Positions 1 through 64,000 of a stretch of 64,000 bases of DNA are shown here, piece after piece (within the stretch, counting starts at the first letter, position 1; each line of letters starts with the position of its first letter). Made by a program: the position numbers and the translations under genes. This DNA comes from Mycolicibacterium sp. TY81 (lineage in GTDB: Bacteria > Actinomycetota > Actinomycetes > Mycobacteriales > Mycobacteriaceae). The DNA lies in assembly GCF_018326285.1 (NCBI RefSeq), contig NZ_AP023362.1:4402001-4466000 (forward strand), given 5' to 3'. The notes beneath the pieces were generated by a model, which saw nothing but the letters and a program-made list of their open reading frames with translations, was not told the DNA's origin and did not search any database.

Positions 1-58
1 GCACCAGCACAATCGGCTCGCCGGTGCCGCCCCGGGCGGTGAGCAGGTCGGTCGTCAT
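1..58 (-). CDS. Alpha/beta hydrolase, N-terminal fragment
   Basis: Only the first 19 codons lie in the window; the rest is beyond the left edge. The reading frame starts at an ATG at 58 and gives MTTDLLTARGGTGEPIVLV, which looks like the first strand of an alpha/beta hydrolase just before the usual HG motif. It is divergent from mhuD with a 42-nt gap. In M. tuberculosis the neighbour of mhuD in this position is the predicted hydrolase Rv3591c, which fits. The substrate cannot be judged from this piece. Confidence 0.6.
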   Translation of the reverse strand, partial: MTTDLLTARGGTGEPIVLV

Positions 59-100
59 GGCCCCATCCTGCCTGTCGACTAGCGCGGTAACCTGAACCAC

Positions 101-418
101 ATGCCTGTGGTGAAGATCAATGCGATCGAAGTTCCGCCCAACGCCGGCCCGGAATTGGAGAAGCGGTTCGCGAACCGTGCTCACGCAGTGGACGGCCAGC
201 CCGGCTTCCTCGGGTTCCAGCTGCTCCGCCCGGTCAAGGGCGAGAACCGCTACTTCGTGGTGACACAGTGGGAGTCCGACGAGGCGTTCCAGGCCTGGGC
301 CACGGGCCCGGCCGTCGAGGCCCACGCCGGGCAGCGGGCGAATCCCGTCGCCACCGGAGCATCACTTCTCGAATTCGAGGTTGTGTTGGACGTTGCTGGT
401 TCCGGCCAGCAGGCATAA
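101..418 (+). CDS. mhuD: MhuD, haem-degrading monooxygenase (mycobilin-producing)
   Basis: This 105-residue protein has the ABM (antibiotic biosynthesis monooxygenase) ferredoxin-like fold and matches M. tuberculosis MhuD (Rv3592) over its whole length. MhuD opens haem to mycobilin and releases iron in the cytoplasm. The residues known to matter are present: Asn7, Arg22, Arg26, Trp66 and the haem ligand His75. The ATG at 101 gives the standard length. The lpqF frame opens inside its 3' end, so the two are probably co-transcribed, as in M. tuberculosis. The IsdG/MhuD assignment is firm because the sequence is nearly that of the known enzyme. Confidence 0.95.
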   Translation: MPVVKINAIEVPPNAGPELEKRFANRAHAVDGQPGFLGFQLLRPVKGENRYFVVTQWESDEAFQAWATGPAVEAHAGQRANPVATGASLLEFEVVLDVAGSGQQA

Positions 419-1745
419 GACCCGGGCTGCGCTCGCCACGGCCGGCGCAGTCATCGTCGTCTTAGGCGGCTGTAGCAGCACGCCCGCAGCCGTCGCGCCG
501 CCATCGAGCGCTGCCTACGGCGCGCTGATCGACATGAGCACCCCGCAGGGCATGCGGTCCAGGCAGACGATGGACATGCTCAACTCGGACTGGTCCATCG
601 AGCCGGCCGGGGTGAAGACGCTCGCCGCACCCGACCAGGTCGACGACATCACCTACCGGATGAAGTGGATCTGGTGGGACCGCCCGTTCAAGCTCACCGG
701 CATCGACATCGGCGCCGGACAGTCGACACTGCACGTCACCAACTCCTACGGCGTGAACCAGGACATCCAGCTGCACGTCGACGGCAAGGGCACCGTCGAC
801 CGCATGGAGGTCTCGCTGCGTCCGCCGACCGTCAAGTCCTGGGCCGACGTCGACGCGGCGATCGCGAAGTCCGGCGCGCACTACTCGTATCAGGTCGCCA
901 AGGTCGTCGACGGCAAGTGCGTCAAGGTCGCCGGCACCAACGTCGACGAGCCGATGCCGCTGGCGTCGATCATGAAAATCTATGTGCTGCTTGCCGTTGC
1001 GCGGGCCGTGTCGGCCGGCACCCTCAGCTGGGACGACAAGGTCACCGTCACCGCCGAAGGCAAGAAGCTCGGTTCGGCCGGCATGGACAACCTGGCGCCG
1101 GGTACCCAGGTGACGGTGCACGAGGCGGCCCAGCAGATGATCTCGGTCAGCGACAACATGGCCACCGACATGCTGATCAACAAGGTCGGCCCGGCCGCGG
1201 TCGACGAGGCACTCGTGGTCGCCGGGCACCACGACCCGGCGAGTCTGACGCCGTACCCGACCATGCACGAGCTGTTCTCGATCGGTTGGGGCAAGCCCGA
1301 TGTGCGTGACCAGTGGAAGAACGGCGACAAGGCGCAGCGCACGGCGCTGTTGCAGCAGGTGAGTTCACGGCCGTACGAGCCCGACCCGTACCGCACCCGG
1401 ACGCCGGCATCCAGCATCGGGGCCGAGTGGTACGGCAGCGCCGCCGACATCTGCCGCGAGCACGTCGCGGTGCAGGCCGCCGCTGTCGGGCCGGCCGCGC
1501 CGGTCCGGGACATCATGTCGAAGGTCGCCGGCATCGACCTGGACCGCGCCAAGTGGCCGTACCTCGGCTCCAAGGGCGGCAATCTGCCGGGCGACCTCGG
1601 TTTCAGCTGGTACGCCGTCGACCACACCGGCCAGCCGTGGGTGGTGAACTTCCAGCTGACCTGGCCGACGTTCAAAGGTCAGACGGCGGCGCAGTGGCTG
1701 CTGAGCATCATCAAGCAGGCGTTCGATCTGATCCCGGTGCGGTGA
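381..1745 (+). CDS. lpqF: LpqF-like lipoprotein with a serine beta-lactamase fold
   Basis: The product has up to 454 residues. A lipoprotein signal peptide ends in the lipobox LGGC at Cys31, so the mature protein should be anchored outside the membrane. The body resembles class A beta-lactamase/transpeptidase proteins: S196-I-M-K199 fits the SxxK motif, S257-D-N fits the second motif, and a KGG near the C-terminus fits the third. It corresponds to LpqF (Rv3593) next to mhuD in M. tuberculosis. The start is uncertain: TTG at 381 overlaps mhuD, and TTG at 393 would still leave a full signal peptide. Whether it hydrolyses beta-lactams or acts on peptidoglycan is unknown. Its 3' end overlaps the convergent gene by 35 nt. 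Confidence 0.85.
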   Translation: MCWTLLVPASRHKTRAALATAGAVIVVLGGCSSTPAAVAPPSSAAYGALIDMSTPQGMRSRQTMDMLNSDWSIEPAGVKTLAAPDQVDDITYRMKWIWWDRPFKLTGIDIGAGQSTLHVTNSYGVNQDIQLHVDGKGTVDRMEVSLRPPTVKSWADVDAAIAKSGAHYSYQVAKVVDGKCVKVAGTNVDEPMPLASIMKIYVLLAVARAVSAGTLSWDDKVTVTAEGKKLGSAGMDNLAPGTQVTVHEAAQQMISVSDNMATDMLINKVGPAAVDEALVVAGHHDPASLTPYPTMHELFSIGWGKPDVRDQWKNGDKAQRTALLQQVSSRPYEPDPYRTRTPASSIGAEWYGSAADICREHVAVQAAAVGPAAPVRDIMSKVAGIDLDRAKWPYLGSKGGNLPGDLGFSWYAVDHTGQPWVVNFQLTWPTFKGQTAAQWLLSIIKQAFDLIPVR

Positions 1746-2370
1746 GCACGCAGTCGCCGCAGCACGCCGCCCTGTCGCCGGCCAGCTGGTAGATCAGGCA
1801 ACAGCTGTTTCGGCGAAATGCCGGCCCTGAGCGCAGCACTCCCCCGTCGACTCGGGGGTCCGCGAGCACCGCGTCGGCCGCTTGTCGTGCCTGCTCGGCC
1901 AAGTCGGGCCGGGTCCGGCCGATCTGCTGGGCCGCACTGTTGGCGGCCGACCCGACGTTGCCCCACAACACTTTCGGGCTGACGCCGAATCGCCCGAACG
2001 CGTTCGTGAGTACTTCCACTGCGGGCGCGCCCCCGGCCGGCCGCGCGGAGACCGCCAGTGGATAGGGACCGCCCAGCTGGTCCTGCCAGGCCAGGTCGGC
2101 CAATGACCACGACACCGGCTCCCCGAGAGCGGCGGTGCCGATCATCGGCGCGATCAGCCGCGCCACCAGCCCCAGGTGCGCGACGGACGCGGCAACGCGA
2201 ATCTCGGGCTCGCCGTTGCCCATCAGCGCCGACCTGACCTTGTGCACGCGCGCGGTCAGCGCGTCGGGATCGTCGACGAGCTCGGCCATCGGCCGCCACG
2301 GCGGCATCGGCGAATCCTGTTGCCGCACAATGGCGAAGAACGGGCCGAACCCGGCCAGGTCGTCAGTCAC
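1711..2370 (-). CDS. FhuF-like ferric reductase with C-terminal 2Fe-2S cysteine motif
   Basis: From a GTG at 2370 this gives 219 residues. The C-terminus carries RRNSCCLIYQLAG followed by CCGDC, the paired-cysteine CC...CxxC arrangement that binds the 2Fe-2S cluster of FhuF-type siderophore-iron reductases. FhuF reduces hydroxamate-bound ferric iron in the cytosol. The GTG was chosen because it lies at the end of the upstream tetR frame (8-nt overlap) and the region before it does not look like protein. Co-transcription with tetR suggests regulation by it. Proximity to mhuD hints at iron or haem handling, but that is inference. Confidence 0.75.
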   Translation of the reverse strand: MTDDLAGFGPFFAIVRQQDSPMPPWRPMAELVDDPDALTARVHKVRSALMGNGEPEIRVAASVAHLGLVARLIAPMIGTAALGEPVSWSLADLAWQDQLGGPYPLAVSARPAGGAPAVEVLTNAFGRFGVSPKVLWGNVGSAANSAAQQIGRTRPDLAEQARQAADAVLADPRVDGGVLRSGPAFRRNSCCLIYQLAGDRAACCGDCVLTAPGSDRTPA

Positions 2371-2953
2371 CGGCGGGCTGTTGAACCAGCCGGCGCGCGG
2401 CCTCGGCGACGGCGGCGCGCCGGACGGCGGCGGTTTCCGGCGACAGCGGCTGATCGACGATGCGGTCGATACCGAATCCGCCCGCGGCCAATGCATAGGT
2501 CATGTCGTTGAGCAGCACCAGCAGATCCATCGGCCGCCACGACGCGTCGATGATTCCGCTCCGCTGGGCCTCGGCGATCCGGTCCAGCTTGGACTGGAAG
2601 ATGCGGCGCAGCACGTGGTCACCGAACATCCCGTCGGCGGCCTCCAGCTCGATCCAGCGCTGCAACCGCGCCCCGACCGGGTCCGCGACCATGTAGTCGA
2701 AGAGCGCGACAGCGTACGCCGGCACGTCGTCGGGTTTGAAGATCGCGTCGTACGGCGCGTCCTGAATCCACTGCTCGACGACCGCCTCGAACAGGTTCTG
2801 CTTGCTCTGGAAGTAGCTGTACAGCCGCTCCTTGCTGGCATTGGCTTCGGCGGCAATGCGATTCAGCCGGGCACCGGCAAATCCGAGGGCGGAGAACTCC
2901 GCTTTGGCGGCAGCCATGATGCGCTCGCGTGTCGCATGTCCGGCTGCTCTCAT
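2363..2953 (-). CDS. TetR family transcriptional regulator
   Basis: This is a 196-residue protein with a typical N-terminal TetR helix-turn-helix: the helices around GFAGARLNRIAAEAN are followed by SKERLYSYFQSKQNLFEAV, at about residues 25-55. The C-terminal part is helical and ligand-binding in this family, and the ligand is not predictable. It lies 30 nt downstream of the GXWXG-domain gene and overlaps the FhuF-like gene by 8 nt, so these three probably form one unit. Nested inverted repeats at 3464-3510, upstream of that unit, are a plausible operator for it. Confidence 0.9.
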   Translation of the reverse strand: MRAAGHATRERIMAAAKAEFSALGFAGARLNRIAAEANASKERLYSYFQSKQNLFEAVVEQWIQDAPYDAIFKPDDVPAYAVALFDYMVADPVGARLQRWIELEAADGMFGDHVLRRIFQSKLDRIAEAQRSGIIDASWRPMDLLVLLNDMTYALAAGGFGIDRIVDQPLSPETAAVRRAAVAEAARRLVQQPAGD

Positions 2954-2982
2954 AGCATCCGCCAGGGTAACAGCCAGCTACC

Positions 2983-3450
2983 TCACTGGTCGCGTTCGAG
3001 GAGGAAGTAGAACAGCTTGTCGTCGGTGCGCTGCCGCTTGCCGTTCATGATGCCCATGAGGGTGTCGCTGTCGACCCGCTTGAAGTGGTCGAACACCGGC
3101 TGCCCGTCGTAGACCATGGTCCCGGTCACCTCGCCGCGAAACTCGATGTCCCACAACGTCGCGCCGCCACGGCTGAGGTCCCTGTTCGAAAACAGTTGCC
3201 CCGCTTCGTCGTAGCAGACGATGGGCTCGACATCGTTGATCGATTTGAAGATCTTGCCGTACCACCGGGCCGCCTGCAGTTGGCCGTTCATCTTGTGGCC
3301 GGTGTCGAACTCGTCGCCTTTCCAGTTGCCGACCATGTCGACGGCTCGGACCGGTTCCAGCGAGGCCCAGATTTCGTCCAACTCGGCCGGATCGACATGA
3401 GCCTGGCCCCGCAGTTCGGCGAAACGAGCGCGGGCGGTATCGACGTCCAC
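2983..3450 (-). CDS. GXWXG/DUF4334 domain protein
   Basis: This 155-residue protein contains G-N-W-K-G-D-E-F (from the sequence MVGNWKGDEFDTGH), the GXWXG signature of the DUF4334 family, with a second conserved block ending in FYFLLERD. The molecular function of the family is unknown; a lipocalin-like ligand-binding role is sometimes suggested. The GTG at 3450 is preferred over an ATG at 3513 because a clean GGAGGT lies 4 nt upstream of it and because the longer frame would translate the inverted-repeat region. It is followed by tetR after 30 nt. Confidence 0.75.
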   Translation of the reverse strand: MDVDTARARFAELRGQAHVDPAELDEIWASLEPVRAVDMVGNWKGDEFDTGHKMNGQLQAARWYGKIFKSINDVEPIVCYDEAGQLFSNRDLSRGGATLWDIEFRGEVTGTMVYDGQPVFDHFKRVDSDTLMGIMNGKRQRTDDKLFYFLLERDQ

Positions 3451-3463
3451 AGGGACCTCCCAA

Positions 3464-3510
3464 GTCAGTTGGTTCGGAAACTGACTGTAATCCCGAACCA
3501 ACCGGTTCGG
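3464..3510 (-). promoter_or_regulatory. Nested inverted repeats, likely operator of the DUF4334-tetR-fhuF unit
   Basis: Between the prpR stop and the DUF4334 start lie GTCAGTT (3464-3470) paired with AACTGAC (3479-3485), and GTTGGTTCGG (3468-3477) paired with CCGAACCAAC (3493-3502). A third copy of GGTTCGG is at 3504-3510. Arms of this length and symmetry suit a TetR dimer. The sequence ends 13 nt before the GTG start. A terminator role for prpR is less likely because no T-run follows. Confidence 0.55.
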
Positions 3511-3543
3511 CAAGCCTGGATATTGACGTGCCCAGATATTAAT

Positions 3544-4962
3544 TCAGGTGTGCCCGCCCGAAGACGAGTAGGGCAAATCGGTGCTGCTGTGCCGGTCGAC
3601 CTGCACGGGACGACCGACGTAGGGAAAGGCCCGCTGCGGGCAGGCAGGGCGGTCACAGATCTTGCAGCCCGCACCGATCGGAATCGCGGCCTCAGGGTCG
3701 GCCAGATCGATGCCGGCGGAATAGATCAACTTGTCGGCGTGCGCCAGGTCGCAACCGAGACCGATGGCGAAACGCTTCCGCGGCCCCCGGAACCGACTTG
3801 GGGCCGACGTCGTCGTGCGCGCGATCCAGAAATACGACCGCCCGTCGGGCATCTGCGCCACCTGGGTGATGAACTCCCCGGGTCTCGCGAAGGCCTGGTG
3901 CACCACCCACAACGGGCAGTTGCCACCGACCCGGGAGAAATGAAAGGCAGTGGCGGACTGACGTTTCGAGATGTTGCCCGCGCTGTCGGTGCGCACGAAG
4001 ATGAAGGGCACACCCCTGGCTTCGGGGCGCTGCAGCGTCGAGAGCCGATGGCATACGGTCTCGAATCCGACCTCGAACCGGCGCGCCAACTGGTCGATGT
4101 CATACCGCAGTTCCTCGGCCGCCGCCAGGAACAGCCGGTACGGCATCAACAGCGCGCCGGCGAAGTAGTTCGCCAACCCGATCTGCGCGACTTCCCTTGC
4201 CTCGGCGCTCAGTTGGTCGTCGGCGGCCACCAGCGCCGCGATCAGGTCGGCATACATCAACAGCGCCAGCTGGGTGGCCAGCTGGAATGCGCGCTGCCCC
4301 GGGTGCAGCCACCGGGCCACGTAGAGAACGCCGACGTCCTCGCGGTACAAGCGTTTGGCATTGGGCCCCAACACCTCCCCGTCGTCGATGACCACACTGA
4401 TGCCGAGCTCTGCGGTCAGCAAGTCGGCCAGTTGGGCATCCAAACCGCCGAGCCGCATAGCGAACCGGCCGAACAACGATTCGGCCGCGGCGTCCAGTTC
4501 ACCGACGTGGTTCTTCCGGTCGTAGAAGAAGTCCCGGACTTCTTCGAACGGCATCGGCTGCGGCAACGGCGCCGACGCGTCGACGGTGGCGCGGGTGTGC
4601 ATGGCGTCGAGTTCGGTTGTGGCATCGAACAATCGGCGGTTCATGCTGACCAGCATCTGACCGACCGCCGGCATTCTCGCCACCAGTTCCTCGATCTGGC
4701 CGGCCGTCGCCGAGGTGTCGGCGAGGATCTCGCGCAGGTCGGAAACCAGCCGCGCGTCCGATTCGGGCGCGAAGTAGTTGGTCGGCAGATCGAAGCGCTC
4801 CGCCAAGGTGAGCAGCACCGGTACCGTCACCGGGCGCTGGTCGTTCTCCAGCTGGTTGACGTAGCTCGTCGACAAACCCAGGACGCGCGCCAGCGCGACC
4901 TGCGTCAGGCCCTGTTCCTCGCGCAGCCGTCGCAGACGGGCGCCCACGAATGTCTTTGCCAC
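3544..4962 (-). CDS. prpR: PrpR, XRE/ScfR-family regulator of the methylcitrate cycle
   Basis: This 472-residue regulator has an N-terminal Cro/CI helix-turn-helix (about residues 9-60, LRRLREEQGLTQVALARVLG), an IrrE-like central region, and a C-terminal short-chain-fatty-acyl regulator domain rich in cysteine, including GCKICDRPACPQRAFPY. It matches mycobacterial PrpR (Rv1129c), which activates prp genes when cells use propionate or cholesterol; family members bind an iron-sulfur cluster through C-terminal cysteines. It is divergent from prpD across about 120 bp containing three CGCAAA elements. The ATG at 4962 gives the expected full HTH. Confidence 0.93.
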   Translation of the reverse strand: MAKTFVGARLRRLREEQGLTQVALARVLGLSTSYVNQLENDQRPVTVPVLLTLAERFDLPTNYFAPESDARLVSDLREILADTSATAGQIEELVARMPAVGQMLVSMNRRLFDATTELDAMHTRATVDASAPLPQPMPFEEVRDFFYDRKNHVGELDAAAESLFGRFAMRLGGLDAQLADLLTAELGISVVIDDGEVLGPNAKRLYREDVGVLYVARWLHPGQRAFQLATQLALLMYADLIAALVAADDQLSAEAREVAQIGLANYFAGALLMPYRLFLAAAEELRYDIDQLARRFEVGFETVCHRLSTLQRPEARGVPFIFVRTDSAGNISKRQSATAFHFSRVGGNCPLWVVHQAFARPGEFITQVAQMPDGRSYFWIARTTTSAPSRFRGPRKRFAIGLGCDLAHADKLIYSAGIDLADPEAAIPIGAGCKICDRPACPQRAFPYVGRPVQVDRHSSTDLPYSSSGGHT

Positions 4963-4996
4963 TGCCGCGAGCCTAACCCCCGCGGCTTACACAAAG

Positions 4997-5036
4997 TTCG
5001 CAAACTACAACCACCAAGGACGCAAAATTACGCAAA
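4997..5036. promoter_or_regulatory. Three CGCAAA elements in the prpR-prpD intergenic region
   Basis: CGCAAA occurs at 4999-5004, 5021-5026 and 5031-5036, in the contexts TTCGCAAAC, GACGCAAAA and TACGCAAAT, all on the plus strand. RamB/PrpR regulators are known to bind short sites related to TTTGCAAA, so these are candidate PrpR sites serving both divergent promoters. The region is clearly more AT-rich than its surroundings. The match to a consensus is by eye. Confidence 0.5.
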
Positions 5037-5081
5037 TACAGGGTCTTTCCGGCTCGCGATCAGCTGCGTAGCGTGCGAATC

Positions 5082-6587
5082 ATGCAGACACACGAGGTAC
5101 GCACCCGACGCAGCGCGGAGGAATTCCCCCGCTCGGAACACCTGGCGTGGAAGATCGCGGAGGTGGCCGCCGATCCGGTCGACGTGACGCCCGAAGTCGA
5201 GGCGATGGTCGTCAACCGGATCATCGACAACGCCGCGGTCTCGGCCGCATCGGTGATCCGGCGTCCCGTCACCGTCGCCCGGACCCAGGCACAGGCGCAC
5301 CGCACGCCGCGCGGTGCCACGGTATTCGGCATCGACGGCACCTACTCGCCCGAGTGGGCCGCCTGGGCCAACGGGGTGGCCGTCCGCGAACTCGACTTCC
5401 ACGACACCTTCCTGGCCGCCGAGTACTCGCACCCGGGGGACAACATCCCGGCCCTGGTCGCGGTGGCCCAGCAGCTCGACGTCCGCGGCGCCGACCTGAT
5501 CCGCGGCATCGCCACCGCATACGAGGTGCAGATGGACCTGGTCCGCGGAATCTGCCTGCACGAACACAAGATCGACCACGTCGCGCACCTCGGCCCGTCC
5601 GTCGCCGCCGGCCTCGGCACCATGCTCCGGCTGGACCCCGAGACCATCTATGCCGCGGTCGGCCAGGCGCTGCACCTCACCACCGCCACCCGCCAGTCCC
5701 GCAAGGGTCTGATCTCCAGCTGGAAGGCCTACGCCCCAGCGCTGGCCGGCAAGGTCGCGATCGAGGCCGTGGACCGTGCCATGCGCGGTGAAGGCTCCCC
5801 CGCCCCCATCTGGGAAGGCGAGGACGGCGTCATCGCCTGGCTGTTGTCCGGGCCCGAGCACACCTATCGGGTGCCGCTGCCCGGCCCCGGTGAACCCAAG
5901 CTGGCCATCCTGGACAGCTACACCAAGGAACACAGCGCCGAGTACCAGAGCCAGGCCCCCATCGACCTGGCGCGCCGGATGCGTTCGCGGATCGGCGATG
6001 TCGACCAGATCGCCACCATCGTGCTGCACACCAGTCACCACACGCACGTCGTGATCGGCACCGGCTCGAACGATCCGCAAAAGTTCGACCCGGATGCAAC
6101 ACGGGAAACCCTGGATCACTCGGTGATGTACATCTTCGCGGTCGCACTGCAGGACGGTGAGTGGCACCACGAACGGTCGTACGCGCCCGAGCGCGCCCGC
6201 CGGCCGGACACCATCGAGCTGTGGCACAAGATCTCGACCGTCGAGGACCCGGAGTGGACCCGCCGCTACCACTCGAATGACCCGGCGGAGAAGGCGTTCG
6301 GCGCCCGGGCCGTGGTGACGCTCAAGAGCGGCGAGGTGATCGTCGACGAGCTGGCCGTGGCCGACGCGCACCCGCTCGGCGCGCGTCCGTTCGGGCGTGA
6401 GCAGTACCGCGACAAGTTCACCACGCTCGCCGAAGGCGTCGTCGCCCCTGCCGAGCAGGACCGGTTCCTGGCCGTGGTCGACGGCCTTGCGGCCATGAAG
6501 CCGGGCAGCCTCGGCGCCCTCAACGTGCGCGTCGACCAGGTCGTGCTGGACAAGGCGCCCACGATCCCGTCGGGGATTTTCCGATGA
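5082..6587 (+). CDS. prpD: 2-methylcitrate dehydratase
   Basis: This 501-residue MmgE/PrpD protein converts 2-methylcitrate to 2-methyl-cis-aconitate, the second step of the methylcitrate cycle for propionyl-CoA removal. The N-terminal [21 protein letters not shown] and the later [19 protein letters not shown] blocks are characteristic of actinobacterial PrpD. The ATG at 5082 was chosen over a GTG at 5073 because known mycobacterial proteins start with a similar short lead. It is the first gene of the operon prpD-prpB-prpC-pyc, with a 4-nt ATGA overlap to prpB. Confidence 0.94.
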
Positions 6588-7504
6588 GCGCCGGCCTGCT
6601 CGGCTCGCGGGTCTCGGCCGCCGACAAGCGGGTGGCGTTGCGGACGGCACTGAATTCCGGCCGGCTGCAACGCTATCCGGGCGCATTCTCGCCACTGGTG
6701 GCGAAGCTGGTGTCAGAGATCGGCTTCGAGGGGGTCTACGTCTCGGGCGCGGTGCTGTCGGCCGACCTGGGCCTGCCCGATATCGGGCTGACCACCTTGA
6801 CCGAGGTGGCCGCCCGCAGCGCCCAGATCGCCGCGGCCACCGACCTGCCCACCCTGGTGGACGCCGACACCGGCTTCGGCGAGCCGATGAGCGCCGCACG
6901 CACCATCACGATCCTGGAGGATGCCGGGCTGGCCGGCTGCCATCTGGAGGACCAGGTGAACCCCAAGCGCTGTGGCCACCTCGACGGTAAGGCAGTCGTG
7001 CCGGCCACCGAGATGATCAAGCGACTGCGTGCCGCGGTCGCCGCTCGCCGGGACCCCAACTTCGTCATCTGTGCGCGCACTGATGCCGCCGGAATCGAGG
7101 GCATCGCCGCGGCCATCGACCGGGCCAAGGCCTACGCCGATGCCGGCGCCGACCTGATCTTCACCGAAGCACTGTCCACCCCAAGGGAATTCGAGCAGTT
7201 CCGGGCAGCGGTCGACACTCCCCTGCTGGCCAACATGACCGAGTTCGGCAAGTCGGAACTCGTGACGGCCCAGCGGTTGTCAGACATCGGCTACAACCTG
7301 GTGATCTACCCGGTCACCACGCTGCGTCTGGCGATGCACGCGGTCGAGATGGGCCTGCGCGAAATCCACACCGCCGGAACCCAGGCCGGCCTGCTCGGCC
7401 AGATGCAACACCGCAGCCGGCTGTACGAGTTGCTGCGCTATGCCGAATACAACCAATTCGATTCCGACATCTTCAATTTCACCCTCCAGGACGTGAAATC
7501 ATGA
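6584..7504 (+). CDS. prpB: 2-methylisocitrate lyase
   Basis: This is a 306-residue member of the isocitrate lyase/PEP mutase superfamily. It shows the metal-binding block DADTGFGE (residues 93-100) and the active-site KRCGH with Cys130, the PrpB form of the motif, where glyoxylate-cycle isocitrate lyase has KKCGH. It splits methylisocitrate into succinate and pyruvate. H37Rv lacks a separate prpB and uses isocitrate lyase, so a dedicated gene fits a fast-growing mycobacterium. Translation is coupled on both sides by ATGA overlaps with prpD and prpC. Confidence 0.94.
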
Positions 7505-8619
7505 CCACTCAACCGCCCCACATCCACAAGGGTCTGGCCGGTGTCGTCGTCGACACCACCGCCATCTCCAAAGTCGTGCCCGAGACCAACAGCCTGACCT
7601 ACCGGGGCTATCCGGTACAGGATCTGGCGACGCACTGCACGTTCGAGCAGGTGGCCTACCTGCTGTGGCACGGCGAGCTGCCGACCGAACACGAACTCGC
7701 GATGTTCTGCCAGCGCGAGCGGGCGTCCCGGCGGATCGACCGGTCGATGTACTCGCTGCTGGCCAAGCTGCCCGAGAGCTGCCACCCGATGGACGTGGTC
7801 CGCACCGCGATCAGCTACCTCGGCGCCGAGGATCCGGAAGAGGACGACAGCACGACTCCCGCCAACTACGCCAAGTCACTGCGCATGTTCGCCGTCCTGC
7901 CGACGATCGTCGCCGCCGATATCCGCCGACGGCAAGGACTTTCGCCCATCCAACCGCACAGTCAGCTGGGATACGCCGAGAACTTCCTGAACATGTGCTT
8001 CGGATCGGTCCCCGAACCGGCGATCGTCGTCGCGTTCTCCCAGTCCATGGTGCTGTATGCCGAGCACAGCTTCAACGCGTCCACGTTCGCCGCCCGGGTG
8101 GTGACCTCCACGCAGTCGGACATCTACAGCGCGGTGACCGCCGCCATCGGCGCCCTCAAAGGCTCGCTGCACGGCGGCGCCAACGAGGCCGTCATGCACG
8201 ACATGCTGGAGATCGGCTCGGCCGCGAACGCCCCGAAGTGGTTGCACGGCAAGTTGTCTCGCAAAGAGAAGGTGATGGGCTTCGGACACCGCGTCTACAA
8301 GAACGGTGACTCTCGGGTGCCGACGATGAAGGCTGCGCTCGACCGGGTGGTGGCAGCCCGCGGCGGCCAGCGGTGGCTGGACATCTACACCGTGCTGGAG
8401 CGCGAGATGTTCACCGCCACCAGGATCAAGCCGAACCTCGACTTCCCCACCGGGCCGGCCTACTACCTCATGGGTTTCGACATCCCGGTCTTCACACCGC
8501 TTTTCGTGATGGCCCGCATCGTGGGCTGGACCGCACACATCATGGAACAAGCGGCGTCGAACGCACTGATCCGTCCCCTGAGTGAATACTCGGGCCAACC
8601 ACAACGTTCCATTGCCTGA
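7501..8619 (+). CDS. prpC: 2-methylcitrate synthase
   Basis: This 372-residue citrate-synthase-family enzyme condenses propionyl-CoA with oxaloacetate, the entry step of the cycle. The two catalytic histidine blocks are visible as SLHGGANEAV and the signature GFGHRVYKNGDSR. The N-terminal HKGLAGVVVDTTAISKV and the length are typical of PrpC rather than the larger GltA. The start overlaps prpB by 4 nt. The end overlaps pyc by 8 or 38 nt depending on the pyc start. Confidence 0.94.
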   Translation: MTTQPPHIHKGLAGVVVDTTAISKVVPETNSLTYRGYPVQDLATHCTFEQVAYLLWHGELPTEHELAMFCQRERASRRIDRSMYSLLAKLPESCHPMDVVRTAISYLGAEDPEEDDSTTPANYAKSLRMFAVLPTIVAADIRRRQGLSPIQPHSQLGYAENFLNMCFGSVPEPAIVVAFSQSMVLYAEHSFNASTFAARVVTSTQSDIYSAVTAAIGALKGSLHGGANEAVMHDMLEIGSAANAPKWLHGKLSRKEKVMGFGHRVYKNGDSRVPTMKAALDRVVAARGGQRWLDIYTVLEREMFTATRIKPNLDFPTGPAYYLMGFDIPVFTPLFVMARIVGWTAHIMEQAASNALIRPLSEYSGQPQRSIA

Positions 8620-11600
8620 GCGCGCCATCACCAAAGTCCTCGTCGCCAACCGGGGTGAGATCGCGATCCGGGCCTTCCGGGCGGCCTATGAGCTGGGTAT
8701 CGCGACGGTGGCGGTATACGCCCACGAGGACCGGAACTCCCCACACCGATTGAAGGCCGACGAGTCCTACCAGATCGGCGAGCCTGGCCATCCCGTTCGG
8801 GCTTATCTGTCGGTGCCCGACATCATCCGGGTGGCCCAGCTGTCCGGCGCCGACGCGGTGTACCCGGGATACGGATTCCTCTCGGAGAACCCCCAACTCG
8901 CGGCAGCGTGCGCCGCGGCCGGCATCACGTTCGTCGGCCCGAGTGCCGGCGTCCTGGAGTTGACCGGTAACAAGGCCAGCGCCATCGCCGCGGCCCGAAC
9001 CGCCGGCCTACCGGCGCTCGCATCGTCGGCTCCGTCTGCGTCAGTCAGCGAATTGCTCACGGCCGCAGCCGGTATGGAGTTTCCCCTGTTCGTCAAGGCC
9101 GTCTCGGGTGGTGGCGGACGTGGCATGCGGCGGGTGACCGAGCCGGCCGCGCTGGCCGAGGCCATCGCGGCGGCGTCGCGCGAAGCGGAGTCTGCTTTCG
9201 GTGACCCGAACGTCTACCTCGAGCAGGCGGTCCTCAACCCCCGCCACATCGAGGTGCAGATACTGGCCGACGGAACCGGCGAGGTGATCCATCTCTTCGA
9301 ACGGGACTGCAGTGTGCAACGCCGGCACCAGAAGGTGGTCGAGCTGGCCCCCGCCCCGAACCTCACCGACGAACTGCGGAACCGGATCTGTTCTGATGCG
9401 GTGACATTCGCGCGCCAGATCGGTTACTTCTGCGCCGGAACCGTCGAGTTCCTGCTCGACGAGCGCGGGCACCATGTGTTCATCGAGTGCAATCCGCGCA
9501 TTCAGGTCGAGCACACGGTGACCGAGGAGATCACCGACGTCGACCTGGTCACCGCCCAGTTGCGGATCGCGGCCGGCCGGTCGTTGGCCGAGCTCGGGCT
9601 GAGCCAGGATCGTGTCAGAATCCGTGGCGCCGCCATGCAGTGCCGCATCACCACCGAAGATCCCGCCAACGGTTTCCGTCCCGACACCGGCCGGATCACC
9701 GCCTACCGTTCTCCCGGCGGTGCCGGCGTCCGGTTGGACGGCGGCACCAACGTCGGTGCGGAGATCAGCGCCCACTTCGACTCGATGCTGGTCAAACTCA
9801 CCTGCCGCGGCCACGACTTCGCGACGGCGGTCAGGAGGGCCCGACGCGCCCTCGCGGAGTTCCGCATCCGCGGGGTGTCGACGAACATCCCCTTCCTGCA
9901 AGCGGTTCTCGATGATCCGGACTTCGCCGCAAGCAAGGTGTCGACATCGTTCATCGACGAGCGTGCGCAACTGCTGACGGCCCACACTCCAGGGGACCGC
10001 GGCACGCGCATCCTCAACTACCTCGCGGATGTCACGGTGAACCAACCGCATGGCGGTCGTCCATCGGCTGTGTATCCACGTGACAAGCTGCCGAAGATCG
10101 ATCTCGACGGTCCGGCACCGGCGGGCAGCAAGCAGCTGCTGACCGAGCTCGGCCCAGAGCGCTTTGCGGCCGCCCTGCTGGAGTCGCCGCGGCTGTGGGT
10201 CACCGACACCACGTTCCGCGACGCCCATCAGTCGCTACTCGCAACTCGAGTGCGTACCTCGGGCCTGGTCAAGGTGGCCCCGTACGTGGCGCGCATGACG
10301 CCGCAGCTGCTGTCGGTCGAGTGCTGGGGCGGCGCGACCTACGACGTGGCGCTTCGGTTCCTGAAAGAGGACCCGTGGGAGCGGCTGGCCGCGCTGCGGG
10401 AGGCGATGCCCAACATCTGCCTCCAGATGCTGTTGCGCGGCCGGAACACCGTGGGTTACACACCCTATCCGACATCGGTCACGTCGGCGTTCGTACAGGA
10501 GGCCACCGCCACCGGCATCGACATCTTCCGCATCTTCGACGCGCTGAACAACGTGGAGTCGATGCGGCCGGCGATCGATGCAGTGCGCGAAACCGGTTCC
10601 GCGGTGGCCGAAGTCGCGATGTCCTACACCGGCAACCTCTCCGACCCCGCGGAGACGCTGTACACGCTCGACTACTGGCTGAAGCTGGCCGAGCAGATCG
10701 TCGATGCCGGTGCCCACGTGCTGGCAATCAAGGACATGGCCGGTCTGCTGCGACCACCCGCGGCGGCAAAACTCGTGTCGGCGTTGCGATCCCGTTTCGA
10801 CCTGCCTGTACACGTCCACACCCACGACACCCCAGGTGGACAGCTGGCCACGTACGTCGCGGCCTGGCAGGCCGGTGCCTCTGCAGTCGACGGGGCGGCG
10901 GCACCGCTGGCCGGCACCACCAGCCAGCCTGCGCTGTCGTCGATCGTTGCGGCAGCCGCGCACACCGCGCACGACACCGGTCTGTCGTTGGCAAACGTCT
11001 GTGAGCTGGAACCGTATTGGGAGGCGTTGCGCCGCGTCTACGCGCCGTTCGAGGCGGGCCTGCCCGCACCGACCGGCCGCGTGTACACCCACGAGATCCC
11101 GGGCGGGCAGCTCAGCAATCTGCGTACCCAGGCCGCCGCCCTCGGGCTGGGCGGCCGGTTCGAGGACATCGAAAACGCCTATGCCGGAGCAGATCACGCT
11201 CTCGGCAGGCTGGTGAAGGTGACGCCGTCGAGCAAGGTGGTAGGTGATCTTGCGCTGGCGCTCGTCGGCGCCGGGATGAGCGCCGGGGAGTTCGCCGCCG
11301 ACCCGCACCGCTGCGACATCCCGGATTCGGTGATCGGCTTCCTCCGCGGCGAGCTCGGCGACCCGCCCGGCGGCTGGCCGGAACCCTTGCGCAGCAAGGC
11401 CCTTCGCGGAAGGTCCGACACCAGGCCGACGGCAACCCTCACCGTCGAGGACTACGCCGAACTGGCGGAACCCGGTCTTACCCGCCGAGCGGCCCTGAAT
11501 CGGCTGCTCTTCCCCGGTCCGACCCGCGAATTCCGCACGCATCGAGAACAATTCGGCGACACCTCCCGCCTGAGCGCCAACCAGTTCTTCTACGGGCTGC

Positions 11601-12007
11601 GCCGCGGCGAAGAGCACCGCGTCGAGTTGGAGAAGGGCGTCGAGCTGCTCATCGGTCTCGAGGCCATCTCCGAGCCCGATGACCGCGGCATGCGGACGGT
11701 GCTGTGCCTGTTGAACGGTCAGCTACGCCCGATCCTGGTGCGGGACAGGTCGATCGACAGCGCAGTCCGCGCGGTGGAGAAAGCGGACCGCGGCAACCCG
11801 GACCACGTTGCGGCGCCGTTCGCCGGCGTCGTGACGATCCGGGTGACCGTTGGCGAGCGGGTGAGCGCCGGCCAAACGGTCGCCACCATCGAGGCGATGA
11901 AGATGGAGGCAGCCATCACGTCGCCGAGAGCCGGTACCGTCACGCGGCTCGCGGTGGCGCCCACGGCCAGTGTCGAAGGCAATGACCTGCTGGTGGTGGT
12001 CAGCTGA
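8582..12007 (+). CDS. pyc: Pyruvate carboxylase, biotin-dependent
   Basis: This protein of 1141 residues has the standard single-chain layout: biotin carboxylase (about 15-460, with SGGGGRGMR and FIECNPRIQVEHTVTEEITD), carboxyltransferase (about 535-820, beginning LWVTDTTFRDAHQSLLATR) and a C-terminal biotin carrier domain with EAMKMEAA, biotinyl Lys1107. It carboxylates pyruvate to oxaloacetate. The start is either GTG 8582 or TTG 8612; both overlap prpC, so it belongs to the prp operon. That placement couples disposal of methylcitrate-cycle pyruvate with renewal of the oxaloacetate used by PrpC. M. tuberculosis pca lies elsewhere. Confidence 0.93.
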   Translation: MNTRANHNVPLPERAITKVLVANRGEIAIRAFRAAYELGIATVAVYAHEDRNSPHRLKADESYQIGEPGHPVRAYLSVPDIIRVAQLSGADAVYPGYGFLSENPQLAAACAAAGITFVGPSAGVLELTGNKASAIAAARTAGLPALASSAPSASVSELLTAAAGMEFPLFVKAVSGGGGRGMRRVTEPAALAEAIAAASREAESAFGDPNVYLEQAVLNPRHIEVQILADGTGEVIHLFERDCSVQRRHQKVVELAPAPNLTDELRNRICSDAVTFARQIGYFCAGTVEFLLDERGHHVFIECNPRIQVEHTVTEEITDVDLVTAQLRIAAGRSLAELGLSQDRVRIRGAAMQCRITTEDPANGFRPDTGRITAYRSPGGAGVRLDGGTNVGAEISAHFDSMLVKLTCRGHDFATAVRRARRALAEFRIRGVSTNIPFLQAVLDDPDFAASKVSTSFIDERAQLLTAHTPGDRGTRILNYLADVTVNQPHGGRPSAVYPRDKLPKIDLDGPAPAGSKQLLTELGPERFAAALLESPRLWVTDTTFRDAHQSLLATRVRTSGLVKVAPYVARMTPQLLSVECWGGATYDVALRFLKEDPWERLAALREAMPNICLQMLLRGRNTVGYTPYPTSVTSAFVQEATATGIDIFRIFDALNNVESMRPAIDAVRETGSAVAEVAMSYTGNLSDPAETLYTLDYWLKLAEQIVDAGAHVLAIKDMAGLLRPPAAAKLVSALRSRFDLPVHVHTHDTPGGQLATYVAAWQAGASAVDGAAAPLAGTTSQPALSSIVAAAAHTAHDTGLSLANVCELEPYWEALRRVYAPFEAGLPAPTGRVYTHEIPGGQLSNLRTQAAALGLGGRFEDIENAYAGADHALGRLVKVTPSSKVVGDLALALVGAGMSAGEFAADPHRCDIPDSVIGFLRGELGDPPGGWPEPLRSKALRGRSDTRPTATLTVEDYAELAEPGLTRRAALNRLLFPGPTREFRTHREQFGDTSRLSANQFFYGLRRGEEHRVELEKGVELLIGLEAISEPDDRGMRTVLCLLNGQLRPILVRDRSIDSAVRAVEKADRGNPDHVAAPFAGVVTIRVTVGERVSAGQTVATIEAMKMEAAITSPRAGTVTRLAVAPTASVEGNDLLVVVS

Positions 12008-12019
12008 CCGTCGTAGTGT

Positions 12020-12937
12020 TCACGGCACGACGACGAGCTTGCCGTGCACATGGCCCGTCGTGCTCGCCGAGAGCGCGGCACCGGCTTCGGTCAGCGGGTA
12101 CGTCTCGCTGATCGAGACGGCAAGACGTTCCTGCGCGACAAGCGTCGCGAGTTCGCGAAGGGCGGCGCCCAGTTCGCTTCCGGACCCACCGGCGTGCACC
12201 TCGATGCCGGTGTCGGCCTGGTCGAAGGCGACCAGCGTGAGCACCCGGGCCGGATCGCCGGTGAGCTCGATCGACAACGGAATCTCGCCGCGACCGGAGG
12301 CGTCGAGAACGGCGTCGACTCCGTCGGGTGCGGCGGCCCGCACCCTCTCGAGCAGACCATCGCCGTAGGTGACCGGCGTCGCGCCGAGCGAACGCAGGTA
12401 TTCGTGGTTGGATTCACCCGCCGTGCCAATGACATTGACACCCTGAGCCTTTGCGAGCTGGACGGCAAAAGTACCTACGCCGCCCGCGGCCGCATGGATG
12501 AGCAGGGTGTCGCCCGCCTTGACGCCGAGCTTCCCCAGCACCGTGTACGCAGTGCCGCCCGCGCCTGCCAGCGAGCCCGCCACTTCCCAGCCGACGCCCT
12601 CAGGCTTACGGACGAGCTCGGCAGCTTCCGCCAGCGCAAGATCCGCGAACGAACCTGTCGTCGACCGGCCCAGAACCTCGTCGCCAACCGCCCACTCGGT
12701 CACCTCGGACCCAACGGCGTCGACGACGCCGGCCACGTCGGACCCCACACCGGCGGGCAGCTCGAGCGGCATCAGTTCGCGCATGTATCCGCCGAGGATC
12801 TTCCAGTCGATCGGATTGACGCCCGCGGCACGTACCGCGATTCGCACCTGGGTGGGTCCGGGAGCCGGCGGCTCGACATCGACCACTCGCAAAACCTCAG
12901 GTGTGCCGTATTCGGCGAACTGCACTACTCGCGACAT
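12020..12937 (-). CDS. MDR-family NADP-dependent oxidoreductase (quinone reductase-like)
   Basis: This is a 305-residue medium-chain dehydrogenase/reductase. It has the GroES-like N-terminal domain (GVNPIDWKILGGYM, about residues 40-53) and a Rossmann half with the cofactor loop AAAGGVGTFAVQLAK. No catalytic or structural zinc cysteines are apparent, which places it with zeta-crystallin-like NADPH:quinone reductases rather than alcohol dehydrogenases. It is convergent with pyc (13-nt gap) and separated from metE upstream by a strong terminator, so it should have its own promoter in 12938-13039. The substrate is unknown. Confidence 0.85.
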   Translation of the reverse strand: MSRVVQFAEYGTPEVLRVVDVEPPAPGPTQVRIAVRAAGVNPIDWKILGGYMRELMPLELPAGVGSDVAGVVDAVGSEVTEWAVGDEVLGRSTTGSFADLALAEAAELVRKPEGVGWEVAGSLAGAGGTAYTVLGKLGVKAGDTLLIHAAAGGVGTFAVQLAKAQGVNVIGTAGESNHEYLRSLGATPVTYGDGLLERVRAAAPDGVDAVLDASGRGEIPLSIELTGDPARVLTLVAFDQADTGIEVHAGGSGSELGAALRELATLVAQERLAVSISETYPLTEAGAALSASTTGHVHGKLVVVP

Positions 12938-13039
12938 CGATTCGTCTCCAATCGGTTTCCGGGCGCTGGCCCAGCAAGGTCAAGGCTCGGGCAGCCGGTT
13001 TTATTTCAGGTGACGCACTGCCGCGTGACCCCGAAAAGA

Positions 13040-13078
13040 ACTGCGCTCCGGAACCTGGCTCAGGTTCCGGAGCGCAGT
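13040..13078 (-). terminator. Intrinsic terminator of metE
   Basis: A perfect 18-bp inverted repeat (13040-13057 and 13061-13078) with a 3-nt loop starts 10 nt after the metE stop. On the minus strand it is followed by TTCTTTT. The stem-plus-U-tract on that strand, and its position, assign it to metE rather than to the downstream oxidoreductase. Confidence 0.9.
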
Positions 13079-13088
13079 CATCGGCGAG

Positions 13089-15362
13089 CTATCCGGCGCG
13101 AACCAACAGTGCCGCCTGCACCATGCGCCGCAGCGACTCGGTCACCTCGTCGGTCTTGCGGGTCTTCAGCCCGCAGTCCGGGTTCACCCAGAGCCGTTCT
13201 GCCGGAACGGCATCCAGCGCACGGCGCAGCGATGTCGCCATCTCGCCGGTGGTGGGAACCCGGGGCGAGTGAATGTCGTACACACCGGGGCCGACGCTGT
13301 TCGAGAACCCGATGCCGTTGAGGTCGTCGAGGACCTCCATGTGTGAGCGTGCCGCCTCGATCGACGTCACGTCGGCATCGAGATCGGCAATGGCGCCGAT
13401 CACCTCACCGAACTCCGAATAGCACAGGTGCGTGTGAATCTGCGTGGCGTCGCTGACGCCCGACGTCGAGAGCCGGAACGCGTCGACCGCCCACTGCAGG
13501 TAGGCCGCCTTGTCGGCATTGCGCAGCGGCAGCAGCTCTCGCAACGCCGGCTCGTCGACCTGGATGATCGCGATGCCGGCGGACTGCAGATCGACGGTCT
13601 CGTCCCGGATGGCCAGCGCCACCTGGTTGGCCGAGTCCGCCAGCGGCTGATCGTCGCGAACGAACGACCAGGCCAGGATCGTCACCGGGCCGGTGAGCAT
13701 GCCCTTGACGGGCTTGTCGGTCAACGTCTGCGCGTAGGTCGCCCACTCGACCGTCATCGGCTGCCGCCTGGTGACGTCGCCGAAGAGGACCGGCGGGCGC
13801 ACGCAGCGGCTGCCGTACGACTGCACCCAGCCGTTCTTGGTGGTCAAGAAGCCGTCGAGATGCTCGGCGAAGTACTGCACCATGTCGTTGCGCTCGGGCT
13901 CGCCGTGCACCAGCACATCGAGGCCGAGTTCCTCCTGCAACCGGATCACCGTCTCGACTTCGGATTTCATCCGGCCGATGTAATCGGCCTCGTCGATCTC
14001 GCCGGCGACGAACGCCGCCCGGGCCTTGCGGATCTCGACGGTCTGCGGGAACGAACCGATCGTCGTGGTCGGCAGTGCCGGCAGATGCAGGCGGGCGTCT
14101 TGTGCCTTACGCCGTTCGGCGGCCGGCCCGCGGCTGATGCCACCGGACAGGACCGTGCCGAGCCGGGCTCGGACGGCGGCGTTGTGCAGTCGCGGGTCGT
14201 GCCTGCGTGACGCGACCGCCCGGTTCGATGCCTCGAGCTGCGCGGCCACCGAGCCCCGGCCAGTGCGCAGCGCCGTCGCCAGCGTCGCGACCTCGTCGAC
14301 TTTCTCGGCACCGAACGCCAGCCAGCCGCGGAGCGCGTCGTCGAGACCGTCCTCGCGCTCGAGCGAGTACGGGACGTGCAGCGTCGAGCACGACGTGGAC
14401 ACAGCCACCGAACGTGCCGACTCCTGCACTGACTCCAGCCGGACCAGTGCGGCCTCCAGGTCTGTGCGCCAGACGTTGCGGCCGTCGACGACGCCGGCCA
14501 CCAACAGCTTGTCCGCGAGACCGGGAATTCCGGCCGTCGGCTGGTCACCGCCGGCGACGAAATCGACTGCGACGCCGTCGATCTGCGTGCGCGCCAGCGC
14601 CGGCAGCACACTCCCCAGCTCGCCGAAGTAGGTCGCGACCAGGATCGCCGGACGTTCGGCGGCTGCCGCGAGCGTGGCGTAGGCATACTCGGCCAATTCG
14701 GCGGCGTTGGCAGTGCCGTCCAGGATGTCGGTGACCAAGACGGGTTCGTCGATCTGCACCCACTCGGCACCGGCTGCGGCGAGTCGGCCCAGCAGTTCGG
14801 CATACAGCGGCAGCAGCTCGCCGAGGCGCCCGATGGGCACCTCGGCGCCGTCGACGGCCTTGCTCAGCGCCAGGAACGTGATCGGCCCGACGATCACCGG
14901 CCGGGCCGGAATACCCTGCGCCTGAGCCTCTTTGAGCTCTGCCAGCACCTTGTCCGGATGCAGTGTGAACGTGGTGTCGGGGCCGATCTCCGGGACCAGG
15001 TAGTGGTAATTGGTGTCGAACCACTTCGTCATCTCGAGCGGTGCGATGTCCGCCGTCCCGCGAGCCGCCGCGAAATAGCGATCGAGATCATCGGCAATGC
15101 CGCCCGCGCGACTCGGCAGGGCGCCGAGCAGTACCGCGGTGTCGAGCATCTGGTCGTAGTAGGAAAACGTATTGACCGGAATGGAATCCAGTCCGGCGGC
15201 CGACAACGCGGCGATGGTCTCGCGGCGCAGGCCCGCGGCGATTTCCTCGAGCGCGGCCCGGTCGATCCGGCCCGCCCAATAGCGTTCGACGGCCCGCTTG
15301 AGTTCACGGTTCGGACCGATGCGGGGCGCGCCGAGAATGGTTGCGGTGAATGGTGTTGACAA
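13089..15362 (-). CDS. metE: Cobalamin-independent methionine synthase
   Basis: This 757-residue protein transfers the methyl group of methyltetrahydropteroyl-triglutamate to homocysteine, using zinc. Both halves of the double barrel are present. Zinc-binding residues are seen in [10 protein letters not shown] and [15 protein letters not shown], and [12 protein letters not shown] opens the catalytic half. The TTG at 15362 was preferred because AAGGACG lies just upstream and the N-terminus [15 protein letters not shown] aligns with known mycobacterial MetE; an in-frame GTG at 15395 would extend it. A cobalamin riboswitch upstream should shut it off when B12 lets MetH act instead. Confidence 0.95.
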
Positions 15363-15484
15363 CTGACGTCCTTCAAATGCGACGGAAGTGCGCACCGCCC
15401 AAGGACATTCATCGAGGACAGCACAAACCGCCCTCGGCGATCAGCCCATTCCACGAGGCGATGCACCGCCGGACGCGGCGCATC

Positions 15485-15685
15485 CGGCACAGCTGGCAGG
15501 TCTTCGGACTCGCAGGCACGCACCCTTCGGGTGCACCTAGTGGCCGTCGCTTCCCAGTCCGATGCGGACCAGTGCGGATGACGGCGGTCGTTCCTGCATA
15601 CCGCTGCGGGACAGTCCCGGATTCTCACCGGGTTCCCTCTCATGGCGGTTCCCCGCCATTCGACGCCGCAGACACCGAAGCGTCA
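15485..15685 (-). ncRNA. Cobalamin riboswitch upstream of metE
   Basis: Read on the minus strand, the element holds the hallmarks of the cobalamin class: GGTGTC near the 5' end, GGGAACCCGGTGAGAATCC, GGGACTGTCCCGCAGCGGTA (15599-15618), the B12-box region GCGACGGCCACTAGG, and GAGTCCGAAGACCTGCC at the 3' end. About 120 nt of leader (15363-15484) separates it from metE and should hold the expression platform; I could not draw a unique switching hairpin there. Together they account for the 349-bp stretch 15363-15711, which has no gene. The known M. tuberculosis metE leader also carries this riboswitch. Confidence 0.92.
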
Positions 15686-15711
15686 TTGGCAAACCAGCTG
15701 CGCCGTGGAGA

Positions 15712-16107
15712 TTACCCTGTCGGGCCCTGTGCCGGGCCCGGACCGCCGCCGTAACCCAACTGCTGTGCGGTGTAGCGGGCGGCGTCGGTGACCGGAACCG
15801 CTTGTACCGCAGTGCCGTACGCGCAGATCTCGGTCCACACGTCACCGATCTCGGTGGTGTCGAACCGCATCCCGATGATGGCATTGCCGCCGCGGGCGTG
15901 ACATTCCTGGAGCAGCCGGCCCATGGCTTCGTTGCGGCTCTCGGCGAGGTTCTTGGTCATGCCCTGCAGCTCGCCGCCGAACATCGCCTTGAACCCGGCG
16001 CCCATCTGCGCGAAGGCGTTCCGGGACCGGACGGTGAGGCCGAACACCTCACCGCAGACCCGCTGAATCTCCCACCCGGGCAGGTCATTCGTCGTGACAA
16101 CCAGCAT
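15712..16107 (-). CDS. YbjQ/UPF0145 family protein
   Basis: This 131-residue protein begins MLVVTTNDLPGWEI and contains the family blocks EVFGLTVRSRN and GGNAIIGMRFDTTEI, which identify the YbjQ (DUF74, heavy-metal-binding-like) family. These proteins form pentameric beta/alpha rings of unknown function. The ATG at 16107 has AAAGGCGG at a suitable distance, so the longer in-frame lead to 16161 is not used. It sits between the metE and cbtAB riboswitch units with no clear link to either. The C-terminus ends in a Gly/Pro-rich tail. Confidence 0.85.
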   Translation of the reverse strand: MLVVTTNDLPGWEIQRVCGEVFGLTVRSRNAFAQMGAGFKAMFGGELQGMTKNLAESRNEAMGRLLQECHARGGNAIIGMRFDTTEIGDVWTEICAYGTAVQAVPVTDAARYTAQQLGYGGGPGPAQGPTG

Positions 16108-16164
16108 GCTGCCGCCTTTCTGTGTCGGTATGCCTCGAACTGTAGTGCGCGGCAACCGCAATCG

Positions 16165-17073
16165 TCAGAGCGCGGCTGCCACGTCCTGTGCCGGTGCGGC
16201 CTTCCTGGCGCCACCGAGGTAGCGCTCGACGAGCCCGCCGAACACCAGCCCGATGACCGTCCAGATCAACGCCTGGTCGATCAGCGAGTACCACCGGAAC
16301 TTCCACAGCAGGTCGGCGTCGAATCCGGGGTAGATCAACTGCCCGGGGGCGTAGACCTTGCCGTCGACGGTGACCGGCGTATCGAAGGTGTTGGTGATCG
16401 GCTGCGGCGTCTCGGTGGCGGCGCGCGCGAAGCCGAACTCGCCCGCGTGCTCGACATTGGCGGCCAGATCACCCAGCGACGGCAGCGCCGCCAGCAGACC
16501 GCCGTACAGCACGAAGAAGCCGAGCACCGAGATTCCGACGGCACGCGCCCAGCCGACCTTCGCAGACAGCTTGCGCGCGGCGAACACCGCGAGGCCCAGC
16601 AGGGCCAGCGACCCCCACACCATTCCCAGGTACAGGAAACCGCGGGCCTCCATGGTGAATTCATGGCCGACAGCGGGCGGGTTCGACGGGTATTTCACGA
16701 ACGGCAACAGGTACACACCCAGGAAGCCGAAACCGGCGGTGGTCCAGCCCAGCACCTTGGGCCGGACCTGGAACCGGCCGTGCAGTACCAGATACGCGAC
16801 AGCCACCAGCGCACCCATCGCCACAGAGAACGCGATGATGCCGGTGGCCGCACCGATACCCGACTGGATGGACCGGCTGAACAGCTCGGGCCCGTCCGGC
16901 TCGACCGGATGGCCCATGGCCGTGTGGACGGTCGAGAGCACGTTCATGCGGCCGGATTCGTAGTCGATGGCCTTGTCGATGGTGGGTTCAGCAAAAATCC
17001 AGGCAAACAGGAACCCCAGAATGCCGGCGATCAGACCGGCGAGGGCTCCGCGCCCGATGACGCGGATTTCCAT
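16165..17073 (-). CDS. cbtA: CbtA, predicted cobalt transporter subunit
   Basis: This is a 302-residue membrane protein with about six to seven hydrophobic segments; the first is GALAGLIAGILGFLFAWIFAEP, and the protein contains the EPTIDKAIDYE block typical of CbtA. The family is predicted, mainly from its association with B12 riboswitches, to take up cobalt together with the small CbtB. The ATG at 17073 lies 14 nt after the cbtB stop, so the two are co-transcribed under the riboswitch at 17352-17436. Transport itself is inferred from the family. Confidence 0.88.
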   Translation of the reverse strand: MEIRVIGRGALAGLIAGILGFLFAWIFAEPTIDKAIDYESGRMNVLSTVHTAMGHPVEPDGPELFSRSIQSGIGAATGIIAFSVAMGALVAVAYLVLHGRFQVRPKVLGWTTAGFGFLGVYLLPFVKYPSNPPAVGHEFTMEARGFLYLGMVWGSLALLGLAVFAARKLSAKVGWARAVGISVLGFFVLYGGLLAALPSLGDLAANVEHAGEFGFARAATETPQPITNTFDTPVTVDGKVYAPGQLIYPGFDADLLWKFRWYSLIDQALIWTVIGLVFGGLVERYLGGARKAAPAQDVAAAL

Positions 17074-17087
17074 GAAAGTCCCTTGCG

Positions 17088-17303
17088 TCAGTGGCAGGGG
17101 AAGCCGAGGAAGTGCCGCGAGTCGTGCACCCACTCGTGGACCACGACGGTCTTGCCGAACATCGACATCATGCCCTCGTCGATGCCGACGAGGTAGTACG
17201 CCAGCATGGCCAGGAAGATCGTCACGCCCAGCAGCACTGCCACTCGAGTGGCCGAAAGCGCCTTGGTCGATACGCCCGGCTTGGAAACCGCAATACTCGT
17301 CAT
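17088..17303 (-). CDS. cbtB: CbtB, small cobalt transporter subunit
   Basis: This 71-residue protein has a single membrane span (VAVLLGVTIFLAMLAYYLVGI) and a C-terminal histidine-rich end (VVHEWVHDSRHFLGFPCH). That His-containing tail after one span is the CbtB signature and is thought to bind metal. The ATG at 17303 follows a clear TAGGAGG. It is the first gene after the cobalamin riboswitch, with cbtA next. Confidence 0.9.
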   Translation of the reverse strand: MTSIAVSKPGVSTKALSATRVAVLLGVTIFLAMLAYYLVGIDEGMMSMFGKTVVVHEWVHDSRHFLGFPCH

Positions 17304-17351
17304 GGTCAAACCTCCTACGGGGTCACGCGCCCCTACATTGTTCGGTTCTGC

Positions 17352-17436
17352 ACGACGGCGAAAGATCTGACTCGCCGCAGAGGGCTCACAGTGGCGCAAC
17401 CGTGCCGGATTCTCACCGGCTTCCATGCACCGTCGT
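17352..17436 (-). ncRNA. Cobalamin riboswitch upstream of cbtBA
   Basis: On the minus strand the element reads GGAAGCCGGTGAGAATCCGG, then the B12 box GCGCCACTGTGA (17386-17397), then GAGTCAG. It is closed by an ACGACGG/CCGTCGT stem (17352-17358 with 17430-17436). About 48 nt separate it from the cbtB ATG and include the ribosome binding site, so either translational or transcriptional control is possible. The rest of 17304-17565 shows no gene. Confidence 0.92.
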
Positions 17437-17565
17437 AACGGGATCAAGATACACCGAACCGTTTCCCGTCCGCGCAGATCCGTAGGGACTTCCCTTATAT
17501 CCGTGGCACCGCCGGGCGCTTAGCGTCGATCTCGACCCCCTGCACAGCGACGGAAAGGCACTGCG

Positions 17566-18021
17566 ATGTTGTTCGCCACCACGGCCAGATTGGTCTGCAC
17601 AGTCGCCACCGCCGCCACGCTCGCGGTGGCCGGATGTGGCACCGCCGGCCACAGTTCGAACTCGAGCGCGGGCACGGCCGGAGCGACCGCCGCGGCCGGC
17701 AACAGCGGCGCCGGCGACTTCTGCACACTCGACGCGAAGCTGGTCGCCCGCAAGCTGCGCGACATGAACTCGGCATTCGGCAGCGGTGCGGCAAACCAGA
17801 GCCAGATCGTCGACGACCTGCTCAAGGACGCGCCCGTTACGCAGGGCGAACTCATCGCCGCGGCGCCCGCCGAACCGCATCGCTACCTCGAAGACCTCGC
17901 CGATCCCAACAAGATGGACGCGATGCTCGACAACATGAAGGCGCTCAACGACTGGGCGCTCAAGAACTGCGATGCGAAGTACCGCCCGCTGTTCGAAGAG
18001 CACGGGAAACTCGTCGGCTGA
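17566..18021 (+). CDS. Small secreted lipoprotein, unknown function
   Basis: This 151-residue protein has a signal peptide ending in the lipobox VAGC at Cys24, then an Ala/Gly/Ser-rich linker (residues 25-50) and a globular part with two cysteines (GDFCTLDAKL and LKNCDAKYRP) that could pair. I do not recognise the family; the layout is like many mycobacterial Lpp/Lpq proteins. The ATG at 17566 follows GGAAAGG. It is a single gene ending at a bidirectional terminator facing clpC1. Confidence 0.75.
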   Translation: MLFATTARLVCTVATAATLAVAGCGTAGHSSNSSAGTAGATAAAGNSGAGDFCTLDAKLVARKLRDMNSAFGSGAANQSQIVDDLLKDAPVTQGELIAAAPAEPHRYLEDLADPNKMDAMLDNMKALNDWALKNCDAKYRPLFEEHGKLVG

Positions 18022-18029
18022 CCAAACGG

Positions 18030-18057
18030 AAAAGCCCCCGACGAATCGGGGGCTTTT
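18030..18057. terminator. Bidirectional terminator between the lipoprotein gene and clpC1
   Basis: AAAAGCCCCCGA (18030-18041) and TCGGGGGCTTTT (18046-18057) form a perfect 12-bp stem with a CGAA tetraloop. The A-run on one side and T-run on the other give a U-tract in both directions. It lies 8 nt after the lipoprotein stop and 12 nt after the clpC1 stop, so it should end both convergent transcripts. Confidence 0.93.
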
Positions 18058-18069
18058 CACGTTGGCTGA

Positions 18070-20592
18070 CTACTCCGAGGCAGTCGCAGCGGCCTCGGCC
18101 AGGTCGGCCGATTCCTTGCGACGGCCGGCGAACGTGAACACCGCATCCTCGGTGTTGTTGCTCTCGCCGTCCCAGTTGTCGACGTCCACGGTGACCAGCT
18201 GACCGGGGCCGACCTCCTCGAAGAGAATCTTCTCGGAGAGCTGGTCCTCGATCTCGCGCTGGATGGTCCGACGCAGCGGGCGGGCACCCAGGACCGGATC
18301 GAAGCCGCGCTTGGCCAGCAGTGCCTTGGCCTTGTCGGTCAGCTCCATCTCCATGTCCTTGGCCTTGAGCTGCTTGGACACCCGGCCGATCATCAGGTCG
18401 ACCATCTGGATGATCTCGTCCTGCGTCAGCTGGTGGAACACGATGATGTCGTCGATACGGTTCAGGAACTCCGGGCGGAAGTGCTTCTTCAGCTCGTCGT
18501 GCACCTTGAGCTTCATCCGCTCGTAGTTGTTCTCGCCGCCACCCTGGGTGAAGCCGAGGCCAACCGCCTTGCTGATGTCGCTCGTACCGAGGTTCGAGGT
18601 GAAGATCAGCACGGTGTTCTTGAAGTCGACAGTGCGACCCTGACCGTCGGTCAGGCGGCCGTCCTCGAGAACCTGCAGGAGGCTGTTGTAGATCTCCTGG
18701 TGGGCCTTCTCGATCTCGTCGAACAGCACCACACTGAACGGCTTGCGGCGCACCTTCTCGGTGAGCTGGCCGCCCTCTTCGTAGCCGACGTAGCCCGGAG
18801 GGGCACCGAACAGCCGCGACGCGGTGAAGCGGTCGTGGAACTCACCCATGTCGATCTGGATGAGCGCGTCGTCGTCGCCGAACAGGAACTCGGCCAGCGC
18901 CTTCGACAGCTCGGTCTTACCGACGCCGGACGGGCCGGCGAAGATGAACGAGCCCGACGGACGCTTCGGGTCCTTCAGGCCGGCGCGGGTACGCCGGATG
19001 GCCTTCGAGACCGCCTTGACGGCGTCGACCTGGCCGATGATCCGCTTGTGCAGCTCATCTTCCATGCGCAGCAGACGGGTGGTCTCGGCCTCGGTCAGCT
19101 TGAAGACCGGGATGCCGGTCCAGTTGCCCAGGACCTCGGCGATCTGCTCGTCGTCGACCTCGGCGACCACGTCGAGGTCACCCGAACGCCACTGCTTCTC
19201 GCGCTCGGCGCGCTGGGCGACCAGCGTCTTCTCCGAGTCGCGCAGCCGGGCTGCCTTCTCGAAGTCCTGCGCGTCGATGGCCGATTCCTTCTCCCGGCGC
19301 GCATCGGCGATCTTCTCGTCGAACTCGCGCAGGTCTGGCGGAGCGGTCATCCGGCGGATGCGCATGCGGGCACCGGCCTCGTCGATCAGGTCGATGGCCT
19401 TGTCCGGCAGGAACCGGTCGTTGATGTAGCGGTCGGCCAGCGTCGCGGCCGCGACCAGCGCACCGTCGGTGATGGAGACGCGGTGGTGCGCCTCGTAGCG
19501 GTCCCGCAGACCCTTGAGGATCTCGATGGTGTGCTCGACGGTCGGCTCACCCACCTGCACCGGCTGGAACCGGCGCTCGAGGGCGGCGTCCTTCTCGATG
19601 TACTTGCGGTACTCGTCGAGCGTCGTCGCACCGATGGTCTGCAGCTCGCCACGGGCCAGCTTCGGCTTCAGGATGCTGGCGGCGTCGATGGCGCCCTCGG
19701 CGGCACCCGCACCCACGAGCGTGTGCAGCTCGTCGATGAACAGGATGATGTCGCCGCGGGTGTTGATCTCCTTGAGCACCTTCTTCAGGCGCTCTTCGAA
19801 GTCACCGCGGTAACGGCTGCCGGCGACCAGCGAACCCAGGTCCAGCGTGTAGAGCTGCTTGTCCTTCAGGGTCTCGGGGACCTCGCCGTGCACGATGGCC
19901 TGCGCCAGGCCCTCGACGACGGCGGTCTTACCGACACCGGGCTCACCGATCAGCACCGGGTTGTTCTTGGTGCGGCGGCTCAGCACCTGCATGACCCGCT
20001 CGATTTCCTTCTCACGGCCGATGACCGGATCGAGCTTGCCCTCGGCGGCGGCGGCGGTCAGGTTGCGACCGAACTGGTCCAGCACGAGCGACGTCGACGG
20101 GTTGCCCGTCTCGCCACCGCGGCCACCGGTACCGGCCTCGGCGGTCTCCTTGCCCTGGTAGCCCGACAGCAGCTGGATGACCTGCTGACGCACGCGGGTC
20201 AGCTCCGCACCCAGCTTCACGAGCACCTGGGCGGCGACGCCCTCGCCCTCGCGGATCAGGCCGAGCAGGATGTGCTCGGTGCCGATGTAGTTGTGGCCGA
20301 GCTGCAGCGCCTCACGCAGCGACAGCTCGAGCACCTTCTTGGCGCGCGGCGTGAACGGAATGTGGCCCGACGGCGCCTGCTGGCCCTGGCCGATGATCTC
20401 CTCGACCTGGCTACGCACACCCTCGAGCGAGATGCCGAGCGATTCCAGCGACTTGGCAGCTACGCCCTCGCCCTCATGGATGAGGCCAAGCAGGATGTGC
20501 TCGGTGCCGATGTAGTTGTGGTTGAGCATCCGGGCTTCTTCTTGAGCCAGGACGACGACCCGGCGGGCCCGGTCGGTGAATCTCTCGAACAT
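18070..20592 (-). CDS. clpC1: ClpC1, AAA+ unfoldase of the Clp protease
   Basis: This 840-residue Hsp100 protein feeds substrates to ClpP1P2. The N-terminal double Clp repeat (residues 1-145, each with [13 protein letters not shown]) is the domain that binds cyclomarin-type inhibitors. The first AAA domain has GEPGVGKT, the middle coiled-coil/UVR region covers about 415-485, and the second AAA domain has [20 protein letters not shown]. The ATG at 20592 ([11 protein letters not shown]) gives the known N-terminus. In M. tuberculosis clpC1 is essential and adjoins lsr2, as here. The 257-bp gap to lsr2 should contain its promoter; I could not fix the sites. Confidence 0.97.
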
Positions 20593-20817
20593 CGGTGTTA
20601 CCTGCTCTCCCTCGTAGCGCAGCTCCTGCCACGTCACTTCGCGTGTCGCGACGCTGTGCGCCTACCGTCCACTCTAATGGGCGGCGACCATGCGTGCCCT
20701 GCGGTATCCCCTAGCTCGCAAGGCCACTCAGCGCTGCGAAAAGGCCAACGCGCTGCGGCGACGAAACGTTTCCCGGATCGGGCCGACCGGGCTACGCCGA
20801 AAGCGAACAGAGAAACT

Positions 20818-20845
20818 GCGGGCAATCCTGAATTCTGTTGCCCGC
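20818..20845 (-). terminator. Probable lsr2 terminator
   Basis: GCGGGCAA (20818-20825) and TTGCCCGC (20838-20845) form an 8-bp stem with a 12-nt loop, starting 4 nt after the lsr2 stop. The minus-strand sequence after it is AGTTTCTC, only a weak U-tract, so termination may be partial. Confidence 0.55.
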
Positions 20846-20849
20846 GGGC

Positions 20850-21197
20850 TCAGGTGGCGGCGTGGAACGCGTCGATGATCTCCGCCGGGATACGGCCCCG
20901 GCTGGAGACATTGTGGCCGTTGCGGCGCGCCCATTCCCGGATCGCGGCGCTCTGCTCACGGTCGATGGACGCGCGGCCCCGTCCTGTCGCGCCGGTGCTG
21001 GCGCGGCCGCGGCGGCGACCACCGACACGACGGCCGGCCTCGACCCATTTCTTCAAATCATTCCGGAGCTTGGTGGCGTTCTTGGTGGTGAGGTCGATCT
21101 CGTAGTTCACCCCGTCGAGAGCAAATTCGACCGTCTCATCCGCCGCACCTTCACCGTCGAAATCGTCGACGAGCGTGACAGTCACTTTCTTTGCCAT
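20850..21197 (-). CDS. lsr2: Lsr2, nucleoid-associated xenogeneic silencer
   Basis: This 115-residue protein starts [17 protein letters not shown] (the N-terminal dimerisation and oligomerisation strand region). It passes through an Arg/Gly-rich linker ([13 protein letters not shown]) and ends in the DNA-binding domain with the AT-hook-like RGR in [14 protein letters not shown]. Lsr2 bridges AT-rich DNA and represses acquired genes, the mycobacterial counterpart of H-NS. The order clpC1-lsr2-lysS is conserved in the genus. Confidence 0.97.
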
Positions 21198-21306
21198 CGG
21201 CCCACACTAACCCTTCTGCCTCGGAAAAATGCAGAATCGACTCTGCCATAACAATGCTGGCATAGGAGTTCAATTCCTTCAACAAGTCTCAGGGTCAGCT
21301 CAGTTT

Positions 21307-22809
21307 TCAGTCGGCTTGGCGCCGCACAATCGGGAACAAAACCGTGTCCCTAATCGTCAACCCCGTCAACGCCATGAGCAAGCGGTCGAGTCCCATTCCT
21401 GTTCCGGTCGTCGGCGGCATCGCATACTCCAATGCGATAAGGAAATCCTCATCAAGTCGCATTGCCTCGTCGTCACCGGCAGCGGCGGCACGCGCCTGCG
21501 CCTCGAAACGCTCGCGTTGAATCACCGGATCGATCAACTCCGAATATCCGGTGGCGAGCTCGAACTTCCGGACATACAGATCCCATTTTTCTGTAACGCC
21601 CGGAATACTGCGGTGGGCCCGAGTGAGCGGCGTGGTCTCCACCGGGAAATCCCGGACGAAGGTCGGCGCCCAAAGGTGATCACCGACGGTGTGCTCCCAC
21701 AGTTCCTCGATCAATTTCCCGTGGCCGTATCCGCGGTCCCTGGGAATCTCGGCGCCGAGCCGTTCGGCCACCTTCCACAGGTACTCGACCGAAGTCTCCG
21801 GGGTGATCTCCTCACCCAGCGCTTCCGACAACGACGGATACATTTCGATGGTCGCCCATTCACCATCGAGGTCATAGGTGGAACCGTCCGGCAGCGGGAC
21901 CATTCGGGTACCAATGGCCTCGTCGGCAACCTCCTGAATAAGCTCACGCGTCACAATCGCGGAATCGTCATATGTGCCGTAGGCCTGATAAGTCTCCAAC
22001 ATCGCAAATTCCGGTGAATGCGTGGAATCCGCGCCCTCGTTGCGAAAGTTCCGATTAAGCTCAAAAACCTTCTCGAAGCCACCGACCAGGCAGCGCTTCA
22101 GGAACAACTCGGGCGCGATGCGCAGGTACAGATCCGCATCGAGCGCGTTGGAGTGCGTGATGAATGGCCGGGCGGCAGCGCCACCGGGCAGCGTCTGCAG
22201 CATCGGGGTCTCGACTTCGAGAAAACCGCGACGCTCCAATGCCGAACGCAATGCCCGCACCACCGCAATGCGCTGGCGGGCGACATTGCGGGCCTCGGGC
22301 CGCACGATCAGGTCGACGTACCGCTGCCGGACCCGCGTCTCTTCATTCAATTCCTTGTGCGCGACGGGAAGCGGTCGCAGCGCCTTGGACACAATTTGCC
22401 AGTTCTGGGCAAGCACAGACAATTCCCCGCGCCGGGAGCTGATGACCTCGCCCTCGATGAAGACGATGTCGCCCAGGTCGACGTCGGACTTCCAGGCATC
22501 GAGCGACTCCTGGCCCACCTTGTCCAGGCTCAGCATGGCCTGCAGCTGTGTGCCGTCACCCTCCTGCAGCGTCGCGAAGCACAGTTTTCCGGAGTTCCGG
22601 GCGAACACCACACGCCCTGCGACGCCGACGATGTCACCGGTCGCGGTGTCCGCGGCGAGCTCCGGATAGGCCGCCCGCAGCTCGGCCAGGGTGTGGGTAC
22701 GCGGCACCTCGACCGGATACGGGTCGCGCCCCTCGGCCAGCAGCCGCTCACGCTTGGCCTGGCGGATGCGGAACTGCTCGGGAATGTCGGGGCTGTCGGC
22801 TTCGCTCAC
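21307..22809 (-). CDS. lysS: Lysyl-tRNA synthetase, class II
   Basis: This 500-residue enzyme charges tRNA-Lys. The N-terminal OB-fold anticodon domain is at about 60-165 ([21 protein letters not shown]). The class II core includes the motif 2 region [24 protein letters not shown] and motif 3 [15 protein letters not shown] near the end. The GTG at 22809 ([12 protein letters not shown]) gives the usual length; the longer frame upstream runs through the divergent gene and is rejected. The next gene diverges only 15 nt away, so the two promoters must overlap coding sequence. Confidence 0.95.
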
Positions 22810-22824
22810 GAAATGCCAGCTTAA

Positions 22825-24081
22825 ATGAAGCCCATGGCCACCAGTTTCGAGCAGTCCGCCGTAGACGCGCTGGACCACGAGCCGATCGACTGGAAATTCA
22901 AGGGACTGCCGGCCTCGTGGTGGGGCCAGACGCCTGCTCAGGTGTGCCGGCGACGCCCCAGTCTGTTCGCCGACGGCGCGGTGTCGCCGGTGTGCACACT
23001 GCGTACCCAGCCGCTGGTGCACAACATGGTCACCATGGCGCGCTGGTGCCGGCGCCGGGGCGTACAGCTCGCGCCGCACGGCAAGACCCACATGTCACCG
23101 CAGCTTCTCGCCCGTCAGCTCGGCGCGGGAGCAGTGGCTGTCACGGCCGCCACCATCAGCCAGGTCCGGGTGTTTCGGGCGTTCGGGGTGCGCCGGATCA
23201 TCCTGGCCAACGAGCTCGTCGACGTCACCGGGCTGCGCTGGCTGGCCGCCGAGCTGGACGCCAATCCCGACTTCGAGCTGACCTGTTGGGTGGACTCGGT
23301 GCGTGGCGTGCAGTTGATGACGTCCGCGCTGACCGGCCGGCGCCGCCAGGTGGACGTCTGCGTCGAGATCGGCCAGCCGGGCGGCCGCACCGGCTGCCGC
23401 GACGCCGAGACCGTCGACGCCGTGGCGCGCGCGGCGGTGGACTCGGACCGGCTGCGGCTCGTCGGCGTCGCCGGATACGAGGCGGCCACCGGCCATGAGG
23501 TCGGTGACGCCGCGGTGGCTGCCGTCTCGGCGTACCTGCAGACCATGCGCGACACCGTCATCCGGTTGCACACGCTGTTCGAGACCGACGAGATCCTGGC
23601 GACGGCCGGCGGCAGCACGTACTTCGACCTGGTCGCCGACATCCTGACCGGTTGGCCCGACGGCATGACGGTGCAGACCGTCCTGCGCAGCGGCTGCTAC
23701 CTGACGCACGACGACGGTCTCTACGCCCGCACGACGCCGCTCGGCCGCACCGACAGCGCCCACCTGGAGCCCGCGCTCAGCGTGTGGGCGCAGGTGCTGT
23801 CCCGGCCCGAGCCCGACCTCGCCATCGTGGGCATGGGCCGCCGCGACGTCTCGTTCGACCAGGACCTGCCCGTGCCGTACGGGCGGCCCGACAGCCGCGT
23901 CGAGAAGCTCAACGACCAGCACGCCTACCTGCGGCTGGCACCGGCCGACCAGGACCTGGCCGTCGGTGACTGGCTGGAATTCGGCATCTCACACCCGTGC
24001 ACGGTGTTCGACAAGTGGCAGCTGATCCCGGTGCTCGACGCCGACCACCGGGTGGTCGAGTTAGTCCGGACGTTCTTCTAG
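22825..24081 (+). CDS. DSD1/alanine-racemase-like PLP enzyme (D-amino acid dehydratase or D-threonine aldolase type)
   Basis: This 418-residue fold-type III PLP protein has the Schiff-base lysine in LAPHGKTHM (Lys87). A C-terminal DSD1-like domain contains [17 protein letters not shown], whose His and Cys are the zinc ligands in D-serine dehydratase and D-threonine aldolase relatives. It should act on a D-amino acid; the exact reaction is undetermined. It lies inside what is otherwise a minus-strand run, between lysS and coaX, and its stop overlaps the coaX stop by 4 nt. The start is ATG 22825, with ATG 22834 possible. Confidence 0.85.
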
Positions 24082-24878
24082 GCCCGGCGGGCGTTGCGCT
24101 GGTTGCGCTCGAAGACCAGGCGGAGGCCGTCGAGCGTGAGGTTCTTCTCGTAGTGCTGCACGGTCCGTAGATCGGGCAGCACCAGCTGCGCGGTGTGACC
24201 GGTGGCCACCACGGTGACGTGGTTTCCGTCGAAGCCGTCGACATCGTCACGCACGCGGTTCACCAGGCCGTCCACCAGGGCCGCGAAACCGAACACCGCA
24301 CCGGCCTGCATGCACTCGACGGTGTTCTTGCCGATCACCGACCGCGGCCGGGTCAGCTCGACGCGGCGCAGCGCCGCCGAACGGGCCGCGGCCGCATCAG
24401 AGGACACCTGGACCCCGGGCGCGATGGCACCACCGAGGAACTCACCCTTGGCCGAGACGACGTCGACGCAGATCGACGACCCGAAGTCGACGACGATGGC
24501 CGCGGTGCCGTACTTGTGGTACGCCGCAAGGCAGTTGACGATGCGGTCGGCCCCGACCTCTTTCGGGTTGTCGACCAGCAGCGGGATGCCGGTGCGCACA
24601 CCCGGCTCGATCAGCACGTGCGGCACCTTCGGCCAGTACTGGTCCAGCATCACCCGGATTTCGTGCAGCACCGACGGCACCGTCGACAAACCCGTTGCAC
24701 CGAGCAGGTTTTCGGCGTCGTCACCGATCAGGCCGTCGATGGTCAGCGCGAGCTCGTCGGCCGTCACCTCCGACTCGGTCCGAATCCGCCAGTTCTGCAC
24801 CACTTTTGCGTGATCTCCGGAGCCGGAGATCAACCCGACGATGGTGTGGGTGTTGCGGACATCGATTGCCAGCAGCAC
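24078..24878 (-). CDS. coaX: Type III pantothenate kinase
   Basis: This 266-residue member of the ASKHA kinase fold begins [15 protein letters not shown], the N-terminal phosphate-binding block of CoaX. Further motifs are [16 protein letters not shown] and [14 protein letters not shown]. It phosphorylates pantothenate, the first committed step to coenzyme A. It starts with GTG at 24878, 5 nt after panD, so pantothenate formation and its use are in one transcript (panC-panD-coaX). Confidence 0.93.
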
Positions 24879-24883
24879 CGGCG

Positions 24884-25291
24884 TTACCGCGGTGACAGCA
24901 GGCCGTCGACGCCGTCCGGGACGTGCGCGGCGTCGTGCGAGAAGTCGATCTGCCGGTTCTGCGCGTCGACGAAGATGACGTTCGGCTGGTACGTGCGGGC
25001 CTCGGCATCGTCCATGGTGGCGTAGGCGATGAGGATCACCAGGTCACCCGGATGGATCAGATGCGCTGCGGCACCGTTGATCCCGATGATGCCGGTGCCG
25101 CGCTCACCGGTGATGGCGTAGGTGACCAGCCGGTTGCCGTTGTCGATGTCGACGATGGTGACCTGCTCACCCTCGAGGATGTCGGCGGCGTCCATCAGGT
25201 CGGCGTCGATGGTCACCGAACCCACGTAGTGCAGGTCCGCCTGCGTCACCGTGGCCCGGTGAATCTTGGACTTCAGCATGGTGCGAAACAT
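24884..25291 (-). CDS. panD: Aspartate 1-decarboxylase
   Basis: This 135-residue pyruvoyl enzyme makes beta-alanine from aspartate for pantothenate. The self-processing site is Gly24-Ser25 in [10 protein letters not shown]; cleavage there yields the pyruvoyl group. The ATG at 25291 overlaps the last base of the panC TGA, and the GGAGG ribosome site lies inside panC, so translation is coupled. The C-terminal tail is the region linked to pyrazinoic acid action in M. tuberculosis. Confidence 0.96.
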
Positions 25292-26247
25292 CAATTCCTC
25301 CAAGGTAATTCGTGGTTTCCGTCCTGGTCTAAGGCAGACCCCACATTGGGGTGACCGTCGATCCCTGCGGATGCACCGATGTCGATGGCGATGTTGTCCA
25401 ACAATCTGGTCGTGCCGAGCCGGCCCACCACCAGCATCCGGGCCGGGCCCGAGGCCGGTGCCGGACCCAGCCAGGGGTCCCGGACTTCCAGATAGTCGAC
25501 GTCGATGGCGGGTACCTCGTCGAGGACCGCCCGGGCCGCATCGAGTGCGGCGGCCGCGCCGTGCGACGCGGAGTACTTACCGGCGAGCAGCGCCGCGGAC
25601 AACGCCCCGGCCTGCTCGCGCTGTTCAGCATCGAGGTAGCGGTTGCGCGACGACATGGCCAGTCCGTCGGACTCGCGCACGATCGGCACCGCCTGGATGC
25701 GCACGTCGAGGTCGAGGTCGTCGACCATCTGGCGCACCAGAACCAGCTGCTGGTAATCCTTTTCGCCGAAGAACGCGCGGTCGGGCCGCACGATGTTCAG
25801 GAGCTTGAGCACCACGGTCAGCATCCCGGCGAAGTGTGTCGGGCGGGAGCCGCCCTCCAGCTCGGCGCCCAGCGGGCCGGGCACGACCGTGGTGCGCCGG
25901 CCGCTCGGATACATGGCAGCGGCGCTGGGTGCGAAGACGATGTCGACGTCCTCGCCGCGCAGCAACTCGACGTCGGAGTCCAGCGTCCGTGGGTAGGCGT
26001 CCAGGTCCTCCCCCGCGCCGAACTGCAACGGGTTGACGAAGATCGACACCACCACGACGGCGCCGGGCACCTTCTTGGCAGAGCGCACCAGCTCCAGGTG
26101 CCCCTCGTGCAGCGCGCCCATGGTCGGCACGAGCATCACGCGGCGCCCCGTCGCGCGCAGCACCCGCGACACATCCGACACGTCGGTCGGATTGGTGTAG
26201 AGGTTCAGCTCGCCGGCGGTGAACTTCGGCGGCCTGCGATCGGTCAC
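25291..26247 (-). CDS. panC: Pantothenate synthetase
   Basis: This 318-residue protein ligates pantoate and beta-alanine with ATP. The N-terminal [17 protein letters not shown] contains the HxGH nucleotide site, and [13 protein letters not shown] is the family's second signature. Its start overlaps the DUF2520 gene by 4 nt and its stop shares a base with the panD start. No panB is seen in the window. Confidence 0.96.
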
Positions 26248-27170
26248 TGCGCTCTCCCTGAGTCGTTCAACACGGCGAAAACCTCTTCGGGTGCGTGGGC
26301 ACGCTGTGCGGTGCGCAGCGACATGGCCCGATATGCCTGCGCCAGTTCGGGATTCACTTCCGCCATGGCGTGCAGGTGCGCCGCGACGGCAGCGCCGTCA
26401 CCGCGGGCCACCGGGCCGGTCAGCGCGCTCTGCCCGCGCTGCAGCGCGTTCTCCAGCGAGGCCCGCGCCAGTGGCGCGAGGATGCGCTCGGCGATGCCGG
26501 CGGGATCACCCGTGACCAGTTCCTGCCCCAGCAGTTCCTGCCCGGCGAGCGCCTCGCGCAGGGCTTCGACGGCGTCGAGGACGACGGTGATGACGTGATT
26601 GCCGGCGTGCGCCAGGGCCGCGTGATAGAGCGTTCGGGCGTCTTCGCGAACCCGGAACGGTTCGCCGCCGATCTCGAGAACCAGGGACTGGGCGATGGCG
26701 TAGCCGATGTCGTCGGCCGCGGTGATGCCGAAACAGGTCTCCGACAGCCGGGTGATGTCTTCGTCCGAGCCGGTGAACGTCATGGCCGGGTGGATCGCCA
26801 GCGGGATGCAGCCCTGCTCGGTCAGCGGGGCCAGTACAGCGATGCCGTTGGCGCCCGAAGTGTGCACGACGATGGTGCCGGGACGGACCGATCCGGTGGC
26901 CGCCAGGCCGGCGACGACGGACGTCAGCTCGGCGTCCGGCACGGCCAGCAGCAGGAGCTCGGCCTTGGCGGCGACGTCGTGTGCGGGCAGCACCTGGGTG
27001 TCGGGCAGCCGGCGCTCGGCACGACCGCGCGACGCATGGGAGATCGCGCTACACGCGACGACGACGTGGTCGGCGCGCTCCAGCGCAACACCCAGCGCAC
27101 TGCCGACCCGCCCTGCGGAAATGATTCCGACAGTGAGCCGGGCCGGACGCAGTCCGTCGAGCTGCTTCAT
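26244..27170 (-). CDS. Rossmann-like/DUF2520 NAD(P)-binding protein
   Basis: This 308-residue protein has an N-terminal Rossmann domain ([22 protein letters not shown], with GxxxxG in a dehydrogenase-like setting) and a C-terminal helical DUF2520 domain containing [16 protein letters not shown]. It resembles a 6-phosphogluconate-dehydrogenase-like or ketopantoate-reductase-like architecture and corresponds to Rv3603c. It is coupled to panC by a 4-nt overlap. A ketopantoate reductase role is an attractive inference, because no classical panE is present here, but it is unproven. Confidence 0.85.
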
Positions 27171-27250
27171 TGCAGCGACCTCACAATTGGTGGTTTCTCC
27201 TCGTTCCAGTCCTGCTCGGCAGGTACCGGACGGTCACCGCAGAGCGTAGC

Positions 27251-28318
27251 TCAGTCCTCGCGGCGACGTCGACGGCCGCCGCCGCTGGGATTGGCCTGCA
27301 GCCGCGCCAGCAATTCGGCCGCCGGCTGCCCGCCAACGTGCTGACCTGCGGGTTCGTCGTCCGGCTCGGCTCGGCGCCGACGGCCGGATGTGACAGGGGT
27401 CTCTGTCGCGGGCGGCGCAGTGGCCGGTTCCGCGGGGGCCCCGTGGCGGCCCCGGCGCGGCGGTTCGGGGGCCGGCTCGGGAGCGGGTGGGACGACCGGC
27501 AGGGTCATGGTCGGTTCGGGCCCGCGGTCCTGGACCGGCGGCGGCGGGGGCGGCGCCGGTTCCGGCGTCGGGGCGGCCCAGTTGCTGCCGGGCTGACCGG
27601 CCGGAATCCACTGGCCTTCGGCCGGCGTCGGCTGCCAGTCGGATGGGCCCGGCTCCGGCGGACGACGGTGCGCGCCACCGAACGGCGGCTGCGGCGGCGG
27701 GGGTGGTGGCGCCCACGGGTCCGGCGGCACATGCGGCTCGGCCGCCACGTCGATGATGGGGCTCTCTTCGGTGTTCGGCTCCGACATCAGGTCGGGCCGG
27801 TCCTCGGTGTCGATCCGGCTGGCGACGACGCGGCCCACCGGCGCGGCCTGCCCGGTGCGGTCGGTCTCGAGCGCCGGGCGGTGCGCGAGATCGGTGTCGA
27901 AGTAGAACTCGAGGTTGGCGCGCAGCGCGGCCAGCTCCGCACGCAGCGCCGCGACCTCGTCGGCCGACTGGGCGCGCAGTTCGGAGGCCAGCTCACGGCG
28001 CAGATGCGATTCCAGCGACAGTTCGTATTCGCGGCGCGCCGCGATCTCGCGGTCCAGCTGCAGGTCGTAGACGAGCTTGAGGTCGCGGGCCCGGGCCTGG
28101 TCCAGATCAGCCTGGCGCCGGTAGATGAACGAGGCGAACGCCGCCGCCACCGCGGCCCACAGGGCGATGACCACGGCGAGTTTCAGCAACTCGACCTGAT
28201 CGGTGAACACCAGCGCGGAACTGGCGATGATCGCGAGCACCAGCAACGCCGTCAGCAGCAACCAACCCGGCCTGCGGTTCGCACGCCTGCCGCGCGCAGC
28301 CCGGGTCGGATCGATCAT
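27251..28318 (-). CDS. Membrane protein with coiled coil and Pro-rich tail (DUF6779-like)
   Basis: This 355-residue protein has two N-terminal membrane spans (WLLLTALLVLAIIASSALVF and LAVVIALWAAVAAAFASFIY). An Arg/Glu/Leu-rich coiled-coil region follows at about 68-150, then a long low-complexity tail rich in Pro, Ala and Glu (about 185-340) ending in an Arg run. It matches in layout the Ala/Arg/Pro-rich membrane protein Rv3604c at this position in M. tuberculosis. Function is unknown. The tail suggests cytoplasmic or cell-surface protein contacts. It lies between the folate and pantothenate groups, about 70-80 nt from each. Confidence 0.8.
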   Translation of the reverse strand: MIDPTRAARGRRANRRPGWLLLTALLVLAIIASSALVFTDQVELLKLAVVIALWAAVAAAFASFIYRRQADLDQARARDLKLVYDLQLDREIAARREYELSLESHLRRELASELRAQSADEVAALRAELAALRANLEFYFDTDLAHRPALETDRTGQAAPVGRVVASRIDTEDRPDLMSEPNTEESPIIDVAAEPHVPPDPWAPPPPPPQPPFGGAHRRPPEPGPSDWQPTPAEGQWIPAGQPGSNWAAPTPEPAPPPPPPVQDRGPEPTMTLPVVPPAPEPAPEPPRRGRHGAPAEPATAPPATETPVTSGRRRRAEPDDEPAGQHVGGQPAAELLARLQANPSGGGRRRRRED

Positions 28319-28385
28319 GGGCTGACTGTACCGTTTTGCCTTCCCATCGCAGGTCGACCGACACCCCGTCCGGACGGATCGTTAC

Positions 28386-28862
28386 CTATTCGGTTGCGCC
28401 GTCGGACTTCTCCGGCGGGTCCAGCGGCGCGCGGCAGCAATGCTGCAACCACAGACCCGCCACCACCAGGGCCAGCGCGCTCACCGCGGCGACCGTCACA
28501 CCCGGGAAATCGGCCGCCGCCACGCGCAGGACGCCGCGTCGCGGGAGCACGTAACCGAGCACGCCGAGCCACCAGCCGAGGGCCAGCGCCCCGACCCAGG
28601 CCGACGCCTTGGCCACCACGACCGACCGCGCGACGGCCAGCGGATGGATCCGGCCGCCCCCCACCCCGATGTCACCGCCCGAGATCTTGGCGCGCAGGAA
28701 GAATGCCCAGCCCGCCTCCGCGGCGGCAAAAACCAACAGCGACAACCCCGTCCACACCGTGATCGGCGGGAACCAGCGGTACACCAGGATCACCAGCAGG
28801 TACGCGACGACCGTGGCCAGCACCGTGCCGATGGCCAGGTCCCGCTTCCGGGTCGGTCCCAT
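28386..28862 (-). CDS. DUF3180 family membrane protein
   Basis: This 158-residue protein starts [37 protein letters not shown] and has four predicted membrane spans. It is the DUF3180 protein that follows folK in actinobacteria (Rv3605c in M. tuberculosis). Its ATG shares a base with the folK TGA. The family has no known function; constant linkage to folate genes suggests a role in the same operon's physiology but not a specific activity. Confidence 0.85.
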   Translation of the reverse strand: MGPTRKRDLAIGTVLATVVAYLLVILVYRWFPPITVWTGLSLLVFAAAEAGWAFFLRAKISGGDIGVGGGRIHPLAVARSVVVAKASAWVGALALGWWLGVLGYVLPRRGVLRVAAADFPGVTVAAVSALALVVAGLWLQHCCRAPLDPPEKSDGATE

Positions 28863-29365
28863 CAGGACACCAGCGCCAGGTCGGTACGGCGCACGCCGTC
28901 GCGTTCGACGGCGTCGATGGCGGCCAGCAGTTCGGCGACCGGAACACCTCGCAGTTGGGCGGCCGGGTCGACGGCCAGCCACGGCACCAGCACGAAGGCG
29001 CGTTGGTGCGCCAGCGGGTGCGGCAGTGTCAGGACCGGATCGTCGGAGCGCACTTCGACGTCGCCGTCGTGGCAGCTGACGATATCGACATCGAGAGTTC
29101 GTGGCCCCCAACGCTGTTCGCGCACGCGGTCCGCCGCGTTCTCGAACTCATGGGCCCGCCGCAACCACCCCGGGCCGTCGAGGCCGGGATCGTCGGCCAG
29201 CAGCACGGCATTCAGGAACGGCCCCTGCTCGACACCGCCCCAGGCCGCCGTCTCGTAAACCGGTGAGACCGCGCGGACCGCACCGCGCAGCCCCGAGACC
29301 ACCGACTGCAGGTGAGCGAGCCGGTCACCCAGGTTGGAGCCGATGGACAGGACCACGGACGTCAC
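28862..29365 (-). CDS. folK: HPPK, 6-hydroxymethyl-dihydropterin pyrophosphokinase
   Basis: This 167-residue enzyme transfers pyrophosphate from ATP to 6-hydroxymethyl-dihydropterin. Visible signatures are [13 protein letters not shown] at the N-terminus and [13 protein letters not shown] with the metal-binding DVD. The GTG at 29365 overlaps the folB stop by 4 nt and gives the correct N-terminus. It acts just before FolP in the pathway. Confidence 0.94.
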
Positions 29366-29736
29366 CCTCGGCCGCCCCGCCTCGACCGGCGCGCCACGAC
29401 CGCAACGTCCTTGAACGTCAACGGGATCGGCGCGCTGGGCTTGTGCAGCACCACCTCGACGGCATGGACACGCTGGTCGGTCATCACCGAGTCGGCGATC
29501 TCGGCCGACACCGTCTCGATCAGATTGCGCGGCGGCCCGGCGATGATGTCGGCGGCCTGCTGCGCCAGCTTGCCGTAGTCCAGAGTGTCCGACAGCTCGT
29601 CGCTCAGCGCGGCGGCGGCCAGGTCGATCCACACCGTGATGTCGACGACGAAGTCCTGGCCGTCCTCGCGTTCATGGTCGAAGACGCCGTGATTCCCGCG
29701 AACGGTCAAGCCGCGCAATTCGATTCGATCAGCCAT
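29362..29736 (-). CDS. folB: Dihydroneopterin aldolase
   Basis: This 124-residue protein begins [22 protein letters not shown], the dihydroneopterin aldolase N-terminus with its active-site region. It also has [21 protein letters not shown] with the conserved lysine. It forms the pterin product used by FolK. Its ATG overlaps the folP stop by 8 nt and its stop overlaps folK by 4 nt. Confidence 0.95.
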
Positions 29737-30547
29737 GCCAGGCCTGCACCACCTTCACCGCATCCACCGACGCCTGCACATCATGCACCCGCACTCCCCA
29801 CGCGCCCTGCTGCGCCGCCAGCGCCGAGATCACCGCGGTGGCCGTCTCCCGGCCGTCGGGCTCGCGCGGCGTGCCGTCGGCATCCGCCAGCAGGGTGCCA
29901 AGGAACCGCTTGCGCGACGCCCCGACCAGCACCGGGATACCGGTGGCCACGAACTCGGGCAGCGCCCGCAGCAGCGCCCAATTGTGCTGCGCCGACTTGG
30001 CGAAACCCAGGCCCGGATCGATGATCAGGTTGCCCGGCTCCACGCCCGCAGCCACCGCATCGTCGACCGCGGTGAGCAGTTCGGCCCGGACATCGGCCAC
30101 GACGTCGGAGTACTCCGGAATCCGGTGCGGCTGCGCGGCGTCGACCTCGCGCCAGTGCATCAGCACCCACGGCACCCGCGCGCCCGCCAGCAGCGGGGCC
30201 ATGTTCGGGTCGGCCCGGCCACCCGACACGTCGTTGACGATGTGCACGCCGCATTCCAGCGCGGCCTCGGCCACGTCGGCGTGCATGGTGTCGACGCTGA
30301 CCGTGATGCCTTGTGCCACAAGCTCTCTGATCACCGGCAGGACGCGGCCGCGTTCGACCTCGGGATCCAGCCGGGCCGCGCCGGGCCGCGTGGATTCCCC
30401 GCCGACGTCGATGATCTGCGCTCCCTGCGCCGCCAGCTCCAGACCGTGCTCGATGGCGCGGTCGTGGTCGAGGAAGCGGCCGCCGTCGGAGAACGAGTCG
30501 GCGGTGACGTTGACCACGCCCATCACGCGCGTGCGGACGGGGTTCAC
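29729..30547 (-). CDS. folP: Dihydropteroate synthase
   Basis: This 272-residue TIM barrel joins the pterin to para-aminobenzoate and is the sulfonamide target. Motifs include [17 protein letters not shown] near the N-terminus, [23 protein letters not shown] and [10 protein letters not shown]. The GTG at 30547 overlaps the folE stop as GTGA. The frame continues upstream but would run through folE. It corresponds to folP1 of M. tuberculosis. Confidence 0.95.
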
Positions 30548-31152
30548 TTCCGCAGGATCAGATCCAGCGCCTCGGCTCGCGACGACGCGCAGGTCTTGAA
30601 CTGGCCGCGCACCGCCGAGGTGGTGGTCACCGCGCCGGGCTTGCGGACGCCGCGCATCGCCATGCACAGGTGCTCGGCCTCGACCACCACGATGGCGCCC
30701 TGCGGATTCAGCTTGCGCATCAGCGCGTCGGCGATCTGGCCGGTCAGCCGTTCCTGCACCTGGGGCCGCTTGGCGTACAGGTCGACCAGGCGGGCGATCT
30801 TCGACAGTCCCGTCACCCGGCCGTCCTCACCCGGGATGTAGCCGACATGCGCGACGCCGTGGAACGACACCAGGTGGTGCTCGCAGGTCGAATACATCGG
30901 GATGTCCTTGACCAGCACCAGCTCGTCGTGCCCCTCGTCGAACGTGGTGTCGAGCACCGAGTCGGGGTCGGTGTACAGCCCGCCGAAAATCTCTTCGAAG
31001 GCGCGCGCGACGCGGCCGGGGGTGTCCCGGAGCCCGTCCCGGTCCGGGTCCTCGCCCACGGCGAGCAGCAGCTCACGCACTGCTGCCTCGGCTCGATCGT
31101 GATCGAACTTCGGCGGGGTGAGCCTGGCCGAATGGATCTGCGACCGCGTCAT
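30544..31152 (-). CDS. folE: GTP cyclohydrolase I
   Basis: This 202-residue enzyme makes dihydroneopterin triphosphate from GTP, the first pterin step. The zinc-site block [14 protein letters not shown] and the later [16 protein letters not shown] (second zinc cysteine) are intact. It begins 8 nt after the ftsH stop, so the series ftsH-folE-folP-folB-folK-DUF3180 is almost gapless. Confidence 0.96.
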
Positions 31153-31160
31153 CTATGCGC

Positions 31161-33425
31161 CTACTCGTCGTTGGGTTTGGCAGGCGGCGGCGCCGGCTGC
31201 TGCGGGTACGGCTGGTAGCCCTGCGACGGACCGGGTTGTCCCCAGCCCGGCTGCGGGTACCACTGGCCCGGCTGGGCGTGGTGGCCGTGGCCGTGCTGCT
31301 GCGGTCCCTGGGGCGGCCAGCCCGGGGCCTGCCAGCCCGCGGGTGCGCCGTAATTCGGCTGGGTCTGCCCGTGCTGGGGCTGGCCGTTCGGCGCGGCGTG
31401 CGCGCCGTTGGTGCCGTTCACGCCGGATCCGGCGGCGGCCTGGCTGGCCGCGGCGATGGCCGCCTTGAACGCCGGCTCCTTGACGGGCGGGGGCCACGGC
31501 TCGCCGCGCTCGATGGCCAGCTCGCCGGGCGTCTTGATGGGCGGCTTCTCCGACGGAATCCGGCCACCGAAGTCGTCGAACAGCGTCAGGCGGGGCCGCT
31601 TCTCGACGTCGGCCAGGATGCGCTCCAGGTCGGGCCGGTGCAGCGTCTCCTTCTCGAGCAGCTCGCCGGCCAGGGCGTCCAGCTGGTCGCGGTACTGCGT
31701 CAGCACGTCCCACGCCTCGGTGTGCGCGGCCTCGATGAGCTTGCGCACCTCGTCGTCGATGTCGCGGGCGACCTCGTGGCCGAAGTCAGCCTGGGTGCCC
31801 ATGGTGCGGCCCAAGAAGGGATCACCGTGCTCGGTGCCGTACCGGACGGCGCCCAGCTTGGCGCTCATGCCGAACTCGGTGACCATGGCGCGGGCGATCT
31901 TGGTGGCGTTCTCGATGTCGGACACCGCGCCGGTCGTGGGCTCACGGAAGATCAGCTCCTCGGCGGCCCGGCCGCCGATGGCCATGACCAGCCGCGCGAT
32001 GAGCTCGGAGCGGGTCTGCATGCCCTTGTCGTCCTCGGGGACGGCGACGGCGTGCCCACCGGTGCGGCCGCGGGCCAGGATCGTCACCTTGTACACCGGG
32101 TCCAGGTGCGGCATGGCCCAGCCGGCCAGCGTGTGCCCGGCCTCGTGGTACGCGGTGATCTTCTTTTCCAGCTCGCTGATGATGCGGCCCTTGCGGCGCG
32201 GACCACCGACGACACGGTCGACGGCTTCCTCCAGCGCCGGGCCGGTGATCACGGTGGCGTTCTCGCGGGCGGTCAGCAGCGCGGCCTCGTTGATGACGTT
32301 GGCCAGGTCGGCGCCGGACATGCCGACGGTGCGCTTGGCCAGGCCGTCGAGGTCGGCGTCGGGGGCGATGGGCTTGCCGGCCGAGTGCACCCGCAGCACG
32401 GCCTTGCGGCCGGCCAGGTCGGGTGCCGAGACCGGAATCTGCCGGTCGAAGCGGCCGGGGCGCAGCAGGGCCGGGTCGAGGATGTCGGGCCGGTTGGTGG
32501 CGGCGATCAGGATGACGCCCTGGCGGTCGCCGAAGCCGTCCATCTCGACCAGCAGCTGGTTCAGCGTCTGCTCGCGCTCGTCGTGGCCACCGCCCAGGCC
32601 GGCGCCGCGCTGGCGGCCGACGGCGTCGATCTCGTCGACGAAGATGATGCACGGGCTGTTCTGCTTGGCCTGCTCGAACAGGTCACGCACGCGGGAGGCG
32701 CCCACACCGACGAACATCTCGACGAAGTCCGAACCGGAAATCGTGAAGAACGGAACCCCGGCCTCACCGGCGACCGCGCGGGCCAGCAGCGTCTTACCCG
32801 TTCCCGGCGGGCCGTACAGCAGCACGCCCTTGGGGATCTTGGCGCCGAGGGCCTGGTAGCGGCTCGGGTTCTGCAGGAAGTCCTTGATCTCGTAGAGCTC
32901 TTCGACGGCCTCGTCGACACCCGCGACGTCGGCGAACGTCGTCTTCGGCATGTCCTTGCCGAGCATCTTGGCGCGCGACTTGCCGAAGCCGAAGCCCATG
33001 CGGCCGCCGCCCTGCATGCGGGAGAACATGAAGAACAGGCCGACGAGCAGCAGCAGCGGCAGCAGGTAGATCAGCAGCGAGCTGAGGATGCTGCCCTGGT
33101 TGACGACGGTCTTGGTCTTGACGTTCTTGCCGTTGAGCGCATCGAACAGCGGCACCGCATAGCCCGTCGGGAACGACGTGATGATCTTGTTGCTGTTGTC
33201 GGTGTCGGCGCTGACGCTCTTCAGGTCCAGCCGGACCTGCTGTTCGCGATCGTCGATCTGGGCGCCGGTGACGTTCCCGGCGTTGATCTGGGCGACCGCG
33301 ACAGACGTGTCGACCTGGTGATAACCGCGCGTGTCATCACTGAAATAGAAGAAAGACCAACCCAGCAGCAACACGACCGCGACGACGGTCAGGGTGCGGA
33401 TGACGTTTTTTCGCTTCATCGACAT
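31161..33425 (-). CDS. ftsH: FtsH, membrane-bound ATP-dependent zinc metalloprotease
   Basis: This is a 754-residue protein. An N-terminal span ([19 protein letters not shown]), an extracytoplasmic domain (30-110) and a second span ([20 protein letters not shown]) are followed by the AAA+ domain with GPPGTGKT (205-212). The protease domain has HEAGH. The last 90 residues are rich in Pro, Gln and Gly, a mycobacterial extension. FtsH degrades membrane and short-lived cytosolic proteins. The start is ATG 33425 or ATG 33419. It is divergent from ephA across 123 bp that should hold both promoters. Confidence 0.96.
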
Positions 33426-33548
33426 ATTTCGGCCGGCGAATACTCGTCGGCCAGGTCCTTCCGATACACAGATGCGGGATAGTTCACAGGTTACCGCTAT
33501 GCAAACGATCGGCAGTTCCCGGAGGGAAACCTGTGCTTTGGTGAAACG

Positions 33549-34472
33549 GTGATGACGTCCACCAAACGGTTAGTCGAGACCAATGGCGTGCAGCTGCAGG
33601 TCACCGAAGCCGGCGACCGCGGCGCACCAGTCGTGGTGCTGGCGCACGGCTTCCCCGAGCTCGCGCACTCCTGGCGGCACCAGATCCCGGCGCTCGCCGC
33701 GGCCGGCTACCACGTACTGGCCCCCGACCAACGCGGCTACGGCTGTTCGTCGCGCCCGGCAGCCATCGAGGACTACGACATCATCCACCTCACCGGGGAC
33801 CTGGCCGGACTGCTCGACGACGTCGGCGCCGAGCGCGCGGTGGTCGTCGGGCACGACTGGGGCTCGCCCGTGGTGTGCAACTTCGCACTGCTGCACCCCG
33901 ACCGGGTGCGGGCGGTCGCCGCGCTGAGTGTGCCGCCGGTGCCGCGGGCATCGGCGCCGCCGACGGAAATCTGGCGCCGGCGGGTCGGCGACAACTACTT
34001 CTACATCCTGTACTTCCAGGAGCCGGGCGTGGCCGACTCGGCACTGGGCCGCGATCCGCGCAGCACGATGCGCCGGATGGTCGCGGAGGAAGGCTTCGCC
34101 GCGCCGCCGGACTCGCTGGCGGACACCCCGCTGCCGCCGCTGCCGGACTGGCTCCCCGAAGACGAATTCGAGACGTACGTCAGGGCTTTCACCGAGAGCG
34201 GTTTCACCGGTCCGCTGAACTGGTACCGCAACTTCGACCGGAACTGGAAGCTGACGGAGACCACCCCCGCCGCGACCATCACGGTGCCGACACTGTTCGT
34301 GGGCGGCACTGCCGATCCGGTCCTGAGCTTCACGCCGCGCGACCGGGTGCGGGACGTCGTCACCGGCGACTACCGCGAGGTCATGATCGACGGCGCCGGG
34401 CACTGGCTGCAGCAGGAACGGCCCGACGAGGTCAACGCCATCCTCATCGACTTCATCGGAGGAGTGAAATGA
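33549..34472 (+). CDS. ephA: Epoxide hydrolase-type alpha/beta hydrolase
   Basis: This 307-residue alpha/beta hydrolase has the oxyanion block [13 protein letters not shown], the nucleophile elbow GHDWGSPV with a catalytic Asp (epoxide hydrolase type, not Ser), and the catalytic His in [14 protein letters not shown]. The cap region contains the YRNFDRNW motif. Order relative to ftsH and the LLM gene matches EphA (Rv3617) of M. tuberculosis, which opens epoxides, possibly of lipid origin. The start is GTG 33549 or ATG 33552. The end overlaps the next gene as ATGA. Confidence 0.88.
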
Positions 34473-35653
34473 CGGGTCGCCCACTGGATTTCGGGGCCTT
34501 CATCACACCGTTCCACCCGGTCGGCCAATCTCCCACCACCGCACTGGAATACGACCTGGAACGCACCGTCCGGCTGGACCGGCTGGGCTACGACGAGGTC
34601 TGGTACGGCGAACACCATTCCGGCGGGTACGAATTGATCGCCTGCCCCGAGGTTTTCATCGCCACGGCCGCCGAACGCACCAAGAACATCCGATTCGGCA
34701 CCGGCGTGGTGTCGCTGCCGTACCACCACCCGCTGATGGTCGCCGACCGCTGGGTACTGCTCGACCATCTGACCCGCGGCCGGGTGATGTTCGGGACCGG
34801 TCCGGGCGCGCTGCCGTCGGACGCCTACATGATGGGCATCGACCCCGTCGACCAGCGCCGCATGCAGCAGGAATCCCTCGAGGCCATCCTGGCCCTGTTC
34901 CGCGCCGCACCCGACGAGCGCATCACGCGGGAGACCGACTGGTTCACGCTGCGCGACGCCGCGCTGCACATCCGGCCGTACACTTGGCCGTATCCCGAGA
35001 TATCCACGGCGGCAATGGTTTCCCCTTCCGGTCCGCGACTGGCCGGGCAGCTGGGCACGTCGCTGCTGTCGCTGTCGATGTCGGTGCCCGGCGGCTACGC
35101 CGCCCTCGAGACCACGTGGGACCTGGTGTGCGACCAGGCCGCGAAAGCCGGCCGGCCCGAGCCCGACCGGCGCAGCTGGCGGGTGCTGGGCGTCGTGCAC
35201 CTGGCCGACACCCGGGAGCAGGCCATCGAGGACTGCACCTACGGTCTGGAGGATTTCTCGAACTACTTCGGCGCGGCCGGCTTCGTCCCGCTGGGCAGCC
35301 AGACCGGACCGGCGCCGACGTCCCGGCAGTTCGTCGAAGACTATGCGGCCAAAGGCAATTGCTGTATCGGCACGCCCGCCGACTGCATCGGCTACATCCA
35401 GGACATGCTGGACCGGTCCGGCGGCTTCGGCACGTTCCTGATGCTGGGCCACGACTGGGCGCCGCCTGCCGCCACCATGCACTCTTACGAACTGTTCGCC
35501 CGCGAGGTGATCCCCCATTTCAAGGGCCAGCTCACCGCGCCACGCGCCTCGCACGAATGGGCAAAAGGCCTGCGCGACCAGCTGTTCGGCCGGGTTGGCG
35601 AGGCCGTCGGCAACGCGATCGCCGAGCACAACAAAGACGCGTCGGTACGCTGA
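34469..35653 (+). CDS. LLM-class flavin-dependent monooxygenase
   Basis: This is a 394-residue luciferase-like TIM barrel. It has DEVWYGEHHSGGYELIACPEVFIATAAERT and RIRFGTGVVSLPYHHP-type flavin-site blocks, and DHLTRGRVMFGTGPG. It corresponds to Rv3618, annotated as a monooxygenase next to ephA. An oxygenase followed by an epoxide hydrolase suggests sequential action on a lipid or alkene, but this is inference. The ATG at 34469 follows GGAGGAG and overlaps the ephA stop by 4 nt. Confidence 0.9.
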   Translation: MTGRPLDFGAFITPFHPVGQSPTTALEYDLERTVRLDRLGYDEVWYGEHHSGGYELIACPEVFIATAAERTKNIRFGTGVVSLPYHHPLMVADRWVLLDHLTRGRVMFGTGPGALPSDAYMMGIDPVDQRRMQQESLEAILALFRAAPDERITRETDWFTLRDAALHIRPYTWPYPEISTAAMVSPSGPRLAGQLGTSLLSLSMSVPGGYAALETTWDLVCDQAAKAGRPEPDRRSWRVLGVVHLADTREQAIEDCTYGLEDFSNYFGAAGFVPLGSQTGPAPTSRQFVEDYAAKGNCCIGTPADCIGYIQDMLDRSGGFGTFLMLGHDWAPPAATMHSYELFAREVIPHFKGQLTAPRASHEWAKGLRDQLFGRVGEAVGNAIAEHNKDASVR

Positions 35654-35658
35654 CAACC

Positions 35659-36369
35659 ATGCCATTTGCGACCCGACGTACTGCCGCCCTGACCCTCGCC
35701 GGACTTGCGATCGCCACCACCGTCGGCGTCGCCGGCTGCGGTTCCGACGACGCCAAGCCGGAGAGCCGCCAGGTCACAGTCGTCGGCAACGGCAAGGTCC
35801 AGGGCACGCCGGACACCCTGAACGTCACCGCGTCCATCGAGGCGACGGCGCCCGACGTCACCGCCGCCATGAACCAGACCAGCAGCCGTCAGCAGGCCGT
35901 GATCGATGCGCTGTCCGGGGCGGGCATCGACAACAAGGACATCGCCACCAAGCAGGTCGAGCTGCAGCCGGACTACCGCGACGCCGTCATCACCGGATAC
36001 CGGGCCAGCAATACCATCGACATCAAGGTCCGCAAGCTCGACACCGCGTCGCAGGTGCTGGCGAAGATCGTCACCGCGGGCGGTAATGCCACGCGGATCA
36101 GCAACGTCGCCTACTCGATCGACGACGACTCGCAGCTGGTGAAGGACGCCCGCACGCACGCCTTCAACGACGCCAAGGACCGCGCCCAGCAGTACGCCCA
36201 GCTGTCCGGTTTGAGCCTGGGCAAGGTGGTCTCCATCTCCGAGGCCACCGGCGGCACCACCCCGACACCCATGCCGGTCCCGCGGATGGCCATGGCCGAG
36301 GCCGTGCCGCTGTCCCCCGGCCAGCAGACCGTCAGCTTCTCGGTGACGGTGATCTGGGAGCTGGGCTAA
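35659..36369 (+). CDS. lpqG: LpqG-like SIMPL-domain lipoprotein
   Basis: This 236-residue protein has a signal peptide ending in GVAGC (lipid-modified Cys27) and a SIMPL (DUF541) domain beginning QVTVVGNGKVQGTPDTLNVTASIE. SIMPL proteins are envelope proteins of uncertain function that form large oligomers in some bacteria. It corresponds to LpqG (Rv3623), which precedes hpt in M. tuberculosis. It starts 5 nt after the LLM gene and its stop overlaps the convergent molybdoenzyme gene by 4 nt. Confidence 0.9.
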   Translation: MPFATRRTAALTLAGLAIATTVGVAGCGSDDAKPESRQVTVVGNGKVQGTPDTLNVTASIEATAPDVTAAMNQTSSRQQAVIDALSGAGIDNKDIATKQVELQPDYRDAVITGYRASNTIDIKVRKLDTASQVLAKIVTAGGNATRISNVAYSIDDDSQLVKDARTHAFNDAKDRAQQYAQLSGLSLGKVVSISEATGGTTPTPMPVPRMAMAEAVPLSPGQQTVSFSVTVIWELG

Positions 36370-38591
36370 CTCGTCGGAGAAATCGCGGTGATCTCGACGG
36401 GAATCCCGTTCAGCACCGCGGTACCGGACAAGCGGTCCAGATGGGTGCCGTCGTTGAGCTGGTTGACGTTGACGCCCGGGTGGCTGCTCGCGAGTTGCTG
36501 ACCGGTGCCGCCACGGTTGTGTCCCCAACCGTGCGGCAGCGACACCACGCCGCGCCGCATCACATCCGTCACCTCGATGGGGGCCTGCAGTTCGCCGCCC
36601 GGACCCTTGATGATCGCGACGTCGGTGAGGCCCAGATCGGCGGCGTCGTCGGGGTGAATCTGCAGGGTGCACCGGTTGGAGCCACCCGACAGCGCGGGCA
36701 GGTTGTGCATCCAGCTGTTGTTGGAGCGCAGGTGACGCCGGCCGATGAGCAGGAAGCCGCCGGCCGAGCGGCTCAGCGCCTCGCGCAGCCGTGCCACGTC
36801 GGCGACGATGGGCTCGGGCGCGAGTTCGATTCGCCCGCTCGGGGTTCGGAGCACCTCGGGAATCCGCGGCCGCATCGCCCCCAGATCGATGCCGTGCGGG
36901 TGGGCCTTGAGCTTTTCGAGCGTCAGCCCGTCGGGCTTGGTGCCGAACGCGTCACCGTACGGCCCGAGGCGCAGCATCATGTCGAGCCGGCGTTCATAAC
37001 CCGGCCCCGTGGGCAGCATGGCGGTCAGTTTGTCGACATCGCGTCCGGCGACCGGCGAATCGGGGTCCTGCGTCTCCTTGGCCAGCGTCGTGGCGATCAC
37101 CTGCGCGTCGACCAGGGCGGGATCCGCTTGTGCCCCAAGACCGGTCAGGATCAACGCGATACGCGACAGGATTTCGGCCTCGCCCGGCCGGTCGGCCAGC
37201 GGCAGCACCGGCGGCGAGTAGCGCACGTTGTTGCGCACCGCGAGGTTGTTGAGCAGCACGTCGAAATGCGGACTCTGCGAAGGCGGGGGCGGCGGCAGGA
37301 TGACGTCGGCGTGCCGCGTGGTCTCGTTGAGATACGGGTCGACCGACAGCATGAATTCGACGCTGTCCAAGGCCTTGTCGAGCCGGTCGCCGTCCGGCGC
37401 GGACAGCACCGGGTTCCCGGCGATGGTGATCATCGCCTTGATCTGCCCCTCGCCCGCGGTGTCGATCTCCTCGGCGAGCGCGGTGGCCGGCAATTCGGAC
37501 ATCACCTCGGGGTAGCCGGAGACCCGACTGGCCCACCGGCCGGTCCGGAAGCCGCGGCCCGGCTTCGGTGGCCGCGGCGCCGGCACCGCGGCACCCAGCG
37601 GGAACATCACCCCGCCGGGCCGGTCCAGATTGCCGGTGAGGATGTTGATGACGTCGACGAGCCAGCTGCCGATCGTGCCGAATTCGACTGTGGAGGTGCC
37701 GATCCGGCCGTACACGGCCGCCGTCGGCGCCGCCGCGAGCTCACGGGCCAGTTCGCGGATCTCGTCGGCGCCGACTCCGCAGGCCTGTTCGACAGCCTCG
37801 GGCGCGAAGTCGGCGGCCAGCGCGCGGACCTGCTCCACGCCGGTGACGTGCTCGGCGTTCGCCCCGAGATCGACCAGACCTTCGTCGAACAGCACATGCA
37901 CGACGGCGAGCAGCAGCGCCGCGTCGGTCCCGGGGCGCGGCGCCAGATGCCGGTCGGCGAGCTTGGCGGTCTGGGTGCGCGCCGGGTCGATCACCACGAG
38001 CTTGCCGCCGCGCTTCTTCAGCGCCCGCAGCTTGCCGGGGAAATCGGCCGCGGTGGTCACGCTGCCGTTGGACACCAGCGGATTCGCGCCGATGATCACG
38101 AGATGGTCGGTGCGGTCGAGGTCGGGCACGGTGAACGCGCCCGGGCTGCCGAACATCAGGCCCAGCGCAACGTGTTTGGGCATCTGGTCGAGCGTGCTGG
38201 CGCTGAACACCTGGCGGGTGCCCAGGGCTTTGAGGATCAGCGGGGCATACAGCGCACCCGCGATCGTGTGCGCGTTCGGGTTGCCGAGGTAGACCCCGAC
38301 CGATGCCCCACCGTGCGCGGCGATCACCGCGCCGAGCTGATCGGCGACGACGGCGTAGGCCTCGTCCCAGGTGGCCTCGGTCAGTACACCGTCACGACGG
38401 ACGAGCGGGCGGGTCAGCCGGTCGGGATCGTTGTCGAGCTCACCGAAGCTGGCACCCTTGGGGCAGATGAAGCCCGCGCTGAAGACGTCGTCGTGATCAC
38501 CACGTGCGCCCGTGACACGGCCGTCGTCGATGGTGAGGGTCAGGCCGCAGGTGGCTTCGCAGAAGGGGCAGATCCGGAGGGCGGTGTCCAT
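36366..38591 (-). CDS. Molybdopterin oxidoreductase, substrate unknown
   Basis: This 741-residue DMSO-reductase-superfamily enzyme has an N-terminal 4Fe-4S motif, Cys8, Cys11, Cys15 and Cys43 (ICPKG), as in formate dehydrogenase and Nap-type proteins. The molybdopterin-binding region follows, and a C-terminal dinucleotide-binding domain is near FLLIGRRHLRSNNSWMHN and LPHGWGHNRGG. At the position where formate dehydrogenases have Cys or Sec the sequence reads FSASTLDQMPKH, so it is probably not a formate dehydrogenase. No Tat signal is seen, so it should be cytoplasmic. It lies alone between lpqG and hpt. Confidence 0.85.
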   Translation of the reverse strand: MDTALRICPFCEATCGLTLTIDDGRVTGARGDHDDVFSAGFICPKGASFGELDNDPDRLTRPLVRRDGVLTEATWDEAYAVVADQLGAVIAAHGGASVGVYLGNPNAHTIAGALYAPLILKALGTRQVFSASTLDQMPKHVALGLMFGSPGAFTVPDLDRTDHLVIIGANPLVSNGSVTTAADFPGKLRALKKRGGKLVVIDPARTQTAKLADRHLAPRPGTDAALLLAVVHVLFDEGLVDLGANAEHVTGVEQVRALAADFAPEAVEQACGVGADEIRELARELAAAPTAAVYGRIGTSTVEFGTIGSWLVDVINILTGNLDRPGGVMFPLGAAVPAPRPPKPGRGFRTGRWASRVSGYPEVMSELPATALAEEIDTAGEGQIKAMITIAGNPVLSAPDGDRLDKALDSVEFMLSVDPYLNETTRHADVILPPPPPSQSPHFDVLLNNLAVRNNVRYSPPVLPLADRPGEAEILSRIALILTGLGAQADPALVDAQVIATTLAKETQDPDSPVAGRDVDKLTAMLPTGPGYERRLDMMLRLGPYGDAFGTKPDGLTLEKLKAHPHGIDLGAMRPRIPEVLRTPSGRIELAPEPIVADVARLREALSRSAGGFLLIGRRHLRSNNSWMHNLPALSGGSNRCTLQIHPDDAADLGLTDVAIIKGPGGELQAPIEVTDVMRRGVVSLPHGWGHNRGGTGQQLASSHPGVNVNQLNDGTHLDRLSGTAVLNGIPVEITAISPTS

Positions 38592-38610
38592 GCTCCGGAT
38601 TCTGCTCCGA

Positions 38611-39174
38611 CTAGTGCTGTTCGTACGCCTTCGGATCGAGCGTGCCGATGTACGGCAGGTCGCGGTAGCGCTCGTCGTAGTCCAGGCCGTAGCCGACGAC
38701 GAACTCGTCGGGGATGTCGAAGCCGATGTGCGCCACGTCGATGTCGGCGCGCATGGCGTCGGGCTTGCGCAGCAGCGTGCACACGCGCAGCGTGCGCGGG
38801 CCCCGGGTCGCCAGGTTGCGCAGCAGCCACGACAGCGTCAGGCCGGAGTCGATGATGTCTTCGACGATCAGCACGTCGCGGCCGCTGATGTCGCGGTCGA
38901 GGTCCTTGAGGATGCGCACAACGCCCGACGAGGAGGTCGACGACCCGTACGAGCTGACCGCCATGAACTCCAGCTGCGTCGGCAGCGGGATCGCGCGGGC
39001 CAGGTCGGTGACGAACATGACCGCGCCCTTGAGCACCGTGATCAGCAGCAGATCCTGGTCGCCGGAGTCGGCGCGGTAGTCCTCGGCGATGAGCGCGGCC
39101 ATCTCGGCGATGCGCGCCTGAACCTGCTCCTGAGACAGGAGAACCGACTTGATGTCACCCGGATACAGCTCCAC
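38611..39174 (-). CDS. hpt: Hypoxanthine phosphoribosyltransferase
   Basis: This gives 187 residues from GTG 39174 ([12 protein letters not shown]); a TTG at 39210 would add 12. The PRPP-binding motif [15 protein letters not shown], the flexible-loop region [19 protein letters not shown] and the C-terminal [16 protein letters not shown] are those of HPRT. The enzyme salvages hypoxanthine and guanine to nucleotides. Pairing with tilS just upstream is conserved in actinobacteria. Confidence 0.93.
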
Positions 39175-39232
39175 GGCAACAGCGTGCCACGTTGCCTCGC
39201 CGAGTACCAAGACCGTCCCATTCGGCGGTCGC

Positions 39233-40189
39233 TCACACGGGCCGGGCGGCGACGGTGAGCAGTCCCGCGCGGCGGGTGACGATCAATCGCTGGTACCGCA
39301 GCGGCGAGCTCACGGCGGCGCCACCCTGCCCGTGCCAGTCCGCCACGAGCGCGTCGACGGCGCGCAGCTGGACGTCGGTGAGCGTGGTGGCGCCGACGCT
39401 CAGCAGCCAGCCGCGGATCACCCGGCGCCGCAGCGCGGCGGGGAGATCCTCGAGCCCGGCGACGGTGAGGCCCTCGCCGTCACGCAGGGCGGCCAGGTGC
39501 CCGGCGGCCAGGGCGTCGAGGGCGTCGTTGTCCTCCCGCAGCGCGGCGGCGGTACGGGCCAGGGCCGGCGCGACGCCGCCGGCGAGCACGTCCTCCAGCA
39601 GTGGCAGCACCTCGGTGCGCAGCCGGACCCGGGTGTAGCGCGGGTCGGTGTTGTGCGGGTCCCGCCAGGGCGTCAGTCCCAGTTCGGCGCAGACCGCTTC
39701 GGTGTCGGCGCGCCGCACCTCCAGCAGGGGCCGTCCCCACGGTGGGTCCCAAACCCGCATGCCGGCAATGGATCTCGGGCCCGAGCCGCGCCCCAGGCCG
39801 AGCAACACCGTCTCGGCCTGGTCGTCGAGGGTGTGCGCGAGGAGCACCGGAGCACCATCGCGGGCGGCGTCCAAGGCCGCGTAGCGCGCCGTGCGGGCCG
39901 CGGCTTCCGGCCCGCCGTCGGTACCGACATCGACGGAGAGCACTTGCGCGTCAACGCAACCCAACTGCCCGGCCTGTGCCGCCGCAGTGGCGGCCACGTC
40001 GGCCGATCCGGTTTGCAGGCCGTGGTCGACGATCAGCGCGACGGTCGGTTTGAGGGCGGCCGCGACGGCGGTCAGCGCCAGCGAGTCAGCGCCACCGGAG
40101 AGCCCGACGCACCACCGGTCGGCCGGGTGCCGGCGCGCGAAGGCGGTGACAGCCGCGCGCAGCGGGGTCAGAGCACTCGATCGATCCAT
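39233..40189 (-). CDS. tilS: tRNA(Ile)-lysidine synthetase
   Basis: This 318-residue N-type ATP pyrophosphatase has the P-loop SGGADS at 31-36. It has the [19 protein letters not shown] block typical of TilS. It converts the CAU anticodon wobble cytidine of tRNA-Ile2 to lysidine, an essential modification. It lacks the longer C-terminal domain of E. coli TilS, as is normal in mycobacteria. Its start overlaps the metalloprotease gene by 22 nt. Confidence 0.94.
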
Positions 40190-41217
40190 CGCCGTGGCTC
40201 GTCGATTTCGGTTGGCAGCGGCAGGGTTTCGGCATCGGTCCAGATCGCGTTGAACCGCTTCATGCCGACGGTCGACACCACCTCGTCGACGAACTTCTTG
40301 CCGCGGGTGTACTGGGCGATCTTGGCGTCGACCCCCAGCAGGGCGCGGACAATCCGTTGCAACGGGGACTGTTTGCGGTGGCGGCGCTCGTCGAACCGGC
40401 TGCGGATGGTGGCGACCGACGGCACGACCGCCGGACCGACGGCGTCCATGACGTGATCGGCGTGCCCTTCCAGCAGTGTCCCCAGCACCAGCAGCTGATC
40501 CAGCGCACGCTGCTGCTCGTCGGACTGCATGATGCGCATGATGCCCAGAATGCCTTGCGAATTCGCGTCGGCGTCGCCGTCACGCTGTGCGCGCACGTAC
40601 TCCGCCAACCGGCCGATGACGTCGCCGGCATCCAGACCGGATTCGTCGGTCAGCACGGCGAGCGCCTGCGACATGTGTTCGGTGAGCCAGGGGTTCGCGC
40701 GGAACTGCACGCGGTGCGTCACCTCGTGCAGGCACACCCACAGCCGGAAGTCGGCGGGTTCGACCTTCAACTGCCGTTCGGCGGCAAGCACATTCGGGGC
40801 GACCAGAAGCAGCTCTCCACCATTGACCGCGAAGGGGTCGTACTGCCCGAGGATGCCCGACGACACGAACGCCAGCACCGCGCCCGTCTGCGCCCCGGCG
40901 ATACGTCCGCCCAGCTTCGCGGCCAGGCCTGTGGGACTGGAGGTTTCGCCACCGGTCATCACCCGCATGGAGTCGGCGGCAGCACGCACCCAGTCCTGCC
41001 GGTCGACGACGCGCGCTTCGGGCACTTCGGCGCCCTCGTTGAGGAGCGTCACCTCGCGCACCGGGAGCTCGGCCCGGCGCGCCGAATCGGCGAGCTGCAC
41101 TCGCACCTGGTTGCGGGTGTAGTCGGTGGTCGCCGGTTCCGGGCGGGTCAGCTTTGCCCCGACCGTGGCGGCGAAGCCCCAGTCGACGGCCCGGCCGACG
41201 GTCGGCTTCCGGCTCAC
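40168..41217 (-). CDS. Zinc metalloprotease-like DUF2342 protein (F420-biosynthesis-associated family)
   Basis: This 349-residue protein matches Rv3626c. It carries HEVTH in CLHEVTHRVQF, a zincin HExxH motif, and a downstream EGHADHVMD that could supply a further ligand. The family was once named coenzyme F420 biosynthesis-associated from gene linkage; a direct role in F420 is unproven. The GTG at 41217 overlaps the dacB stop as GTGA, which fixes the start; the upstream in-frame codons lie in dacB. No signal peptide is seen. Confidence 0.88.
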   Translation of the reverse strand: MSRKPTVGRAVDWGFAATVGAKLTRPEPATTDYTRNQVRVQLADSARRAELPVREVTLLNEGAEVPEARVVDRQDWVRAAADSMRVMTGGETSSPTGLAAKLGGRIAGAQTGAVLAFVSSGILGQYDPFAVNGGELLLVAPNVLAAERQLKVEPADFRLWVCLHEVTHRVQFRANPWLTEHMSQALAVLTDESGLDAGDVIGRLAEYVRAQRDGDADANSQGILGIMRIMQSDEQQRALDQLLVLGTLLEGHADHVMDAVGPAVVPSVATIRSRFDERRHRKQSPLQRIVRALLGVDAKIAQYTRGKKFVDEVVSTVGMKRFNAIWTDAETLPLPTEIDEPRRWIDRVL

Positions 41218-42584
41218 GTGCCGCACCCGCAGGACCGGAACGCCGCGGCGAGGGCGTCCAGCGCGGTGCGTCCTTCCGGACCGGCGTTGTTGGAGATGAG
41301 CGCGAAGGTCAGGACCCGTCCGCTCTGATCGGTGACGATGCCCGCGAGCGCGTTGGTGCCGGTCAGTGAACCGGTCTTGGCGCGCAGGTATCCGGCCGAC
41401 GAGGTGTCGGCGTAGCGGTTCCACAGCGTGCCACTGCCGCCCGCGATCGGCAGGACGTCGAGCAGCGGGCGCAGGCGGGGCTCACTGGTGCCAGCGGCCG
41501 CGTTGACGACGTCGTCCAGGACCGTGGCGGTGAGCCGGTCGTTGACCGACAGACCGCTGGCGTCGAACAGCGTCGCACCCGAGGTGGTCAGTCCGGCCTT
41601 CGCCAGCTGCCCGAGAACGGCACGTACCCCGCCGTCGAAACTCTGCGGCTGGTTCACCGCGGCGGCGACCTCGCGGCCGATCGACTCGGCCATCACGTTG
41701 TCGGAGGCGCCCATCATCTCGCGCAGGCGCTCGATCAGCGGCGGCGACTGCACTGCCGCGAGCTGCTGGCCGCCGGCAGGGGTGCTGCGAAGGGTCACGT
41801 TGGCGGGGTCGACCCGCAGCGCGGCCGCCAGGGCACAGCCGGCGTCGAGGGCCGGTGTCGTCGAGCGCTTGGACTCGACCGTCGTGGGCTGGACGCGACC
41901 GGCGTCGACCATCACCGACTGGATCGGCGCCCAGTCACCGCCCTCGATGTCGGCGACGTCCCAGCCCGGCGCCATGGTCGGGCCCGAGTAGAGGCTGGTG
42001 TCGACCTGAATGGCCCGGGGCGTGACGCCGGCCTTGCGGACCTGGTCGGCCAGATCGGAAATCCGGGCCGCGTCGCCGTACCAGGTGTCGGTGCCCGGCG
42101 GCGCCGCCGACAGCGTCGGGTCGCCGCCGCCCTTGAGCACCACGACGCCCGGGGTGTCGCCGGACACGACCGTGGTGGTCAGCCGGGCGTTGCGGTCGAG
42201 GGTCAGCAGGGCCGCGGCCGCCGTGAGGGTCTTGTTGGTGGACGCGGGCTGCAGCGGGACGTTCTCGCTCAGCCCCCACACCTGGGTGCCGGTGATGGCA
42301 TCGGTGATCCGGCCCCCGAGAATGCCGAGATTCGGGTTGGCGGCCAGCGGCGCCAGCACGGCGGCGAGCTGCGCGGGCACCACTTGCGGCGCGTTGTCGG
42401 AGACCGGTTGCACGGCTGGTCGGGGCGAGACGAGCGCGGGCTGGGGCTTGACCGTCGCCCCGGCTGCCGGGACCGCATCGTGCCGCGTCATCACCGCGGC
42501 GGCCGCCACCAGCGCGGCAACCAGCACGAGAACTGCCACACCGATCACCACGTGGGTCGATCGGCGCCACCGGGTGGGCCGCAT
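41214..42584 (-). CDS. dacB: PBP4-type D-alanyl-D-alanine carboxypeptidase/endopeptidase
   Basis: This is a 456-residue, class C penicillin-binding protein. It has an N-terminal membrane anchor (HVVIGVAVLVLVAALVAAAAVM), then the active-site Ser115-T-N-Lys118, an SDN in GASDNVMAES and KTG in RAKTGSLTG. The three motifs and the insert between the first two are typical of the DacB/PBP4 family. It trims peptidoglycan stem peptides outside the membrane. It corresponds to Rv3627c and is divergent from ppa, as in M. tuberculosis. Confidence 0.93.
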   Translation of the reverse strand: MRPTRWRRSTHVVIGVAVLVLVAALVAAAAVMTRHDAVPAAGATVKPQPALVSPRPAVQPVSDNAPQVVPAQLAAVLAPLAANPNLGILGGRITDAITGTQVWGLSENVPLQPASTNKTLTAAAALLTLDRNARLTTTVVSGDTPGVVVLKGGGDPTLSAAPPGTDTWYGDAARISDLADQVRKAGVTPRAIQVDTSLYSGPTMAPGWDVADIEGGDWAPIQSVMVDAGRVQPTTVESKRSTTPALDAGCALAAALRVDPANVTLRSTPAGGQQLAAVQSPPLIERLREMMGASDNVMAESIGREVAAAVNQPQSFDGGVRAVLGQLAKAGLTTSGATLFDASGLSVNDRLTATVLDDVVNAAAGTSEPRLRPLLDVLPIAGGSGTLWNRYADTSSAGYLRAKTGSLTGTNALAGIVTDQSGRVLTFALISNNAGPEGRTALDALAAAFRSCGCGT

Positions 42585-42673
42585 GTTGCTCCTGAACTCG
42601 TACGGGTCACTCAGCAGGGTATCGCTCGTCTAAGGTGTAGCCCGTTATCAGCACAGAGCTAAGGAGTCTCCCG

Positions 42674-43162
42674 GTGGAGCACGAAGTCGTCATCGAGATC
42701 CCCAAGGGTTCGCGCAACAAGTACGAAGTGGACCACGAGACCGGACGGGTGAAGCTCGACCGCTACCTGTTCACCCCGATGGGTTACCCCACCGACTACG
42801 GGTTCTTCGAGAACACCCTCGGCGAGGACGGCGACCCGCTGGACGCGCTGGTGCTGCTGACCGAGTCTGTCTTCCCGGGCTGCATCGTCGACGCCCGCCC
42901 GGTCGCCATGTTCAAGATGACCGACGAGGCCGGCGGCGACGACAAGCTGCTGTGCGTGCCCGCCGGTGACCCGCGCTGGGACAACGTCCAGGACCTGAGC
43001 GACATCTCGGAGTTCGAACTGGACGCCATCAAGCACTTCTTCGTCCACTACAAGGACCTGGAGCCGGGCAAGTTCGTCAAGGCCGCCGACTGGGTCGGCC
43101 GCAAAGAGGCCGAAGAAGAGCTGGCCCGCTCGATCGCCCGGTTCGAAGAGCAAGAGCACTAG
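42674..43162 (+). CDS. ppa: Inorganic pyrophosphatase, family I
   Basis: This 162-residue soluble enzyme hydrolyses pyrophosphate. The metal-binding [10 protein letters not shown] block, the N-terminal [16 protein letters not shown] and the C-terminal [18 protein letters not shown] are nearly identical to mycobacterial Ppa (Rv3628). It starts at GTG 42674 with AAGGAG upstream. Confidence 0.96.
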
Positions 43163-43180
43163 TCTTTCGTTTTCCCCGAG

Positions 43181-43219
43181 CCTGACCCGCCGTACGCTGG
43201 AAAGCAGCGGCGGGTCAGG
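43181..43219 (+). repeat. 12-bp inverted repeat between ppa and the LMF1-like gene
   Basis: CCTGACCCGCCG (43181-43192) and CGGCGGGTCAGG (43208-43219) match perfectly around a 15-nt loop. The 3' arm contains part of the AGGA ribosome site of the gene starting at 43228, so the stem could hide it. No U-tract follows on either strand, which argues against a plain terminator. An operator is the other possibility. Confidence 0.6.
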
Positions 43220-43227
43220 AATCGGCG

Positions 43228-44634
43228 ATGGATTGGTTCACAGCACCCGAATACTGGTTCAGCCGGCTGGTGCTGGAGCGTGGCATCGCCGGCGTCTACC
43301 TGATTGCCTTCCTCTGCGCCGCAAGGCAATTCCGCGCCCTACTCGGCGCACAGGGCATGTTGCCCATTCCGCGATATCTGTCGGCGGTGTCGTTCCGGCA
43401 GGCGCCCAGCACCTTTCACTGGCATTACTCCGACCGGTTCTTCGCGGCCGTCGCCTGGTCGGGTGCCGCACTCAGTACCGCGCTGGTCGCGGGCGCCGGC
43501 GACCTCGTGCCGCTCTGGGCGGCGATGCTCCTGTGGCTGCTGCTGTGGGTGCTGTACCTGTCGATCGTCAACGTCGGGCAGCGGTGGTACGCCTTCGGCT
43601 GGGAGTCCCTGCTGCTGGAGGCCGGATTCCTCGCGGTGTTCCTCGGCAACGACTCCGTGGCGCCGCCCGTGCTGGTGATCTGGCTGGCGCGGTGGCTCGT
43701 CTTCCGCACCGAGTTCGGCGCCGGGCTGATCAAGCTGCGCGGTGACCGGTGCTGGCGCGATTTGACGTGCCTCTACTACCACCACGAGACGCAGCCGATG
43801 CCGGGCCCGCTGAGCTGGTTCTTCCATCACCTGCCCAAGCCGCTGCACCGGGTCGAGGTCGCGGTCAACCACTTCACGCAGCTGGTGGTTCCGTTCGGGC
43901 TGTTCGCACCGCAGCCCGTCGCCACCATCGCGGGCGCGATCGTGGTGGTCACGCAGCTCTGGCTGGTGATCTCCGGTAACTACGCGTGGCTGAACTGGTT
44001 GACGATGGTGTTGGCGTTCAGTGCGATCGCCGGGCCGGCGTCCGCCACACCCCTGCCCGCCGCAGCGCCGACGTGGTTCGTGGTGCTCGTCATCGGATTC
44101 AGCGCCCTGGTCGTGGTGCTGAGCTACTGGCCGGTGCGCAACCTACTGTCGCCGCAGCAGCGCATGAACGCATCGTTCGATCCGCTGCACCTGGTGAACA
44201 CCTACGGCGCCTTCGGCTCGATCGGCCGCGTCCGGCGCGAGGTGGTGATCGAGGGCACCGACGATGACGACATCACCGACGAAACCGTCTGGCACGAATA
44301 CGAATTCAAGGGCAAGCCCGGCGCCGTCGGCCGGCTGCCGCGGCAGTGGGCGCCCTACCACCTGCGACTCGACTGGCTGATGTGGTTCGCCGCGATCTCG
44401 CCGACCTACGGGCGCCAGTGGTTCGCCGGCCTACTGGAGCGATTGCTGCGCGGCGACGCGGACACACTGAAACTGTTGCGGCACAATCCGTTTCCGGATT
44501 CGCCACCCAAGTTCGTCCGCGCGCGGATCTTCCGCTACCGCTACGCCACTCCCCACGAACTGTGGCACGACCGGGTGTGGTGGCACCGGACGCCGGAAGG
44601 CGAGTACTTCCCGCCGGTCACGCTGCCCGACTAG
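43228..44634 (+). CDS. Lipase maturation factor (LMF1)-family membrane protein
   Basis: This 468-residue protein has several membrane spans in its first 300 residues (VYLIAFLCAARQ, LWAAMLLWLLLWVLYLSIVNVG and others). It contains the LMF family blocks WYAFGWESLLLEAGFLAVFLG and RTEFGAGLIKLRGDRCWRDLTCLYYHHETQPMP, with a C-terminal domain ending in WWHRTPEGEYFPP. In vertebrates LMF1 helps lipases fold in the ER. The bacterial relatives are unstudied, and a role in exported lipase or envelope protein folding is only an inference. It is convergent with tetR by a 4-nt overlap. Confidence 0.85.
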   Translation: MDWFTAPEYWFSRLVLERGIAGVYLIAFLCAARQFRALLGAQGMLPIPRYLSAVSFRQAPSTFHWHYSDRFFAAVAWSGAALSTALVAGAGDLVPLWAAMLLWLLLWVLYLSIVNVGQRWYAFGWESLLLEAGFLAVFLGNDSVAPPVLVIWLARWLVFRTEFGAGLIKLRGDRCWRDLTCLYYHHETQPMPGPLSWFFHHLPKPLHRVEVAVNHFTQLVVPFGLFAPQPVATIAGAIVVVTQLWLVISGNYAWLNWLTMVLAFSAIAGPASATPLPAAAPTWFVVLVIGFSALVVVLSYWPVRNLLSPQQRMNASFDPLHLVNTYGAFGSIGRVRREVVIEGTDDDDITDETVWHEYEFKGKPGAVGRLPRQWAPYHLRLDWLMWFAAISPTYGRQWFAGLLERLLRGDADTLKLLRHNPFPDSPPKFVRARIFRYRYATPHELWHDRVWWHRTPEGEYFPPVTLPD

Positions 44635-45236
44635 TGCGCGGCTTCGATCCGGCCGGCCAGCATCGCGGTCCAGTCCGCGATGTACTCGTCATCGGGGATG
44701 TCCACCTGCGGGGCGTGGAAGACGACACGTGTCGCCTGCTTGCCCAGCAGCGCGTTGACCCCGACCACGGCGATCCGCCGGGCGTCGGCCGGATCGAGGC
44801 GGGGCGCGCAACCCCTGATCCAGTCGGTCAGCTCGCTGTAGAGGCCGTCGACCAGAGCGGCATAGGCGGCGTTGACGCGGTCCGACTGGTCGGCCGGTGT
44901 GCGGGCCGCCACCTGCAGGAACTGGCTTTCCTGGTTCAGGACGCTCAGCACGTACCGGCCGAGCAGCGTGAGCTCGGTCCGCAGCTCGCCCTCGCCGGCG
45001 AACAGTGCGCTGATGTCGTGCATCGCGCGACGCCGGTCCAACTGCCTGTCGATCCCCGCGGCGAGGACGGCCTCTTTGGTCTTGAAGTGGTTGTAGAGGG
45101 CGCCGCAGCCGGGCACCAGGCCGGCCGCCTTCTCGATCTGGGTGATGCTGGTGGCTTTGTAGCCCTGCTCGCTGAACAGCCGCATGGCCTCGGTGACCAG
45201 GCGTTCCTTGGTCCGTTCCCTTGTCGAGGTTTCCAC
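44631..45236 (-). CDS. TetR family regulator, divergent from the ABC1-P450 operon
   Basis: This is a 201-residue TetR protein. Its N-terminal DNA-binding domain has ATSITQIEKAAGLVPGCGALYNHFKTKEAVLAAG at about residues 26-60. The C-terminal half is a ligand-binding helical domain. It is divergent from the ABC1 kinase-P450-SDR operon with an 80-bp gap containing repeated GGTCA/TGACC elements, so it most likely controls that operon and itself. Confidence 0.9.
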   Translation of the reverse strand: METSTRERTKERLVTEAMRLFSEQGYKATSITQIEKAAGLVPGCGALYNHFKTKEAVLAAGIDRQLDRRRAMHDISALFAGEGELRTELTLLGRYVLSVLNQESQFLQVAARTPADQSDRVNAAYAALVDGLYSELTDWIRGCAPRLDPADARRIAVVGVNALLGKQATRVVFHAPQVDIPDDEYIADWTAMLAGRIEAAH

Positions 45237-45253
45237 CGCTGACTCCCCACCAT

Positions 45254-45294
45254 TGACCGGATATAAGAAGGGTCATATATTTCGCACTAGGTCA
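45254..45294. promoter_or_regulatory. TGACC/GGTCA repeats between tetR and the ABC1 kinase gene
   Basis: TGACC (45254-45258) faces GGTCA (45271-45275), and a second GGTCA lies at 45290-45294. The stretch also holds ATATAAGAAGG...ATATAT, unusually AT-rich for this genome, and so looks like overlapping divergent promoters. The site is proposed as a TetR operator; the arms are short. Confidence 0.4.
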
Positions 45295-45316
45295 CCATAC
45301 AACGCTGGGAGGCGCA

Positions 45317-46732
45317 ATGACCGGGAATGTGCCGCGCGGACGCATCCGCCGCACCATGCCGGTCGCCGGCTTCACCGCCCGCGCCGCCGGTGGCCGGATG
45401 GTCGCGGCGCTGCGCGAGAAGGCCGGCAACACCGGCGCCGTCGAACGTTTCCACGAGCGCACCGCCGAGCAGTACGCCGAACTGCTCGGCCACTCCAAGG
45501 GCGTGTTGATGAAGGCCGGTCAACTGGTGTCGATGGTCGACGCCAATGCCATTGGCGGCGGCGAACTCTCGCCGTACCAGCGCGCACTGACGCGGCTACA
45601 GGCCGACGCGCCACCGATGGATTCAGCGCTGGCCCGGCGGGTCGTCGAGGACGATCTCGGTCGCCCGATCTCCGCGGTCTTCGCCTCGTTCTCCGACGAA
45701 CCGATGGCGGCGGCGTCCATCGGACAGGTCCACCGTGCGGTGCTGCACGACGGCCGCGACGTCGCGGTCAAGGTGCAGTATCCCGGTGTGGCACAAGCCA
45801 TTCGCGATGATCTGTCGAACACCGAATTGCTGGCGACGATGTTCCGGTTCGCGGCAGGCGCGGCGAGCACGCTCGGCACCGTCTTGCCCGATGTCACACC
45901 CATCGCCGCGGAGATTTCCGAACGCATCTCCGAGGAGATCGACTACCGCAGGGAAGCCGCGCACATCACCGCGTTCCATGAGCTGTACCGCGATCATCCG
46001 TTCATCCGGGTACCCGAGGTCGTTCGCGAGGCATCCGGCGACCGTGTCCTCACCATGACGTATCTGGACGGATTGGACTGGGCCGCAGCGCAAGACGTCG
46101 ATCAGAACTTGAAGGACACCTGGGCCGAGGTGATCACCCGGTTCATCGCCGGAGCGTACCGGCACGGCAATCTGTTCCACGCCGACCCACACCCGGGCAA
46201 CTACCGATTCGGCCTTGACGGCACGGTCGGATTCGTCGACTTCGGCTGCGTGAAGGTGTTATCCGAGGATTTGCGTAGTCGCATTGTGCGCATGATGCGG
46301 TCAGCGGTCGACGGGCGCAGACCCGAGCTGAGGTCAGTCATGATCGAAAGTGGATTCTTCACAACCGATTCCGCGCTGACAGCTGATGACGCTTATCGGT
46401 GGTACCAAGGCATCATCTATGAGATTCTCGCGCCTCAACCAGTGACCTACACCGAGGACACATCGCGGCGCGCGATCGCAAACCTCCTGGACGTACGCGA
46501 TGCTGACCACCTGATGCGGCACATCACAGTGCCGCCCGATCTCGTCTTCTTTTCCCGGCTCAACCTGTCCATGAACGCCATCTTCACCGCCTTGCACGCG
46601 ACCTTCCACGCCCGTGCCGCGGTCGACGACATGGACGGCGTCGCGGAGCCGATCACAGAGTTGGGCCGTCAGCACGTGGCCTGGGTTCGCGAGCGTGGCT
46701 TGCCTTTCGGGACGGACAACCATGTCCGCTAA
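45317..46732 (+). CDS. ABC1/UbiB-family atypical kinase
   Basis: This is a 471-residue protein. The KxGQ motif is LMKAGQ at 65-69, the Ala-rich loop AAASIGQVH is at 131-139, the ATP lysine is in VAVKVQYPG, and HADPHPGNYRF and DFG follow. These mark the UbiB/COQ8 family, ATPases that support isoprenoid-quinone or other lipid metabolism at membranes. It heads an operon with a P450 and an SDR (the P450 starts inside its last 11 nt), which suggests a shared lipid or isoprenoid substrate; the substrate is unknown. Confidence 0.9.
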   Translation: MTGNVPRGRIRRTMPVAGFTARAAGGRMVAALREKAGNTGAVERFHERTAEQYAELLGHSKGVLMKAGQLVSMVDANAIGGGELSPYQRALTRLQADAPPMDSALARRVVEDDLGRPISAVFASFSDEPMAAASIGQVHRAVLHDGRDVAVKVQYPGVAQAIRDDLSNTELLATMFRFAAGAASTLGTVLPDVTPIAAEISERISEEIDYRREAAHITAFHELYRDHPFIRVPEVVREASGDRVLTMTYLDGLDWAAAQDVDQNLKDTWAEVITRFIAGAYRHGNLFHADPHPGNYRFGLDGTVGFVDFGCVKVLSEDLRSRIVRMMRSAVDGRRPELRSVMIESGFFTTDSALTADDAYRWYQGIIYEILAPQPVTYTEDTSRRAIANLLDVRDADHLMRHITVPPDLVFFSRLNLSMNAIFTALHATFHARAAVDDMDGVAEPITELGRQHVAWVRERGLPFGTDNHVR

Positions 46733-47873
46733 CGGCGTCACGGCGGCCCGGCTGCCCTGGGACGCCGCCGATCCCTATCCCTTCTACGAAGCCCGGCGGC
46801 GCGACGGAGATGTCGTGTGGGACAACGCCGCACAGGGTTGGTTGGTGCTCGGCTACGACGCGGCCCGGCAGGTGCTCGGCGGCGCCGGGTGGACGAGCGA
46901 CCCGCTGGCCAACCCAGTCGCACGCGCGTCGATGACCATGCTGGGGCCGGAATTCGCGAAGGCGTCGATGCTCTTCACCGACGGCGCCGACCACGACCGG
47001 CTGCGCGGCGCGGTCCGGGACGCGTTCACCCGCAGCACGATATCCGGGCTGACCGAAGGCGTGGAGACCATCGCCGCCGAGGTCATCGCGCAGGCACCCA
47101 CTGGCGAGCCGTTCGATTTCATGTCGCGGATCGCCCTACCGTTGCCGATCGCGGTGGTGGGTGAATGGCTCGCGCTGGAACCCGGCCACGCGGCGTCGCT
47201 GCGCGAACTGTCGCCGTCGATCATCCGCATGCTCGGCACCCTCGCCGATCCCGTGGAGGTGGCCGAGGGCTTCGGCGCCGCCGCCGCACTCATGGCGGAG
47301 TTCCTGCCGCTCGCCGCCGATCGACGGGCCAATCCCGGCGATGACCTGTTCAGCTTCATCGCCACCGATCCCGAACTGTCGCTCGAAGACGTCGTGGTGA
47401 CCGCCATCCTCATCGCGGTCGCCGGACACGAAACCACCGCGAATCTGCTTGGCACCGGGCTGATTCGGCTGGTGACAGAACAGGTCGACACCGTCGACGG
47501 GGCCGTCATCACCGAGCTGCTGCGACTCGACGGTCCGGTGCAGTCGACGGTGCGCACCGCGACCGAAGACCAGACGGTGGGCGGCGTCGACATCGCCGCC
47601 GGCGACAGCGTCGTCGTCGTGGTGGCGGCCGCGAACCGCGACCCGGCGGTGTTCGATGACCCCGACCGCTTCCGCTTGGACCGCACCGGCCCCGCACCCG
47701 TGGCCTTCGGGTACGGCGCGCACTACTGCCTGGGTTCGGCGCTGGCCCAGCTGGAGTTGGCCGTCGCGTTGCGGGAAGTCCTTGCGCGCCAACCTGTTAT
47801 CTGCGGCGCAGTCACGTGGCGAGATACGCCCGCCATTCGCGGACCGCAGACGTTGCCGGTGGCGTTCAGCTGA
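46722..47873 (+). CDS. Cytochrome P450
   Basis: This 383-residue soluble P450 has the I-helix AGHETT at 234-239, ExxR at 265-268 (ELLR) and the heme loop FGYGAHYCLGSALAQLE with Cys336. At 383 residues it is short for a bacterial P450, and the N-terminus seems trimmed relative to most mycobacterial CYPs. The ATG at 46722 overlaps the ABC1 gene by 11 nt, and the stop shares a base with the SDR start. The CYP family and substrate are not assignable by eye. Redox partners are not encoded nearby. Confidence 0.92.
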   Translation: MSANGVTAARLPWDAADPYPFYEARRRDGDVVWDNAAQGWLVLGYDAARQVLGGAGWTSDPLANPVARASMTMLGPEFAKASMLFTDGADHDRLRGAVRDAFTRSTISGLTEGVETIAAEVIAQAPTGEPFDFMSRIALPLPIAVVGEWLALEPGHAASLRELSPSIIRMLGTLADPVEVAEGFGAAAALMAEFLPLAADRRANPGDDLFSFIATDPELSLEDVVVTAILIAVAGHETTANLLGTGLIRLVTEQVDTVDGAVITELLRLDGPVQSTVRTATEDQTVGGVDIAAGDSVVVVVAAANRDPAVFDDPDRFRLDRTGPAPVAFGYGAHYCLGSALAQLELAVALREVLARQPVICGAVTWRDTPAIRGPQTLPVAFS

Positions 47874-48781
47874 TGCGGGTGTTCGTGACCGGCGGGACGG
47901 GCGCCATCGGCGTCCACACCGTGCCCGCCCTTGTCGCGGCGGGGCACGCCGTCACGGCGCTGGCCCGCAGCGATGCGAAAGCCGCTCGGTTACGGAGCCA
48001 GGGCGCTGAGCCGGTTTCGGTGTCGCTGTTCGACCGTCATGGGCTGGCCGACGCATTCACCGGCCACGACGCGGTGATCAATCTGGCGTCGGCGCTGCCG
48101 TCGACCACGGCATTCATCCGCAAATCCGCCTGGGCGGAATGTGAGCGCGTGCGTTCGGAGGGGTCCGCGAACGTTGTTGATGCCGCGCGGGATGCGGGCG
48201 TTCCGAACCTGATTCAAGAATCCGTGGTGATGATCTACCGCGACGGCGGCAGCGACTGGATCGACGAAGACCAGCCCGTCGACCACTACCCCATCACCCG
48301 CGGCAACCACGCTGCCGAGGCCAGCGCACGCCGGTTCGCAGCGGCCGGCGGGCAGGCGACGATCCTGCGGTTCGGCGTCTTCTACGGCCCGCATGCCGCG
48401 CACAGTGAACAGATCCTCGACATGGCCAAGTGGCACATCGGGTTCTCTCCCGGACGGCCCGGCACCTACCTGTCGTCGATCCACGTCGCGGATGCGGCGA
48501 GCGCCGTCGTCGCGGCACTCACGGCACCCGGCGGCACCTACAACGTCGTCGACGACCGGCCACTCACCAAGCGCGAATACGCCGAGGCCTGCGCCGCCGC
48601 CGTCGGGCGCCGCATCTGGATCAGCGGGCCGGGACGGCTGGGGCTCCTGCTCGGTGACCGACTCACGTCGATGACGAGGTCACTTCGGGTGAGCAACAAG
48701 CGCTTTCGCGAGGCCGCGGGCTGGCGTCCCCGCTACCCCAGCGCAGTCGAGGGTTACCGCGCGATGGCAGAGCTACGGTGA
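47873..48781 (+). CDS. NAD(P)-dependent epimerase/dehydratase (extended SDR)
   Basis: This 302-residue Rossmann protein begins MRVFVTGGTGAIGVHTVPAL, with the extended-SDR GxxGxxG loop. The usual YxxxK is weak; ITRGNHAAEASARR stands where YxxxK would be expected, so catalysis may be unusual. The C-terminal YNVVDDRPLTKREYAEACA block is typical of nucleoside-diphosphate-sugar epimerase-like proteins. The TGATG overlap couples it to the P450. It is convergent with the DCC gene by a 9-nt overlap. Confidence 0.85.
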   Translation: MRVFVTGGTGAIGVHTVPALVAAGHAVTALARSDAKAARLRSQGAEPVSVSLFDRHGLADAFTGHDAVINLASALPSTTAFIRKSAWAECERVRSEGSANVVDAARDAGVPNLIQESVVMIYRDGGSDWIDEDQPVDHYPITRGNHAAEASARRFAAAGGQATILRFGVFYGPHAAHSEQILDMAKWHIGFSPGRPGTYLSSIHVADAASAVVAALTAPGGTYNVVDDRPLTKREYAEACAAAVGRRIWISGPGRLGLLLGDRLTSMTRSLRVSNKRFREAAGWRPRYPSAVEGYRAMAELR

Positions 48782-49159
48782 AACACATTCCGAGGGTGCG
48801 GATTCGCACCACGGTGTAACGCCGCGGAAGTGGTAGCGGTGGGTCGCGACCCAGCGGTAGATCCACTCTTGGAGCGCGCCGACGCCCGGGATGCCGTAAA
48901 CCCACAACGGCAACCGGGTGCCGATCGCCGCGGACACCGCAGCGTTCGCCGCCTTGGCGCCACCGAGCACCTCGCCGGAGGAATCCAGCCACCACACCGA
49001 TTCCATCAAGTGCTCGGGTGCCACTCCGAGTCGTTCGGCGGTGCCGGGCTTCTGCAGTGGTTCGGTGCGAAGCCGGCCGGTGCGATTCATCCGCAACAAC
49101 TGATTGCGGGCGCGGGTACACATCCCGCACTTGCCGTCGAAGAACAGCACACCGTCCAT
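48773..49159 (-). CDS. DCC-family thiol-disulfide oxidoreductase-like protein (DUF393)
   Basis: This 128-residue protein begins MDGVLFFDGKCGMCTRARNQLL, containing the DxxCxxC signature that names the DCC family. It has a further WVYGIPGVGALQEWIYRWVATHR segment. A thioredoxin-like fold is predicted for the family, but the reaction is unknown. The ATG at 49159 places the motif at residue 9. It is monocistronic and convergent with the SDR gene. Confidence 0.85.
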   Translation of the reverse strand: MDGVLFFDGKCGMCTRARNQLLRMNRTGRLRTEPLQKPGTAERLGVAPEHLMESVWWLDSSGEVLGGAKAANAAVSAAIGTRLPLWVYGIPGVGALQEWIYRWVATHRYHFRGVTPWCESAPSECVSP

Positions 49160-49216
49160 GACTTCATCATGCGCCGCCAGGCGCGGCCGGAAACCGTGAG
49201 TCGCCACACATCAGGG

Positions 49217-50536
49217 CTAGTTGCGCATGATTCGCGGGCGCGATCCCTCGTCGATGATCGCGAGATGGACCCTGCGGGTCAGGATTTGCAGTCCTGTCGG
49301 CATCGGCGGCGCGGCGGAGGTGTAGACCGCACCGGTCGGAGTGGTCAGTGTGACGGTGTGGCGGCCGTGCCGGTCGTAGGTTGTGACCGCGTGCCAGCCG
49401 GGTTCTTCTTTGACGTAGTTGCAGTGCGCACATTGGCCTTGACCGTTGTGCACGCTGGTCGGGCCATGCTGCGCGTGCGGCCGGATGTGGTCGGTGTGCC
49501 GAATCCTGGCGTTGCAGTACGGGGTCCGGCAGATCTGATCCCGCAACGCGATGAACCGGGCCAGGGCTTTCGGGAACGCCCGGGATTTCGACTCCATCGC
49601 CACCAGCTTGTTGGTGCCCGGCTGGGCGTACAGGCGCCGCACCGCGGCCGCGCCCTGCGCATCGAGCGCGCCGACCAGGACGAGATCCCGCGCTATTTCG
49701 GCCGGGATCGGCCCGTACCCCTCCAGATGCGCCGGTTCTGAGCCACCGCCGAGCAGGGTCTCATCCGAGAGCACCAGGTTCGCCGTCACCGGCACCGGCG
49801 ACTGCACCGGGTTGCGGCCCGTGACCCGCTGCACCATCACGTCGACCATGATCTGGTCGTGGGTGCGGCCCAACCCGGCCGGTACCGTCGTGCCCGGCAG
49901 TGTCGAGGCCAGCGTGCTCGCCGCCTCATCGGACAGCGCGGTATGCATGGCGCGGCCTTCGGCAGCCGGCAGCCGCACGCTCACGGTGGCCATGCCGTCA
50001 CCAGCAGGCCGGAACCGGACATGACGCCCGGCCGGCGCGCGGCGCACCCGCTGCACGATCGCCTCCTGATCGAGCCGGTAGGCGATCCGCTTGGCCTCGG
50101 CGGTGATCTCGGCATCACCCTTACCATCGAGAATGGCAGGGTCCGAGCACAATTCGGCATCCAGCAGCCGGCGATCCAACACCGACAGGCACTCAGCCTC
50201 TTTGGTGATCAGCTCGGCCCGGTGCTCGGAGAGCACACCCGACTCCAACGCGGCCAGCGTGCACGGCATGTCCGCGACCAGGATGCGGGCCATCGCCATC
50301 AACCGCTCACCCCGATGCGGCGACTCCCGCCGCGCCAACCCGATCTCCGAACCCAGCGCGGCCCGCGACACCCGCGGCCCACCCGCCGCGGCAGCCGCCA
50401 CCCGCCGCGCCTCCAGTTCGGCCGCAAGCCGCGCCTGCTCCGCCGCCGCACGCGCTTTGACCCGTTCGAGCTCCGCCATGCGACCCGACAACGCCGCCTC
50501 ATCGGCCTCAGGGTCCATCAACGGCGTTTCGAACAT
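49217..50536 (-). CDS. 13E12-type DUF222/HNH endonuclease-domain protein
   Basis: This 439-residue protein has an N-terminal DUF222 helical region (about 15-290) and a C-terminal HNH module with CRTPYCNARIRHTDHIRPHAQHG followed by CAHCNYVKE, so the zinc cysteines and catalytic histidine are intact. This is the REP13E12 family, repeated in mycobacterial genomes. Copies in M. tuberculosis are used as attachment sites by the phiRv1 prophage. No prophage or flanking repeat is seen here. The start is ATG 50536. Confidence 0.88.
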   Translation of the reverse strand: MFETPLMDPEADEAALSGRMAELERVKARAAAEQARLAAELEARRVAAAAAGGPRVSRAALGSEIGLARRESPHRGERLMAMARILVADMPCTLAALESGVLSEHRAELITKEAECLSVLDRRLLDAELCSDPAILDGKGDAEITAEAKRIAYRLDQEAIVQRVRRAPAGRHVRFRPAGDGMATVSVRLPAAEGRAMHTALSDEAASTLASTLPGTTVPAGLGRTHDQIMVDVMVQRVTGRNPVQSPVPVTANLVLSDETLLGGGSEPAHLEGYGPIPAEIARDLVLVGALDAQGAAAVRRLYAQPGTNKLVAMESKSRAFPKALARFIALRDQICRTPYCNARIRHTDHIRPHAQHGPTSVHNGQGQCAHCNYVKEEPGWHAVTTYDRHGRHTVTLTTPTGAVYTSAAPPMPTGLQILTRRVHLAIIDEGSRPRIMRN

Positions 50537-50612
50537 ATGTGCGATTCTATCGGATACCTGTGATGCACGCCAGACCCCAGATAAATGAATTTGCCCCGCT
50601 GTAACACGAGGA

Positions 50613-50635
50613 AATCTGCCCGTACCCTGCAGATT
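50613..50635. promoter_or_regulatory. AATCTGC-N9-GCAGATT inverted repeat upstream of the OHCU-like gene
   Basis: AATCTGC (50613-50619) and GCAGATT (50629-50635) form a 7-bp inverted repeat with a 9-nt spacer. It ends 19 nt before the ATG at 50655, inside the 118-bp gap between divergent genes. It could be an operator. No nearby regulator is an obvious partner. Confidence 0.4.
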
Positions 50636-50654
50636 CGATGATGACTGTGTGTTG

Positions 50655-51170
50655 ATGCATCAGGGAATCGGTCTCGACGCGTTCAACGCCATGCCGAAGC
50701 AGCGGGCGGTGCACGCACTGTACGAATGCTGCTACAGCGTGCCTCTGGCCGGCAGCCTGGCCGACGGACGCGCCTACGAAGACCACGACCACCTGTTCCG
50801 CCGGGCCGACGACCTCCTGTTCGGGCTCGCCGACTCCTCGGTGGACGCGATCCTGCAGGCGTACCCGCAGGTCGGGCGGCGGCCCGGCAGCGCGCGCTCG
50901 CAGTTCGAGCAGTGCGCCGTCTGCGACCGGGACCCCGAACTCATGGCGACGCTGCAGACCAACGCACTGACCTACCGGGACCACTTCGGCTTCGACTTCG
51001 TGATGTTCGTCGGTTCCATGAGCGCCGACGAGGTACTGGCCCACATGGCCGACCGCATGCACAACGACCACGAGACCGAACGCAAAGTGGTCCGGAACGA
51101 GCTGGCCCGCATCAACCGGACCCGGCTGGAGCGCATGCTCGGGCCTGAAGGCGGCTACAACAACTGGTAA
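50655..51170 (+). CDS. OHCU decarboxylase-like protein (UraD family), catalytic His absent
   Basis: This 171-residue protein matches the 2-oxo-4-hydroxy-4-carboxy-5-ureidoimidazoline decarboxylase family of urate breakdown. It has ALYECCYS near the N-terminus, SQFEQ at 82-86, NALTYRDHFGFDFVMFVGSM, and RMHNDHETERKVVRNELARI. Where the family has HPRIG, whose His is catalytic, this protein has AYPQVG, with Tyr70 in place of His. No other urate or allantoin genes lie nearby. It may therefore be inactive in that reaction or act on something else. The start is ATG 50655 or GTG 50649. Confidence 0.75.
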   Translation: MHQGIGLDAFNAMPKQRAVHALYECCYSVPLAGSLADGRAYEDHDHLFRRADDLLFGLADSSVDAILQAYPQVGRRPGSARSQFEQCAVCDRDPELMATLQTNALTYRDHFGFDFVMFVGSMSADEVLAHMADRMHNDHETERKVVRNELARINRTRLERMLGPEGGYNNW

Positions 51171-51232
51171 CGAAGCCGCCACGGCGTGCCCGCCGCCAGG
51201 AAGCGTTCGCCAAGCCTTAGTAGTTTGTACCC

Positions 51233-54200
51233 GTGCATCAGGAGATCCCCCCGCAGTACGTGCGTTCGGCGAACGCACCGCAGGCCCGGACCCTCATCGA
51301 CATCCTCTACGCCACGGCCGCCCAATATCCCGATGCACCCGCCATCGACGACGGCACCGTCCAGCTCACGTATGCCGAGCTGATCGCCGACGTCGAGGAG
51401 AGCGTCGCCTGGCTGGCCGCGCGCGGCATCGGCCGAGGTGACCGCATCGGCATCCGCATGCCGTCGGGCAGCTACGCGCTGTACGTGTCGATTCTGGCGA
51501 CCCTCGCGACCGGCGCCGCATACGTCCCCGTCGACGCCGACGATCCCGAGGAACGCGCCGCGCTGGTCTTCGGCGAGGCCGGCGTCGTCGGCATCATCAC
51601 CGAGGCGGGCCTGGTCCGCGGGCCCGGCTCGACCCGCGGCTGGCAGGCCGGCCGCCCGCTGACCCGCGACGACGCCTGGATCATCTTCACCTCCGGCTCC
51701 ACCGGCACCCCGAAGGGCGTCGCGGTGACGCACCGCAACGCCGCCGCGTTCGTCGACGCCGAGGCCGAGATCTTCCTGAAGGACAATCCGCTTGGCCCGG
51801 GCGACCGGGTGCTGGCCGGGCTGTCGGTGGCCTTCGACGCGTCCTGCGAAGAGATGTGGCTGGCCTGGCGCCACGGTGCCTGCCTTGTCCCGGCCCCGCG
51901 CTCGCTGGTGCGCAGCGGCATGGACCTCGGCCCGTGGCTGGTGTCGCGCGACATCACCGTCGTCTCGACGGTCCCGACGCTGGCCTCGCTGTGGCCTGCC
52001 GAGGCCCTGGAGGCCGTGCGTCTGCTGATCTTCGGCGGCGAGGCCTGCCCGCCCGAGCTCGCCGAGCGCCTGGCGGTCGAGGGCCGTGAGGTGTGGAACA
52101 CCTACGGACCGACCGAAGCCACGGTCGTCGCGTGCCTCGCGCCGCTCGGCGGTGGCCCGGTCAGCATTGGCCTGCCGCTGCCCGGCTGGGATCTGGCGGT
52201 CGTCGACAAGGACGGCCTGCAGGTTGGCTACGGCGACGTCGGCGAGCTGGTGATCGGCGGCGTCGGCCTGGCCCGCTACCTGGACCCGGAAAAGGACGCC
52301 GAGAAGTACGCGCCGATGGAGACCCTCGGCTGGGGCCGCGCGTACCGCAGCGGCGACCTGGTCCGGCTCGAGGCGGACGGACTCTACTTCCAGGGCCGCG
52401 CCGACGATCAGGTCAAGGTCGGCGGCCGGCGCATCGAGCTCGGCGAGGTCGACGCCGCACTGGTCAACCTGCCGGGTGTCAGCGGCGGTGCCGCCGCGGT
52501 GCGCAAGACCGCCACCGGCACTCCCCTGCTCGTCGGCTACATCGCCAGCACCGACCCCGAATTCGATATCACCAAGGCCCGCAAGACTCTTGCCGAGTCG
52601 CTGCCGGCCGCGCTGGTGCCGCGCCTCGTCCTGGTCGACGAATTGCCCACGCGCACATCAGGAAAGGTCGACCGCAACGCACTGCCGTGGCCCATCGAAG
52701 GGGCGGGCGCGGCGGGCGACGACAGTCCCGACCTCGACGGCACCATGGGCTGGCTCGCCGGGCTGTGGCGCGACGTGCTGGCCTCCCCGATCGACGGACC
52801 CGGCGCCGACTTCTTCGCACTCGGCGGCGGCTCACTGTCCGCCGCGCAGCTCGTCTCGCTACTGCGGGAGAAGTACCCACAGGTCACCGTCGCCGACCTG
52901 TACGACCACCCGCGCCTGGGCTCTCTGGCCGGCTACCTCGATGAACTCGACCCGCCGCCGCTCGTCGAAACCCGAAGCGTCACACCGGTTCCGCTGACGA
53001 CGCAGCTCATCCAGACCGCTGCCGCGATCCCGCTCGCGACGCTGGCCGGCATGCAGTGGGTCGTGTGGCTGGCCATCCTGAACAACGTCGCCGCCGCGCT
53101 GCACCTGCTGCCCTGGGCCCACACCGTGAACTGGTGGGTGATCCTCGTCGGATTCCTGGTGTTCGTCACGCCGCTCGGCCGCATGGGTATCGCCGTGTTC
53201 GCCGCCCGCGCCCTGCTGTCCGGCCTGGAACCGGGCACCTACAAACGTGGCGGCTCCGAGCACCTGCGGGTCTGGCTCGCCGAACGGCTCGGCGAGGCCA
53301 GCGGCGCCGAAAACCAGGCCGGTGCACCGTGGTTGGTGTACTACGCCCGCGCACTGGGCAACCGCGTCGGCGAGGGCGTCGACCTGCACTCGACGCCACC
53401 GGTCACCGGCATGCTCACGCTCGGCGACCGCTGCTCGGTCGAGCCGGAGGTCGACCTCACCGGCCACTGGATCGACGGCGACCTGTTCCACGTCGGCCCC
53501 ATCAGCATCGGCAACGACGCCACCATCGGTGCCCGCACGACGCTGCTTCCGGGTGCGGTGGTCGGCAAGAACGCCGACGTCGCACCGGGTTCCGGCGTGA
53601 TCGGCAAGGTCAAGGCCAAGCAATACTGGAAGGGTTCGCCGGCGGTGAAGTCGGGCAAGGCCCATCACCCGTGGCCCGACGAGCGGCCGGGCCGCGCGCC
53701 CATCTGGGTGGCGATGTACGGGCTGACGTCGGTGCTGCTCGGCGGACTGCCGATCCTGGCCCTCGCCGCGGGGCTCGCGGTGCTGATTCTGCCGGTGCGC
53801 CATACGCATTCGCTGCCCGAGGCGGTCCTGCCGGTCGCGTTGTGGACGCCCGTCGCCGCGGTGGTCGCCATGGCGGTGTACGCCGCGCTGACCGTGATCG
53901 GGGTGCGCCTGCTGGCCCTCGGCCTGACCGAGGGCTACCACCCGGTGCGCAGCCGGGTGGGCTGGCAGCTGTGGGCCACCGAGCGCCTGATGGACGCCGC
54001 CCGCAACTACCTGTTCCCCATCTACGCGAGCCTGCTGACGCCGTGGTGGCTGCGGATCCTCGGCGCGAAAGTCGGTAAGGACACCGAGATTTCGACGGCC
54101 CTGCTGACCCCGAAGTTCACCGAGGTGCTCGACGGCGCGTTCCTGGCCGACGACACCATGGTGGCGTCGTACGAGCTCGGCGGCGGCTGGATTCACGTCG

Positions 54201-55126
54201 CCAAGGCGACCGTCGGCCGGCGCGCGTTCCTCGGCAACTCGGGCATCACCCAGCCCGGCCGCCGCGTCCCCGACGACGGTCTGGTCGCCGTGCTGTCGGC
54301 GACGCCGCACAAGGCCAAGGCCGGTTCGTCGTGGCTGGGCAGTCCGCCGATCCGGTTGCGCCGCCAGCCAACCGAAGCCGACGCGGTACGCACCTTCCAT
54401 CCGTCGCTGCGCCTCAAGGTGATGCGGTCGACGGTCGAGACCCTGCGGATCGTCCCGGTGATGGTGACGTTCGGCATCGGCGTCGCGGTCCTCGGCGTCC
54501 TGCAGGCCCTGGCCGGCGAATTGGGCTGGGTGTGGGCGGCATTGGGCGCCGGCCTGGTCCTGCTGAACGCGGGCGCCATCGCCGGTGCCATTGCCGTGGT
54601 CGCGAAGTGGTTGATGGTCGGGCGCATCCGGGCCGTCGAGCACCCCCTGTGGTCGCCGTTCGTGTGGCGCAACGAGGTGTCCGACACCTTCGTCGAGACC
54701 GTCGCCGGCCCGTGGTTCGCCCGCGCGGCCAGCGGCACCCCGGTGATGAACCTGTGGCTGCGGGCCCTCGGCGCGGCGATCGGCCGCGGCGTGTGGTGCG
54801 AAACCTATTGGCTGCCAGAGGCCGACCTGGTGACGCTGGGCCGGGGTGCGACGGTGAACCGGGGCTGCGTGGTGCAGACCCACCTGTTCCACGACCGCAT
54901 CATGCAACTGGACACCGTGGTGCTGGAGGAGGGCGCGACGCTCGGCACCCACTGCGTCGCACTGCCGGCGGCCAGCATCGGCGCGGGCGCGACCGTCGGG
55001 CCGGCGTCCCTGGTGATGCGCGGTGACGCGGTGCCGGGCTCGACGCGCTGGCAGGGCAATCCGATCGCTCCGTGGATCGGCAAGAAGCGCAAGTCCGGCG
55101 GCCGACAAAAGGCGCAGGCCGCGTGA
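51233..55126 (+). CDS. Pls/PosA-family non-ribosomal peptide synthetase, predicted lysine-activating
   Basis: This is a 1297-residue protein. The adenylation domain (about 20-485) has FTSGSTGTPKG (152-162), NTYGPTEAT (289-297), YRSGDL and TSGKVDRNALP with Lys478. A carrier domain follows with GGGSL, phosphopantetheine Ser534. Then come six predicted membrane spans in three pairs (about 596-660, 824-895 and 1070-1128) that separate three soluble domains with hexapeptide-repeat character. There is no condensation or thioesterase domain. This is the layout of epsilon-poly-L-lysine synthetase. The specificity residues read D-A-E-S-I-G-T-V-V-K. It starts at GTG 51233 and its stop overlaps the M1 peptidase start as GTGA. 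The product is inferred. Confidence 0.9.
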   Translation: MHQEIPPQYVRSANAPQARTLIDILYATAAQYPDAPAIDDGTVQLTYAELIADVEESVAWLAARGIGRGDRIGIRMPSGSYALYVSILATLATGAAYVPVDADDPEERAALVFGEAGVVGIITEAGLVRGPGSTRGWQAGRPLTRDDAWIIFTSGSTGTPKGVAVTHRNAAAFVDAEAEIFLKDNPLGPGDRVLAGLSVAFDASCEEMWLAWRHGACLVPAPRSLVRSGMDLGPWLVSRDITVVSTVPTLASLWPAEALEAVRLLIFGGEACPPELAERLAVEGREVWNTYGPTEATVVACLAPLGGGPVSIGLPLPGWDLAVVDKDGLQVGYGDVGELVIGGVGLARYLDPEKDAEKYAPMETLGWGRAYRSGDLVRLEADGLYFQGRADDQVKVGGRRIELGEVDAALVNLPGVSGGAAAVRKTATGTPLLVGYIASTDPEFDITKARKTLAESLPAALVPRLVLVDELPTRTSGKVDRNALPWPIEGAGAAGDDSPDLDGTMGWLAGLWRDVLASPIDGPGADFFALGGGSLSAAQLVSLLREKYPQVTVADLYDHPRLGSLAGYLDELDPPPLVETRSVTPVPLTTQLIQTAAAIPLATLAGMQWVVWLAILNNVAAALHLLPWAHTVNWWVILVGFLVFVTPLGRMGIAVFAARALLSGLEPGTYKRGGSEHLRVWLAERLGEASGAENQAGAPWLVYYARALGNRVGEGVDLHSTPPVTGMLTLGDRCSVEPEVDLTGHWIDGDLFHVGPISIGNDATIGARTTLLPGAVVGKNADVAPGSGVIGKVKAKQYWKGSPAVKSGKAHHPWPDERPGRAPIWVAMYGLTSVLLGGLPILALAAGLAVLILPVRHTHSLPEAVLPVALWTPVAAVVAMAVYAALTVIGVRLLALGLTEGYHPVRSRVGWQLWATERLMDAARNYLFPIYASLLTPWWLRILGAKVGKDTEISTALLTPKFTEVLDGAFLADDTMVASYELGGGWIHVAKATVGRRAFLGNSGITQPGRRVPDDGLVAVLSATPHKAKAGSSWLGSPPIRLRRQPTEADAVRTFHPSLRLKVMRSTVETLRIVPVMVTFGIGVAVLGVLQALAGELGWVWAALGAGLVLLNAGAIAGAIAVVAKWLMVGRIRAVEHPLWSPFVWRNEVSDTFVETVAGPWFARAASGTPVMNLWLRALGAAIGRGVWCETYWLPEADLVTLGRGATVNRGCVVQTHLFHDRIMQLDTVVLEEGATLGTHCVALPAASIGAGATVGPASLVMRGDAVPGSTRWQGNPIAPWIGKKRKSGGRQKAQAA

Positions 55127-56457
55127 CCCGGACCAACAAGAAGGACCGCAAAAGCGTTGCGCCGGTGATTGATCCGTATCTACCGAACAACGGCAACTTC
55201 GGCTTCCGGGTATCTCGCTACGAGCTGAGCCTCGAATACAAGGTGGAGAGCAACCGGCTGACTGGCATCGCCAACATCACCGCGGTCACCCTGGCGTCAC
55301 TGCACTGGTTCACCCTGGATCTGTCCGATGCGCTGTCGGTGGCCAAGGTCGAGGTCAACGGCCGCCGGCCGGCCAAGTTCCGCACCGTCAACGGCAAGCT
55401 GCACATCACGCTGGCCAACCAGTTGCCCGCCGGCGCCGCGATGAAGGTGACGGTGCGCTACGGCGGCAACCCACGTCCCATCAAATCCATCTGGGGCACA
55501 GTCGGTTTCGAGGAGCTGACGGAGGGGGCGCTGGTCGCCGGGCAGCCGAACGGCGCGGCGTCCTGGTTCCCGTGCGACGACCACCCGAGCAGCAAGGCCA
55601 GCTACCGCATCGCGATCACGACCGACAGCCCGTACCGGGTGGTCGCCAACGGCGAGCTGGTGAGCCGCAAAACCCGTGCGGCCCAGACGGCCTGGGTGTA
55701 CGAGCTCGCCGAGCCGACGTCGACCTACCTGATCACGCTGCAGATCGGCCGCTACGAGTCGGTGCGCCTGGCCAAATCGCCGGTGCCGATGTCCGCGGCC
55801 CTGCCGCAGCGGCTGATCCGCAACTTCGAATACGACTTCGGCCGGCAGCCTCAGATGATGCAGCTGTTCACCCGGCTGTTCGGGCCGTATCCGCTGTCGA
55901 CCGGCTACACCGTCGTCGTCACCGACGACGACCTGGAGATCCCGCTCGAGGCGCAAGGTATTTCGATCTTCGGCGCCAACCACTGCGACGGCCGCCGCAG
56001 CGCCGAGCGGCTCATCGCGCACGAGATGGCGCACCAGTGGTTCGGCAACTCGGTGACGGTACGACGCTGGCGCGACATCTGGCTGCACGAGGGATTTGCC
56101 TGTTACGCGGAGTGGCTGTGGGCCGAGGAGTCGGGCTGGCGCACCGCCGACCAGCTGGCCGCCCACAATCTGCAGAAACTCCGGGGCCTGCCGCAGAACC
56201 TGCTGCTGGCCGATCCGGGACCCGAGGACATGTTCGACGACCGCGTCTACAAGCGCGGCGCACTGACCCTGCACGCCCTGCGGCGCACCATCGGCGACGC
56301 GAATTTCTTTGCGCTACTGCGCGATTGGACCACCCGGTACCGGCACTCGACCGCCCTGACCGACGACTTCACCGGCCTGGCCGCCAACTACACCGACCAG
56401 TCCCTGCGCGGACTGTGGACCGCGTGGCTCTACACGACGGAGCTGCCGGCACTGTGA
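55123..56457 (+). CDS. M1-family zinc metallopeptidase, two-domain form
   Basis: This is a 444-residue protein. The beta N-terminal domain (20-215) is followed by a thermolysin-like catalytic domain with His300-E-M-A-His304, the third ligand Glu323 in LHEGFACYAEW, and the transition-state Tyr376 in VYKRGALTLH. The GxMEN exopeptidase motif appears as the variant LEAQG (275-279). It lacks the large C-terminal domain of PepN, and no signal peptide is evident. Its GTG overlaps the Pls-type gene by 4 nt. Poly-lysine-degrading enzymes of Streptomyces are zinc aminopeptidases of this family, so a matching hydrolase or self-protection role is plausible. Confidence 0.88.
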   Translation: MTRTNKKDRKSVAPVIDPYLPNNGNFGFRVSRYELSLEYKVESNRLTGIANITAVTLASLHWFTLDLSDALSVAKVEVNGRRPAKFRTVNGKLHITLANQLPAGAAMKVTVRYGGNPRPIKSIWGTVGFEELTEGALVAGQPNGAASWFPCDDHPSSKASYRIAITTDSPYRVVANGELVSRKTRAAQTAWVYELAEPTSTYLITLQIGRYESVRLAKSPVPMSAALPQRLIRNFEYDFGRQPQMMQLFTRLFGPYPLSTGYTVVVTDDDLEIPLEAQGISIFGANHCDGRRSAERLIAHEMAHQWFGNSVTVRRWRDIWLHEGFACYAEWLWAEESGWRTADQLAAHNLQKLRGLPQNLLLADPGPEDMFDDRVYKRGALTLHALRRTIGDANFFALLRDWTTRYRHSTALTDDFTGLAANYTDQSLRGLWTAWLYTTELPAL

Positions 56458-57662
56458 AACCCAGCGGTGTGGCGCGGGTCGCCGTCGCGACGGTGCTCAG
56501 CGCGCTCTGCGGCTACGCGATCCTGTACCTCGCCGCACGCGATCTGGCCCCCGCCGGGTTCTCGGTGTTCAGCGTCTTCTGGGGCGCCTTCGGGTTGTTC
56601 ACCGGCGCGGCCAACGGACTGCTGCAGGAGGCCACCCGTGAGGTCCGCGTCGCGCGCATCGCCGAGCCCCAGCCGGGACCGCACCTGCAGCCGCTCCGCG
56701 TCGCCGCGCTCGTAGCCGTTGCCGCAGGCCTGCTGATCGCCGGCACCGCCCCACTGTGGGCAGCACACGTGTTCGTCGAATCCACCCCGCTGAGCGTGAC
56801 ACTGCTGAGCGTCGGCCTCGCCGGCTTCTGCCTGCACGCCACCTTGCTCGGCGTGCTGGCCGGGGCCGACGGCTGGACGCAGTACGGGACGCTGATGGTG
56901 ACCGACGCGGGTATCCGGGTCGCCGTCGCGGTCGCGGCGTTCATCCTGGGCTGGGGCCTCGACGGCTACCTGTGGGCCACCGTCGCCGGGTCGATGTCGT
57001 GGCTGATCCTGCTGCTGGCCTCCCACGTCGCCCGGTCCGCAGCCGCCATCCACACGCCCGGCACCCCGCGGACGTTCCTGACGGGGTCGGCGCACTCGAT
57101 CGCCGCCGCGGGCGCCAGCGCCGTGCTGGTGATGGGTTTCCCGGTGCTGCTGCAGGCCACGTCCCGCGACCTGGGGGCCACCGGCGGCGTCATCATCCTG
57201 GCGGTGACGCTGACCCGCGCCCCGCTGCTGGTCCCGCTGACCGCCATGCAGGGCAACCTGATCGCGCATTTCGTCGACAACCGCAGGCTGCGCGCGCTAC
57301 TCACGCCGACCCTGGTGCTCGCCGGACTGGGCGCACTGGCAGTGGTGGCGGCCGGGCTGCTCGGCCCGTGGCTGCTGCGCACGCTGTTCGGGCCCGAGTA
57401 CGCCGCGAGCGGCGCGCTGCTGGCCTGGTTGACGGCCGGCGCCGTCGCCATCGCCTTCCTGACCCTGACCGGGGCCGCGACCGTCGCCGCCGCGCTGCAC
57501 CGCGCCTACGCGATCGGCTGGGTGAGCGCCACCGTGGCCGCGGCACTGTTGTTGCTGCTGCCGCTGGACCTGCAGACCCGCACCATCGTCGCGCTGATGT
57601 GCGGACCGCTGGTCGGAATCGTCGTCCACCTCGCCGCGCTGAGCGCGATCAGGCGCCCCTGA
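56454..57662 (+). CDS. Flippase-like polytopic membrane protein
   Basis: This 402-residue protein has about 12 hydrophobic segments and few charged loops, resembling the oligosaccharide flippase/MATE-like (MVF) superfamily; the position corresponds to Rv3630. It would move a lipid-linked or other envelope precursor across the membrane. The GTG at 56454 overlaps the M1 peptidase stop by 4 nt, so it is in the same transcript. The adjacent PpgS-like transferase suggests a polyprenyl-phosphate sugar as cargo. A peptide product of the Pls-type synthetase is the alternative. Confidence 0.8.
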   Translation: MKPSGVARVAVATVLSALCGYAILYLAARDLAPAGFSVFSVFWGAFGLFTGAANGLLQEATREVRVARIAEPQPGPHLQPLRVAALVAVAAGLLIAGTAPLWAAHVFVESTPLSVTLLSVGLAGFCLHATLLGVLAGADGWTQYGTLMVTDAGIRVAVAVAAFILGWGLDGYLWATVAGSMSWLILLLASHVARSAAAIHTPGTPRTFLTGSAHSIAAAGASAVLVMGFPVLLQATSRDLGATGGVIILAVTLTRAPLLVPLTAMQGNLIAHFVDNRRLRALLTPTLVLAGLGALAVVAAGLLGPWLLRTLFGPEYAASGALLAWLTAGAVAIAFLTLTGAATVAAALHRAYAIGWVSATVAAALLLLLPLDLQTRTIVALMCGPLVGIVVHLAALSAIRRP

Positions 57663-57683
57663 GCGTGTAGTTTCGGCAGCAAC

Positions 57684-58376
57684 ATGTCCTTCTATCACGA
57701 CGTCTGGATCGTCATCCCCGCGTACAACGAGGCGAGCGTCATTGCCGACGTCGTCGCGGATGTGCGCGCCGTCTTCCCCAATGTCGTCGTCGTCGACGAC
57801 GGCGGCCGGGACGACACCGGCGACCGCGCCTTTGCCGCCGGCGCCCACGTGGTGCGTCATCCGGTGAACCTCGGTCAGGGGGCGGCCATCCAGACCGGCG
57901 TCGAATACGCCCGATCACGGCCCGGGGCACAGTTTTTCGCCACGTTCGACGCCGACGGCCAGCACCAGGTCAAGGACGTCGTGCGGATGCTCGACAGGCT
58001 GCGGGCCGAGGATCTGGACATCGTCATCGGCACGCGGTTCGCCGATCGGCCGCCCGACCGCATGCCGATGCTCAAGCGGCTGCTGCTGCCGATCGTCGCC
58101 AAACTCAGCCGGTCCAGCCGCCAGCTGCACCTGACCGATGCGCACAACGGGCTGCGGGTGTTCAACAAGACGGTGGCCGACGGACTGAACCTGACCATGA
58201 ACGGCATGAGCCACGCCAGCGAATTCGTCGCGCTGATCGTGGAGAACCAGTGGCGGATCGCCGAACAACCGGTGCACATCCTGTACACCGACTATTCGAT
58301 GTCCAAGGGTCAGCCGCTGGTCAACGGCGTCAACATCATCGTCGACGGGTTGCTGCGCGGGAGGTTGCGCCGATGA
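57684..58376 (+). CDS. GT2 glycosyltransferase, PpgS-like (polyprenyl-phosphate sugar synthase)
   Basis: This 230-residue family 2 glycosyltransferase begins DVWIVIPAYNEASVI and has the DxD-type block FDADGQHQ, as in dolichol-phosphate-mannose synthases. It corresponds to Rv3631, which makes polyprenyl-phospho-N-acetylgalactosamine for the galactosamine substituent of arabinogalactan. No membrane span is present; the next gene supplies one. It starts with ATG 57684 and overlaps the DUF2304 gene as ATGA. Confidence 0.88.
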   Translation: MSFYHDVWIVIPAYNEASVIADVVADVRAVFPNVVVVDDGGRDDTGDRAFAAGAHVVRHPVNLGQGAAIQTGVEYARSRPGAQFFATFDADGQHQVKDVVRMLDRLRAEDLDIVIGTRFADRPPDRMPMLKRLLLPIVAKLSRSSRQLHLTDAHNGLRVFNKTVADGLNLTMNGMSHASEFVALIVENQWRIAEQPVHILYTDYSMSKGQPLVNGVNIIVDGLLRGRLRR

Positions 58377-58732
58377 TCTGGACCAAGGCATTACTGATCG
58401 GCGCGGTGGTCCTGCTGCTGGCCTACCTGTTCTCGTCGCGGCGCAACGCGCAATCCCGGGCCTGGGTCAAGGTCGGCTACGTGTTCTTCGTGCTCGGCGC
58501 CATCTACGCCATCCTGCGCCCCAACGACACCACGGTGGTGGCGCACTGGCTCGGCATCGGCCGCGGCGCCGACCTGCTGTTGTACGCGCTTGTCATCGCG
58601 TTCCTGTTCACGACCATCAGCGCCTACATGCGGTTCAAGGACCTCGAACTGCGCTACGCCCAACTGGCCCGCGCGGTGGCGCTGGAGGGCGCCCGGGTCC
58701 CGGACCCCGAGCCGCCGATCCGTCAGGTCTGA
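58373..58732 (+). CDS. DUF2304 small membrane protein, partner of the GT2
   Basis: This 119-residue protein has three membrane spans (ALLIGAVVLLLAYLF, VGYVFFVLGAIYAIL, LLLYALVIAFLFTTISAYM) and then a short charged helix. It is the DUF2304 protein that follows PpgS-type transferases (Rv3632), reported in M. tuberculosis to help the transferase work at the membrane. It is coupled to the GT2 gene by a 4-nt overlap and convergent with tetR by a 10-nt overlap. Confidence 0.88.
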   Translation: MIWTKALLIGAVVLLLAYLFSSRRNAQSRAWVKVGYVFFVLGAIYAILRPNDTTVVAHWLGIGRGADLLLYALVIAFLFTTISAYMRFKDLELRYAQLARAVALEGARVPDPEPPIRQV

Positions 58733-59319
58733 ACGCCCAGACTCCCCAGCATCGTGGCCAGCAGCTGGATGCGGCCATCCTCGAGCTCCGGCTGCGGCAG
58801 CACGGCGCGGATCAGCGCCGCGCCGTCGAACGTGTTGACCATGACCGCGACGATCAGCATGAGCAGTTCCGGCGGCAACTGATCGGCGCCGGGCATCTCC
58901 TGCGCGGTCTCGTAGATGTTGCGGCCGTACTCCACGAGCGCGCCCTGCAGCGTCGTCCGCAGCTTCTCGTCGGTGCGCGCCGCCACCATCAGCTCGTACA
59001 TCACGGCGTTGGTGGCGTTGCCGCTGATGTCGCGCAGCGCGATCAACGCGCCCTCCAGAGCGGGCCGGTCCGAAGGGATTTCGGCGATCTGCTTACTGAA
59101 CTGCTCCAGCTGCCGGCGCATGACCTCCAGCGCCGTGGCGGCCATGAAATCGCCCATGGTGGCGAAATGCTTGAACAGCGCGCCGTCGGAGACCTCGGCC
59201 CGACGCGCGATCACCGCCGCCGAGGCACGGGCGTAGCCCACCTCGACAATGGTGGCGATCGCGGCGTCGAGAAGCCGGGCCCGGGTCTCCTCCCGGCGCT
59301 GCTGTTGAGTTCTGGCCAC
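58723..59319 (-). CDS. TetR family regulator
   Basis: This is a 198-residue protein. The N-terminal block TIVEVGYARASAAVIARRAEVSDGALFKHFATMGDFM (about 22-58) is the TetR DNA-binding domain. It starts 1 nt after the amidohydrolase stop on the same strand, so both are on one transcript and it probably regulates that gene. The effector is unknown. Confidence 0.9.
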   Translation of the reverse strand: MARTQQQRREETRARLLDAAIATIVEVGYARASAAVIARRAEVSDGALFKHFATMGDFMAATALEVMRRQLEQFSKQIAEIPSDRPALEGALIALRDISGNATNAVMYELMVAARTDEKLRTTLQGALVEYGRNIYETAQEMPGADQLPPELLMLIVAVMVNTFDGAALIRAVLPQPELEDGRIQLLATMLGSLGVQT

Positions 59320-59320
59320 G

Positions 59321-61105
59321 TCAGACCGCTTGTGCCACCGGCAGTTTCGCTCCGCGCGCCGGCAGGTAGTGGCCGGACTTCACGGTCTGCCCGTAGCCCT
59401 CGACGAATTCGCCGTCGCGGAACACCACCTGGCCACCCACACCGGTCGCCACGACGGCGGCGTCACTGCGGTTGACCATGCGGCTCAGGCCGCCGTAGAA
59501 CTCCACCGAATCCTCGTGGTACGCCTCGAGTCCGGCGTCGAGGCCGGCGGGATCGATCACCACGAAGTCGGCGCGCTCACCCTGACGCAGAGTGCCGGCC
59601 TCGAGACCGAACCAGTCGGCGACCTCACCGGTGAGCCGGTGCACGGCGTGCTCGGTGGTCATGAACGGGCGGCCGGCCTTGTCGGCGTCCTGCACGCGGC
59701 GCAGCATCCGCAGCGCGTAGTTGTAGAACGCCATGTTCCGAAGGTGCGCACCGGCATCCGAGAAGCCCATGTGCACCGACGGTTCGACGGCCAGCTTGTC
59801 GAGCTGCTTGGGACGGTGGTTGGCCACGATGGTGGTCCAGCGGGTGTTGCGTTCGCCGTGCTCGACCAGGACGTCGAGGAAGGCGTCGAGCGGGTGGATG
59901 CCGCGCTCGTCGGCGATCTGGCCAAAGCTCTTGCCGATCAACGACTTATCGGGGCATTCGACGATGGTCGAGTCGTGGAAGTCGCGGTGCCACAGGGTCG
60001 GGCCCAGCACCTTCTTGTCGAACGACTTCCGGAACCGGCGCCGGTACTCCGGGTCGGCCATCAGCTTGTTGCGCTCCAGCTGGTCACGCAGATGCAGCGC
60101 CGCGGTGCCCGCACCGAACTCCTCGAAAACCGGGAGATCGATTCCGTCCGAATACAATTCGAACGGCACCGGCAGGTGCTGGAAGCGGACCTTCGAGTTC
60201 AGGACCTTGTTGGCCAGGCGGGTCACCGGGCCCAGCAGGTACACCGCGCCGGGCGACGACTTGGCGTCGGCGGCCACCAAGAGGCTCATCCGCACGCCGC
60301 GGCGACGGCCGAACCAGCCACTGCTCTCGAGGAAGAAGTTCAGTGCCTCTTGCAGTTTGGCGACGTTGGGCGCGCTCTGCAGGATGCGGCCGCGCTTGCG
60401 CAGCACCTTGATCAGGCGGCGGCGCTCCCGCCAGGTGGCGAAGGTCGACGGCAGGGCGCGGGACCGGAAGCGGTCACCGTCGAGCTTGTCGATGGCGGCG
60501 TCCATGCCGGACATGCCGAGCATGCCGGCGTCCAGGGCCGCCTCGAGCCGCGACGCCATAGTCTCGAGCTCGGCGTTGGTCGGGGTGACGTTCGGGGTCG
60601 TCGCGCGGTCCAGGCCCAGCACCGAGGTGCGCAGATCGGAGTGACCCAGCAGCGAGCTGACATTCGGGCCGAGCGGCAGCGCCTCGAGCGCCTGCACATA
60701 CTCGGCGGGACCGGACCACGACCGGTTCTGCTCGAGCGCACCGACGACGAACTTGCGCGGCACTGCCTCGACGCGGCTGAACAGATCGGCGGCGTCGTCG
60801 TTCTCGGCGTAGACGGTCGACAGCGAACACATGCCCAGCAGCACCGTCGTCACGCCGTGGCGGACGGACTCCCGCAGGCCCGGATCGAGGAGCACCTCGG
60901 CGTCGTAGTGGGTGTGCACGTCGATGAAGCCCGGCGTCACCCACTTGCCCTTGGCGTCGATGACGTCGGGGCAGCCCGTCTCATCAAGTGGTTGTGCCGA
61001 CACCGTCGCGACGACGCCGTCGCGGATACCCAGGTTGCGCAGTTGCGGCGTGCGGCCGGTGCCGTCGAACCACAAGCCGTCTTTGACGATCACGTCGTAG
61101 GTCAT
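59321..61105 (-). CDS. Amidohydrolase of the N-acyl-D-amino-acid deacylase family
   Basis: This is a 594-residue metal-dependent hydrolase. The N-terminal small beta domain is followed by GFIDVHTHYDAEVLLDPG with the HxH metal site. Later come SSLLGHSDLR, SDAGAHLRNM and EHAVHRLTGEVADWFGL, then RQGERADFVVIDP, where the chain returns to the small domain. These blocks fit the D-aminoacylase/dihydropyrimidinase-like group common in mycobacteria, where true substrates are mostly unknown. It is followed directly by tetR. The start is ATG 61105. Confidence 0.88.
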   Translation of the reverse strand: MTYDVIVKDGLWFDGTGRTPQLRNLGIRDGVVATVSAQPLDETGCPDVIDAKGKWVTPGFIDVHTHYDAEVLLDPGLRESVRHGVTTVLLGMCSLSTVYAENDDAADLFSRVEAVPRKFVVGALEQNRSWSGPAEYVQALEALPLGPNVSSLLGHSDLRTSVLGLDRATTPNVTPTNAELETMASRLEAALDAGMLGMSGMDAAIDKLDGDRFRSRALPSTFATWRERRRLIKVLRKRGRILQSAPNVAKLQEALNFFLESSGWFGRRRGVRMSLLVAADAKSSPGAVYLLGPVTRLANKVLNSKVRFQHLPVPFELYSDGIDLPVFEEFGAGTAALHLRDQLERNKLMADPEYRRRFRKSFDKKVLGPTLWHRDFHDSTIVECPDKSLIGKSFGQIADERGIHPLDAFLDVLVEHGERNTRWTTIVANHRPKQLDKLAVEPSVHMGFSDAGAHLRNMAFYNYALRMLRRVQDADKAGRPFMTTEHAVHRLTGEVADWFGLEAGTLRQGERADFVVIDPAGLDAGLEAYHEDSVEFYGGLSRMVNRSDAAVVATGVGGQVVFRDGEFVEGYGQTVKSGHYLPARGAKLPVAQAV

Positions 61106-61162
61106 GACGTGAGACTAGGACAGAAAGTGAGTGATTACAATCTTTTTCTGCGTAATCGCAGG

Positions 61163-63898
<2,736 letters not shown>

Positions 63899-63994
63899 CC
63901 GCGCAAAAAACTGTCCCCTTCCGGGACGGTGCCCACTCCTACCTGTGTCAGCAAGTCCACAAGGGCCTGTGACCACAGGAAAAGGAGAACTCCC

Positions 63995-64000
63995 ATGACC
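63995..64000 (+). CDS. Start of a gene cut by the right edge
   Basis: Only ATG-ACC is inside the window. The strong AAAAGGAGAA at 63980-63989, with correct spacing, supports a real start. The 96 bp before it (63899-63994) holds a weak GTCCC/GGGAC hairpin at 63913-63927 and nothing else recognisable. The product cannot be named. Confidence 0.55.

Follow-up and report, generated by a model that had tools for sequence, protein, structure and literature searches.

The Mycolicibacterium sp. TY81 window (the whole 64,000-nucleotide stretch that was analysed) carries a gene pair that very probably consists of a Pls/PosA synthetase, predicted to make epsilon-poly-L-lysine from L-lysine, and of an M1 zinc peptidase likely to cut this polymer inside the cell. 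This reading stands on domains, an adenylation code, catalytic residues, a gene overlap and a conservation of the pair that were all observed, and it takes the predicted substrate, product and peptidase role from characterised relatives. The features of the locus are collected in Table 1.

Table 1. Features at and around the pls-M1 locus (positions of the window)
Feature	Position	Strand	Remarks
UraD-type OHCU decarboxylase, upstream neighbour, outside the unit	50649..51170	+	
Upstream element AGTAGTTTGTACCCGTG	51219..51235	+	ends in GTG start of pls
pls-like gene, Pls/PosA family synthetase, 1297 aa	51233..55126	+	GTG start
Adenylation domain, about residues 20-490	51290..52702	+	
Carrier (PP-binding) domain, residues 507-569, Ser534	52751..52939	+	Pfam
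Pls/PosA terminal (polymerisation) domain, residues 593-1278	53009..55066	+	TIGR02353, Hexapep, hydropathy, model
M1 zinc peptidase, two-domain, 444 aa	55123..56457	+	Pfam Peptidase_M1_N + Peptidase_M1
MOP-fold (Wzx/MATE/MurJ-like) predicted flippase, 402 aa	56454..57662	+	start overlaps M1 stop by 4 bases
ppgS, polyprenyl-phospho-N-acetylgalactosaminyl synthase	57684..58376	+	family assignment: NF058614 411.8 bits, cut-off 370
DUF2304 protein	58373..58732	+	PF10066 96.6 bits; ATG overlaps ppgS stop
NAD-dependent sugar epimerase-family protein	61163..62410	-	homologous part from about residue 107

An earlier note on this DNA had described a 1297-residue protein with one adenylation domain and one carrier domain bearing Ser534, and the reading frame, Pfam and the alignment bear this out. 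At E<=0.001, Pfam gave one match each to AMP-binding (residues 27-348), PP-binding (507-569) and Hexapep and nothing beyond these, hence neither the condensation nor the thioesterase family whose absence had been claimed. Residue 534 is a serine in 101 of 101 aligned rows, which comprise the window, the copy from its own genome (L001) and 99 other loci. The family 'Pls/PosA family non-ribosomal peptide synthetase' (TIGR02353) matches residues 593-1278 along positions 2-695 of its 695-position profile, with 743.2 bits against a cut-off of 423.1, and among solved structures 7wew, 'Epsilon-poly-L-lysine synthase', ranks first with 638.8 bits over residues 9-490, followed by linear gramicidin synthase with 359.5 bits. 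With its single adenylation and carrier domains and the full TIGR02353 match, the protein is by sequence a member of the Pls/PosA synthetases of cationic homopoly-amino acids, as had been proposed.

By prediction, the terminal domain consists of three pairs of membrane spans, six in all, and of three beta-helix parts with hexapeptide repeats. Hydropathy peaks lie at about residues 607, 645, 843, 882, 1085 and 1115 (threshold 1.6); weak peaks over the same threshold at 91, 119 and 307 fall in the adenylation domain and were not counted as spans. An AlphaFold2 model of residues 583-1297 (pLDDT 82.4, pTM 0.86) places three helical pairs at the hydropathy peaks; in the first pair, the second span is split in two. 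Six membrane helices are thus predicted, as three pairs between soluble parts, in agreement with the topology suggested before. The three soluble domains of the earlier note are also present, with a correction of their nature: the Hexapep match and the model suggest left-handed beta-helix repeats like those of acyltransferases.

A single adenylation and a single carrier domain, together with the hexapeptide acyltransferase-like fold (a weak point), would also suit a one-module ligase that modifies a lipid or wall component with single lysines and does not polymerise. We give this reading a very slight chance, since characterised full-length enzymes of the same layout make poly-amino acids, as far as the available excerpts on them go, and since the TIGR02353 match is full-length and the code is identical to that of the poly-lysine enzyme.

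In the ten-position numbering scheme of adenylation codes, the residues D202, A203, E206, S245, I266, G268, T290, V298, V299 and K478 give DAESIGTVVK, and all ten letters are identical to those of 7wew in the pairwise alignment. The same code occurs in 97 of the 101 aligned rows, that is, the window, L001 and 95 other loci; the remaining four (L006, L075, L093 and L094) are incomplete sequences that agree wherever letters are present. In a class-wide survey it was found in 25 of 28 newly fetched loci, the other three being distant Pls of about 25% identity whose code is not fully alignable. According to an excerpt of PMC10522769, Ala at position 2 of the code goes with lysine, Met with ornithine and Phe with diaminopropionate or diaminobutyrate; it names the Glu at position 3 as the residue binding the amine of the side chain. 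The synthetase has this lysine-type Ala and Glu. As the window's code equals that of 7wew and recurs in every one of the 95 other aligned loci where it is complete, L-lysine is the predicted substrate. Where the earlier note had left the choice between a homopolymer and an amino-acid modification of an envelope component, the substrate can now be narrowed to L-lysine as a prediction, and the modification of an envelope component found no positive support.

The pls stop codon (55124-55126) overlaps the GTG at 55123, where the M1 gene starts, by 4 bases. This overlap with a two-domain M1 peptidase had been noticed earlier, together with its HEMAH motif (300-304), Glu323 and Tyr376, and indeed His300-Glu301-x-x-His304, Glu323 and Tyr376 are invariant in 25 of 25 aligned M1 sequences, the window included. 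By sequence, the protein is therefore an M1 zinc metallopeptidase, with an HExxH...E zinc site and a catalytic Tyr. A hydropathy scan detected no hydrophobic segment in it, so a cytoplasmic location is predicted. It scores far below the NCBIfam cut-offs for named aminopeptidases, and its closest solved relatives are 6a8z (146 bits) and 6iff (144 bits), 'Zinc metalloprotease, putative'; neither is known to have a link to poly-lysine. The earlier note had also stated that the poly-lysine-degrading enzymes of Streptomyces are M1 aminopeptidases. This could not be confirmed: PMC8506220, in the part available, terms Pld exo-type and PldII endo-type, stating types and not a family.

These solved relatives would be compatible with a general cytoplasmic aminopeptidase that neighbours pls by chance, which we consider highly unlikely in view of how closely the two genes go together. 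Among 248 genomes of the window's genus (species genomes sampled from this one genus, the window's own included), 185 have both genes, one has only pls, one has only the M1 gene and 61 have neither, with presence set at E<=1e-100 for pls and E<=1e-60 for M1 (186 genomes each). Moreover, in the class-wide survey the M1 gene lies in the flank of about 1.5 kb of 23 of the 28 newly fetched loci, all 23 having the lysine code, which makes 23 of 25 lysine-code loci (it is absent from that flank in L119 and L130) against none of the three distant Pls loci. Homologous M1 genes also adjoin lysine-type pls in six loci from one large-genome genus of the same class, likely Streptomyces (L107-L112). The cut-off of TIGR02353 itself is exceeded in 42 genomes out of 197 sampled from the class, a set that includes members of the window's genus.

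About three quarters of the sampled mycobacterial species thus carry both pls and M1. Of the two exceptions, G183 (locus L140, about 4275-9438) has the flippase gene after pls, and the interval gives no M1 match above 50 bits, likely through a natural loss of the peptidase. The other, G126, is a 63%-complete genome in which the end of pls adjoins M1 where the fetched piece stops. In another genome (G045; L141, 7061-10921) the pls frame is in three pieces with the M1 gene kept behind it, owing to decay or to sequencing error.

A scan of named genomes gave at least 586 confirmed synthetase relatives, and the best 80 of these were analysed. They span Mycolicibacterium, Mycobacterium, Mycolicibacter, Rhodococcus, Nocardia, Tsukamurella, Williamsia, Dietzia, Kribbella and others, and an M1 gene lies at most 2.5 kb downstream of pls in 79 of these best 80; in the sole exception (L041) the contig ends right after pls. 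The adjacency expected by the earlier note therefore holds in relatives; domain search, predicted topology and adjacency, the three points on which it had staked its reading, all came out in its favour. In 97 loci where the pls stop was compared with the nearest M1 start, there is a 4-base overlap in 71 and a 1-base overlap in 15, and the start lies behind the stop in 11. One record titled Bifidobacterium breve (L060, a MAG) has the order pls-M1-flippase-ppgS with 70-77% identity to the window, and its label is likely wrong.

With up to 2 mismatches allowed, AGTAGTTTGTACCCGTG, at the start of pls, has a single occurrence in the window, where 0.01 would be expected. Of 75 named loci examined, 8 have its exact 11-base core within the 70 bases upstream of pls and another 6 have it with up to 2 edits, the records concerned all being titled Mycobacterium or Mycolicibacterium. 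The element is likely the promoter -10 region of a leaderless transcript: with a -10 box immediately ahead of the start codon, transcription would begin at pls itself.

Downstream, the third gene encodes a protein with a predicted MOP fold over its whole length, closest to that of WzxE. From gene order and numbers it would be the positional counterpart of Rv3630, which PMC8562490 labels a drug efflux protein. The ppgS gene and the DUF2304 gene behind it belong to the arabinogalactan galactosamine pathway; the latter is likely the counterpart of Rv3632 (its start was set by inference, the frame scanned being 58250-58732), and the epimerase-family gene appears to occupy the Rv3634c position. Further upstream on the minus strand (41214-42584), a D-Ala-D-Ala carboxypeptidase with an Rv3627c_N domain suggests synteny with the Rv3627c-Rv3635 stretch of M. 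tuberculosis. Elsewhere in the window, 43228-44634 encodes a protein with both lipase maturation factor LMF1 domains (Pfam, 218.9 and 169 bits). A gene for a B12-independent methionine synthase (13089-15395) has a cobalamin riboswitch upstream of it (15478-15685, minus strand, 86 bits), and AdoCbl riboswitch similarity recurs more weakly at 17352-17436 on the minus strand (52.6 bits, gathering 50).

This neighbourhood raises the idea that the pair serves the envelope-sugar genes downstream, providing poly-lysine or oligolysine for the envelope, with the MOP flippase moving the polymer or a lipid-linked partner. The fold of the third protein would fit, and so would the 4-base overlap of the M1 and flippase genes, found here as well as in 26 of the 32 loci in which it was measured. 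A flippase gene directly follows M1 in 30 of the 79 named loci (from the best 80 of at least 586). Of these 30, 19 have ppgS at most 3 kb away, and in one of the other 11 (L031) the contig ends there; a flippase gene directly behind M1 is also seen in Dietzia (L100, L101) and Williamsia (L068). However, no flippase gene follows M1 in 49 of the 79, for example in Mycobacterium asiaticum and Nocardia (a few contigs end early), and three genomes (G002, G011, G012) have the pair without ppgS. The flippase gene is present in 244 of the 248 genomes, with or without the pair, against 186 for pls, so a role in polymer export is little favoured; two genomes (G072, G214) have it with neither pls nor ppgS. 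As neighbourhood by itself is weak evidence, we regard service to the envelope genes as possible but unlikely. Decidedly unlikely is a broader proposal, in which most mycobacterial species would make epsilon-poly-L-lysine as an envelope polymer, synthesised by Pls and edited by M1 as a translationally coupled unit that would set the positive charge of the wall jointly with a coupled MOP flippase and the galactosamine genes; such a layer would be absent from M. tuberculosis and about a quarter of the genus.

If the pair makes and cuts poly-lysine, as we favour, the adenylation domain would form lysyl-AMP and the phosphopantetheine arm on Ser534 would carry lysine as a thioester. On the cytoplasmic side, the beta-helix domain bound to the membrane would then link each lysine through its epsilon-amine to the carboxylate of the next, and would release the chain without a thioesterase. 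The M1 peptidase is probably made in step with the synthetase via the overlapping start and stop, and it may protect the cell from its own product by removing or shortening polymer left inside.

Poly-lysine, a polymer with positive charge, serves to preserve food, and poly-lysine synthetases are mostly viewed as secondary-metabolite genes of soil actinomycetes. The available part of PMC8117764 describes pls-pldII operons in Streptomyces and Corynebacterium. The S. albulus Pls/PldII system shares with the window the domain layout, the adenylation code (7wew) and the operon with a peptidase gene; its product is known and made industrially, whereas the mycobacterial pair is known from genes alone, and in the window the overlaps run on into the flippase gene, ahead of the arabinogalactan-galactosamine genes. 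Corynebacterium variabile has the same Pls-peptidase pair, and its gene gives epsilon-poly-lysine when expressed in S. coelicolor, with none detectable at home or in C. glutamicum; that excerpt of PMC8117764 does not mention flippase or ppgS neighbours. PosA, the delta-Poly-L-ornithine synthetase of Acinetobacter baumannii, has the same A-T-terminal domain layout and, in the model given in the accessible part of PMC10522769, three beta-helices over six membrane helices, but it differs in its ornithine code DMEHNGTVSK and its single-gene operon. In M. tuberculosis, gene numbers and families indicate counterparts of the window's downstream genes in the same order, Rv3630-Rv3631(PpgS)-Rv3632-Rv3634c, but, going by consecutive Rv numbers alone (Rv3629c-Rv3630-Rv3631 in the portion of PMC6487176 available), no synthetase-peptidase pair would precede Rv3630, in keeping with the earlier note, which named no counterpart at this position. 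The NAPAA class is reported for 218 Nocardia genomes in part of PMC12153302, the figure in its abstract being 263.

The gene pair is therefore of a known kind, ordinary among actinobacteria and unexpectedly common in mycobacteria. Among the records listed from the literature searched, a coverage outside which most subscription papers lie, no title or abstract opening dealt with poly-lysine synthesis in mycobacteria, and what is new is the mycobacterial distribution and the locus of the pair, which is present in 185 of 248 species genomes of one mycobacterial genus and in the window is tied to cell-wall genes by overlapping starts. If the polymer is made, it would be an unrecorded cationic polymer of mycobacteria that matters for envelope charge, for competition and for the entry of drugs; if it is not, the wide retention of a silent gene set would call for an explanation too.
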